Of a DNA stretch of 43,393 bases, positions 1 to 43,393 are shown piece by piece (within the stretch, counting starts at the first letter, position 1; the number at the start of each line of letters is the position of its first letter). A program made the position numbers and the translations under genes. The DNA lies in the IMG/VR virus record IMGVR_UViG_3300021963_000237, positions 1-43,393 of that record. The stretch is one strand, 5' to 3'. The notes under the pieces were generated by a model that was given only the letters and a program-made list of their open reading frames with translations, was not told where the DNA came from and made no database searches. The stretch comes from a virus.

Positions 1-1796
1 GAACCATCAGTACCGCTAGTTCCTGAAGAACCTGAAGTTCCACTTGAACCTGATGTACCTGAGGTTCCAGATGCACCATCTAATCCTGAAGTACCAGAAG
101 AACCTGAAGTTCCACTTGAGCCATCAGTTCCGCTAGTTCCTGACGAACCATCAGTTCCGCTAGTTCCTGACGAACCATCAGTACCGCTAGTTCCTGAAGT
201 ACCTGATGAACCATCCGTACCGCTAGTTCCTGAGCTACCATCCGTACCTGAAGTACCACTAGTTCCTGAGCTACCGTCAGTACCTGAAGTACCACTTGTT
301 CCTGAGCTACCGTCAGTACCTGAAGTACCACTAGTTCCTGACGAACCATCAGTACCGCTAGTTCCTGAAGTACCTGATGAACCACTTGTACCTGAAGTTC
401 CAGATGCACCGTCTAATCCTGAAGTCCCACTTGAACCCGAAGTTCCACTAGAACCACTTGAACCCGATGTACCTGATGAACCATCTGTACCTGACGTTCC
501 ACTAGAACCCGATGTACCACTGGAACCTGAACTACCATCAGTACCAGATGTTCCGCTTGAACCATCAGTACCCGACGTTCCGCTAGAGCCTGAACTACCA
601 CTGTCTCCACTAGTACCTGATGAACCAGAAGTTCCACTTGAACCATTTACCCCACTTATACCACTTGTTCCTGAAGTTCCTGAACTACCATCAACACCAC
701 TCGTTCCTGAAGAACCTGAACTACCATCCGTACCTGATGTTCCTGAAGTTCCTGAACTACCATCCGTACCTGAAGTACCACTTGTTCCTGAACTACCATC
801 CGTACCTGAAGTACCGCTTGTTCCTGATGAACCTGAGCTACCACTAGTACCTGAAGTTCCAGATGCACCATCTAATCCTGAAGTTCCACTTGAGCCACTA
901 GTTCCTGATGAACCATCTGTACCACTAGTTCCTGATGAACCATCTGTACCTGATGTTCCTGAAGAACCTGAACTACCGTCAGTACCTGAAGTACCGCTAG
1001 TTCCTGATGAACCGTCAGTACCTGAAGTACCACTAGTACCTGAGCTACCGTCAGAACCTGAAGTTCCGCTAGTTCCTGATGAACCATCTGTTCCTGAAGT
1101 ACCACTAGTTCCTGAACTACCATCTGTTCCTGAAGTACCGCTAGTCCCTGAGCTACCATCTGTTCCTGAAGTACCACTAGTTCCTGAAGTTCCAGATGCA
1201 CCATCTAATCCTGAAGTACCGCTAGTTCCTGATGAACCATCCGTACCACTAGTCCCTGAGCTACCATCCGTACCTGAAGTGCCACTAGTTCCTGAACTAC
1301 CATCTGTACCACTAGTCCCTGAACTACCATCAGTTCCTGATGTTCCTGAAGTTCCGTCAGTACCATCAACACCACTTATACCTGAAGTACCACTAGTTCC
1401 ACTACTACCACTTGAGCCGTCATTACCAGATGTACCACTTGTTCCCGAAGAACCTGAACTACCGTCAGTACCTGAAGTACCGCTAGTTCCTGATGAACCG
1501 TCAGTACCTGAAGTACCACTAGTACCTGAGCTACCATCTGTTCCTGAAGTACCGCTAGTCCCTGAAGAACCACTTGAACCTGATGAACCTGAAGAACCAC
1601 TACTACCACTAGTCCCTGAAGAACCACTTGAACCTGATGAACCTGAAGTACCGCTAGTCCCTGAAGAACCACTTGAACCTGATGAACCTGAGGAACCACT
1701 TGAACCTGAGGAACCACTTGAACCTGATGAACCACTTGAACCTGAAGTTCCGCTAGTTCCTGAAGAACCACTTGAACCTGATGAACCTGAAGTTCC
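1..1796 (-). repeat. Gly-X-Y coding repeat tract (9-bp periodicity)
   Basis: A 1.8-kb tract built of 9-bp units encodes the collagen-like rod. A distinct unit encoding GLDGAS recurs with its first base (on the plus strand) at 67, 400, 859 and 1192. The spacings are 333, 459 and 333 bases, which suggests past block duplication. The tract continues past the left edge. The 9-bp near-identity should allow length change by recombination or slippage, and may cause assembly collapse. Confidence 0.93.
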
Positions 1797-2660
1797 ACCT
1801 GTAATGTTAATTAAAACATTTCCATTTCCTTGGTTAATAATCGTAGCACCTGAAAATGTCATTCCCGTAACAGCAGTAACTGTTACCCCTGACGTGGCAT
1901 CATATACCGTTAACGAACCTGAACCTGAAGTTATACCAGTAACATTCACAATACTTCCATCACTATTATTAAGTGTTAATGTTGAAGTAATACTATTATA
2001 TGTTCCTCCCGTTACGGTTCCTGTAAATCCTGTAATTGTTACAGTGCCTCCTGTAGTATTATATAAATCTAAAGTTGTAATTGCGGAAAAATATGTTCCA
2101 CCTGTAATTTGAACGTCACTTCCCCAAAATATTTTCCATCTTGCATCGTTATGTGAAACACCATTAACCCCTTCAATTGTACTTCCTGTCCAAGCGTTGA
2201 TAAAGTTTTTACCCGCCTGAGAACGATTATTGATAACGGTACTATAATCAGAAATAGTAATCGCCGAACTACCCGTCAAACCTGTAACCGCATTCCATAA
2301 AGCGTTATAATTAGGTATCGTATATTGGTAAACAGTATCTGTTTCTTGAACATAAACTTGCATACCCAATCTTCTTCTTCCTGAAGATATATTATCAGAA
2401 TTTAATGTAATAAAATCCGGTGAAAATACAGCCCCAGTTCCTTTTGTAAAATTGATTGGAATTGTATTTGCAGATAATTGAATGTTTGCAGGGTAAGTTG
2501 CTGCGGTTAATGTTAACCCCAAATCATTTAAACTATAAACCTCCATGTATCCACCTGTCTGTAAAACAGAAAAGTTAGTACCAAAAGTGCTAGTTCTTAC
2601 AACACTATTAGGTCCTGAAAGTTGAGACGATGATAGGGGATTTTTATATGGAAATGACAT
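1..2660 (-). CDS. Collagen-like phage fibre protein (3' end beyond window)
   Basis: The reading frame opens at the ATG at 2658-2660 and stays open to the left edge, so at least 886 residues are visible and the C-terminus is missing. Residues 1-288 form a non-repetitive beta-rich head with Gly/Thr-rich stretches such as GGTYNSITSTLTL, a style common in tail-fibre proteins. From about residue 289 the protein is an uninterrupted Gly-X-Y collagen-like rod of about 199 triplets, mostly GSS, GTS and GTD with no proline, punctuated by GLDGAS. Collagen-like rods in phages usually form trimeric fibres or spikes. It is the last gene visible in the adhesin block, 29 bases after the preceding stop. There is no Shine-Dalgarno sequence; the start follows an AT-rich leader. 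The collagen-like character is certain; a tail-fibre role is inferred from position. Confidence 0.85.
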   Translation of the reverse strand, partial: MSFPYKNPLSSSQLSGPNSVVRTSTFGTNFSVLQTGGYMEVYSLNDLGLTLTAATYPANIQLSANTIPINFTKGTGAVFSPDFITLNSDNISSGRRRLGMQVYVQETDTVYQYTIPNYNALWNAVTGLTGSSAITISDYSTVINNRSQAGKNFINAWTGSTIEGVNGVSHNDARWKIFWGSDVQITGGTYFSAITTLDLYNTTGGTVTITGFTGTVTGGTYNSITSTLTLNNSDGSIVNVTGITSGSGSLTVYDATSGVTVTAVTGMTFSGATIINQGNGNVLINITGGTSGSSGSSGSSGTSGTSGSSGSSGSSGSSGSSGSSGSSGSSGSSGTSGTSGSSGSSGSSGTSGSSGSSGSSGSSGSSGTSGTSGTDGSSGTSGTSGTDGSSGTSGTSGTDGSSGSSGTSGTSGNDGSSGSSGTSGTSGISGVDGTDGTSGTSGTDGSSGTSGTDGSSGTSGTSGTDGSSGTSGTDGSSGTSGTSGLDGASGTSGTSGTSGTDGSSGTSGTSGTDGSSGTSGTSGTDGSSGTSGTSGSDGSSGTSGTSGTDGSSGTSGTSGTDGSSGSSGTSGTDGSSGTSGTDGSSGTSGSSGTSGLDGASGTSGTSGSSGSSGTSGTSGTDGSSGTSGTSGTDGSSGTSGTSGTDGSSGSSGTSGVDGSSGTSGTSGISGVNGSSGTSGSSGTSGDSGSSGSSGTSGTDGSSGTSGTDGSSGSSGTSGSSGTSGTDGSSGTSGSSGSSGTSGSSGTSGLDGASGTSGTSGSSGTSGTSGTDGSSGTSGTSGTDGSSGTSGTSGTDGSSGTSGTSGTDGSSGTSGTDGSSGTSGTSGTDGSSGTSGTDGSSGTSGTDGSSGTSGSSGTSGLDGASGTSGTSGSSGTSGSSGTSGTDG

Positions 2661-2689
2661 ATTATATTTTGTTTTTTATTAGTATATTA

Positions 2690-3799
2690 TTATGATTTAG
2701 TGTCACCCTTAACCCAGAAAGTTGTACTCAATGGTGGTGAAGATGGTTGTGAGTACAACTCGTTCATCCACAATATTCTGTATGTTCCAGCAGGTATTGC
2801 ACATCCACCAGGGACTACAACGTTTACTGCGGCGTTTGTTGCGTCAGGTACTCCGTCGTTGATAACAGATGTAGAACATGCACTACCAAATCCAACGTCA
2901 ACTGTCATATTATTCATAGAACCACCAACACCCGCTAATGGTATCCAAACAGTATACGTGTATTGAATTGCCGGATTTACTAAAGAAACATCGGTTTGAA
3001 TACTACCAAATGTATATTGGTTTTGAGCACATCCATAAGAATCAACGCCAGAACCTGAAGATTGTCTTATTGGACCATTTAAACTTGATACATTAGTTAT
3101 AAAGTTACCGACAGCTCCTGTCCAACCTGAGAATTGTGCATAAATTGCCATATCAGCAGCATAATTTGGACCTGCAGGAGTACCTGTGTTACCCCATCCA
3201 AAGAACGATGTCGCACCAGCATTAAACATATATGTACCTAAATCATTTAATGATGTACTATCTTGAGGTTCAGGGAATAAATAAGCACTAAATGCCGCAG
3301 AGCTCGGTGTTGGAGTATTAGTTGGGGTAAGAGTTGGTGTTGGGCTAAGAGTTGGGGTAAGAGTTGGTGTTGGAGTATTAGTTGGAGTCTCAGTTGGTGT
3401 AGGCGTATTTGTAGGTGTCGCACTTGGACTTAATCCAGGTGTTGGTGTTATAGTTGGTGTGATTGATGGTGTTGGAGTATTAGTTGGAGTCTCAGTTGGT
3501 GTTGGGGTATTTGTTGGTGTTGGAGTTTGAGTTACATTTGTTGGTGTAATACTTGGCGTTGGCGTTGGAGTTGGAGTACCACATTCAATAGTTATAACAA
3601 CTCCATTTAACATTTGAGTTCTTGTTTGTGCAGAATAATAAATTGATGAATCCAAATAAACATTGAATGGACCCAAAGCATTTGAGTTAGTTGTTAATCT
3701 GACAATATATGTTGAACATCCTGTTACCGTAAGTTGCTGTTCAATTTCATTATTACAACCCACAGCATTATTGGTAACAGTTATATTATGTGTAGCCAT
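2690..3799 (-). CDS. Virion/adhesin protein with Pro-Thr linker
   Basis: A 369-residue protein of unknown exact function. Residues 1-74 form a small N-terminal domain with three cysteines. Residues 75-168 are a low-complexity linker of TPTPT, TNTPTPT and TETPT units. Residues 170-369 form a globular C-terminal domain rich in Gly, Asn, Ser and aromatic residues, with no transmembrane segment. The same linker type occurs in the SprB-repeat protein two genes upstream, so both probably use it as an extended stalk between a virion anchor and an outward domain. I found no match to a named family. Its place between the SprB-repeat protein and the collagen-like fibre suggests a fibre or receptor-binding role, which is inference. 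The stop is TAA and the start ATG has no Shine-Dalgarno sequence. Confidence 0.8.
3300..3577 (-). repeat. Pro-Thr coding repeat with 35-bp direct repeats
   Basis: A low-complexity tract (plus strand rich in GGTGTTGG and GTTGGAGT) encodes the Pro-Thr linker. Near-perfect 35-bp direct repeats lie at 3366-3400 and 3468-3502, 102 bases apart (34 codons), so recombination would change linker length without breaking the frame. Confidence 0.85.
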
Positions 3800-3803
3800 T
3801 CGC

Positions 3804-3825
3804 GGTATTTTATTAAATAAATACC
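3804..3825 (-). promoter_or_regulatory. AT-rich leader with hairpin and TATTTATT motif
   Basis: The leader before the ATG at 3799 can fold: GGTATTT (3804-3810) pairs with AAATACC (3819-3825) around an eight-base loop. On the coding strand it contains TATTTATTTAA, a variant of the TATTTATA motif seen before other structural genes. It may be a late promoter or a translation control element. The evidence is sequence pattern only. Confidence 0.3.
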
Positions 3826-3863
3826 TTAAATGATTAGTTTTATTTTGGAAATTGGAAATTTGT

Positions 3864-3888
3864 ACAACTAATTACTTAAGTTAGTTGT
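3864..3888 (-). other. Inverted repeat over the end of the 102-residue gene
   Basis: ACAACTAA (3864-3871) and TTAGTTGT (3881-3888) form an 8-bp stem with a nine-base loop across the stop codon of the 102-residue gene. No T-tract follows on the coding strand, so it is a poor intrinsic terminator. It could slow 3' decay of the transcript. Confidence 0.3.
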
Positions 3889-4184
3889 GTGATGTTGATA
3901 TTGACTATACAAGAAGCCATTTCAATTGTGATTTCAAAAGCACATCCGAATGTACAATCTAAAATTTTGAATACCTCACAACCATTCGCATCAATCAATT
4001 TTAACATTACTTCAGGCGCAGTTTCAAATATGGAAGGTATAGTTGCATTATAAGTTTGAACAGGTGGAACAGGACCAGGTAATATTGTTGCAATATATGT
4101 TTCATTATTACCATATACGTCCGAAAGTATGACTTCTATTGGATATGTACCACCCGATATTTCAGTTATTCTTATTTGTACCAT
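3876..4184 (-). CDS. Small hypothetical beta-rich virion protein
   Basis: A 102-residue protein with no recognised family. It alternates hydrophobic and polar residues in a beta-sandwich-like pattern, and has cysteines in the segment NGCEVFKILDCTFGCAF and near the C-terminus. The ISGGTYPIEVILSD start and the CTFGC segment recall the small Ig-like units of the SprB-repeat protein next to it, so it may be a detached single repeat-like domain. It starts 11 bases after the stop of that gene, behind an A-rich leader, and is probably co-translated with it. A role in the adhesin complex is inferred only from position. Confidence 0.7.
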   Translation of the reverse strand: MVQIRITEISGGTYPIEVILSDVYGNNETYIATILPGPVPPVQTYNATIPSIFETAPEVMLKLIDANGCEVFKILDCTFGCAFEITIEMASCIVNINITQLT

Positions 4185-4195
4185 TTTTTTTTAAT

Positions 4196-7100
4196 TTAAA
4201 GCGAACCACATATTTCATATGTTGCAGTACCGTTAATTACATATATAGTGTTTGTTGGTGAATACACATAAGGAGCTGAAATTCCATCACTTAATATTTG
4301 TGTTGAAACTCCTGTTGTTGGATTTATACTATATAACCCACCATCAACATTTGTTTGGTACCTACTTACATAAACTTTTCCATTAGCATAATTGAACTCC
4401 GCAGACCTTAGACTTGTGTAATTAAATACACCTGAAATCAATGCAGTAGAAACTACAGTATTAGTTGAACAGTTTATTTTATTTATTGTTATTACCGTAG
4501 GACTTACATATGAAATAGCATATATCATATTATTTATTATGTCTAAAGCTAAAACAAGGTTTCCACTTGTCGGTAATGTTGTATCAAGCACCAAATTATT
4601 ACCAACGCAATTATAAATTGATGTTGGTGTGTATAATTTATTGTTATTTGGATTATAAACAAAACTTGAATTTAACCCAGGGAGAGATGTTATTGTTGTT
4701 GCATAAGCATTTGTTACTCCATCAATAATAGAAACTTCACTTTGACTTAAAGATGAATTATTTGAAAAAACATAAATCTTATTTAACACAGAATTATGTA
4801 TAATATCACCACGACCAGTTGGTGTTGGTAACGCTATTGTTGGTATTGTTGTTGTGGTTGTTGTACCACCAATTAAATCTCTAATTAAAATTGAATTCGG
4901 ATAATTACCACTCCAACTATATAATTTTTCGTTTATTGGGTTATACCCCAATAATAACGCATTTGTTGATGGCCATGTAAATGTTGTTGATGTTGATGTA
5001 CTATTCGGTGTAAATGATATAACATTACCGCTAGTTCCTAAAACATACATTTTATTACTAATTGGACTATATACAATACCCTTTCTACCTACAGCGGTGT
5101 ATCCATTAGTAATTGGTAAAACATTTTTGATTTGGTCTGAACAAGATGTGGTTGAGCTAGGCGTATTAGTTATTGTAGGCGTATTAGTTATTGTAGGCGT
5201 TACAGTTTTGGTTGGAGTAATACTCGGTGTGATTGTATTTGTTGGAGTTATTGATGGTGTTGGGGCAATTGTTGGTGTAATTGTAGGTGTTGGTGTTATT
5301 GTAGGTGTTGGTGTAGGTAATTCACAAGATAAACACATTATATCGTATACAATAGTTAACTCAACTACTATTTCTTGACCATTTAGTGTTAAATCTCCTG
5401 GGTCAGTTGTTACTGTTATTTGATTACTTAATGAATTAAAAGTAACACTTCCAACACCAGGTATTGTTAATAGTAAATCTTTAACAACATCGTAATAAAG
5501 GTTATCACTTGGAGCAGAAACCAATGTAGTTCCAGTAAAGAAATTTTGACTTGTGGTTAATCCCATAGGATTAACAGACACTTTTACACCAAATACCGCA
5601 GAAATTAAATCACAATCAACTTTATCATTGGTTAAATCATTAAACCCTTCATTCAACATTTGAAGTAATCCATATTTAGTTTGTGATTGAATACTGAATT
5701 GTTCAGCACCCATAACATAAGTTTGATATGATATATATTGAGCGTCACAATCTATATTTGTAGTTTGACTTAATGAACATCCAATTGAATCGACAACCGT
5801 TAAACTGTATGTTCCAGCAGTTAATCCACTTATTTGTATTTGTTGTGGATTACTCGGGACATTACCTGACCAATTGAAATTAAATGGTGGTGTACCCGTT
5901 GAAATAAGAGCCGTTAGTGTTCCATCTGAACCGTTACCACATGAAGTACTATACAATGTAAAATCTAATGGGTTGCTTTCACTCACATAAACTTGCGTTG
6001 TTTGAGTACAACCTGTTGCATCTGTAACAGTAACAGTATGTTGACCCGCAGAAACATTTGTAAATGTAACTGCAGACAATGTTGTATTAAAAACATTTTG
6101 AATACCATCTAACGAATAATTGAATGGTGTTTGTCCCCCATTTGTTTTTTCAACATAAACGGTACCATTACTTTGATTACAAGTTGTTCCCGTAATTTCA
6201 GTTGTTATTTCAAAAGAATTTGTTGTAAATAAAGTTATTTCATCCATGTACGAACATCCCGATGAATCTTGAACCACGACTGAGTAAGTTCCCGTTGATA
6301 AATTACTAAATAATTGGGCGGTTTGACTATTAACAATATTAAGGGTGTTACCTCCAGGGTATATTAAAGTGTATGTGTATGGTGAAACACCTCCCGCAAC
6401 TGAAACAGTAATTGAACCGTCAGTACTTGAGCAAGTTGAACTTTGGCTTGATATAGTAACCGATGCAATTCCAAGTGGTGTTAATAATGTAGTGCTAACA
6501 ACTATATTACAAAAAGCTGAATCTGTAACTGATATTGAATAATCACCCGCAGATAACCCTGAAATTGACCATGTCTGACTGTATTGAATTTGTACATCAC
6601 CTGTTGAAGCGGAATAGTAATAAGGTGCGGTACCACCTGTTATTTGAAGAGTCAACACTCCGTCGGAAGAAAAACAAGTTGGTTGTACTGCAGTAAATGT
6701 ACCAAATCCAAGAACATTAACATCAGTAACTACTCCCGTTTGGGTTTGAGAACAACCCAAACTATCTGTGACAACGACAGAATATGTACCTGATGTTAGT
6801 CCAGTAATACTACTCGTAGTGAAACCATTACTCCATAGATACGTATAAGGTGCAACACCCGTTTGACCTGTTACAATTATCTTACCAATAGGTGTACCCC
6901 CACAACTTGAATTTGGTACAACGTAAAGACCGTAATTAAAAGGGTTACTATCTTCAATAATAAAATCGGAAGTTTTACCACTACATCCACCTAAATCTTC
7001 CGCAACCATATAATATGTTCCCGCAGTCAAGTTACCAAAAACTACGTTTGATGTGTTAGTATTTGCCGAAGTAATATATGTATCATCCGCAAAATATAAA

Positions 7101-7459
7101 TAAAAATTTGTTGATGAAAAATTTGATGTGGAAGTACCAGTAACTGAACCATTATCCAATGCACAGGTGGTATTTTGAATTCCGATTACACTTGCACACA
7201 CTCCTGAAGAAACAGGTATGTTAATATAAAATTGTAGGTTTGTTGGTATCGTACTATCATTAACATTTACACCGTATGTATCAGCACTTAATGAAGTTCT
7301 AATAGATGGGTTAGTAGTAACAACGTCAGCACCTAAATTAGGCACAACCCACTGTACGGTATAAGGTGGAGTACCTCCAGTTAGATATAATTCGATTACA
7401 CCAGAATTTGTATTCTGACAATCTCCCGTTAAAATTATATTATATTGAAATGCAGACAT
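4196..7459 (-). CDS. Phage adhesin: SprB-type repeats, PT linker, beta-propeller
   Basis: A 1087-residue protein in four parts. Residues 1-570 hold about seven repeats of 75-85 residues resembling SprB repeats, each ending in forms of GL.AGTYSV.V.DS.GC (for example LTSGTYSVVVTDSLGC). Residues 570-705 form an unassigned domain. Residues 710-770 are a TPTPTITP linker. Residues 775-1087 contain seven blade-like repeats with cores such as YNPNNNKLY, FNYANGKVYV and YSPTNTIYV, typical of YVTN-type seven-bladed propellers. SprB is the gliding adhesin of Flavobacterium, and these repeats are common in Bacteroidetes surface proteins. A phage receptor-binding adhesin is the likely role; sugar or protein binding by the propeller is inference. 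The start lies two bases from the preceding stop. Confidence 0.85.
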   Translation of the reverse strand: MSAFQYNIILTGDCQNTNSGVIELYLTGGTPPYTVQWVVPNLGADVVTTNPSIRTSLSADTYGVNVNDSTIPTNLQFYINIPVSSGVCASVIGIQNTTCALDNGSVTGTSTSNFSSTNFYLYFADDTYITSANTNTSNVVFGNLTAGTYYMVAEDLGGCSGKTSDFIIEDSNPFNYGLYVVPNSSCGGTPIGKIIVTGQTGVAPYTYLWSNGFTTSSITGLTSGTYSVVVTDSLGCSQTQTGVVTDVNVLGFGTFTAVQPTCFSSDGVLTLQITGGTAPYYYSASTGDVQIQYSQTWSISGLSAGDYSISVTDSAFCNIVVSTTLLTPLGIASVTISSQSSTCSSTDGSITVSVAGGVSPYTYTLIYPGGNTLNIVNSQTAQLFSNLSTGTYSVVVQDSSGCSYMDEITLFTTNSFEITTEITGTTCNQSNGTVYVEKTNGGQTPFNYSLDGIQNVFNTTLSAVTFTNVSAGQHTVTVTDATGCTQTTQVYVSESNPLDFTLYSTSCGNGSDGTLTALISTGTPPFNFNWSGNVPSNPQQIQISGLTAGTYSLTVVDSIGCSLSQTTNIDCDAQYISYQTYVMGAEQFSIQSQTKYGLLQMLNEGFNDLTNDKVDCDLISAVFGVKVSVNPMGLTTSQNFFTGTTLVSAPSDNLYYDVVKDLLLTIPGVGSVTFNSLSNQITVTTDPGDLTLNGQEIVVELTIVYDIMCLSCELPTPTPTITPTPTITPTIAPTPSITPTNTITPSITPTKTVTPTITNTPTITNTPSSTTSCSDQIKNVLPITNGYTAVGRKGIVYSPISNKMYVLGTSGNVISFTPNSTSTSTTFTWPSTNALLLGYNPINEKLYSWSGNYPNSILIRDLIGGTTTTTTIPTIALPTPTGRGDIIHNSVLNKIYVFSNNSSLSQSEVSIIDGVTNAYATTITSLPGLNSSFVYNPNNNKLYTPTSIYNCVGNNLVLDTTLPTSGNLVLALDIINNMIYAISYVSPTVITINKINCSTNTVVSTALISGVFNYTSLRSAEFNYANGKVYVSRYQTNVDGGLYSINPTTGVSTQILSDGISAPYVYSPTNTIYVINGTATYEICGSL
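5155..5320 (-). repeat. Pro-Thr coding repeat of the SprB-type adhesin
   Basis: A G/T-rich plus-strand tract of GTTGGTGT and ATTGTAGGTGTT units encodes the TPT linker between the repeat domain and the propeller. The composition matches the tract at 3300-3577, so recombination between the two genes is plausible. Confidence 0.8.
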
Positions 7460-7461
7460 TA

Positions 7462-10443
7462 TTATGAGCAGTTAATACTAATGTTTATTCCCACATTTAA
7501 AGAAACCGTATCAACGATATTCTGTGTTAAACATGATAAATTTGTAATGGTTAATGTATTACCATTTAGGTAATATGTGTAGCCATAATTATATAATTGA
7601 GGTAAATAATTTATCAAAGCATTTCTCCACTGTGTGTTGGTTGGTACATCCATCAAACCATAACCTGTGTAAAAAGAATCTTTAATAATTTGTTGTCCAT
7701 TTATTTCCAAATCAACATACCAATCACTTAGTACCGAGTTTTGAGAACATTGGTTTAATGTTAAACCACTTTGAGCTAACATATTGTTAACTCTATTCAC
7801 TAAAATAGCACTGAAGTTTGATACACTAACATCACCGTTAAACCATGGGTAGATATTAAAGTCAGCGTATTCAGTGTTACATGTATAGTCAAAAATATTA
7901 GAAATAATAAAACACGGGTCAACAGGAACTGGTATGAATTGACATCCTCTTTGTCTTCTATAAACAAACTTCTGTTTGTTCAAAACTGAGTTTTCTAATC
8001 TAACTCCGCCATTCCAAATTGTAGTCGCAGGAACCATTTGTTCAACTAACTTTGTCCAATAAGGCCCAATACCATTTACATAATCAATTAACTTTTGGTA
8101 AGTATATTTGTTATTTGGTAATCCAACTGTTTGTTCTGATTCAATGTATTTCCAAAAAATAGATTGTAGTGTAGGGTAACCACCTGTTTTACCATCTGTG
8201 ATATATTGTCTGTTTCTTGTGTTAATCATATTTTCCCAAAATGTTTGAGAAAACTCAAAGAATGTTTTTTTCTTAGGTTCAGGATTTATATATGTCCAAT
8301 CAACCCCACCAGGAACAGGATAACCAACCGTTAAACCTGATTCAGGGATAGGATAGTCGTATTGCCTTGATTGTACCCAAACGTCATAAACCAATCCTTG
8401 TGCAGGATTTAAAAATATGTCCACATTCTTAACATTCAACACCAATTTTTCATTATCAACAAAATAATATGCATTGTAATCTCCTTGTGTTGAAACCCTA
8501 ATTTTATCGTCAGTTGATAACCATGATTTATTGTTATCCACCACTTTTTGTAATTTAAACCCTTCCATCATATAAGGGAAATCCCTGTATCTGTTAAGAT
8601 ATGTTTGACCATAAGTAAATGGGGTTAATTGGGTTTGAATGTTGTAATTTTGACCGGTAAAAACATTGCCAGTTATTTGAACTTCATCAGGGCTTCTATG
8701 TTGAGGTGTTGTTTCATACCAACCAGCTCCAATTTGAAAGAAGTATGTTTCCGTATTTGCAGGTGCCTTTGGATAACCTTCAAAGTCCATCGGATAATCT
8801 TCTAGCAAGATGTTAACATTTTGATAAGTTGCGGTTGAGGTAAACGCGGTATATAATTGACCTTTAACTTTATACGTTTCGCCAGGTAAATAACTTGGAA
8901 TATTATTCACATAGGTACCTCCCGATATTTGAGCCCATTGATTATAAAATTGGTCTAAGTTAATTTTTTGGTCGGCTAAATAAATGTGTTCATTATATTC
9001 AATCAATGAATCAGGAGCACCAATCAATCTTAATAAAAATTCTATTGACCTTCTTGTTCCTTTGGATTTAAAAAGATAGGACGCATTAAGAATTAAATTT
9101 CTATAATACGCGTAATTCAACTCTGTTGGTGTAAGAGCCCTTGCATAACCAGGGTATGTTGGTGTTGAGGTATTACCAAATACTGAACTTAAAAAATCTT
9201 CGTTTGTAATCGGTGAAAAATTTGAAGACCATCCTAAAGTTCTTGATAAGTTAACTAATAACTCTGAAGGTATATCATTTGAAGGATTATAGTTTACTGA
9301 ATTCATGTAAGCTAATCCATCAATAAATTGTTTAATTTGGTCAAAACTTCGACCATAAATCTGAAATATTTTTTCAGCTTTTCGTCCTAGCGTATCAAAC
9401 TCTTTTAAAGAATCTGAAATTAAAAATCTTGAAATTAAATTTGTTTTAAAAGAATCAAGATTTACCGCAATTTCTTGAATCTGTTCCAAATAATTGTCAA
9501 ATAAAAATGAACGAATATCTAAATTCCATGGTCCTTGTTTTGGCCATGTCACTTGTTGAAAATCTGTATATGTTTGACCATATTCATTTTGTTGAGGCAC
9601 TTGAAAAACGGCGGTATATTCTGGTCTTACCAATCTATTTACTAAGAATTTTTCAACTTCATCAAAAGATTCTTGAAATACTTTATCCACAATTAAATCA
9701 TTAGGTCTGATTTGATAATCATCATTGATTGTGGTTGCGGTTGTTCCGAACGGCGCTCCTGAAACATAAAATTGAAGATAACCTAACGATAAAGTTTCAG
9801 ATGGTACAAACGACAATACTTTATATATGTTATCGTTAATACTAATACAATAATCAAGGTAAGTATTATATAAATTTCTGTATGGAGATACGGTAATTTC
9901 TCTGATTGACAAATTAGTCGTAGCATTTATAGAATAATCAATATCGAAGGGATTATTGATTCTATCTACATTTACTTTGAAATATGTTTCATCATTCTGA
10001 GTGTCATAAACAATATCGTATGCCGTGTTAGCGGTAACAAAAAAATCATTATTGAACATAACATCCAATGATGCAGGAAAATAGTTTATAATTTTTGTAA
10101 TTGAAACACTAAATCTTTTAGATAGTGACCCATACATTGAAAAGTTTAAAACTTGTGAAATGTCATAGTTGGGATAAACTCTGAATTGAGTTGCAAGTAT
10201 TCTTCTACTTTGTTCCAAATCATCAATCCCAAGCATATCAAGGGATATCGGTTCAGAAAAAGCACCAACATTAAAAGTTCTATTAACCTTTTCCGTTACA
10301 CCAGTGGTAAATTCAAAGTTACCTTGTGTAAGTCCTCCACCCTCAACAGTTTGTAATCCTACAATGTTGTCAGAAAAGGTACCCGCACCACTACCTGGTC
10401 TTGGGGGGTAAAAGTATTTAGTATTTTTTGTTTCTACCGCCAT
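7462..10443 (-). CDS. Baseplate wedge-type structural protein (gpI/gp7-like candidate)
   Basis: A 993-residue soluble protein without signal peptide or membrane segment. Around residues 455-490 it has the segment SKGTRRSIEFLLRLIGAP. This resembles the helical motif of P2 gpI-type tail proteins and the related part of T4 gp7/Afp12 wedge proteins, where a similar 'KGT..A...LL...G' pattern occurs. The N-terminus is Gly/Pro-rich, and the C-terminal third is rich in Asn and Tyr with scattered Cys. It follows the gp25- and gp6-like genes in the same transcription unit, as gpI follows gpW and gpJ in P2. The start overlaps the preceding stop as TAATG, so translation is probably coupled. A structural baseplate role is likely; the exact equivalence is uncertain. 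Confidence 0.7.
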   Translation of the reverse strand: MAVETKNTKYFYPPRPGSGAGTFSDNIVGLQTVEGGGLTQGNFEFTTGVTEKVNRTFNVGAFSEPISLDMLGIDDLEQSRRILATQFRVYPNYDISQVLNFSMYGSLSKRFSVSITKIINYFPASLDVMFNNDFFVTANTAYDIVYDTQNDETYFKVNVDRINNPFDIDYSINATTNLSIREITVSPYRNLYNTYLDYCISINDNIYKVLSFVPSETLSLGYLQFYVSGAPFGTTATTINDDYQIRPNDLIVDKVFQESFDEVEKFLVNRLVRPEYTAVFQVPQQNEYGQTYTDFQQVTWPKQGPWNLDIRSFLFDNYLEQIQEIAVNLDSFKTNLISRFLISDSLKEFDTLGRKAEKIFQIYGRSFDQIKQFIDGLAYMNSVNYNPSNDIPSELLVNLSRTLGWSSNFSPITNEDFLSSVFGNTSTPTYPGYARALTPTELNYAYYRNLILNASYLFKSKGTRRSIEFLLRLIGAPDSLIEYNEHIYLADQKINLDQFYNQWAQISGGTYVNNIPSYLPGETYKVKGQLYTAFTSTATYQNVNILLEDYPMDFEGYPKAPANTETYFFQIGAGWYETTPQHRSPDEVQITGNVFTGQNYNIQTQLTPFTYGQTYLNRYRDFPYMMEGFKLQKVVDNNKSWLSTDDKIRVSTQGDYNAYYFVDNEKLVLNVKNVDIFLNPAQGLVYDVWVQSRQYDYPIPESGLTVGYPVPGGVDWTYINPEPKKKTFFEFSQTFWENMINTRNRQYITDGKTGGYPTLQSIFWKYIESEQTVGLPNNKYTYQKLIDYVNGIGPYWTKLVEQMVPATTIWNGGVRLENSVLNKQKFVYRRQRGCQFIPVPVDPCFIISNIFDYTCNTEYADFNIYPWFNGDVSVSNFSAILVNRVNNMLAQSGLTLNQCSQNSVLSDWYVDLEINGQQIIKDSFYTGYGLMDVPTNTQWRNALINYLPQLYNYGYTYYLNGNTLTITNLSCLTQNIVDTVSLNVGINISINCS

Positions 10444-11351
10444 TAAGTTGTTATCGTTGTGAAGTTTTTACTAAAATCAATATTATTTCCTCTACTTTGT
10501 CTAACCTCATAAAGAAGAGCATTAAATTGGTCTCTAATTTCATATAAGTTATATTGTCTATATATGTTATTTTGAGAGTCGTAGATTGTGTAAATTCCGT
10601 CATCAATAGATTTAGTTTGATTACCGTAAAGAGCAATTGCAAGAGACGAAATGTCGTATTCAACCATATCAATCTCTATTGTAACAGGATTAAAAAATGT
10701 GTTAGAAATAATAATATTTTGATTTGGTTGTCCAATAAATGGAGTTGCATTTGGTTTGTTTGTTGGTGAGGATGATGGTGACAAAGTTAAAAATATTAAA
10801 TTTGAATTACCGTCAACATATCTATATCTTATTGATTTTTGTGTTGTGTTGATTTCGTTAGTTACAACAGGCTCACAGAAAAAAGATGAAGTTACAACCC
10901 TAAAGAAATTAGGTATTTTTGAACCATCCGCATTCAAGTATTCAATTCTAAATCCAACCAATCCTTGTGGTACAAATTTATTTTGAAATTGAACAGGTAC
11001 GTTAGTTATGTCAATGACAATACCTTTAACATTTGGTAATGCACTTAAAACACCACAATCTGTGATTACTGTTCTAATTTGAGCGGGTCTTAAATACAGA
11101 GTGTAAATTCCTATTTCATTGAATTGTTCTGCAGGTAGCGTCAAATTATATAATCCACCTAAAATTTCAACACCGGCGTTCCCACCTGTTTGCGAATTGT
11201 TGAAATAAGGTCTCAACAAAGTTTGAGCATCAAGTTCGGTTAGGACGAAATTATCCGTAACATCTCTTGATGGAGTGTAATTCATTATTATTTGCACGTC
11301 TTCAGGTGATACATCACTTGGTCGTATTGTGCCATATGAACCGATTGCCAT
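10443..11351 (-). CDS. Hypothetical phage structural protein
   Basis: A 302-residue protein not assigned to a family. It is beta-rich, with an N-terminal segment starting MAIGSYGTIRPSDVSPED and a Ser/Pro/Asn linker (SPSSSPTNKPNATP) around residues 193-207 joining two halves. There is no membrane segment or signal peptide. The C-terminus is polar and ends by sharing one base with the ATG of the 993-residue wedge candidate, so the two are probably made in fixed ratio. It has its own upstream TATTTATA motif 14 bases before the ATG. A baseplate or tail accessory role is inferred from the operon alone. Confidence 0.75.
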   Translation of the reverse strand: MAIGSYGTIRPSDVSPEDVQIIMNYTPSRDVTDNFVLTELDAQTLLRPYFNNSQTGGNAGVEILGGLYNLTLPAEQFNEIGIYTLYLRPAQIRTVITDCGVLSALPNVKGIVIDITNVPVQFQNKFVPQGLVGFRIEYLNADGSKIPNFFRVVTSSFFCEPVVTNEINTTQKSIRYRYVDGNSNLIFLTLSPSSSPTNKPNATPFIGQPNQNIIISNTFFNPVTIEIDMVEYDISSLAIALYGNQTKSIDDGIYTIYDSQNNIYRQYNLYEIRDQFNALLYEVRQSRGNNIDFSKNFTTITT

Positions 11352-11365
11352 AGTTTCTTTTTATC

Positions 11366-11375
11366 TTATAAATAG
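11366..11375 (-). promoter_or_regulatory. TATTTATA motif before the 302-residue gene
   Basis: The coding strand reads CTATTTATAA, 14 bases before the ATG at 11351. The same ten bases occur at the same 14-base spacing before the 1611-residue gene. It is a candidate phage late promoter (-10-like element) or a translation enhancer. It sits in a 25-base intergenic gap, the only sizeable one in this part of the operon. Confidence 0.45.
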
Positions 11376-11376
11376 T

Positions 11377-12486
11377 TTAGTTCTTTTTTTCAACATTAAA
11401 AAATCCATATCCGTAGTTAATCATATCTCCAAGATTATCAACCTCACCCATTCTTTGGATTCTTTCATACGCTGAGTTCTTTCCTCGTTCAATGAAAAGG
11501 TTAGTTTGTATCTGTGCTTGGTCTATGACTTTCAACAATACTTCATCTTTTGTGATTGGTACTTGTGTTAAATTATTATCAGTGAATCCCGATGATGGTT
11601 CAAAAAATATTGTCACACCATCAATATAATCATAATAATTAACATCGTTAATTGTATATGCGGTATATATTGGATTCATGTCACTAATTGCCCCCCATAT
11701 TTGTCCGTTTTTAATTACAGGGGTTCCGACTTGATATTTTACAGACCCATATAACGCCAAATCAGTAATACTCGATTTCGTTAATCCTGAAACTGTATAA
11801 GGTACGGTAACATAATTCCAAGATGTTTGAGCAGAAACTTCATTTATTGCATCTCCTGAAAAAATATAATCATAACTTACAGGGGTACCTACCCAATTTC
11901 CACCTGCGGGAATAAAAAATGCCTCACCATTTGGATTTGTTGGTGTAACTAAACCGTATGGTGTTGTGATAGTTTTAGAAACTCTTGTAATCCCCCACGG
12001 ATTTGTTTGTTCTAATGATATAACATATTGAGCATTCGCAGTTGGATAAGTATGACTTAACGAATTTGGTGTATAATTTGTAATTGTTTGTTTTGGTGAA
12101 CCGTCACCCCAATCGACCTTATATGAAGATAAATCTAAAAATTTTTGAAATTCGCTAGATGTATTGTAGATGTTATAAACGTAAGGGTTTGAAGTTGTTG
12201 ATGAAAAAATAAAATTTGCAACAACATCTTTTTGTAAAACCGCACCATCAAATGGACTGTAATAACCAACGTCTACCGCAGTTTGTCTAATCAAAATAGG
12301 TATGGTTAATCCTGTCAACAATGAAGTACCATTTGGTCCCGCACTCAATACTTGAGTCATTGCAGAATAAACCCCAACAGTTTGACCTGTATAAGTATTA
12401 TTTACATTCTGACCTTCAAGATTTACAAGAAATAAATCTCCAAGTATGGTTTCAGGTGATACTATAATTTTATAAAAATCTTCCAT
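11377..12486 (-). CDS. Phage structural protein with PKD-like domain
   Basis: A 369-residue protein. Residues about 115-170 contain YKVDWGDGSPKQ followed by SLSHTYPTANAQYVISL, the classical PKD signature (WGDGS, then HTY before the final strand). PKD domains are Ig-like folds used for carbohydrate or protein contacts on cell surfaces and phage fibres. The rest is unassigned: an N-terminal beta-rich part and a C-terminal charged tail with YERIQRMGEVDNLGDMINYGYGFFNVEKKN-type composition. The start shares one base with the preceding stop (TAATG). I infer a baseplate or tail decoration protein. The PKD call is moderately strong, the overall role weak. Confidence 0.75.
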   Translation of the reverse strand: MEDFYKIIVSPETILGDLFLVNLEGQNVNNTYTGQTVGVYSAMTQVLSAGPNGTSLLTGLTIPILIRQTAVDVGYYSPFDGAVLQKDVVANFIFSSTTSNPYVYNIYNTSSEFQKFLDLSSYKVDWGDGSPKQTITNYTPNSLSHTYPTANAQYVISLEQTNPWGITRVSKTITTPYGLVTPTNPNGEAFFIPAGGNWVGTPVSYDYIFSGDAINEVSAQTSWNYVTVPYTVSGLTKSSITDLALYGSVKYQVGTPVIKNGQIWGAISDMNPIYTAYTINDVNYYDYIDGVTIFFEPSSGFTDNNLTQVPITKDEVLLKVIDQAQIQTNLFIERGKNSAYERIQRMGEVDNLGDMINYGYGFFNVEKKN

Positions 12487-13328
12487 TATTTTGGATTAAC
12501 ATATTCATACCATTTTATGGGTATCGAAGCACCCGCTCTGCCCCCTAAACTACTATAATCCGTTTGAGAAGGATTCATACTAAAAACTTGGTAGTTTCTT
12601 TTTTCATAATCCAACTCAACTCTATAATAGAAATATTTGGTACTATCAAAAGTAAACTTATCACCAACAATTGATGATTGTGGCATGTTCATCATTTTAG
12701 TAAAATATCCATTTTTTGCATCGTAGAACTTAGCGGTCATAAAGAAAGTTTTTATGTCTAAAAAGTTTCTTTTTTTCAACCAATAAATGAAAAACCCTTC
12801 TTTATCTCCAACATAATCTAAAACAAAATAAGGTTTTTTAATATTGACTGGAGTTCTTTGCATAATCGCAGGCATTGTTAATCCCTGTTGTGTTGGTATA
12901 ATAATCGTTATGTAATTTGTTTGACGTTTTTCATCTACATTATCATACAAATCCAACTTAAAAAATGAATTTGAAAAATTATTAGTATAATAATATATTT
13001 CATCAGTAGTAAAACCTTCAGAAATATAATTGTTCCTCCAACTGGTTGTTGCACTTAAAGAACCTCCTGAATAAAAATTAAATTCATATTGAATATCAGT
13101 AATTTCTATTAGATTATCTGTTAATGGGTTTTGTAATATAAGAGGTGCGTGAGCAAATCTATCGACTTCAAAGTCACCGTATGTACCCGTAACTTTCTTA
13201 ATAACCTCAGTTTCGTATTCATCAATACTTTGGTCCAAACCTAAATAATCCCAAGTAAGTTCTATTGGTATTACCAATTCTTTATTGGCAAATCCATCTT
13301 TTCTTATTTCTACTTTATTCACATTCAT
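12486..13328 (-). CDS. Hypothetical phage structural protein
   Basis: A 280-residue protein of unknown family, rich in Tyr, Phe, Asn and Lys, with predicted beta character and no membrane segment. The N-terminal MNVNKVEIRKDGFANKEL is charged. Its ATG lies inside the end of the 564-residue gene (14-base overlap) and its TAA shares a base with the next ATG, so it is embedded in a coupled chain of baseplate genes. Such chains usually encode proteins of one complex. No function is claimed beyond likely virion structure. Confidence 0.72.
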   Translation of the reverse strand: MNVNKVEIRKDGFANKELVIPIELTWDYLGLDQSIDEYETEVIKKVTGTYGDFEVDRFAHAPLILQNPLTDNLIEITDIQYEFNFYSGGSLSATTSWRNNYISEGFTTDEIYYYTNNFSNSFFKLDLYDNVDEKRQTNYITIIIPTQQGLTMPAIMQRTPVNIKKPYFVLDYVGDKEGFFIYWLKKRNFLDIKTFFMTAKFYDAKNGYFTKMMNMPQSSIVGDKFTFDSTKYFYYRVELDYEKRNYQVFSMNPSQTDYSSLGGRAGASIPIKWYEYVNPK

Positions 13329-15009
13329 CTATCAATGGTTTAACTGGGAAAGGCACTCCAAGTAAATCAGAGTTGTAGTTTATTCCTTCAGGAATCAATC
13401 TAAATTGAGACTCCTTAAACGGATAATGAGCAAAGTTTAAAAACGGATAAGTAACTCCTCTATTCAAATTATCCTTAAATCCATAAGTATATAAATCTCT
13501 CCATCTGAATTGTTGGTCAGAATTTGAGAAATAAGCGTAGGTTGGTACCCCATCAACAAATTGTATGTCTCCCGTTTCAATATAATCAGAAAAAACTCTA
13601 ATTGTCATAGGTACATGAGGCTCATAATAAAATCCTGATGCATTGGTTGTTGGATTTTGTGTTGTTTGAAAAATATTCTGATTATATTTTAATTTATGAT
13701 AATAAGGTGAAACAACCCTTTCTAATTGTTCATAATCATTCCACTCACAGAAATCACCATCAATTGTATCTCCAGACATTAAGTCTTGATTATAATAAAA
13801 AGTTCTTGTAACTCCGTTAGTTAAAGTATAATTTGAAGTTTGAATATTTGTATTCGAATTTAAGTTTGTTGAGTCCCACCAAGTATTTGATGTTTTAGTT
13901 AAATTAAATTCCCATCCTTGCTTTAAACCAACACCATTGGTCGGATAATTAAAATACCCTGTGTATCCTTTATTGATTATTGTTAAGTACAATTCACTTA
14001 TTGGTCTTTTTTGATTATCAACCAATCCAGCAAGATTTATATCATAATTTACGGTTACATTATAAGAATTACTACTTGTCTTCTGAGAAACTCTTGAAAT
14101 ATTATTAGGAGTTATTGAACTGTATTCAAATTTTTTTTCTTCAACAAAAACATTTTTTTCAAAACCGTTTTTAGTCATAATACAGTCGTTTACGTTTGTC
14201 AAAATTTTATGTTCTCTAACATAATATTTTGACCTTGTTTCTAAGATAGTATCAGGATTTATTACTCTTTTTAATGTTCCCGTCGTTTTGTTTGCAAATG
14301 TTGTTCCCGTGTATCCAATATTATAAATGTTGAACACATATATATCACTCCCAAACTGTCCGTTACCCAATGAGTATACTTGAAACAAGTTTGTATTGTC
14401 ATATGTTAATGATAACTCAACATATTCACCAACGGATAGTCCGTGTGGGCAAATACATTGAAACGCAATAACATTACTTCCATTTTGTAACGCATTGTTT
14501 ATATAAAAAGGAATTCCGTCAGAAGCCTTCCAATTTAAACTTGTACCATCTAAAGCGTAAAATAATTGTTTATTATAATTGTTTTGATGAGCATAACTTA
14601 CATAATATGTCCAATTGTACGTGTATGCACTTTTAGAACGATAAGTAATATGTTGGTCACTAACATTAGGTCTATAAAAGTCAAATTCATAATACTGTGG
14701 AAATCCCTTCCAAATTCCATTTTGTTTTGAAGATATTGGGTCAACATAATAAAGTAAATTTCTAAATGGAACATATTGTGTTGTCCCCGTATAAGTGTTT
14801 GAATATAGATAGTTTATTTTAAATGTTGGTCTGAAAATTGTACATTTTTGTCTTTCATCTTCATATAACTGAGCTAAACTAATACTTTGACTCCTATTGT
14901 ATTCTGTAATCTGTTGACTTTGTTCTTCTAAAGACAAAGAAATATCTTGGTCAACAAAAGGTGCTGACTTATATCGTAAACTACTAGGTATGATTGTATA
15001 CTTATTCAT
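13315..15009 (-). CDS. Hypothetical phage structural protein
   Basis: A 564-residue protein without recognised domain. It is very rich in Tyr, Asn, Ser and Thr, with a short acidic/Gln segment near residues 24-50 (SLEEQSQQITEYNRSQS) and beta-type alternation elsewhere. It ends in acidic ECE. There is no signal peptide or membrane segment. The start overlaps the TAA of the 1611-residue gene by one base, and the 3' end overlaps the next gene by 14 bases. Composition and context fit a baseplate or tail component, but nothing identifies which. Confidence 0.72.
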   Translation of the reverse strand: MNKYTIIPSSLRYKSAPFVDQDISLSLEEQSQQITEYNRSQSISLAQLYEDERQKCTIFRPTFKINYLYSNTYTGTTQYVPFRNLLYYVDPISSKQNGIWKGFPQYYEFDFYRPNVSDQHITYRSKSAYTYNWTYYVSYAHQNNYNKQLFYALDGTSLNWKASDGIPFYINNALQNGSNVIAFQCICPHGLSVGEYVELSLTYDNTNLFQVYSLGNGQFGSDIYVFNIYNIGYTGTTFANKTTGTLKRVINPDTILETRSKYYVREHKILTNVNDCIMTKNGFEKNVFVEEKKFEYSSITPNNISRVSQKTSSNSYNVTVNYDINLAGLVDNQKRPISELYLTIINKGYTGYFNYPTNGVGLKQGWEFNLTKTSNTWWDSTNLNSNTNIQTSNYTLTNGVTRTFYYNQDLMSGDTIDGDFCEWNDYEQLERVVSPYYHKLKYNQNIFQTTQNPTTNASGFYYEPHVPMTIRVFSDYIETGDIQFVDGVPTYAYFSNSDQQFRWRDLYTYGFKDNLNRGVTYPFLNFAHYPFKESQFRLIPEGINYNSDLLGVPFPVKPLIDECE

Positions 15010-18000
15010 TATTCAATTACTGAGTATTTTGTTTTAAATAGGTCTAAAGCTGTTTCACCTTTAACTGTTCCAAAATAAAAATGGAATGGTGCTCCAACTA
15101 TAAATCTATTACCTGTCGCGTTGAAGGTGTTACTTGCCTCGTATTGACCATTTGTTTTAACAGCAAAAATATACCCCCTTGCATATAAATCACTAATACT
15201 TGACGTTGTGGGTCTGAAATAATTTGGGGTACCTAAAGATGTTCTATCAAGTGATTGATATCTTTTGTTTTGAACAATATCATTTTGTTTTGTTGCCCAG
15301 TTATTATATTGACTACCAAAAATTAAATTGTTGGTGTTTTGTATCAACTCCCATTGATAGTTTGGCACCACTTGTGATTTAATACCATACGGATACGGGT
15401 AGTTAGCACTATTATCAGGTGTCCTAAAATTTATTCTACCAGGTGTTAAATAATCTTTCATCTGAATATTTTGAGTGGTTGATGAAAACCAAACCGCCAT
15501 GACAGGATTATTCTGAGTTCCAAGGATAGTTGTTGGAGTATTTGTGGAGGTTGTCGCATAAAATTCAGGAGAAAAGTTAATATTACCAACTTCACTGTTT
15601 ATTGAACATAATTGAACAAAATCACCATCAACTCTTGCTCTAGGTGTGAAAAATCCAAAAATACCAGTACCTCCTCCATAAGGTCTCGAAAACAAAATAC
15701 CGATTGCATCATTTGCAAAACTTATTATTTGTGTTATAAATCCCGCATCTACCATTCTTGAAATAACAAAAAGATTTACTAAATCGGAAGTATCCCCATA
15801 ACTTGTTGGATTCAACTCAGGAAGAATATATGCTTTAGTTGAAGGGTCAAAAACTATTTCTGAATATACGATGTCTTTAAACCCTAAATTTATTAGTGTT
15901 GTTGGGAACATTAAGTTGTATTCGTTAACCGAAGTATTATCAGGCTGTCTTCTACCAATAAACTTATTTGTATTGATGTTGTAAGGACTACTCCTGAAAT
16001 AAAAATTAGTTGTACTTTTGTCGAAATAAACAAGGTCTCTAGGGATTACAGGGTCTTCAGGTTTGTTTTGGGTATCATAAAAAGTATCTACTTGTATTGG
16101 AAACATATATAATGAACCATTAACCCAATTGTTTGTAAATGTTTGTGAAAGTACTCCTCTACAAAGTCCATAGATAAATCTAAATCTATATCCCCATTCA
16201 CCCCAAATTTTCCAATCATCTATAAATCCTAATAAATTTAGTGGGTCATGGAACAAAATATAACAACCATTTTTCACAAAGTTATATCCTGTACCTAAAG
16301 GGTCATTACATGGTGTTTTTACTTTGAAAGTACTCCCAAAACCTTCATAACAATCCAATGGTACCATACCTGGACAACTAAAACTAGCCAAAACCTCTCC
16401 TGCGTTTGGTAAACCATTCAAGTCAGGACTAACTTGGGAAGCTCCCGCGCCGTAACCAGCATTTTGTCCAACACTATTGGTTACTATAAAATACATTCCA
16501 AAATTTAAATTTTGTTGTAATATACTTGGGTTTTGACTCCAAGTATTACCATCCAATTTGTCGGAAGTAGGTAACCTATCGTTTCTCAAAACATTATTAA
16601 CTTGAGTAGGTATACTCATATTAAGTGAAGGGTAGAAAGCTAATGTAGAATATCTATGGTTAAATGGTGCCCACCCACTAGCAATTGCATTACCATTCAC
16701 ATACGGTGTTATTTCCATGAAACCTAAACCTGAGACATCTTCAGTGTTATCGTATTTTGAACTATCTGTAGTTGTACTCCAATAACCATTAGCAGATGTT
16801 GATATCAATTTATTACCACTAACTGTTAAAAATGAAGGAGGTGGTGAAGGTATATTGTTTCTATCTATCGAACCATAATATCCAACATTGTTTGTTGTAT
16901 ATGATGAAAATTGTAATCCGATTGTAGTACTACCAACAATACCGGGTTTAAAAAAATATGATTGGTAAAAAATATCATTCTGATTACTAAATTGTTGAAC
17001 ACTAATTGGACTACTTGGTGGTAACGCTTGAATTGGTATGTTTAATCTTGTTTCTGCTTGTACTATCACATCGTCTTCATTTGGATATCCTAATAATTTA
17101 CCAATTCCGTACTTATTTTGAAAAACGGGTGAATAAGGGTCAACACCTCTTTGTAATATCAAAATAACTTGATTTGAATAATCTTGAAGTTGTTCTAAAG
17201 GATTTATAGTTAAAAAAGGAGTTGGTGTCCAAAAAGTACTAAAAAATTCTTGCCATAAATCGATAGTTGTTGGTGTGTTTATTATATTTGGAAAAGTTTG
17301 TGTCGAACCTGTATTCCAAATCAAGGCAGCTTCAGAAATAGTTATTGCCGTCACAACTTGAAAATATTCAATGTCTGCCGGATATATGTTTTGAGTAATT
17401 GTTGAACCCGAAGGAAGATTATAACTTACTGGAGTGGCATTCGTTGTTTGCGTTGACGCGTAGGTTATATTAACAATTGAAGGTCCTGTATTATATGAAG
17501 TTCCACTAATACCATATGTAATACCAGTACTTGTTGACCCCGTATACAAATAGTTTTTATCTTTACTACTTGTAGGTGAAACAAATGTGATTAAATCTCC
17601 TGCACTATAATTTGCAATACTTGTACTAGCAAGAACTGTGATGGTATTATCTAAATGGTATTTACCCACATTTGAATTTTCCGCAAAAGTAACTTTGATT
17701 TTGTTTGTACCAGTAAAGAAATTACCCCTTTGATTAAAAATGTTTATACGTTCACCTAAAGGTAAACTTTTTGATGACATACCAACATTTCTTCCAAAAG
17801 TATTACTATAATATGTTCTGTTGGTAAAGGGTACTTTATAATAAATTTGTGTTTTATCACCTGCAAATCCAGCAGTTGCAATAGATGCCATGGTTGCAAA
17901 CGTATCAACATCATCAGTATTTATTGGTGGTTGTAGGTTTGAGTAATATTTTTGATAACTATCAAAATAACTTGACGGATATGAAACATAACTCAAATAA

Positions 18001-19844
18001 CCTGAAGCGGATGCTTCATTCGGGTTTTTAGGCGTTTGTGAATTTGGGCCAACACTGGCATCAACACTACATTCACAAGTATCACAGTCAGGATAAGTTA
18101 ACATTGTCAATGACATATCTGTGTTTACTTCATCACAATCTATACCCAACTCACTACAAATCCACCCAAAAGGACAAATGTCAAAAAACCCTACGTCAAG
18201 ACATAGTCCACATAACGCACATAAAAAAGCAATTACTAAAGAATATAAAAATAAAACAACACGTGCAATAAAAATTAAAGGTAATCCAATCAATTGGATT
18301 ATTTGAAATAAAAATGAGAATAAAAAATACAACAAATCAAAATTTCTAAATCCTTCGTTTACTGGAAATTTATTTACAGTTGATTCACAAGAATTGTCAT
18401 CGATTTCTTTAATACCAATAAATCTACCTCTAGCACCTTTTTTATATTCATCAATTAACTGTGAAACAGTATAAACCCTATTGAATCCAAATTCATAAAA
18501 AGTGTCTTCACAATCAATAGCTTCGTTTAATTTGGTTAAATAATCAACACCTGTAAACCCATCAGTATACCCACTCCAAGCTAATCCAAAATAATATGAA
18601 CTAGCCAATTTTTTTTTGTTAGAAGGATTAACATTATCATTCAAAGGGTCTAACGTAGAATTTATCCATCCATACTCCTTAACATTAGGAACTAAAAAAT
18701 ATGGTCTTCTAGTTTGTTCTGTCAACGTTGGAGATTGTTGCCATTTTATTTTAAATCTATATTTGGCTTTAGTTGGAATACCAACTGTTGGGTCATTCGA
18801 TAAAACTTTTTCTCCAAACTCATTTGTGATAAAATAATCCAAATTCATAGGTAATTCGGTTAACCACGCACCGTTTCCATCAATAATATTTCCAGATTGT
18901 TCTAACTGATATTGTTCAAGAACAGGGTTACCGTCACTATCTTGGTCGATTGTTTGTCTGATTGCCAATATTTGGCCAGGTCCCGCAACTAACTCACACA
19001 AATTACCCAAATTGTCTTTTGGTTTGTTGTTTTCTCTAACCCTCATATTATCAGGACTACTGAAAATAGACCCCATAAATGTTGATGTTGGTTGGATATC
19101 GATATTTGCGTCATCTCTTAAATCAAAATCAACTCGATTGATGGCGATATCACATAGTTCAGGGTCTCCCCATAATGGTGATACCTCAACTGATTTAACT
19201 ATGTTAAGAATTTGTGGTAACGAATTTAAATCATTTGATGTTCTAAATCTATTACCAGCAACTTGAGCTTCAGTTGCACGCCCCATTCTAATTAAATCTT
19301 GAGGTGTTAAAGAAAACTCCCCAATATCAGATAAATCTACGTCCATAACTAAAGAGTGATTACCTTGCGGTACACCCATAATCATGTAATCACCACTTTC
19401 ATTTGTTCTTGAAGAAAACTTATAATACTTGTCGTAAATTTCAATTGCGGTATTACCCGTTAAAGCATCTAATCTTGTGGGTAATGTACCCGTAGCGGCA
19501 TGTGTTGAATATGATTGTTCGTATGGTAACAGGTTATATCTAAACCCGTCTTCGTTTCTATCACTTGGAGATTTGTATGGATATATACTTGATATTAGTG
19601 GATTTGATTGGTCAACTAATTCGATAGGAATAAAGATTGCAACTCTTGCATTTGGTATACCAAATCCGTTGTTTGCAGTTACTCTACCCACTACTACACC
19701 GTATTCCGCACAACTTTTTGTGTAGACATCCTCTTGTTGTAATGTTAATGATAATACTTCTAAAAACTCAAACTGTTGGTCCAGTTGAACATTTATTGTT
19801 TTGTTTACCCCTAACTCAGTCCTAATTCTATATGATTGACTCAT
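15009..19844 (-). CDS. Giant structural protein with CarboxypepD-reg-like domain and membrane segment
   Basis: A 1611-residue protein. Residues about 44-175 resemble a carboxypeptidase regulatory-like Ig fold (GVVVGRVTANNGFGIPNARV early, then SGDYMIMGVPQGNHSLVM), common in Bacteroidetes envelope proteins. Residues about 499-545 are strongly hydrophobic, long enough for two membrane helices (FLFSFLFQIIQLIGLPLIFI, then VVLFLYSLVIAFL). A Cys-rich stretch follows to about residue 595, with about ten Cys including CALCGLC and CDTCECS. The remaining 1000 residues are Asn/Thr/Tyr-rich and fibre-like. It is the third gene of the wedge operon after gp25 and gp6. A membrane segment in a baseplate-region protein suggests contact with the host membrane during infection, which is inference. 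The gene is intact in one frame. Confidence 0.8.
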   Translation of the reverse strand: MSQSYRIRTELGVNKTINVQLDQQFEFLEVLSLTLQQEDVYTKSCAEYGVVVGRVTANNGFGIPNARVAIFIPIELVDQSNPLISSIYPYKSPSDRNEDGFRYNLLPYEQSYSTHAATGTLPTRLDALTGNTAIEIYDKYYKFSSRTNESGDYMIMGVPQGNHSLVMDVDLSDIGEFSLTPQDLIRMGRATEAQVAGNRFRTSNDLNSLPQILNIVKSVEVSPLWGDPELCDIAINRVDFDLRDDANIDIQPTSTFMGSIFSSPDNMRVRENNKPKDNLGNLCELVAGPGQILAIRQTIDQDSDGNPVLEQYQLEQSGNIIDGNGAWLTELPMNLDYFITNEFGEKVLSNDPTVGIPTKAKYRFKIKWQQSPTLTEQTRRPYFLVPNVKEYGWINSTLDPLNDNVNPSNKKKLASSYYFGLAWSGYTDGFTGVDYLTKLNEAIDCEDTFYEFGFNRVYTVSQLIDEYKKGARGRFIGIKEIDDNSCESTVNKFPVNEGFRNFDLLYFLFSFLFQIIQLIGLPLIFIARVVLFLYSLVIAFLCALCGLCLDVGFFDICPFGWICSELGIDCDEVNTDMSLTMLTYPDCDTCECSVDASVGPNSQTPKNPNEASASGYLSYVSYPSSYFDSYQKYYSNLQPPINTDDVDTFATMASIATAGFAGDKTQIYYKVPFTNRTYYSNTFGRNVGMSSKSLPLGERINIFNQRGNFFTGTNKIKVTFAENSNVGKYHLDNTITVLASTSIANYSAGDLITFVSPTSSKDKNYLYTGSTSTGITYGISGTSYNTGPSIVNITYASTQTTNATPVSYNLPSGSTITQNIYPADIEYFQVVTAITISEAALIWNTGSTQTFPNIINTPTTIDLWQEFFSTFWTPTPFLTINPLEQLQDYSNQVILILQRGVDPYSPVFQNKYGIGKLLGYPNEDDVIVQAETRLNIPIQALPPSSPISVQQFSNQNDIFYQSYFFKPGIVGSTTIGLQFSSYTTNNVGYYGSIDRNNIPSPPPSFLTVSGNKLISTSANGYWSTTTDSSKYDNTEDVSGLGFMEITPYVNGNAIASGWAPFNHRYSTLAFYPSLNMSIPTQVNNVLRNDRLPTSDKLDGNTWSQNPSILQQNLNFGMYFIVTNSVGQNAGYGAGASQVSPDLNGLPNAGEVLASFSCPGMVPLDCYEGFGSTFKVKTPCNDPLGTGYNFVKNGCYILFHDPLNLLGFIDDWKIWGEWGYRFRFIYGLCRGVLSQTFTNNWVNGSLYMFPIQVDTFYDTQNKPEDPVIPRDLVYFDKSTTNFYFRSSPYNINTNKFIGRRQPDNTSVNEYNLMFPTTLINLGFKDIVYSEIVFDPSTKAYILPELNPTSYGDTSDLVNLFVISRMVDAGFITQIISFANDAIGILFSRPYGGGTGIFGFFTPRARVDGDFVQLCSINSEVGNINFSPEFYATTSTNTPTTILGTQNNPVMAVWFSSTTQNIQMKDYLTPGRINFRTPDNSANYPYPYGIKSQVVPNYQWELIQNTNNLIFGSQYNNWATKQNDIVQNKRYQSLDRTSLGTPNYFRPTTSSISDLYARGYIFAVKTNGQYEASNTFNATGNRFIVGAPFHFYFGTVKGETALDLFKTKYSVIE

Positions 19845-19858
19845 TAAGTTACTTTAAT

Positions 19859-19868
19859 TTATAAATAG
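19859..19868 (-). promoter_or_regulatory. TATTTATA motif before the 1611-residue gene
   Basis: The coding strand reads CTATTTATAA, 14 bases before the ATG at 19844, within a 92-base gap after the gp6-like gene. Sequence and spacing are the same as at 11366-11375. It is a candidate late promoter. The gap also holds a weak TGTGGA/TCCACA inverted repeat (19873-19897) without a T-tract. Confidence 0.45.
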
Positions 19869-19936
19869 TTTATGTGGAATTTTTAAAATAGTCCACACCA
19901 TTAAATTATAAATTAAAATAAAAGAAAATAAACTTG

Positions 19937-21775
19937 TTATGAAAAAGTTACTGATTGGAAATTCTTAACCGAGACTCTAATATCTTTATTAGGGTATCTA
20001 ACTTGATATACTTGAGATGGTTGAGCAAATATTGTATCGTCAACAGGACCAATCAGTTTTATTTCAGGATTAGTGTAAATCATAGAAGTTTCAGCAGATG
20101 AATATTGTCCACCAACCTCGTTAAATACTTCCATATTTGCAACAGTTAAAACACCATTTGTATTTTGAATTAAACTTCTAATCTCAGAAAGATATACATT
20201 CTGTCCAAGTTGTCTGATTTGAGGATTAAAGTATGTTGAGATTTTATCAACCACACTAGAAATCACTTGACCTGAGTTCTGAGCAGAATCCAAAACAATA
20301 GAAACATCTAAACTTAAATCAATAACTTCAGCACTGAATATTGAAATGTAATCATTCATCATTCTATAATTTGATAAATAATTTGCAATATTTTGTCTAA
20401 GTGTGTTTGATACGACGTTTGTTAATTTACCTGAAGTATCATACGATAAAATTTGAATTAGAATTTTGTTGTCATTTTCAGTGATTGATACCTTTGCAGG
20501 TGCCCCAAATTGAGCTGGCATGTTTCTAATTAACGATTCGTAATCTTGAACCGTAACTGCTCTTTTTTGTGCCGCAAAATTAAATGAAACATAATTTCTA
20601 ATTTCTTCTAAAGATGGTATACCGGCTCCACCTACTGCAGCAGTTACGTTATTACATCTTAAAGAATTAACTACAGATGAGTTTGTTGTTTCAGATGGTC
20701 CATTAACAAAGAAAGATACAGTTCCGATTTGGTTAATCACATTTGTACCTAAGTTTGTCGCCAATCCACCACCAACTCTATATTGAATAAATAATGTTGA
20801 GTTAGGCGTTAAAGTTGCACCCAAAGATAAGTTGTTTGAATATTTTTGTAATTCTAATGTTGTACCTAAAGTTGTAAATTGATTCAATTGGTCTTGAGCA
20901 GTATTTGTCCCACCACCAAATGTCATCTTTTTAAATCCTTCAGGTGTATACTCAGTGATGAATCTATCTTGTGTTTGAATATATCTACCAACTTTGATAC
21001 CTGGTTGGTCAGAAACTTTTGTAGGGTCTTCAACAAACACTCTGTCTTCTGCTAATGCATCCACTTCATACCATCTATTTTCCAACCCTAAAAATTCAGC
21101 AGTTGTTGGTGTATTTGTATAGTTGGTACCATTTTTTAATAATACACTTGTAATACCCAAAACATTTTTTTCAGGTAAAAATAATTCGAAGAAAGGTTTT
21201 ACATCATTAGCATTTATAACTCTTTTGAATACTTTGGTAATACCGTTTACAACCACTTCTCTTTTTGTAATTGTATAGTTTACCAAAACATTATTGGCAT
21301 TAAAATTAGGTATTTTTAATCTGTTTGGAAATCCCTGAGCATTGTATGGTGACGCAAAGTCAATATCGTAAACGTTTTCAAAAACAATACCAGCACCAAC
21401 TACTTGTGAACCTCTTGTCAATGTTCCGAGATATCTTTCATCTTCCTTGTCTCCAAAAGCAGGAACAGTAATTGAAAAATCAACTAAAGCAACCGAAGGT
21501 CTTTGTCCTGGTAATTTTAAACCATAAGTTCTTGCAATGTTATAAATTGATGACCTTTGTTGGGCATATTGTAATACAGTTTCCTGAATACTTCTGTCAA
21601 TATTATAATGTAAGTTGTCGGCTACCGCAGCATTTAAATCAAGAAATACCGAAAATACCGATGCATCATTGAAATCCTGAATTAAATCAGGATAATATGT
21701 TCTTGTATAATTTAAGAGCTCAGTTCTTATTGACTGATAATCCCTACTGGTATATGATATTCTATTATTTGCCAT
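19937..21775 (-). CDS. 6: Baseplate wedge protein gp6 / baseplate J-like
   Basis: A 612-residue protein that reads as a T4 gp6/P2 gpJ-type wedge subunit, which dimerises around the baseplate ring. The N-terminus ISYTSRDYQSIRTELLNYTRTYYPD and the following FNDASVFSVFLDLNAAVADNLHYNIDRS match the usual gpJ/gp6 opening. The central beta region ends in the TVQDYESLIRNMP segment, typical of the conserved C-terminal part of the family. Length is close to T4 gp6. It starts five bases after the gp25-like stop, the same gp25-gp6 (W-J) order as in many contractile tails. Not odd in composition. The family call is firm. Confidence 0.9.
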   Translation of the reverse strand: MANNRISYTSRDYQSIRTELLNYTRTYYPDLIQDFNDASVFSVFLDLNAAVADNLHYNIDRSIQETVLQYAQQRSSIYNIARTYGLKLPGQRPSVALVDFSITVPAFGDKEDERYLGTLTRGSQVVGAGIVFENVYDIDFASPYNAQGFPNRLKIPNFNANNVLVNYTITKREVVVNGITKVFKRVINANDVKPFFELFLPEKNVLGITSVLLKNGTNYTNTPTTAEFLGLENRWYEVDALAEDRVFVEDPTKVSDQPGIKVGRYIQTQDRFITEYTPEGFKKMTFGGGTNTAQDQLNQFTTLGTTLELQKYSNNLSLGATLTPNSTLFIQYRVGGGLATNLGTNVINQIGTVSFFVNGPSETTNSSVVNSLRCNNVTAAVGGAGIPSLEEIRNYVSFNFAAQKRAVTVQDYESLIRNMPAQFGAPAKVSITENDNKILIQILSYDTSGKLTNVVSNTLRQNIANYLSNYRMMNDYISIFSAEVIDLSLDVSIVLDSAQNSGQVISSVVDKISTYFNPQIRQLGQNVYLSEIRSLIQNTNGVLTVANMEVFNEVGGQYSSAETSMIYTNPEIKLIGPVDDTIFAQPSQVYQVRYPNKDIRVSVKNFQSVTFS

Positions 21776-21780
21776 CTTAT

Positions 21781-22251
21781 TTAAATATTGATAATTACAA
21801 AATCACTTTGACCAAAAGTTGAGCCGTTGGTTGAGTAATCTATTCTTATTTTTGCAGTGTATTCTGAGGTTCCCTTACCTGGAAATCGATAGATTGATGA
21901 TTCACTAGTTCCAATTAAATTTTGTCCTGTAGCTATATCAACTTCTTCTTTTGGGTCGGCTGGTGTTATACTTAAACTATTGACTAATAAATTTGGCATA
22001 AAATTTTCAATAGCATCTCTGATATCTGATTCAATAGCATTAAATGTTAATCCATCAAATGGTTCAAAAAGAAACTCATATAATCTTGTTCCAAATTCTG
22101 GTAAAAAGTATCTCGAACCTTTTCTTGTCAATAATAAGTGAATCAAGTCAGCCTTAATTTCTTGCGCTTGGAGTTCCGTTAATTCTAAATAATCACCTCT
22201 TCTAGAATCTCTGAAGGGAAAATTTATACCATAAGTAATACCATTTGCCAT
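21781..22251 (-). CDS. 25: Baseplate wedge protein gp25-like
   Basis: A 156-residue member of the GPW/gp25 family, a wedge subunit next to gp6 that helps start sheath assembly. The signature is visible: residues about 22-70 read ELTELQAQEIKADLIHLLL, then TRKGSRYFLPEFGTRLYEFLFEP, the usual 'T..GSR...P.FG..L..LLFEP' core. A C-terminal extension of about 45 residues goes beyond the short P2 gpW form. It is first in the wedge operon, downstream of the nrdA terminator and a TATTTATA motif. The ATG at 22249-22251 follows an AT-rich leader without Shine-Dalgarno sequence. Confidence 0.92.
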   Translation of the reverse strand: MANGITYGINFPFRDSRRGDYLELTELQAQEIKADLIHLLLTRKGSRYFLPEFGTRLYEFLFEPFDGLTFNAIESDIRDAIENFMPNLLVNSLSITPADPKEEVDIATGQNLIGTSESSIYRFPGKGTSEYTAKIRIDYSTNGSTFGQSDFVIINI

Positions 22252-22280
22252 AACTATAAATATAATGTGTTATTTTTTTC

Positions 22281-22290
22281 TTATAAATAG
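22281..22290 (-). promoter_or_regulatory. TATTTATA motif at the head of the wedge operon
   Basis: The coding strand reads CTATTTATAA, 29 bases before the gp25 ATG and directly downstream of the nrdA terminator, exactly where a new promoter is needed. A second overlapping form (ATATTTATA, 22255-22263) lies only three bases from the ATG. It is a candidate late promoter. Confidence 0.5.
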
Positions 22291-22293
22291 ATT

Positions 22294-22326
22294 AAAAAAC
22301 AAAATCCCAACAAAGGTTGGGATTTT
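22294..22326 (-). terminator. Intrinsic terminator after nrdA
   Basis: A perfect 11-bp stem, AAAATCCCAAC (22301-22311) with GTTGGGATTTT (22316-22326) and a four-base loop, is followed on the coding strand by TTTTGTTTTTT. It begins seven bases after the nrdA stop and separates the replication/reductase cassette from the wedge operon. On the plus strand it also has a T-tract, so it could work both ways, though no plus-strand gene is present. Confidence 0.88.
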
Positions 22327-22332
22327 TATTAT

Positions 22333-24753
22333 TTAAGATGAACATCCAAAACATTCAAATGGACTATCTTCAGGTTTTGTTGGTAACATATTCAATTCAA
22401 CTTTAGGTGTTTCAATTTTTGGTTTTGGTTGTTGTATTTTTGAAACATCAACCGCCAAATGTTTTGCTCCTGTTGAAATTGCTTTAGTTCTTACATAGTA
22501 ACACAAAGTTTTTAAACCTTTTGACCATGAATGGAAATGGGAAGATGTAATTTTTGATAGTGTTGGGTTAGCCATATAGATATTCATAGATTGTGATTGG
22601 TCTATAAATGGTGCTCTGTCTGCCGCCATATCAATAAGTTCTTTCTGTGAAATTTCCCAAATTGTTTTATACTTGTTAATTAAGTGTTCAGTTCTTTTAA
22701 CTTTTTTAATATAATTTTTATCTTCAGGGTCGAGGTAATTATTGAAGTTAATATTTTGAATTGAACCTTCGTTCATAATAATTTCATTTTTTAAATCTTC
22801 ACTCCAAATACCAATTTTTTCAAAATCGTTAATTAGATACTTGTTTACAATCATAATTTCACCGCCAACTACTCTTCTATTGAATAAAGCCGAATGAGCG
22901 GGTTCTGTCATTTCAAACGAACCTGTAATTTTAGCAGATGATGCCACAGGCATTTGTGCAGTAAACAAACTGTTACAAATACCATATTTTTTTACTTCTT
23001 CCTTCAATGTTTCCCAATCCAAAAATAAATCTGATTCATCCAATCCCCACATGTCAAATTGGAAAACACCTTGTGACATTGGCGACCCATCAAAATGTTT
23101 ATAAGGATTTCTAACACCCGCTTTACATAGTTCCATACTTTCGGTAATTGCAGCAAAGTAAATCGCCTCAAAAATATTCTTGTTTAACGTTCTTGCTTCT
23201 TCTGATGTAAAAATGTAATCCATTAAATAAAACACGTCTGCCAATCCTTGAGTTCCAATTGCAATTGCTCTTTGTTCAAGACCTCCTTTTAATCCTTTAT
23301 CCGTTGAATAGTTGTTTTTGTCTACAACATTATTTAATGCTTTAACAACTTTTCTTGTTTCGTCAATCAATAACTGATAGTCAAACTTACCATCCTTAAT
23401 GAAATTTTTTAACACCATTGAAGACAGTGTACAGATTGCAGTTGTTTCTTCATCTGTGTATTGGTAAATCTCATTACATAGATTTGATTGTTTAATCACT
23501 CCAATATTTTGGTGATTAGTTTTTTTATTTGCATTGTCTTTAGAACATAAGTAAGGAACCCCAGTTTCAATTTGTGACTCAATAATTTTAGTCCAAACAT
23601 CTTGAGCCTTTATTTTTTTACCAAGACCCATTTCAACCGCTTTATTGTAGTTTGCCTCGTACTCGTCACCATAACACTCTTGAAGTGGTTTGATACCAGC
23701 CTTTAATATATCGTTAGGACAGAATAGGTACCAATCACTACCTTCTTTTACCGCTCTCATAAAGTTATCAGGCATCCATAAAGCTGTAAATAAGTCTCTT
23801 GCTCTCAACTCCTCAACACCTGAATTCTTTTTAATTTCAAGTAAATCCATGATATCTTTGTGCCATGGTTCAAGGTAAATTGCAGCACTACCAGGTCGTC
23901 TACCTTGTTGATTAAAGAATCTTAATGATTCGTTAACAATCTTTAAGTACTTCAATAAACCACCTGCGAATCCACCTGATGAGTTAATTCTACTTTCTTT
24001 ACTTCTAATGTTAGACATTGATAGTCCAATACCTGCAGCGTCTGAAGAGTATGTTGAAATATCATTCAAGGTTTGTAATAAACCATTACGTGAATCTGAA
24101 TTGTTATAATGTAAGACACATGACGCTAATTGAGGTACTTTGGTACCTGCGTTAATCATGATTGGTGTTGCAGGTGAAATAAGTTGATTAGATAATGATT
24201 TATAATAATCTACTGCTTCTTCAAATGTATTTGTAACCCATAGAGCAACTCTCATATACATGTGTTGTGGTCTTTCAATTACTCTACCTTGAGGTGTCTT
24301 TAACAGATACATCTCTTGTAATGAACGCCAAGCAAAATAGTCAAAATTATAATCGTTTTCATGGTTGATAACTTCATCAATTTTGTTAACACCGTATTTC
24401 TCAATAATTACCATTAACTCATCATGAATGATACCATCAACATGTAAAGTATGTATTGTATTTGAAAAACTTGGGTCAGTTTCTTTATGATAAGATGAAA
24501 TTGCAACTGATGATGCCAATCTCGAATAATCGTGGTGACTACCAGTGTAAGCCGCCGCAATCTCATAAATGAGTTTATCCAACTCTTTTGTTGTTATCAA
24601 ACCCTCAGTTGGTACTGAAGTAATTACCTTAATAAAAATCTCATCAGAATTGACATTCAACCCTTTTGCAGCTCTTTTAATTCTATTGTAAATCTTTTGT
24701 GGATTAAAGGACGCATCCTCTCCATCTCTTTTTTTAATTCTTAATGACATCAT
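22333..24753 (-). CDS. nrdA: Ribonucleoside-diphosphate reductase large subunit, class Ia
   Basis: This 806-residue enzyme subunit reduces ribonucleoside diphosphates to deoxy forms for phage DNA synthesis, working with the NrdB radical subunit. The N-terminus holds an ATP-cone (SLRIKKRDGEDASFNPQKI), so dATP feedback is possible. Key features: first redox Cys in LASCVLHYNNSD (about 212), SNLCNEI and TTAICTLSS (about 426 and 441) carrying the catalytic Cys/Glu and the second redox Cys, the glycine-rich substrate segment FNQQGRRPGSAAIYLEPWH, the paired tyrosines in LCYYVRTKA, and the C-terminal redox pair CFGC at 801-804. Everything needed for activity is present. It starts 13 bases after nrdB and may begin at either of two adjacent ATGs. 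A terminator follows. Confidence 0.96.
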   Translation of the reverse strand: MMSLRIKKRDGEDASFNPQKIYNRIKRAAKGLNVNSDEIFIKVITSVPTEGLITTKELDKLIYEIAAAYTGSHHDYSRLASSVAISSYHKETDPSFSNTIHTLHVDGIIHDELMVIIEKYGVNKIDEVINHENDYNFDYFAWRSLQEMYLLKTPQGRVIERPQHMYMRVALWVTNTFEEAVDYYKSLSNQLISPATPIMINAGTKVPQLASCVLHYNNSDSRNGLLQTLNDISTYSSDAAGIGLSMSNIRSKESRINSSGGFAGGLLKYLKIVNESLRFFNQQGRRPGSAAIYLEPWHKDIMDLLEIKKNSGVEELRARDLFTALWMPDNFMRAVKEGSDWYLFCPNDILKAGIKPLQECYGDEYEANYNKAVEMGLGKKIKAQDVWTKIIESQIETGVPYLCSKDNANKKTNHQNIGVIKQSNLCNEIYQYTDEETTAICTLSSMVLKNFIKDGKFDYQLLIDETRKVVKALNNVVDKNNYSTDKGLKGGLEQRAIAIGTQGLADVFYLMDYIFTSEEARTLNKNIFEAIYFAAITESMELCKAGVRNPYKHFDGSPMSQGVFQFDMWGLDESDLFLDWETLKEEVKKYGICNSLFTAQMPVASSAKITGSFEMTEPAHSALFNRRVVGGEIMIVNKYLINDFEKIGIWSEDLKNEIIMNEGSIQNINFNNYLDPEDKNYIKKVKRTEHLINKYKTIWEISQKELIDMAADRAPFIDQSQSMNIYMANPTLSKITSSHFHSWSKGLKTLCYYVRTKAISTGAKHLAVDVSKIQQPKPKIETPKVELNMLPTKPEDSPFECFGCSS

Positions 24754-24766
24754 AATCTATTTTTTT

Positions 24767-25714
24767 TTAGAAATCTTCAACAAATGAAATAGTTTCATTC
24801 AATTTTGCTTTTTGGTATTCAACGGTTCTTGATTCAAAGAAATTACCTTTAGTTTCAACCGCAATTTGTTCCATGAATTTGAATGGTTGTTCAACATTAA
24901 ATTGTTTTTTACAGCCAAGTTTAACCAAAAGACCATCAACAACAAACTCAAGGTATTGTTTCATCAAGTTTGAATTCATACCAATTAAAGAAACGGGTAA
25001 TGATTCCGTAATAAATTCTTTTTCAATTTCTAAAGCAGATAATAAAATTTCTTTAATTCTTTTCTCACTCGGTTTATTCTCAACATGATTATTCAATAAA
25101 TGAATTGCGAAATCACAATGTAGATTTTCATCTTTGAATATGAGTGAGTTTGCATTAGCTAAACCTTGCATAATTCCTCTAGATTTTAACCAAAAAATTG
25201 AACAGAAAGAACCTGAAAAAAAGATACCTTCAACCGCAGCAAATGCGACTAATCTTTCTTGAAAGGAAGCATTTTGAATCCAATTTAAAGCCCAATTGGC
25301 TTTTTTCTGAACCGCAGGTAATCTATCAATTGCATGGAAACACTCATCCTTTTCTTCAGGATTTGACACATATGTATCAATTAAAAGTGAATACATCAAT
25401 GAGTGAATATTTTCCATCATTAGTTGAAACCCATAAAAGAATTTGGCTTCAGGATATTGAACTTCTTTCAAAAAGTTTTCCGCCAAATTTTCATTTACAA
25501 TACCATCAGACGCAGCAAAAAACGATAACACATTTTTAACAAAAAACTTCTCATTATCTGATAGGTTTTCCCAATCTCTAATATCATTTGTTAAATCAAT
25601 TTCTTCCGCAGTCCAAAACGCAGCTTGGTGTTGTTTGTAATATTCCCATATGTCGTTATGTTCGATTGGGAAAATAACGAACCTGTCAGGGTTTTCTTTT
25701 AAAATTTTTTCCAT
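24767..25714 (-). CDS. nrdB: Ribonucleoside-diphosphate reductase small subunit
   Basis: A 315-residue diiron/tyrosyl-radical subunit of class Ia reductase. Ligands are complete: Asp40 (TAEEIDL), Glu101 and His104 (MENIHS), Glu162 ([10 protein letters not shown]), Glu196 and His199 (KDENLHCDF), and radical Tyr108 in MYSLLIDTY. The C-terminal tail ending SFVEDF is the type that docks in NrdA. Segments such as [22 protein letters not shown] and [14 protein letters not shown] are very close to eukaryotic R2, as in many Bacteroidetes enzymes, rather than to E. coli NrdB. It lies between the helicase (16-base gap) and nrdA (13-base gap), so nucleotide supply is transcribed with replication. Confidence 0.96.
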
Positions 25715-25730
25715 AGTTATATTTTTTAAT

Positions 25731-27110
25731 TTACGATTGTTTTTGTTCTTCTCTTTGTTTTCTTTTTTCTAAAAGTTCTTTAACTCTATCTCGTTTTCTT
25801 TCTTCTTGTTGTTCTTCAAACCCTAAGAAAGTAACAGAACTTTCAGTATCTATTTCAAGTAATTCGTTGTTGAATTTGCAATTTTCAAAAACTACACCAT
25901 CTTTACCAATACGCGACTTGGTAATTGCAATGGTTGCCAAATTCATTTCTTTTTGTTGTAGTGTTTTTGCTACCGATATGATAACGTGTCCTACTTGGGC
26001 TTTCTTAATTGAACCACCCATTTGGTCAGTAGTCACAACCTCAGAAGAGATTGATGACCTGTTACCTTGTGTTGCAGTCCAGCCTACCAATGATAACTCA
26101 TGACACATCGCTTCAAATCCTCTCATAACCGAACCCTCAGCTTTCCACTCATCTTTACTTGTACTTTCAGGGACCACACAATCAATATAGTCTAAAAGAA
26201 CTAAATCTATTTTTGTTCCATCAGCAATCATTTTTCTAATTTGATTTTTAATTTGATTCATTGACATAGAATCTGAAGGTAATTTTTTTAAGATTAACTC
26301 ATTTTTCATTGTCTCTTTAATTTCCGTGATTTTATCCATCACGGTTTCTTTATGTTGGACCAAATTATCTGGTTCAATACCAGTCCATAGAGTGAAGTGC
26401 TTACGTTGAACAATCTTTGGATTATCTTCAAAGAAGATTTGAAGAACATTATATCCAAGATTGAATGCTGTGTTTGCAATCTTAGTTAGGATTGTTGTTT
26501 TACCAACCCCTGTTGGTGCAAGAATAACACCAATTTCACCTTTAGCCAAACCACCTTTAAGTAGTTTGTCTATCCCTGGTATTCCTATAGGAATTGGGTG
26601 TCTAAAGTCCTCGTCTAATACAGTATCAAGATTGGAGAAGATATCTGTTGTACCCGTGTCTCTTTCACCAACTTGTAACGCTTCACGAACCAATCCCTCA
26701 ACTTTATCATATGATTCAAAGTCTCCTTCGGTGATAATTTTTTGGGCTTTGTCCATTGCCTTTTGAAGTTCTTGTTGTTTACAGAATTTCAAGGCTTTCT
26801 CTTGAACGAACTGAGTTCCTTCAAACGGAGCGTCTTTAATTTGTTTGATGGTGTCAAGAACTATTTTTGCAACAAGTTCTTGTGAGATTTCGGATTTAAC
26901 GATTTGGTCAAGAGTTTCGAAATTAGGGGTAGATTGATATTTCGCATGATACTCTTTTGTCATCTGTAAGATGATTTTAAAATACTTATTATCAAAATAT
27001 GTACTCTCAATAACATCCATAATGGATGTTGAGAATTCTTTATCTACAATAAGTTGATTTAATAATTGTATCTGAAATGTATTTCCTAAATAATCAAAGT
27101 TCTTGTTCAT
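25731..27110 (-). CDS. dnaB: Replicative DNA helicase, DnaB/T4 gp41-like
   Basis: A 459-residue hexameric helicase candidate that would unwind DNA at the phage fork. An N-terminal helical domain (about 1-150) precedes a RecA-like DnaB_C core. That core holds [17 protein letters not shown], then Walker [10 protein letters not shown] (about 196-204), Walker [12 protein letters not shown] with the DYID form of the family, and a late [13 protein letters not shown]-type segment where the polymerisation-loop and sensor residues lie. The C-terminus is a charged coiled-coil-like tail of Glu, Arg, Lys and Gln. Length is close to T4 gp41 (475). No primase domain is fused and no primase gene is seen in the window. 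It sits between the exonuclease/150-residue pair and nrdB. Confidence 0.9.
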
Positions 27111-27145
27111 ATATCGTTTGTGTAACCCCCTGTTTTATTAAATAT

Positions 27146-27598
27146 TTACTTACTTAGGTCAACGCCCAAATAATCAAAACTTAATTTTGAGGATGAAAAA
27201 ATGTCAGTTAAATCTCTCAAAACTTCTTTCAAAAATGGTCTCACGTCAACCGTATATCGAACTTTTGGTGGGAATAATTTTCCATCAAAAAATCTGTGAC
27301 ATATTGTCTGTTCACCAATTTTGATATAAAGGTTAAATTGTTCACTACCTTCAGTGAATGATGTATCCATAATTGATGGGTCACTCACAATTGCATCTTT
27401 GTTGTCAATCATGTAAATAATTGTTTTCATCTTTAAATGATACTCAAGTTCTTGTTTGAATTGTATCATATAGTAATACAATTCCAATGAATTTTTTGCG
27501 TTTGGATTAAACCCTCTAACATTGAAAAATCTTTGAACTACAATGTTGTCATTCAATGTCATCAGGAATTCCATTTTGGTGCTGTCTTGTTCTTTCAT
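27146..27598 (-). CDS. Hypothetical protein of the replication cassette
   Basis: A 150-residue protein with no recognised family. It is mixed alpha/beta, with the hydrophobic run LELYYYMIQFKQELEYHLK and a C-terminal LKEVLRDLTDIFSSSK helix-like part; no membrane segment or zinc motif. It starts two bases after the exonuclease stop and ends 35 bases before the helicase start, so it is co-expressed with replication proteins. In T4 the helicase loader gp59 works with gp32 and gp41, and this product could fill such an accessory role, but nothing in its sequence shows that. Confidence 0.75.
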   Translation of the reverse strand: MKEQDSTKMEFLMTLNDNIVVQRFFNVRGFNPNAKNSLELYYYMIQFKQELEYHLKMKTIIYMIDNKDAIVSDPSIMDTSFTEGSEQFNLYIKIGEQTICHRFFDGKLFPPKVRYTVDVRPFLKEVLRDLTDIFSSSKLSFDYLGVDLSK

Positions 27599-27600
27599 AT

Positions 27601-28602
27601 TTAATTTTTATTTGTGTTTCTTTTTTCTTTTCTAATTAGTTTCATAAATGGTTTAAGGAAATTAACCCATGCTTCGTCATCTCTTGGTAGATATTTGAAG
27701 AGACCATCCTCCATCATCATTCTCATTAAGTTTTTATATCCTCTATCTGTAGGGTCTATAGTTTCAGTTAGTATTTGTGTCACCAATTCTTTTCCATCAT
27801 CCGTAATTAAAGGGTTTGTCAAATCTACAATCTTTTTGTTTGTTGTATAAAACTCTTCTCCAAATATAGTTGATTTTGACTTACCGGTCAAAATATTATT
27901 AAGAACTTTTATTGGTTTCTTTTGAGGGATTTTTCCTGCATTATATAATATTTCTTCAACAGTGCATGGTTTTTCACGCAATTCAGGGAAGTATTTTAAT
28001 AAAGTTTTTTCACCGAGTCCTTCAATACCATCAATGTTGTCTGATTTATCTCCCGTAAAGATTTTAGTTAACAATACATTATAGTGAGGAATTTCCACTT
28101 TATTGATGACAATGTTATCACCGTTCTTGAAGTATTGTTTTGTAATCGGAGAATAGATAGTAACGTTCTCAGAAATAAGCTGGGTAAGGTCTTTGTCCGC
28201 GGAGAAAATAATAATCTTTTCATCTTTGGCAATCTTACAGTAATAGGCAATCAAGTCATCCGCCTCGTTGTTAGATATCTCAACCTGACGAACAAATATT
28301 TCCTCGAGATACTGTTTAACACGTGACTGTTGATACAAATACGACTCGTACTTGTATTCGTTCATATCCTGTCTTCTGTTTGCTTTATACTGGGGGTATA
28401 AACCTTTTCTAATGGATGAGTTTGAATCTCCGTCCCAAAACACAACAACTTTATCATGGTTGTGTTCGTCAAGGAATTTGCGGAGTATATTCACAAAATG
28501 ATATACCCCACCAACATGAGCCCCGTCACTGAATACGTCTTTGGCACCATGAAATCCTATCTTAAATAAATTATTTCCGTCTACGAGTAATGTCTTAATC
28601 AC
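27601..28602 (-). CDS. 5'-3' exonuclease / T4 RNase H-like (FEN family)
   Basis: A 333-residue structure-specific nuclease of the FEN family, which in T4 removes RNA primers and flap ends behind the fork. Metal-binding motifs are all visible: DGNN at 8-11, VFWDGD at 54-59 followed by RKGLYPQYKANR (basic helical arch), NEADD at 112-116, SADKD at 134-138, and TGDKSDN at 183-189, then the helix-turn-helix-like GIEGLGEKT. Length is close to T4 Rnh (305). No polymerase domain is attached. It follows uvsX by 28 bases and precedes the 150-residue unknown by two. Catalysis should be intact. Confidence 0.93.
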   Translation of the reverse strand: MIKTLLVDGNNLFKIGFHGAKDVFSDGAHVGGVYHFVNILRKFLDEHNHDKVVVFWDGDSNSSIRKGLYPQYKANRRQDMNEYKYESYLYQQSRVKQYLEEIFVRQVEISNNEADDLIAYYCKIAKDEKIIIFSADKDLTQLISENVTIYSPITKQYFKNGDNIVINKVEIPHYNVLLTKIFTGDKSDNIDGIEGLGEKTLLKYFPELREKPCTVEEILYNAGKIPQKKPIKVLNNILTGKSKSTIFGEEFYTTNKKIVDLTNPLITDDGKELVTQILTETIDPTDRGYKNLMRMMMEDGLFKYLPRDDEAWVNFLKPFMKLIRKEKRNTNKN

Positions 28603-28630
28603 AAGTGTGATTTAATGGGTGAAACAAATA

Positions 28631-29635
28631 TCAATCTTCCTTTTCTTCTTTTAAATCAAAATCTATAGATGTAACTCCAAGAATGTCTTTCCAATAGTCA
28701 GCATATTCTTTTTTGTACGATTCAATAGATACCTTTTCTTCCGAAGCCTCTTTTCCTGCCAAGAAACCGTGTGGTGTTACGATTATCTTTCCGTCTTCAT
28801 AACCCAATCCATTGATGTGGTTTTTCATAACAGAAACTTTTGTTCTAATCGCGAACTTAACACTTCTCTTGTCTTTTGTTGCGGTAATCTTGTTTGTTCC
28901 CGCACCTTTTTGATTACCAAATAAGAATACCAATGATGAGTTTAACCAAATGGCTTCACCACCTTTAGCTTTAATCTTTGGTTGACCGAATGGATTGTCA
29001 GGTAATTCAACCCAAGGTTGGTTAACAATAACCAATGTGTTTTCGTATTTTGAATCAGCTTTACGAGAACCTGAAATACGTTGGTTGATACCCATACCAA
29101 TTTTGTCTGCAAGTGTAGATGCGTTGTGTTGTTTACCACCTTTACCTTCAAAGGTCATCTTACAAGGAACTGAACCAACAGAATCCCATAAGAACAACAA
29201 ACTATAATCTAACTCACCTTTTTCTTGCGCATCTAACAAACTATTGATATAATCTGTAATTTGTTCAATGTAGTCAAAGTCGTTGTTGAAGATGTAAAAA
29301 CCATCCCAATCAACTTCACCTGTTGCTTCATCAACAACTTCCTCACATTCAAAACCCATAAGCTTTGCGTGTTCAAAAGACCACTTTTGTTCTGTGATGA
29401 TGAATACAGGTAGAATACCTTTTTTCTGAGCATCAACGGCAGTTTTAACCAACGCTGTAGTTTTTCCTGTATCTGAGTGACCCAAGAACATATTCAAATG
29501 TCCGATAGCGGGACCAGGTAATCCAACCGCATCTAAGAAATCTTGACCTAAATCAAAGAATCTTTGGGGTTTGTATTTCGCAGAAGTTGAGAATTTTTTC
29601 TTAACTGAACTGAAATCGTTTTTCTTTATTGCCAT
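28631..29635 (-). CDS. uvsX: UvsX / RecA-type recombinase
   Basis: A 334-residue recombinase that would form filaments on single-stranded DNA for recombination-dependent replication and repair. The core shows Walker A GHSDTGKT (52-59), the catalytic-Glu region ITEQKWS (80-86), Walker B LLFLWD (146-151), and a later KGGEAIWLNSSLVFL segment typical of RecA/UvsX. The C-terminus is acidic (KEEKED). Length is closer to RecA than to T4 UvsX (391). It follows the SSB gene, its natural partner, across a 63-base gap with a strong inverted repeat. The stop is TGA, the only non-TAA stop seen in this window. Confidence 0.93.
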   Translation of the reverse strand: MAIKKNDFSSVKKKFSTSAKYKPQRFFDLGQDFLDAVGLPGPAIGHLNMFLGHSDTGKTTALVKTAVDAQKKGILPVFIITEQKWSFEHAKLMGFECEEVVDEATGEVDWDGFYIFNNDFDYIEQITDYINSLLDAQEKGELDYSLLFLWDSVGSVPCKMTFEGKGGKQHNASTLADKIGMGINQRISGSRKADSKYENTLVIVNQPWVELPDNPFGQPKIKAKGGEAIWLNSSLVFLFGNQKGAGTNKITATKDKRSVKFAIRTKVSVMKNHINGLGYEDGKIIVTPHGFLAGKEASEEKVSIESYKKEYADYWKDILGVTSIDFDLKEEKED

Positions 29636-29651
29636 AATGATATAAATTAAA

Positions 29652-29683
29652 CATGTATGGTACCATACAAGATACCATACATG
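29652..29683 (-). promoter_or_regulatory. Inverted repeat between SSB and uvsX
   Basis: CATGTATGGTA (29652-29662) and TACCATACATG (29673-29683) form a perfect 11-bp stem with a ten-base loop in the 63-base gap. The loop adds a further GTATGG, so a 16-bp perfect palindrome centred on GGTACC also exists. It is followed on the coding strand by TTTAATTT. It could be a partial terminator or attenuator that sets the SSB:UvsX ratio, an RNA processing site, or a protein-binding operator. Confidence 0.6.
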
Positions 29684-29698
29684 ATGTGTTTTGTTTTA

Positions 29699-30562
29699 TT
29701 AGAAAGGTAAATCTCCGTCAACCTCGTCATTTGCCTGAGGGTCAACAATAGTTGTTTTTGTTTCAGCCTTTTTAGCTCCACCCATAGATGTTGTAGATTC
29801 GGCATCGTTACCATATACATAACCGCCTTTATCACTATCCCATTTTGGAGTTTCTCCACGAGCAATTGCCTCAAGGTATTCAACAGGTTTTTTAGAGTAA
29901 ACATCCAACCAAGTCAACTCATCGTTAATCCAAGAGTCAGCCTGAACTTTCTCCTCATGAACAGGTGCTGGGTCATCATACATAATAGTAGATACACTTG
30001 TGTATTCTTTACCTGCAGGTGTTTTAGATTTTGTCAATTCAATGATAAGGTCACGTCCTTTTTCAGGGTCAGTAATATCACCTTTATTTCTCCAAATTGG
30101 AATTATTTTATCCAAAATACCATCGTTCTTGTAGTTATGTTTAAATCTCCAAAATTTTGGTCCGTCTTCTTCGTGGTCTCTGTCAATTACTTTTACAATA
30201 TAGAATTTACGAGACTTGTATTGTTTCGCCAATTCTTTATCAGATTCTTTACCTGTTGACATCAATTCTTCGTATACCTCGTTTAAAGGAGAACGCTCAT
30301 TGTCATTCTTTCCTGGGTCATAGAATTTTTGCCATTGTCCACCTACTTGGATTTCGTGATACCAAGCCTCTTTAAATGGTGAAGAACCATCTGGTGTAGG
30401 TAGAATACGTACTCTACGTTGTCCTGATTTCTCTTTGTCTCCTAAGATTAAAGCGAAATACTTCTTCATTCTTTCGTCTTGCGACATTTTACTTTGGGCC
30501 CCGCCCCCTGATTGTTGTGCTTTTTCGTACTGTGCCAATACGGCGTCTAATGAACTCATCAT
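29699..30562 (-). CDS. 32: Single-stranded DNA-binding protein, T4 gp32-like
   Basis: A 287-residue protein that coats single-stranded DNA during replication and recombination. The OB-fold core is recognisable in RRVRILPTPDG...FKEAWYHEI, and in SRKFYIVKVIDRDHEEDGPKFWRFKHN, the characteristic gp32 'Y.V..V.D......G....F.F' strand pair. T4 gp32 binds zinc through His and Cys, but this protein has no cysteine at all, so that site is absent. The C-terminus is acidic and ends DGDLPF, like the protein-docking tip of bacterial SSB. It is first in the replication cassette, behind a strong host-type promoter. Two adjacent ATGs (30560-30562 and 30557-30559) are possible starts. Confidence 0.88.
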   Translation of the reverse strand: MMSSLDAVLAQYEKAQQSGGGAQSKMSQDERMKKYFALILGDKEKSGQRRVRILPTPDGSSPFKEAWYHEIQVGGQWQKFYDPGKNDNERSPLNEVYEELMSTGKESDKELAKQYKSRKFYIVKVIDRDHEEDGPKFWRFKHNYKNDGILDKIIPIWRNKGDITDPEKGRDLIIELTKSKTPAGKEYTSVSTIMYDDPAPVHEEKVQADSWINDELTWLDVYSKKPVEYLEAIARGETPKWDSDKGGYVYGNDAESTTSMGGAKKAETKTTIVDPQANDEVDGDLPF

Positions 30563-30595
30563 GTTTTTTAAATTTTAAATTGTTAAGTTGTTATG

Positions 30596-30627
30596 CAAAT
30601 ATAATCTAGTTTTTTGGTTTTGTCAAA
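30596..30627 (-). promoter_or_regulatory. Bacteroidetes-type promoter of the replication cassette
   Basis: The coding strand shows TTTG at 30624-30627 and TATATTTG at 30596-30603, with 20 bases between the TTG and the second box. This fits the Bacteroidetes housekeeping consensus (-33 TTG, -7 TAnnTTTG, about 19-21 base spacer). It lies between the upstream terminator and the SSB gene, giving a leader of roughly 25-30 bases. It implies use of host RNA polymerase and early expression. Confidence 0.82.
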
Positions 30628-30628
30628 C

Positions 30629-30654
30629 AAAAAAGCCACCTCAAGGGTGGCTTT
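30629..30654 (-). terminator. Intrinsic terminator after the 222-residue gene
   Basis: A perfect 9-bp stem, AAAGCCACC (30632-30640) with GGTGGCTTT (30646-30654) and a five-base loop, is followed by six T residues on the coding strand. It ends the hub/tail block 23 bases after its last stop and just before the cassette promoter. Confidence 0.92.
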
Positions 30655-30677
30655 CGTAAATATAATTTTTGTTATTC

Positions 30678-31346
30678 TTAGTATTTGAAATCGTCCTTAA
30701 ATCCGTTTCCTTGAAAGGAACTTTTAATGTCATTTACGTTAATATCGGTTACGTCATCAGGAGTTAAAACATAATCATTTTTTCCTGTTTTTTCCATATC
30801 TTCTTTCTTATCATCAAAAAATTGTGATAGTTTTTGATTGAATGGGTATGAATCGTAACTTCTTAATTCTAATTTTTCTTGTGGGGTTTTTTCTCTATAT
30901 TTTTCAATTTTGTTTTCTAAAGCATTAAGTTTGTTCATAATAGCATCCATTTCCCCTAACCTTGACTCCAACTTATTTAATTGACCAAATAAGTTTTCAA
31001 AATAATCATCTTGTTTTTGTTCAATATTTTTTTGTGAATCAACTAATTCAGTTATATCTAATTCTTCCGAATCTGAACTTTCTACATTCCCTTCTTCAGA
31101 TTTACCTTCATCATCGATTTTTTCAACATCCGGGTCGTTTTCCACGTCAATTGGTTCAGAACCACTTGGAGTTGTTGGTGGAGGTGGGGGAGTTGTTGTA
31201 GCATCTGCTGGTGGAGGTGGAGGAACAGCTCCTGCTTCAGGTGCTAATGCCCCTAAATCAGGTATTGTCGCTTCTTGTTCTATAATATAATTGTTGATAC
31301 TTTTGTATCTATTTATTTCGCTCAATATTTTTTTATCTAAACTCAT
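30678..31346 (-). CDS. Pro-rich, acidic, coiled-coil protein of unknown role
   Basis: A 222-residue protein. The N-terminal helix-like KKILSEINRYKSINNYIIEQ is followed by a linker with two PPPPP runs and TTTPPPPPTTP (about 35-60). Then comes a strongly acidic part (about 65-100) and a heptad-like coiled coil with Leu and Ile spacing (about 105-155). The C-terminus is charged. There is no membrane segment. It is the last gene before the terminator and follows the 74-residue gene by four bases. Elongated, acidic and coiled, it could be a scaffold, chaperone or core protein of the virion; no family was recognised. Confidence 0.75.
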   Translation of the reverse strand: MSLDKKILSEINRYKSINNYIIEQEATIPDLGALAPEAGAVPPPPPADATTTPPPPPTTPSGSEPIDVENDPDVEKIDDEGKSEEGNVESSDSEELDITELVDSQKNIEQKQDDYFENLFGQLNKLESRLGEMDAIMNKLNALENKIEKYREKTPQEKLELRSYDSYPFNQKLSQFFDDKKEDMEKTGKNDYVLTPDDVTDINVNDIKSSFQGNGFKDDFKY

Positions 31347-31350
31347 TTTA

Positions 31351-31575
31351 TTATCCGTTTAATAATTGTTTTATTCCGTTAGCGGTTTCAACTCTAACTT
31401 TTCTATTGGCGGTTGTTTGGTGACCAGCTCTTTCAATAAGACCGTCTCTTTCTCTTACAGTATAACAATCTCCTGTATCTAAGTCGCAAACTTGTTTAGT
31501 TCCGTCACCGTTATCTTCTTGTGAAAATCTTGTAGATTTACCAAGATAATTATCTAATGCTGATTTAATATCCAT
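31351..31575 (-). CDS. Small hypothetical protein
   Basis: A 74-residue, hydrophilic protein with two cysteines in KQVCDLDTGDCYTVRERDG, which suggests a small beta-hairpin or disulfide loop, and a C-terminal ANGIKQLLNG helix. No family was recognised. It lies after the giant hub gene (31-base gap) and before the Pro-rich gene, and carries a TATTTATA motif 13 bases before the ATG. The coding call rests on its codon pattern, tight packing and that leader. Confidence 0.65.
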   Translation of the reverse strand: MDIKSALDNYLGKSTRFSQEDNGDGTKQVCDLDTGDCYTVRERDGLIERAGHQTTANRKVRVETANGIKQLLNG

Positions 31576-31588
31576 AATAATGTTTCTA

Positions 31589-31597
31589 TATAAATAT
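31589..31597 (-). promoter_or_regulatory. TATTTATA motif before the 74-residue gene
   Basis: The coding strand reads ATATTTATA, 13 bases before the ATG at 31575. The spacing matches the motifs at 11366 and 19859, which supports a shared late-gene signal. Confidence 0.4.
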
Positions 31598-31606
31598 ATG
31601 ATTAAG

Positions 31607-34600
31607 TTATAAAGTGAATGGAGGTCCAGTCACTGTTTGAATTAACACTTGACCATTTGGTGGTGAAGTATATCCATATGGTGTATATTTCACAACCAAT
31701 TTAAAAGTTCCTTTACCTGAGATTTGACAAAGGTTAGTGTATTTGGTATCTATACCGCCTTCTACGTTAGCCGACGCTCTATTTCCATTCGCATCTTCAA
31801 AATATCTATCAGCATAATTTTGTTCACTAAATGATGATATATTAAATTGGAAAGTAATATATCCACTGTTATCAGGTTTTTTTACGTTAAAATATTGCCA
31901 TCCGTTTCCTTGTAATGTAGGACTTTCACCTAAATAAGTTATTGACGATGGAAGAGGGGCAAATGTTGGTGTTGTTGAAGGTGTTGGTGTAAAGTTAAAA
32001 TTAAATGTTTGTTGAACGTTTTGAGGGTTTTTAACTTTATCAGTAGGAACTGCAGTAACAGTAAATTTAATTTTAACAGTTTGACTAGAAGTAACAGGAG
32101 TTGTTTTAAATTCATCAATTGGGTTAGTTATTAACATACTTTGAACATTTGCATATGTTATAGTAAACGTATTACTTGAAACATAACTTGATGTTTTTGT
32201 GTTTACACTTCTGTTTAATGTTTCAGTTTTAACATTATTAACAACATTATTATCATAAACAGATATTTCCATTTCAACTTCTTGTTGTAATGTCCAAGTA
32301 TTAAGTGCTGCCGCTTGTGGATTTACAGAAACCGTTAATTGTTGTGTAACCCCACCTGTAGTTGTTTGTGTTTGACCGTTTAAGGTCACAGGTCCTGTTT
32401 GTTGTGGTTGTGTATTTGTGTTAGTAGAATTACTTGGCACTGGTGTAACCTGAGCCGGATTATACGTAAAGTTAACCACACTCGCACTATCACCATGAGT
32501 ACCCAATACAATTATAGAATTGTTTTGTGCGACCGTTGTATTACTAAATGGAACAATAACACTTATATTGAATGGATTGTTTATTGTAATACCCGTAGTT
32601 GTTGTTACTCCATTTATTGTAACGCCAGTTACTTGGTCTAAATCTTTACCAATTATTGATAATATTGTACCACTAATACCCGATAAAGGTGAGAATGAAG
32701 TCACTGTTGGTGGTGCACATACAATAGGTACAGTAGTTGTATTCAAATTATTTGTAGGTGTTGTAGTACCTGCATAAGTTTTTGCAATTTTCTCTTTTTG
32801 TTTTTTATCTTCTTTTCTGGCTTGGGTTGTTGAGGCAACATTTAATCCAGCAGGTCCCGCAGATTTAAATCCTTCTTTAAAAGTATTATCCAATTTTGTA
32901 AATTCACTAACATGGGCGTCGTAATAACTTTCTGAAACTTTTTCGTACGCACCATCCCAATAACAAACATAAAATTTAGTTATTCCCATACCATTACCAC
33001 TTACCCTACCAAAAACTCTTTCGACATTAGGCGATAATCTTGAAATCATAAAATCAAAAAACCTACCAATATCATCAAAGTTTGCAACAGGTAATGATAA
33101 CTTTTTGTTTGCGGATGTGTTTACATTAACACACGAAAATGTTTTTGGTGTAAAAAATCCTCTACCTGTACCATAATTATTAGTTAAAGGTAGATTAACA
33201 AAGTTGTTGTTATACCCATAAAATACATTTTCTTGGTATACCTGCGCATAACAAATCAAATAGATTAAAACTTGTAAATCAGGGTCATTTGTTTTCTTCT
33301 CTAATTCAGTAACAAATTGTTGAGGTGTTAATGAAACTGTTGTTGATTTTTTAGCATCACCCCAATCTATGTAAGCCGAGTTAAGTTTTTCACTACAAGA
33401 ATTTTCTGCAGCAGCGCTATTATCTCCAACTTGACTAACGTATTTAGCCGCATCAACATCTGTTGTAGGTTTAATGTCAACTTCAGTTTTTTTACTTTTG
33501 ATAATCGCTTCAATTTTAGTCAATAAATTTTGATTTATACTTTGTAAATAATTTTCGATTGCAGGTAAGTCATAAATTCCTTGTCTTGTACCCGTAAATG
33601 AGGTTCTAAAATTACCTTGCGTTATTGCATGGTCTACTTGTGTTATCAGATATGGACCATTAAACATTGGAACGTGTCGTAAATTAAAATACATTGTTGG
33701 TTGTAACAAAGCATTACCTAAACATTCTATTTGACATTGGTAACTTCTTTGTTTATACAAATTGTACAAACTAACATTTTGAGTTGCAGTATTCCTACCA
33801 TTAGCTTGGTCAATCATATTTATTTGAGTTTGAATTGACTCTGACGTGGCTTTACCTCCATCCATTGAAACATTCAATGAATAAAATATATTTTGATTTC
33901 TAATACCAACGTCAACATTAAATCCAACACATTTGTTTGATACCGCCCAGTCTTTTTTACCTACAATATTTTCAATTAAAGGGTTATCAGACGCTCTTCT
34001 CAATTCAAACGCATCGTCTCTAAACCTTGAATTACCTTTTGGTAAATCTAAATGAGTTGATGGTTGTCCCGCATAAAAACAAATCATTTTGGGACCTGAA
34101 TTTCTATAATCCACATTTAAGAATGTACCCCACATGTTATCAGCAAAATCTAAATTTCCTTCAGTTTGTGGGATTGTTGTCCCATCAACATCTTGAATAT
34201 TATAAAAATTAACATAAGCGGGTAATGGCATTACATTAAATTTATTTTTGATTAACATACCACTCATGAATGTGAACACACTCATTTCCATGTTTAAATT
34301 GTTTTCTTTAAACATGTCTTTTAAATCAAAAATATCAACAACAATTGTATCCCCAATGTTTCTTGAAGCCCTGTCCAAAAACATAACGTCTTCAAATAAT
34401 GTTTTTGAGAGGTAATCAGAACCCGCAACCCATTTATCATTTAACGCCTTAAAAACTTCATAGTTTTCAACTTTACTTTGTTGACCATCAATAGCACTAG
34501 TAATTACTCTCTCAGGTAACTCTTGTTGGTCGGGTAATTCAACTCTAACATTATTCAAAACTTGATTTAAAATGTTGTTCTGTAAAACATCAGTTGTTCC

Positions 34601-37600
34601 CAAATATGTTTCTAATCTATTTTTGAATACATCACTAGATAAGTTTGGTGTATATAACTTTTGAGTTGCATACATTTTTATTATTGGCGATAGTAATACA
34701 ACATTGTTTTCAGTAAACTCAATATTATTATCAATAAAGAAATCGGTTATGTATGAACCATTATTATCATAAACTAAATTTGGTATTGTTGAAAATCCTA
34801 CTTCGGTTTCTAAGGCTAACCAAGCTTTATCATTTTGAGCTTTAGATGTTGCAAGACTTATTGAACCTGAAGCGGATGGTAAACTATTTTTAACATATGG
34901 GTTAAAAACAATTGGGTCCGTAATTGGAAAATTGTTACCTCCTTGAGCTAAATAAGATGCAAATATTCTTCTTTTATATCCCGATGGATTACCATACTTA
35001 AGTATCACATCATACTCCATAAAGGCCTTAATTGTACTCGAAAATAATATAAGTTGTTTTTCACCAATTGTATTAAAATATTGACCTGTGGTTAAAGAAC
35101 TACTTTGTGGTTCAATTTCCATCATAGTAGTAAATAAATTTTGGAAATTCTTAAATAAAGCATTAGGGTCAACAGGTGACTGGTCAATTGGGACATTTAG
35201 TTGAGTTCCCAAATCAATATTACCCACAGGTTTAGAAAAATTTAAAAACTCTTGTTCAAACTTATTTAAAATACTTTTATCAAAAACTGAAAATATTTCT
35301 TCAATTTTTGAGTAATCTCCGTCCATTAACAAATTAAATGCTGATTGTTTTGTTGTACCAGTTTTAATTTTGTTAACATAAGCATCTGGTTGTGGTTTGG
35401 TAATTTGAGAATTATTGAAATAACCAAAGTTTGGTGATGACCAAAGTAATCTAACCGAACCATTATATATTGATGGGTTGTCAATAAAAGGACAAACAGG
35501 TGCATTGGCAACTAAACATTCTGTACTTACTTGGTTTATTTGTGAACCAAAAGATGGTACCACATAATATTTTAAACTGTTTGTATTATTTGTTGGGTTA
35601 CAAAGCGCCCCATCTGTTATCGGCGGTCCGACAACACTTGGTAAAACCACCGACCATGTTTGAATTTTTGAAAAAGTTATTGGTGATGTTAGTGGAAATG
35701 CGATAGTTTGGGCATTTATGTTTGAATCGGTGAAGTTAAAAACTTTAACTCCATTATCAATACTTGATTGAATTTCAGCATCAGTATAGTTTACGTATAA
35801 ATCATAACCATTATAAAAAACATTAAAGTCGTTAATTACTTTTGGATAAAACCCCGTCTGAAGTGAGGTAATATTGTTAGACACATTTTGTAATGTAATT
35901 TTATTCTCACCATCAAATTTAAATGTATATGTTTTTGTATCTGAACTTGTAACTGGGTCAAAGTTTGTTTTGTATTCAAAATTTTTCCAACACGTATCTA
36001 ATATGTCAACATTACTTGTTTTATATGTTTTATATCTGTACCATATTGACCCCATTTTAAGTACCCAAGCATATGGCATCTTATGTATGGCACCATATTT
36101 TTTGAAACAAGATGCAATATAATCTAAGTCACTTGAAGCACCAAAAGTTTTATACTTTTCTTTTAGGGAAGCTAAAGGTAAAGAGTTAATAAAAAGATAC
36201 GCGGCTTGAGTATATGGATATGGGTCTTTTCTTCTCCATTGATAAACACCATTTTGTATTGCATTTATAAAATATGGAGTATTCAACATTGATGTTGTTG
36301 TCTCAACATTAACATTTCTGCTTGGCGATAAATAATTTACGTATCCCTCGGTTGGCACAAAGAAATCAGGGTCTTTTCTTATATCATAAAATGCAGATAA
36401 ATTAGTTACGGTTACTTGATTTGCAGGATTTGAAACTTTCAAATATGAAAAATTTGTAACAGGTCTATTTGTTGTGTAATCATATACACTATTAAAATTA
36501 GAAATTACATCTCTATCCTCAAAAACTGTTAAAACTCTATTTGTATTATATACCGCATTTTTTGCACTATCAACACTATTTGCCATATGGGTTGAAACCC
36601 ATGTTGGGTCAGTAAATGGATAAGTATCAATAACTAACGGTTCATTATTAACACTTTTAACTAATTGTAATAATCCTTCAGTTTTTGTATTTGTTTGAGG
36701 TTCTTTACCCAAATCATTCAAACTTAAAATGTTGAAAGAATTTTGGGTTAAATTTCTAATATATGGCGTTACAAAAAAATCTCTAATATAGTCTTGATAT
36801 GCTCTACCTGTACCCTGATTCGAAATATTTTCCAAAAAAGTTGGGTAGTTTTGTGCAGTAATATTATAATTTTTTAATTTAAGTGTAATATATGGTGAAC
36901 TTACACCTAATCCTGTAACAATATTATTTGTTTCTGCACTAACAATCAATTTGGTAAGTTGTTCTAATTGATTATTATTTGCACGTACAAATCCTGAGTA
37001 ATTTGCACTTAAAAATTGTCTTTCCCAAATTTCATAAAAAAACTTAATCTCTTCTTTGTTTACATACGCAATACCCTCGGATGGATATTCTATAGCATTT
37101 ACATTTATAACATTTGTAGTGTTTTGACTATTGATAGGTGGTTGTACGACAGGTTGGTCAAATTTTTGAGTTAACCCTTTCATGTATTCTTCAACAAATT
37201 CTACTTCAGGCCATTTATTGTATAAAAATCCTTTAGTTAAATTCACTACAGATGGGTCTGCAATATATTTTAATTGGAATCTTCCTTTTTTATCTTCAGG
37301 TGTTTCAACAAAAAATTGAGGCCATGGATATACAGGTATCTGACCGTTTACCAACCCTTGATTTGAAGCTTGAGCGGTTGCACTAATTTTTGTGTCGTCT
37401 AAAGTATCTGTACCTTTTGCTGAAGATGGGTTGTCTAATATTGCACTTTTTCTTATAGGGTCGTATCTTACATTCCATGCATTTGTATGTACTTCATCAA
37501 GTAATCGAATGAATCCTTCTGCGGATGCCATGATTACCGCACAAATGTTTCTGACCGTTGGTTTAAACCCAATTCCAGTTGAAGAGTTTTCAATTTTTTT

Positions 37601-39268
37601 TGCTAAGTCCGCAGTAATTGCAGTTTCATACTCTGAAAGTTTTCGATTTGCTTCTGTTTCCATCTCAGATAAAAGATTCTGAAAATCTTTAAATACAAAC
37701 AATGGTGGAATAACAATATTCCCCAAAAGGTTTTCAAACCTTTTATCGGCCGTGTCTTTTTCTCTAACGGGTTTAATTTGTCTTTCTAATAAAGTTTGTA
37801 CCCGTAAAGTATCATCATCAGTTGGCGCTAAAATCCCAGTCAAAGAGGTTGTTGTTTTAACTAAATCAATGTCAGTAAAAGCAACTTGTTTTACAAATGT
37901 ATTATACGTGATACTATTTTTGATAGGTGTTTTACTATTAACCCCCAAAGTTTTATTTTCTGCCAAATATCCCCTAAAGTCAACCGTAAATGCACTTAAA
38001 AAACTAACCGCTTCTTGTTTTTTTAATAAATCATCTATAAATTCTTGTTTAAAAATGTAACATTCTTGACCAGTACCTTTTAGTATTATAGGTTTTGGAT
38101 TCATATAAATGTTGAACCATGATTTGTTATCACCATAAACTCTATTAAAATAATTTGTCAGAGTTTCTTTGTAAGTTCTAATATTTGTTAATGGTTCAAT
38201 AATAACAGGTGGGTATGAATTTTGTATTGTTTGTTCAAATGTCAATAATTTATTCATTAGTTGAGCCAATGTTAGCTCAGGAAAATCAGGACTTATCAAT
38301 CCCTTTGCTTTATATTCACTATAAACTTGAGATATTTTATCATAACCTTTTGAACTAATAACTTCACTTACAATGTTATCTGAACTTATATTAGATTGTT
38401 TAGATGTTACATTATCTATACCATTTAGTCTAGATTGTGTATTGGCATTTCCAACCCCTTCGGGTGATGTTATTGATTTTGAAACACTAAAAGTTTTACT
38501 ATACATGTGTGGTGTTGCAAACAAACTACCCATAGAAACTTCATTCAAAATATTAAACTTATATCCAACAAACTCTAATTCAATTTGGTAATTACCGCTG
38601 AACGTATTAAATCTAGCATTGAAAGTTTTTAAATTAAGTTGGTATCTTATTGCCTGCCCATAATATCCTTTTAGTGTTAGATAAAATGGGCAATATGGTA
38701 AGTTAAAAAATGCAGAATATGGTGAATCGTTTCCAAGTTGGAAAAGTGCTCTTCCTTGGATATCTTCAAGGGTCATACTCACACTAGGAACAAATGATGT
38801 GTTTGTTTTTACATTGATACTTGTAATACCTAATAAACCGTTATCTGTTGCTTTACCTCCTGGGTCTGTCAAAGTAGTTTTAACATATGGGTTTGTACCG
38901 TCTTTAGGGTCGATAATGTCAAATTGTTGTTGATTATCACCTAAACCATTTATAGTACCTTTACCTGTCAATTCATCATAATATCCTGTGGTTAAATTAC
39001 TTTTTTCTGTTGGCCTCAAAAAATTCATTTTTGCAACAGATATAGTTCTAATTCTATCTTCAGGACTTCCACCTACAGATAACTTTGTTCTTGGAACAAC
39101 TTCAGCTTCCAAGTTGGCAAACATAACCAAATTTTCATGGTCAACTAATCTTTCTTTAACATTTTTTAGAGCATCAATAGTTTTGTTCGGGTCAACTAAA
39201 ATAATATTGTTGTAATCGAACTCCACATATATATGTCCACTTTTGTCACCTTGTACATTACCTGCCAT
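31607..39268 (-). CDS. Giant baseplate hub/tail-tip protein (gp27-like, enzymatic domain, IPT/TIG)
   Basis: A single intact 2553-residue frame. The first 1800 residues are beta-rich and unassigned. Residues about 1836-1903 read YQCQIECLGNALLQPTMYFNL, then VPMFNGPYLITQVDHAI, the barrel pattern of tail hub proteins (T4 gp27, gpD: 'G.....PG....L....F.G.Y.V..V.H'). Residues about 1956-2109 include CYAQVYQENVFYGYNNNF with Glu2013. This is spaced like the catalytic Glu and NN(L/F) motif of glucosaminidase-like peptidoglycan hydrolases. Residues about 2176-2269 form an IPT/TIG Ig-like domain (PTVTSFSPLSGISGTILSI). The C-terminus is fibre-like. It overlaps the LysM-like gene by 11 bases. The hub call is moderately firm, the enzyme call tentative. 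Confidence 0.8.
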   Translation of the reverse strand: MAGNVQGDKSGHIYVEFDYNNIILVDPNKTIDALKNVKERLVDHENLVMFANLEAEVVPRTKLSVGGSPEDRIRTISVAKMNFLRPTEKSNLTTGYYDELTGKGTINGLGDNQQQFDIIDPKDGTNPYVKTTLTDPGGKATDNGLLGITSINVKTNTSFVPSVSMTLEDIQGRALFQLGNDSPYSAFFNLPYCPFYLTLKGYYGQAIRYQLNLKTFNARFNTFSGNYQIELEFVGYKFNILNEVSMGSLFATPHMYSKTFSVSKSITSPEGVGNANTQSRLNGIDNVTSKQSNISSDNIVSEVISSKGYDKISQVYSEYKAKGLISPDFPELTLAQLMNKLLTFEQTIQNSYPPVIIEPLTNIRTYKETLTNYFNRVYGDNKSWFNIYMNPKPIILKGTGQECYIFKQEFIDDLLKKQEAVSFLSAFTVDFRGYLAENKTLGVNSKTPIKNSITYNTFVKQVAFTDIDLVKTTTSLTGILAPTDDDTLRVQTLLERQIKPVREKDTADKRFENLLGNIVIPPLFVFKDFQNLLSEMETEANRKLSEYETAITADLAKKIENSSTGIGFKPTVRNICAVIMASAEGFIRLLDEVHTNAWNVRYDPIRKSAILDNPSSAKGTDTLDDTKISATAQASNQGLVNGQIPVYPWPQFFVETPEDKKGRFQLKYIADPSVVNLTKGFLYNKWPEVEFVEEYMKGLTQKFDQPVVQPPINSQNTTNVINVNAIEYPSEGIAYVNKEEIKFFYEIWERQFLSANYSGFVRANNNQLEQLTKLIVSAETNNIVTGLGVSSPYITLKLKNYNITAQNYPTFLENISNQGTGRAYQDYIRDFFVTPYIRNLTQNSFNILSLNDLGKEPQTNTKTEGLLQLVKSVNNEPLVIDTYPFTDPTWVSTHMANSVDSAKNAVYNTNRVLTVFEDRDVISNFNSVYDYTTNRPVTNFSYLKVSNPANQVTVTNLSAFYDIRKDPDFFVPTEGYVNYLSPSRNVNVETTTSMLNTPYFINAIQNGVYQWRRKDPYPYTQAAYLFINSLPLASLKEKYKTFGASSDLDYIASCFKKYGAIHKMPYAWVLKMGSIWYRYKTYKTSNVDILDTCWKNFEYKTNFDPVTSSDTKTYTFKFDGENKITLQNVSNNITSLQTGFYPKVINDFNVFYNGYDLYVNYTDAEIQSSIDNGVKVFNFTDSNINAQTIAFPLTSPITFSKIQTWSVVLPSVVGPPITDGALCNPTNNTNSLKYYVVPSFGSQINQVSTECLVANAPVCPFIDNPSIYNGSVRLLWSSPNFGYFNNSQITKPQPDAYVNKIKTGTTKQSAFNLLMDGDYSKIEEIFSVFDKSILNKFEQEFLNFSKPVGNIDLGTQLNVPIDQSPVDPNALFKNFQNLFTTMMEIEPQSSSLTTGQYFNTIGEKQLILFSSTIKAFMEYDVILKYGNPSGYKRRIFASYLAQGGNNFPITDPIVFNPYVKNSLPSASGSISLATSKAQNDKAWLALETEVGFSTIPNLVYDNNGSYITDFFIDNNIEFTENNVVLLSPIIKMYATQKLYTPNLSSDVFKNRLETYLGTTDVLQNNILNQVLNNVRVELPDQQELPERVITSAIDGQQSKVENYEVFKALNDKWVAGSDYLSKTLFEDVMFLDRASRNIGDTIVVDIFDLKDMFKENNLNMEMSVFTFMSGMLIKNKFNVMPLPAYVNFYNIQDVDGTTIPQTEGNLDFADNMWGTFLNVDYRNSGPKMICFYAGQPSTHLDLPKGNSRFRDDAFELRRASDNPLIENIVGKKDWAVSNKCVGFNVDVGIRNQNIFYSLNVSMDGGKATSESIQTQINMIDQANGRNTATQNVSLYNLYKQRSYQCQIECLGNALLQPTMYFNLRHVPMFNGPYLITQVDHAITQGNFRTSFTGTRQGIYDLPAIENYLQSINQNLLTKIEAIIKSKKTEVDIKPTTDVDAAKYVSQVGDNSAAAENSCSEKLNSAYIDWGDAKKSTTVSLTPQQFVTELEKKTNDPDLQVLIYLICYAQVYQENVFYGYNNNFVNLPLTNNYGTGRGFFTPKTFSCVNVNTSANKKLSLPVANFDDIGRFFDFMISRLSPNVERVFGRVSGNGMGITKFYVCYWDGAYEKVSESYYDAHVSEFTKLDNTFKEGFKSAGPAGLNVASTTQARKEDKKQKEKIAKTYAGTTTPTNNLNTTTVPIVCAPPTVTSFSPLSGISGTILSIIGKDLDQVTGVTINGVTTTTGITINNPFNISVIVPFSNTTVAQNNSIIVLGTHGDSASVVNFTYNPAQVTPVPSNSTNTNTQPQQTGPVTLNGQTQTTTGGVTQQLTVSVNPQAAALNTWTLQQEVEMEISVYDNNVVNNVKTETLNRSVNTKTSSYVSSNTFTITYANVQSMLITNPIDEFKTTPVTSSQTVKIKFTVTAVPTDKVKNPQNVQQTFNFNFTPTPSTTPTFAPLPSSITYLGESPTLQGNGWQYFNVKKPDNSGYITFQFNISSFSEQNYADRYFEDANGNRASANVEGGIDTKYTNLCQISGKGTFKLVVKYTPYGYTSPPNGQVLIQTVTGPPFTL

Positions 39269-39581
39269 AATAATAAAAATAATTGTCTAACGACGCTTTA
39301 TAATCCTGTAAAGAAGGTAGGAGAGGAAAAGGAATAATCAATACCGCACCATCATAAATGTAATTTTCCAAACCACCAAATTGAGGGTTAGCTTGTAAAA
39401 TCAACCAACCAAAATATGGTGAGTTATAAAACTCCTGAGATACAATATCTAACCTGCTTCTACCAACTTTGTATACATATGTTTGGTCAGTAGTTTTTTG
39501 AGGTAATTGCACAAAGGGTACTACAGTCTGTTCACCGTTAATTAAAAAATCACTATATCTATTCCAATATTGATATGCCAT
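39258..39581 (-). CDS. Small LysM-like baseplate protein (gp53-like candidate)
   Basis: A 107-residue protein. The centre reads YKVGRSRLDIVSQEFYNSPYFGWLILQANPQ, followed by IYDGAVLIIPFPL. This is the LysM pattern of phage tail proteins, where a 'G..LD.IA...YG....W..I...N' segment and a final 'G..L.IP' strand are usual; T4 gp53 has a comparable LysM-like unit. In contractile tails such proteins link tube, hub and wedge and do not need to bind peptidoglycan. Its ATG overlaps the preceding TAA by one base and its end overlaps the hub gene by 11, so these three are tightly coupled. The LysM call is fair, gp53 equivalence tentative. Confidence 0.75.
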   Translation of the reverse strand: MAYQYWNRYSDFLINGEQTVVPFVQLPQKTTDQTYVYKVGRSRLDIVSQEFYNSPYFGWLILQANPQFGGLENYIYDGAVLIIPFPLLPSLQDYKASLDNYFYYYGR

Positions 39582-42500
39582 TAGTTAAGTTTTGCTTTAC
39601 ATATAAATACATTGGCAGGATTTTCATCGTTCCATGTTTTATTATTAGTGTTTTGGTTACCTATTGCACCCAATCCCTTTATCAATGATTGTTGAGCAGG
39701 TGTATTTGCATTTTCAGTATCATATGTAAAGGTTCTTTTTTTCTTCAAATTGAATGGGGTATAAATTAAAAAATCTTTCAACTTATCTTTTTCCATATGA
39801 GTTATAAATTCTTTGGTAATGTCATTCTCCTCAACAAATAACGGTTTTGCAATATTGTTCCAATACGCGTCAAAAACTTGACTTATATTATCAGCACCTT
39901 TACCAATCAAACCAGTATTACTAAGTATATTACCAATAATCGCATTTTTAAAGCTTTCGTATTTTTTACTATCTGTGACATCGTCAGACACAACCATATA
40001 AACTCTTCTAAAAATATAGTTATCAAAAGTAGCTCCCGAGCTTCGTTGGGTATATGTTTGATTTCTTGAAAATGGTGTGAATACTTGTTCTGTTGGGAAT
40101 TTATATGGTTGTGGAAAAACCAAAACTCCACTATATGATTCTTTATTTACACTATATGTAAAAGGACTTGATGTTTCAATAATTTTATTAAACTCACTTA
40201 TACTATTTTTTATTTTAATCACATCGTTTTCAAGTTCAGTTAATGTGTTGTTTGCACCTGTCGAACTAGAGTCAATTTCCGTAGTTGGGTATATATTGTA
40301 AGATATAACCGTTCCGTTTTTCTGTTGATATCCGTCAGTACCACTATTTGTAACCGCTGAATAAGTAATTGTATTAACTTGTCCAAGATAACCCATATAC
40401 TTTTGTTGTACACTAACCATACCATTTGTTATATTCGTAACCGCATTTTGAAAAGAACCTCGTTTGTTTTTTACATAGTTTGAATAATTTTCTTTAACTT
40501 GGTTAATTAAACGGTTTGAGAAATTTTTAGATGGGTCTGAAATGAATTGGATAAATCCTTCACTACCATTTTTTACATTCAATTCTAATTGTCCAAAAAT
40601 CTCGTCAGACCTTTTTTCCAAATTATAAGATTTACCAAATAAAACAGTGTTATCGTTTTTAGTAATCAAAAATCTTCCATCAGTATAAGTTCTTTCCATC
40701 ATCCATTGTTGACGAACAGCATTATTATATTGACTTAAAGTTTCTCTATTTTTGTTTACCACATTTGTAAAATATGATTGTGTTTGTAATAACACCATAT
40801 CCATAAATGTACTATAATTTATAGTACCTGTTTGACCTGTTTGACTTACAATCGTACTTGTTACCGTACCAATTGGTTTATCATTACTTTGTCCATTTTG
40901 TACGGGAGCCTGATTTATTGTTGGAGGTGCAACATTACTTGCAGCTGATTTTAAAAATTCGGAGTCGATTACTTGATAACTTAAGTCTGTTGAATCCGCT
41001 CTTTCATCATAAATTTCTGTGTTAGCATAATAATTAAATGTCAAAGCATTTTGCAATTTGTCTACAGATTCTTTTAAACCACTACCACCAACAAAGTTAA
41101 ACGCCAATGTTACATTAGCAATCATTGGTTGAACCCCAATACCTTCAGGATTGATATCCAAACTTTCATATGTAATAGCCAAAGAAGTTGGGATTATTTT
41201 GGTATTGTAAAAATCCCCTACTCTCAATATTAAGACAGGTGGTGCACCAAACGATGTATTTGTCGCATTACTATAATCCGGTGTTGGGCTACCGTTAACA
41301 TTTTTGATTGTTGGTATTGTGTCACCAGGCCTCATACATTGTTGTAAAAAAGTCAACCTTGAGTTAAGACCTTCAGGTGTAATTGAGTGAAACGCTGGTT
41401 GGAAAAATTTTAATTTATCTCTAAGGTTATCATAAACCATAGGTGTCTCTTCTTTAATCGTTTCAAAATAATCACATTCTGAAAGTAGTTTTCTCAAAAC
41501 TCTTTTTGTTATGTTGTCTTTATTGATTACCTTAGTCTCTAAAACCGGTTCAGTTTCTGTTTTTGTAACAACATTACCTGTAGTAACAGTAGTTATTTTT
41601 GCAGGTAAAACTGCGGCAGGTGCCTTTAAAGTTGATTGTATGTTTGAAATATACGCCCTTCTACAAGCCATCGCATTTGTTGTATAAATTTCTTTATTCA
41701 AAGCTTGGCTATCACCATCATTATCAGTACAAGAAACACTACTTCCTGGTACATAACTTTTGGTTTTCTCATCAAATTTCATAACTTGAGCATTTTCCCC
41801 CAAAGCTTTACCTGGTACAACTGACAATCTTTTTGGATTACCATTAACATATTGATTCATTCTACTATTACCTGTGATGAATTTTATAGCAGAATCAATT
41901 CTTCTTGCTGCCAATTTATCGTTATAATTTTTTTTCGCAGCGGCCGATGTACTAGCGTTAATAGTAATTGTAACAGTACCTTCAGGGTTATTTGTAAATT
42001 GTTTATCCAATTCATTTATCAACTCGTCAAGTTTTTGTTTATTGGATATAACCACACTATCAAAAAAAGATGATGTTTGTTCCGCAGTTTTTGGTGATTG
42101 TTGTTTGTAATAATCCTTTTGAGAAATATATGGACCATATACTGTTTCAAAATTTGTACCTAACTTTGTTGGTATGTCATTGTCAAAATAAAATCCAATT
42201 TGTTCAAAACTTTTTAATGTTGCTTCGGGAGCACTTCCAGTACCTTTATCCGCAGATACTTGTGGTATTGTCTCCAATGTTTTTACAGTATACTCTATTT
42301 GTTCACTTGTTAATTCTTTTGAAGAAAGTGCTTGTTGGATGTCATATAAATCATTTGGTGAAATTGTATAATATTTTTTAGCCAACTCATATAAATCATA
42401 TTTTCTACAACCCGCAAAAAACGATTCCAAAATAGAATCAATTCTAACTTTGTTTGTTTGGTCACCCAAAACTTTATTAACAATCAGATTTAAAACAGAA

Positions 42501-43393
42501 GGGTGGTCAACAACTATTTTCCATTGTAAACTACCTGTTCTACTTGTATTTTTGTAAGTATAGATTGGTTCAGGTCTTCCGATAAAATCATTACCTTGCC
42601 AGTTTGCACTTACGTTTTCACTAAATGTTAAACCGTAAGGTGGAAACCACATTACTCTACCACCATTTGGACCTCTTTCACAAACAGGTAAATCACCAAC
42701 TCTAAAACCTGGTGTATTAGATGTTGCCCAAGCCAAGTTTTCAATTGAAAACATATACTTTTTAGCTTTAGCATTATTGTAAGAACCAATCAAGTTAGTA
42801 GAGTCTTGTCCACCTTCTTGTTTATTTGGTACAATGTTCAAGTTATATGTCTTATCTAAAACAGAATAAGAAAATCTTCTACCTTCAGTTACAATACCAT
42901 CAGTTTTTTGAAGGTCATTATATTGAAGATATGGAACATCTTTTGCAAACACTCTACAGTATTCCGTTCCAACTTCTTGTCCAATAGCACCAGTATATTT
43001 TATGACTCTAGAACCTTTAGTCATTTCTTTATACCCATCATGGAACACTTTACTAACTTGGTCTATAGCATTACCAACGTGTTGTAATCTTTTACCACCT
43101 TCGGGTTGACTATCAATAATTCTTTGTGTATCATCAAGAATAGAACCTTGTTTGAAAGTCCTTTCGGTAGATTCAGTTGTATTGTAAGATGAAGGTTTAA
43201 AATCTTCATCTTGGTTCATAATTTCACCACCAATACCTACTTTCTTACCAGCATTACCTTTGTATTTTGGAGATACCCAAGTAAATCCACCTTCAATTCC
43301 CCCACCGTTACTATATGTTGGACCGTTAGCGCCTAACCTAACATCTTTACTTGGACCCTCATATAATTGAGCTAACTCTTGTGGTCCAAAAAC
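39581..43393 (-). CDS. Large tail/baseplate protein with OmpA-like domain (5' end beyond window)
   Basis: The frame is open to the right edge: 58 codons precede the first in-window Met near this end (43219) in the same frame, reading naturally (FGPQELAQLYEGPSKDV), so that Met is probably internal. At least 1270 residues are visible. Soon after it is a segment like tube-associated CIS proteins (FPPYGLTFSENVSANWQG, then YKNTSRTGSLQWKIVVDHPSVL). About 411-445 residues after that Met comes an OmpA-like fold: TITINASTSAAAKKNYNDKL, then AARRIDSAIKFI. It aligns with 'I.GHTD..G...YN..LS..RA.AV', but the peptidoglycan-contacting Asp is Ser while the Arg 15 residues later is kept. The rest is unassigned. 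It is probably a hub or tube-end structural protein. Confidence 0.78.
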   Translation of the reverse strand, partial: VFGPQELAQLYEGPSKDVRLGANGPTYSNGGGIEGGFTWVSPKYKGNAGKKVGIGGEIMNQDEDFKPSSYNTTESTERTFKQGSILDDTQRIIDSQPEGGKRLQHVGNAIDQVSKVFHDGYKEMTKGSRVIKYTGAIGQEVGTEYCRVFAKDVPYLQYNDLQKTDGIVTEGRRFSYSVLDKTYNLNIVPNKQEGGQDSTNLIGSYNNAKAKKYMFSIENLAWATSNTPGFRVGDLPVCERGPNGGRVMWFPPYGLTFSENVSANWQGNDFIGRPEPIYTYKNTSRTGSLQWKIVVDHPSVLNLIVNKVLGDQTNKVRIDSILESFFAGCRKYDLYELAKKYYTISPNDLYDIQQALSSKELTSEQIEYTVKTLETIPQVSADKGTGSAPEATLKSFEQIGFYFDNDIPTKLGTNFETVYGPYISQKDYYKQQSPKTAEQTSSFFDSVVISNKQKLDELINELDKQFTNNPEGTVTITINASTSAAAKKNYNDKLAARRIDSAIKFITGNSRMNQYVNGNPKRLSVVPGKALGENAQVMKFDEKTKSYVPGSSVSCTDNDGDSQALNKEIYTTNAMACRRAYISNIQSTLKAPAAVLPAKITTVTTGNVVTKTETEPVLETKVINKDNITKRVLRKLLSECDYFETIKEETPMVYDNLRDKLKFFQPAFHSITPEGLNSRLTFLQQCMRPGDTIPTIKNVNGSPTPDYSNATNTSFGAPPVLILRVGDFYNTKIIPTSLAITYESLDINPEGIGVQPMIANVTLAFNFVGGSGLKESVDKLQNALTFNYYANTEIYDERADSTDLSYQVIDSEFLKSAASNVAPPTINQAPVQNGQSNDKPIGTVTSTIVSQTGQTGTINYSTFMDMVLLQTQSYFTNVVNKNRETLSQYNNAVRQQWMMERTYTDGRFLITKNDNTVLFGKSYNLEKRSDEIFGQLELNVKNGSEGFIQFISDPSKNFSNRLINQVKENYSNYVKNKRGSFQNAVTNITNGMVSVQQKYMGYLGQVNTITYSAVTNSGTDGYQQKNGTVISYNIYPTTEIDSSSTGANNTLTELENDVIKIKNSISEFNKIIETSSPFTYSVNKESYSGVLVFPQPYKFPTEQVFTPFSRNQTYTQRSSGATFDNYIFRRVYMVVSDDVTDSKKYESFKNAIIGNILSNTGLIGKGADNISQVFDAYWNNIAKPLFVEENDITKEFITHMEKDKLKDFLIYTPFNLKKKRTFTYDTENANTPAQQSLIKGLGAIGNQNTNNKTWNDENPANVFICKAKLN
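39602..39610 (-). promoter_or_regulatory. TATTTATA motif before the LysM-like gene
   Basis: The coding strand reads GTATTTATA, 20 bases before the ATG at 39581, inside the last codons of the preceding gene. Because it overlaps coding sequence (Val-Phe-Ile), it may be coincidental. Confidence 0.28.

Follow-up and report, generated by a model that had tools for sequence, protein, structure and literature searches.

A phage protein with a fixed SprB-type core and exchangeable Pro-Thr-stalked tips, one of them a predicted seven-bladed propeller

SprB (PF13573) repeat proteins of Bacteroidota include the gliding adhesin of Flavobacterium johnsoniae. In phages, beta-propellers have been described in known or putative receptor-binding proteins, namely the receptor-binding protein of phage phi11, gp131C of PhiKZ and P2 of PRD1 (PMC4901313). 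The shuffling of tail-fibre and tailspike domains in phage receptor-binding proteins has been documented (PMC10684548), and modular Ig-like adhesins displayed on gut phages have been described (PMC13370021).

The window analysed here is the whole 43,393-base virus record IMGVR_UViG_3300021963_000237 of IMG/VR. At positions 4196 to 7459 (minus strand, as are all genes of the window given with coordinates below) it contains one uninterrupted open frame for a 1087-aa protein, which consists of a SprB-type core, a Pro-Thr stalk and a propeller tip. The gene lies between upstream baseplate wedge genes and a downstream collagen-like fibre gene, all in the same orientation. Homologue matches identified the wedge proteins as gp25-like (21781 to 22251) and Baseplate_J/T4 gp6-like (19937 to 21775). 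Immediately upstream of the SprB-core gene is a conserved 993-aa protein (7462 to 10443), with 82-92% identity in the first three relatives. On the other side are a 102-aa gene of stem family 3 (3876 to 4184), a 369-aa gene (2690 to 3799) in which stem family 0 carries a Pro-Thr stalk and an AYLF-type tip (2693 to 3295), and the collagen-like fibre gene (1 to 2660), which is truncated by the contig end. This fibre gene has GTSGSSGTDG repeats and matches Pfam Collagen at 282 bits. Full-length genes of this kind encode 1706 aa in locus L135 and 1524 aa in locus L144, and the one in L135, where the match was tested, ends in a Peptidase_S74 chaperone (62 bits), a known feature of phage fibres. The preliminary description had placed the gene in a baseplate operon, and the wedge homologues upstream and the fibre gene downstream support a baseplate/tail-fibre neighbourhood.

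The window also encodes a ribonucleotide reductase, a DnaB-type helicase, a UvsX-like recombinase and a single-strand-binding protein. Together with the two wedge proteins, this gene content identifies the window as a fragment of a T4-like contractile-tailed phage. A 2553-aa protein without a confident Pfam match (31607 to 39268) is presumably a large tail or baseplate protein. The closest named relatives by wedge protein (an uncultured phage, Flavobacterium phage immuto and Microcystis phage Mel-JY01) are only 26-28% identical and therefore do not fix the host; from the SprB repeats, a Bacteroidota host would be our guess.

The core comprises residues 1-711 (5327 to 7459), a fixed length common to about 150 fetched IMG/VR loci; the core protein has 709-717 aa in the 133 loci that lack a tip. 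IMG/VR scans yielded over 500 relatives for the upstream 993-aa protein and over 200 for the core; the 80 best of either list were used, and the set is a sample of the nearest relatives in which some contigs appear in both lists. The SprB profile matched the 1087-aa frame with 78 bits (E 4e-22), against a curated cut-off of 28. A six-frame search of the whole window gave six SprB matches (7349-7420, 6824-6922, 6596-6700, 6365-6454, 6098-6205 and 5861-5944), every one inside this frame and three of them individually above the cut-off, and the six-frame search of 14 control genomes gave none. For residues 1-711, AlphaFold2 (64 sequences, mean pLDDT 82, pTM 0.34, a low value expected for strung-out domains) gave a model with seven beta domains, forming an Ig/FN3-like repeat region (5861 to 7420), and a conserved C-terminal alpha/beta domain at about residues 572-711 (5327 to 5746). 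The domains of the model match FN3/Ig-type structures in the PDB.

The profile score and the model thus agree with the seven SprB-type Ig-like repeats that had been read from the letters. The common repeat ending that was proposed with them, GTYSV.V.DS.GC, holds in part: the seventh repeat, Ig2, has no PF13573 hit and yet ends GTYYMVAEDLGGC, but Ig1 lacks the final Cys. Pairwise identity among the core repeats is only 25-43%. The alpha/beta domain is missing from the preliminary description. SprB repeats are already annotated for phages in databases, and Foldseek aligned the BFVD entry A0A6J5LD72 ('SprB repeat', uncultured Caudovirales phage) over the entire core at 34% identity. At 714 aa, this entry has about the length of the window core and, unlike the window protein, no room for a stalk or a propeller. 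In two large phage records, L198 and L199 (G007 and G006), a second, weak one-repeat match to the core was found well away from the tail module, in an open frame of 829 aa.

The gene belongs to a tail-fibre module and encodes a conserved stem with a variable C-terminal head, the features of a tail-fibre or receptor-binding protein. Because this stem-and-variable-head pattern occurs downstream of wedge genes and in one module with a fibre gene, the best reading is a tail appendage with a host-facing head: the protein is probably a tail or baseplate appendage with an exchangeable head on a fixed core, and the head probably binds the host surface. It was also considered that the protein may be a Hoc-like capsid decoration or neck-whisker fibre, whose Ig repeats would project from the phage head and whose tip would bind surfaces or mucus non-specifically. 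Hoc-like PHROGs match the core (E 7e-16 and 9e-8), the only PDB sequence hits are decoration and neck-whisker proteins (weak, E 0.02-0.15), and the Ig-only form is the commoner form of the family. However, the Hoc-like matches span the Ig repeats only, a domain common to many phage appendages, and the best stretch for PHROG 2973 (Hoc-like head decoration, E 7e-16) covers only residues 338-485. The position of the gene between wedge genes and a fibre gene with an S74 end in a relative, in one orientation, also argues against a decoration protein, which we consider unlikely.

The Pro-Thr stalk occupies residues 713-773 (5141 to 5323) and is missing in tipless relatives. The tip follows at residues 774-1087 (4199 to 5140). 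Its AlphaFold2 model (six sequences, pLDDT 81, pTM 0.83) is a propeller of 28 strands, seven blades of four. The top Foldseek matches of the model were YncE structures (E 4e-13), and VIA-align superimposed it on E. coli YncE with Z 29.3 and an rmsd of 2.8 over 286 residues. The stalk and the seven-bladed propeller of the preliminary description are therefore both recovered, the latter as a predicted fold; neither a missing SprB match nor a non-propeller fold, either of which would have spoken against that description, was obtained. A match to YVTN or other propeller families, by which it had proposed to recognise the tip, was not obtained: residues 774-1087 have no Pfam propeller match, and neither TIGR02276 nor NF052280 hit the window protein. 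The related propeller of L010 stayed below both cut-offs (18.4 of 27.85 bits for TIGR02276 and 15.6 of 400 bits for NF052280). Propeller relatives in IMG/VR were located by profile scan. Sequence searches of the PDB, run with the whole protein and with a profile of the propeller, had no hits, and named phages gave no match to the propeller, the L166 protein, the AYLF tip or a neighbour gene of L179.

The propeller might be an enzyme, such as a tip that degrades or modifies polysaccharides, rather than a lectin-like binder. Carbohydrate enzymes occur among propeller folds, and the nearest folds of the phi11 propeller are mostly carbohydrate-degrading enzymes, the top one being a cyclotransferase (PMC4901313). 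On the other hand, the best match of the predicted propeller is YncE, which is not an enzyme family, and the propeller matched no catalytic family in Pfam or NCBIfam. An enzymatic tip thus seems distinctly improbable, and a head that binds the host surface is the preferred reading.

To relate the core to cellular SprB proteins, we used 118 sampled Bacteroidota genomes, 24 of which contain SprB repeats above the cut-off, often dozens per genome. The phage core profile matched Bacteroidota proteins with E values as low as 2e-44, in alignments of up to about 390 positions, and because of these matches shared ancestry of the phage and Bacteroidota repeats is favoured over convergence. Among the matches listed, all fall within about positions 78-577 of the profile, and none in the 118 genomes reaches the C-terminal domain of the core beyond its first few residues. 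No Pfam match to a type IX secretion (T9SS) C-terminal sorting domain was found in the 1087-aa protein up to E 1. The preliminary description had suggested that the phage took up, or converged on, host surface architecture. Of these, convergence is the less favoured for the repeats, and a transfer may have run in either direction. Gliding-adhesin architecture as such is not supported: the phage core has a constant seven repeats, which are divergent but score over Pfam's cut-off, a fixed length, a private C-terminal domain, no T9SS tail in Pfam and no tie to gliding. The core is a length-locked phage protein. Its origin in a host gliding adhesin, captured recently and used as molecular mimicry, would account for the homology of the repeats with Bacteroidota SprB proteins. 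This origin is very improbable given the fixed length and repeat number, the private domain, the divergent repeats, the missing T9SS tail and the conservation of the core in more than 200 phage contigs, from which it follows that any capture would be ancient.

Comparison of the relatives showed that the preliminary picture of one fixed adhesin-plus-propeller protein is not valid across the family. Only 12 of the 79 distinct complete proteins extend past the core, and the extension is a Pro-Thr stalk, either bare or followed by a tip. At least six unrelated tips occur on the core: the propeller, a short Cys-rich domain, tips 10, 13 and 21, and the pair 22-23. The tip is dispensable to the family, since most relatives do without any. 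The closest core relative of the window among the fetched loci (L086, 89% identity) has no stalk, and its stop codon coincides with the start of the window's stalk. In the core tree, one clade of 15 rows holds all the extended proteins and some tipless ones; the tips require at least nine changes of state, and a single clade of the four propeller-bearing cores was rejected (p-AU 9e-10). Other arrangements were also observed. In L013, the frame at 6001 (1014 aa) encodes the core and then two Pro-Thr stalks with two different tips in series. In L007 (6001-9130) there is a stop in the stalk and the propeller is in another frame, and in L019 (frame at 6001) the stalk has no tip; these two may be intermediates of tip loss, or sequence errors.

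Several of the tips were also found on other stems, behind Pro-Thr linkers. Besides the SprB core, the propeller is carried by two unrelated stems in distant phages, stem 16 (L166) and stem 17 (L179). The L166-type protein (854 aa, in three separate long contigs) has the propeller flanked by Pro-Thr stretches together with a relative of the Cys-rich tip that L002 and L009 have on the core, whereas in L179 the propeller is part of a different protein of 502 aa. The SprB core was not found in the phages of L166 and L179, whose records may be incomplete, and their Baseplate_J proteins are 51-52% identical to that of the window phage. The window propeller shares 51-53% identity with those of L166 and L179 and 35% with that of L010, whose core is 81% identical to the window core. 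In a propeller tree with cellular outgroups, the window joins L166/L179 (support 95/95), while the rejection of a single clade of core-borne propellers was not firm (p-AU 0.07). Tip 10 occurs on the core in L021 and L097 and on the stem of the 102-aa gene in L124. The AYLF tip, which has about 60 relatives and matched nothing in Pfam, PHROGs or named phages, is on stem 0 (50 distinct proteins) and, in L004, L021, L028, L030, L033 and L097, on the 102-aa gene behind a Pro-Thr stalk. In L179, an 862-residue open frame (1-2586), mostly Pro-Thr-Ser repeat, lies upstream of more Pro-Thr-stalked genes.

Signs of recent exchange were found in the tip. L010 and L011, from different metagenomes, share 99.7% identity across 3 kb of upstream sequence and 99.8% across the core, but 93% in the stalk and 67-73% in mid-propeller, and then 96% again. 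Among 242 codons, 39 show silent differences and 47 a changed residue. L010 and L007 show the reverse pattern, with 90% identity between the tips and 80% between the cores. Recombination limited to the tip would explain both patterns, the alternative being chimaeric assembly. Adenine-directed hypermutation of the retroelement type was rejected for L010/L011, since the changes are of all kinds, at all codon positions and many of them silent. Recent gene-to-gene exchange through the linker DNA was not demonstrated: the longest words shared by Pro-Thr linkers were barely longer within a genome (median 17) than between genomes (median 15). What is established for the Pro-Thr stretch is thus that the joints lie there, and not that it brings them about. 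That the stalk-and-tip differences are largely metagenome assembly artefacts is the least probable explanation of all. In its favour are the repetitive nature of Pro-Thr DNA, the end of L011 within the propeller and the broken frame in the L007 stalk. Against it, identical tip families occur on identical stems in many contigs (the 50 stem 0 plus AYLF proteins), the 854-aa gene is in three separate long contigs and the window gene has one unbroken frame.

The architecture, the fold and the exchange of modules were established by computation, and we infer that the protein is part of the virion and binds a receptor. The fixed 711-residue core, with its seven SprB-type Ig repeats and phage-specific C-terminal domain, would be the structural stem, from which the flexible Pro-Thr stalk would display an exchangeable C-terminal head, here the seven-bladed YncE-like propeller. 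Independently of the core, heads would be gained or lost, exchanged for one another and in part recombined, and they would come from a domain pool also present on other Pro-Thr-stalked genes. The head would most likely bind a sugar or protein on the host surface, and a change of head would alter or widen adsorption. There is about an even chance that, more generally, a pool of stalked display domains is common to large aquatic phages, with Pro-Thr-coding DNA as the recurrent joint, the heads moving among at least five stem genes, within one module and between distant phages, and even blades within one propeller being swapped while the rest of the particle stays near-identical. If so, by joining heads from a pool to a fixed stem through a disordered Pro-Thr linker, uncultured phages would have a simple, reusable way to change their grip, the domains that set host range could be predicted from sequence in phages that have never been grown, and L010 and L011 would be a natural experiment, near-identical phages that differ in the head.

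E. coli YncE (3VGZ), the best structural match to the predicted tip, also has seven blades, but it is not a phage protein and is about 12% identical to the window propeller, and its function is not transferred. PhiKZ gp131C is seven-bladed as well and is located at the baseplate periphery (PMC4901313); it is outside the 50 matches listed for the propeller, which says nothing either way. Unlike the heads of phi11, gp131C and PRD1 P2, the window propeller is YncE-like, Pro-Thr-stalked and replaceable by unrelated domains, and the likeness is one of fold class. The Ig-like adhesins of gut phages were shown for epithelial cells and not for host bacteria (PMC13370021). The mosaicism reported for receptor-binding proteins is the same kind of domain shuffling, in a text that mentions neither propellers nor linkers (PMC10684548), whereas in the window family the exchange takes place at Pro-Thr stalks and across several stem genes. 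No earlier description of such a combination was found in the literature searched, which under-represents subscription journals. Propeller heads and domain mosaicism are already known in phages; what is new is that they are combined, and how far the exchange extends across several Pro-Thr-stalked genes.

Follow-up and report, generated by a model that had tools for sequence, protein, structure and literature searches.

A conserved hydrophobic helix between cysteine motifs in a giant baseplate-cluster protein of uncultured T4-like phages suggests membrane insertion

Precedents and genomic position

How contractile phages hold and seal the outer membrane during passage of the tail tube is poorly understood. 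The nearest precedents for the protein analyzed here, by analogy, are two proteins of non-contractile tails, and for both the membrane role is a proposal. The tail-tip protein gpI of phage lambda contains hydrophobic helices (H1/H2) that are proposed to enter the outer membrane on triggering (PMC11101478), and the RcGTA megatron (Rcc01698), a multi-domain baseplate protein of about 1300 residues, has helices proposed to act as an outer-membrane pore (PMC7296036). The RcGTA hub protein, a neighbor of the megatron, has four cysteines that ligate an iron-sulfur cluster (PMC7296036). In phage T4, the wedge initiator gp7 (1032 residues) is present in six copies, as a monomer in each wedge (PMC3004832), and its GenBank record describes the C-terminus as a predicted integral membrane domain.

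The window (the whole stretch of DNA analyzed, a 43.4-kb viral record) encodes a 1611-residue protein within a group of baseplate genes.

15009..19844, minus strand: 1611-residue baseplate-cluster protein in the gene-7 position (open reading frame; neighboring genes in relatives)
19937..21775, minus strand: gp6-like baseplate wedge protein (phrog_219, E 5.5e-25; Pfam Baseplate_J)
21781..22251, minus strand: gp25-like baseplate wedge protein (phrog_261, E 3.1e-19; Pfam GPW_gp25)
13315..15009, minus strand: 564-residue downstream partner gene (open reading frame; adjacency in relatives)

The gp6-like and gp25-like genes immediately adjoin the giant gene on its upstream side, and genes for ribonucleotide reductase, a DnaB-like helicase, a UvsX-like recombinase, and a single-strand binding protein lie farther upstream. 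The giant reading frame shares one base (TAATG) with the 564-residue gene, for whose product family searches returned no meaningful match. With most queries, scans of IMG/VR detected 441 to at least 592 relatives, the best 80 being listed per scan; dereplication of the listed relatives by shared 5-mers left 90 near members, including the window protein, and 45 distant members, and a joint alignment combined 45 of the near with the 45 distant sequences. Across these relatives the order gp6, giant gene, 564-residue gene was fixed. A gp6 homolog, itself extremely conserved (91% mean column identity), was immediately upstream in 87 of 89 near relatives and in all 44 distant ones, and the 564-residue gene was immediately downstream at every locus with enough flanking sequence (67/67 near, 37/37 distant).

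Lying directly after the gp6 homolog, the giant gene holds the place of T4 gene 7, and its product resembles gp7 in its very large size and in being encoded between gene 6 and the next wedge gene. Comparison with T4 gp7 by hhalign revealed no sequence similarity (probability 0.2%, E about 0.35), and gp7 was absent among the fold matches listed for a structural model of which half is weak. As neither sequence nor fold comparison linked the protein to gp7, the wedge role is assigned from gene position, and we do not name the protein gp7. Among named phages, the closest relatives of the gp6-like protein (26–27% identity) are carried by Flavobacterium phage immuto and Microcystis phage Mel-JY01, and their clusters likewise encode a protein of 1265–1336 residues, in each case without the hydrophobic stretch described below. 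These two giant proteins, T4 gp7, and T4 gp10 were all discarded as candidate homologs, as none gave a similarity signal.

The 1611-residue protein belongs to a large uncharacterized family of uncultured contractile-tailed, T4-like phages. This description of the phages is based upon contigs of long relatives, where we found a Gp23 capsid match in three of four (E about 1e-62) and a sheath match in all four (E about 1e-7, under the Pfam cut-off). Searches by tblastn with five different members detected no family member among 50,697 named phage records (INPHARED), and PHROGs, NCBIfam, and PDB sequence profiles gave no meaningful match to the protein; rows for TRPV4 (E 1–9) were dismissed as a product of hydrophobic composition. 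The single good match in BFVD, A0A8S5LA66 of Myoviridae sp. ctPuP5 (E 1.9e-24, 32% identity over 599 columns), is strong and is itself uncharacterized. No relative turned up in two scans of bacterial and archaeal genome contigs, which therefore tied the family to neither a prophage nor a host. A Bacteroidota host is probable, as suggested by Shine-Dalgarno-like motifs at 0 of 20 genes, SprB repeats in a neighboring protein, and best ribonucleotide reductase matches to Cellulophaga and Tenacibaculum phages.

The hydrophobic stretch and its flanking cysteines

18336..18389, minus strand: entry motif, Cys486 and NKFPVN[ED]GFRNFD, residues 486–503 (conservation)
18210..18338, minus strand: hydrophobic helix, residues 503–545, with polar stripe S510/Q514/Q517/R528 (hydropathy, periodicity, AlphaFold2)
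18135..18221, minus strand: variable cysteine patch beginning CALCGLC, residues 542–570 (counts in the near set)
18069..18095, minus strand: exit motif CxxCxC, YPDCDTCEC, residues 584–592 (conservation)

A sequence-only reading of this DNA had picked out a very hydrophobic stretch of ~47 residues in the giant protein. This observation is real, conserved, and not a product of chance. By the Kyte-Doolittle scale, the protein has a sole long hydrophobic stretch, at residues 501–563 (very hydrophobic at 503–549), with a best 19-residue mean of 2.72, and R528 is the single charge from D503 to D550. The best 45-residue mean, 2.30, was reached by none of 20,000 residue shuffles; the 19-residue peak was reached by 70 of 20,000 and is weaker evidence taken alone. 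Wimley-White segment counts flagged many segments elsewhere in the protein and were not used for topology. In ten T4 proteins (gene 53 to wac) and in the immuto and Mel-JY01 baseplate clusters, the best 45-residue mean was at most 1.09. The earlier assertion that T4-type baseplate proteins lack such a segment therefore stands for this length (1.09 versus 2.30) but not outright, as T4 gp7 has one 19-residue hydrophobic segment, which is short and C-terminal and gives a 45-residue mean of 0.73 versus 2.30 here.

When homologs were checked for loss of the stretch, all 90 near and all 45 distant members had kept it. Identity between near and distant members was 24% in residues 503–546 compared to 57% in residues 1–500, and the alignment between them was gap-free through about residue 539, indicating that hydrophobicity and not sequence is what is kept. 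Among 313 family sequences (not dereplicated), the 45-residue mean had a median of 2.08 and a minimum of 1.28. Large conserved domains flank the hydrophobic domain on both sides.

Several results support a helical character. In alignments of relatives, mean hydropathy had the 100-degree period of an α-helix, with permutation p values of 0.006 (residues 506–531) and <0.001 (506–537) in the joint alignment and of 0.06 and 0.02, respectively, in the near set alone. No helical period was seen in sequence conservation along the stretch, in contrast to hydropathy. Residues S510, Q514, Q517, and H528 share one face of a continuous helix, and position 528 is histidine in 85/90 members and arginine in the window protein. 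AlphaFold2 modeling of residues 1–850 (mean pLDDT 57) placed a single 42-residue helix at 504–545 (pLDDT about 73–81), not the helix pair initially proposed. Because neighboring residues were poorly modeled (pLDDT < 50 at 447–503 and 578–614), the model neither buries this helix nor shows it free, and the stretch may form a single helix or a hairpin. As modeled, one 42-residue helix exceeds the length of a simple single membrane span, and the nearly invariant histidine together with the polar stripe also suits packing within a protein bundle.

Nine cysteines (542, 545, 548, 557, 563, 570, 587, 590, and 592), not the "some ten" first counted, lie within 51 residues, a cluster that none of 2,000 shuffles matched (maximum 7). 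The motifs CALCGLC (542–548) and CDTCECS (587–593) read as originally reported, and comparison of relatives separated them. Cys486 was present in 90/90 near members and 100% of the joint alignment; within this 90-member alignment, conservation was 100% for Cys587 and Cys590 and 97% for Cys592, and a Y...C..C motif was present in 45/45 distant members. Invariant features on either side of the stretch are Cys486 and YPxCxxC. By contrast, Cys542, Cys545, Cys563, and Cys570 were found in 24–31 of 90 near members (31 for Cys542, 25 for Cys545) and Cys548 and Cys557 in two each. These counts identify CDTCECS as the motif of the family and CALCGLC as a local variant. Metal binding, suggested for both motifs at the outset, is plausible for CDTCECS together with Cys486, and we rejected CALCGLC as a conserved metal motif. 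The flanking cysteine motif was found solely in this family, a difference from T4 gp7.

The segment between the two anchors is cysteine-rich in one branch of the near set. Most near members have a longer hydrophobic insert in place of the cysteine-rich segment, with at least 127 residues between the anchors in 52/90; in these branches the anchor-to-anchor distance reaches 127–147 residues, and extra Gly/Ala-rich hydrophobic segments resemble those of polytopic membrane domains. A short version, in 7/90 members, has 71–91 residues between anchors and cysteines limited to the three of CxxCxC. The combination NKFPVN[ED]GFRNFD ... YPxCxxCxC would provide a marker motif for these phages.

Membrane insertion and competing explanations

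A long hydrophobic helix, universally kept and flanked by conserved cysteines, suggests insertion of the baseplate itself into a host membrane during infection. As no homolog among the 90 near and 45 distant members was without the stretch, membrane insertion is the leading reading, and a membrane-inserting helical domain in a wedge-position baseplate protein is our best explanation, which we judge about evenly balanced between right and wrong. The protein would be a structural component of the baseplate, in T4 terms the gene-7-position wedge, probably with six copies per virion, and its long hydrophobic helix would be shielded in the virion. The baseplate rearrangement that triggers contraction could then expose the helix, so that copies enter the host envelope; the outer membrane beneath the baseplate is the most likely target, and there the inserted copies may fix the baseplate in place or surround the incoming tube as a collar or opening. 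One metal or disulfide site, probably made up of Cys486 and CxxCxC, would join both ends of the inserted segment. A more elaborate version, which we regard as doubtful, posits a membrane-penetration device in the wedge ring of this large uncultured contractile T4-like lineage, in which His/Gln-stripe helices, each with a cysteine metal site as a clamp at its base, would surround the tail tube as an outer-membrane anchor or pore. The precedents, likened here by their published descriptions, differ in several respects: lambda gpI occupies the plug position of a non-contractile tail, and the RcGTA megatron, also non-contractile, has N-terminal helices and a cysteine site on another protein.

The main rival is a soluble structural helix that stays out of contact with lipid, packed inside the core of the baseplate against gp6-like helices or against copies of itself. 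This explanation, which we consider rather unlikely, accommodates the single continuous 42-residue AlphaFold2 helix, the hydropathy period with its polar stripe (S510/Q514/Q517/H528), as in a bundle-packed helix, and the extreme conservation of the adjoining gp6. T4 gp7 sets a caution of the same kind, being a baseplate protein solved in assembled form despite its TM-like segment and predicted membrane domain, and such predictions can therefore mislead. Against burial, a run of about 43 residues that contains a single charge and averages 2.30 over 45 residues goes well beyond the other baseplate proteins tested, and the extra hydrophobic segments of most branches would be unusual at a fixed soluble interface.

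The same domain might instead tether the nascent baseplate to the host inner membrane during tail building and have no entry role. T4 tail assembly has been linked to the membrane, and a cytoplasm-made hydrophobic domain, kept in all near and distant members, could insert there; tails must detach from the membrane again, however, and the domain is internal to a 1611-residue protein with large conserved domains on either side, making an assembly anchor improbable in our view. We give far less credence to the idea that the cysteine cluster, binding zinc or iron-sulfur, is the main conserved function and that the hydrophobic part merely packs around it. The near-invariance of Cys486, 587, 590, and 592 (97–100%) and the four-cysteine site of the RcGTA hub protein speak for a metal site, but a site of three or four cysteines does not require 40–130 hydrophobic residues, and the hydrophobic part shows conservation of its own. 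Returning to membrane insertion, hundreds of phage contigs encode this family, and the hydrophobic domain, kept by all members examined, is a concrete candidate for an outer-membrane role; this reading would assign a function to a common protein absent from PHROGs, Pfam, and INPHARED.

Other domains of the protein

19092..19718, minus strand: β-sandwich of CnaB/carboxypeptidase-regulatory/transthyretin type, residues 43–251 (VIA-align, Pfam)
16479..18011, minus strand: confidently modeled domain, residues 612–1122 (pLDDT mostly 75–97)
16161..16376, minus strand: second conserved cysteine set, residues 1157–1228, C1157, 1165, 1179, 1194, and 1228 (99–100% in the joint alignment)

Outside the hydrophobic stretch, the protein had been likened to a soluble fiber, a description not supported by the models, which show globular β-rich domains. 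The proposed N-terminal carboxypeptidase-regulatory-like domain fared better. For residues 43–251, modeled with moderate confidence, VIA-align gave fold matches with Z scores of 8–9.8, mostly at 2–4 Å over 75–100 residues, and weak matches to PF13620 occurred in 19/26 members (best E 3.6e-4); in the window protein, the PF13620 score of 14.5 bits falls under the Pfam cut-off of 32.3 bits. Residues 612–1122, searched within a larger model against PDB and BFVD, had no fold match (Foldseek probability ≤ 0.03 and TM ≤ 0.16 for that model; best VIA-align Z 2.3), and may represent a new fold. Rows for botulinum/tetanus folds over residues 593–1611 were treated as noise (probability 0.01–0.02, TM ≤ 0.09). 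Conserved cysteines also extend beyond the hydrophobic domain, as Cys45, Cys231, Cys283, Cys445, and the five cysteines at 1157–1228 were present in 98–100% of the joint alignment.

Neighboring proteins of the baseplate cluster

Mean column identity across relatives was 91% for the gp6-like baseplate wedge protein (19937-21775, minus strand) but only 49% for the 1611-residue protein encoded beside it. Some members of the latter family contained a second very hydrophobic segment, which was found in L028, L030, and L031 in the C-terminal half, at approximately residues 1040-1080 of the encoded protein, and which in L028 had a 19-residue mean of 2.73 at position 1057.

Sheath matches and large open frames

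The T4 sheath protein has 659 residues. In four long relative contigs (L239-L242), open frames with sheath matches were far longer, at ~1070 residues. Toward the right end of the window (31607-43219, minus strand), a 2553-residue open frame (31607-39268, minus strand) had no significant match in Pfam or PHROG and a neighboring 1212-residue frame had no match; a 107-residue protein adjoining the larger frame matched a baseplate-wedge family weakly (phrog_7145, E 0.006).

Repeat-rich proteins at the left end

A 1087-residue protein (4196-7459, minus strand) matched the SprB repeat of Flavobacterium gliding adhesins five times (PF13573 in Pfam, E 4.1e-22) and also had Hoc-like matches; it is possibly an adhesin acquired from the host. 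Imperfect tandem repeats with periods of 9, 18, 27, and 36 bp filled positions 1-1800 (~1.8 kb) and continued past the left edge; read on the minus strand, they would specify a collagen-like protein built of Gly-Thr-Ser repeats. A Thr/Pro-rich repeat tract was also present in a 369-residue protein (2690-3799, minus strand).
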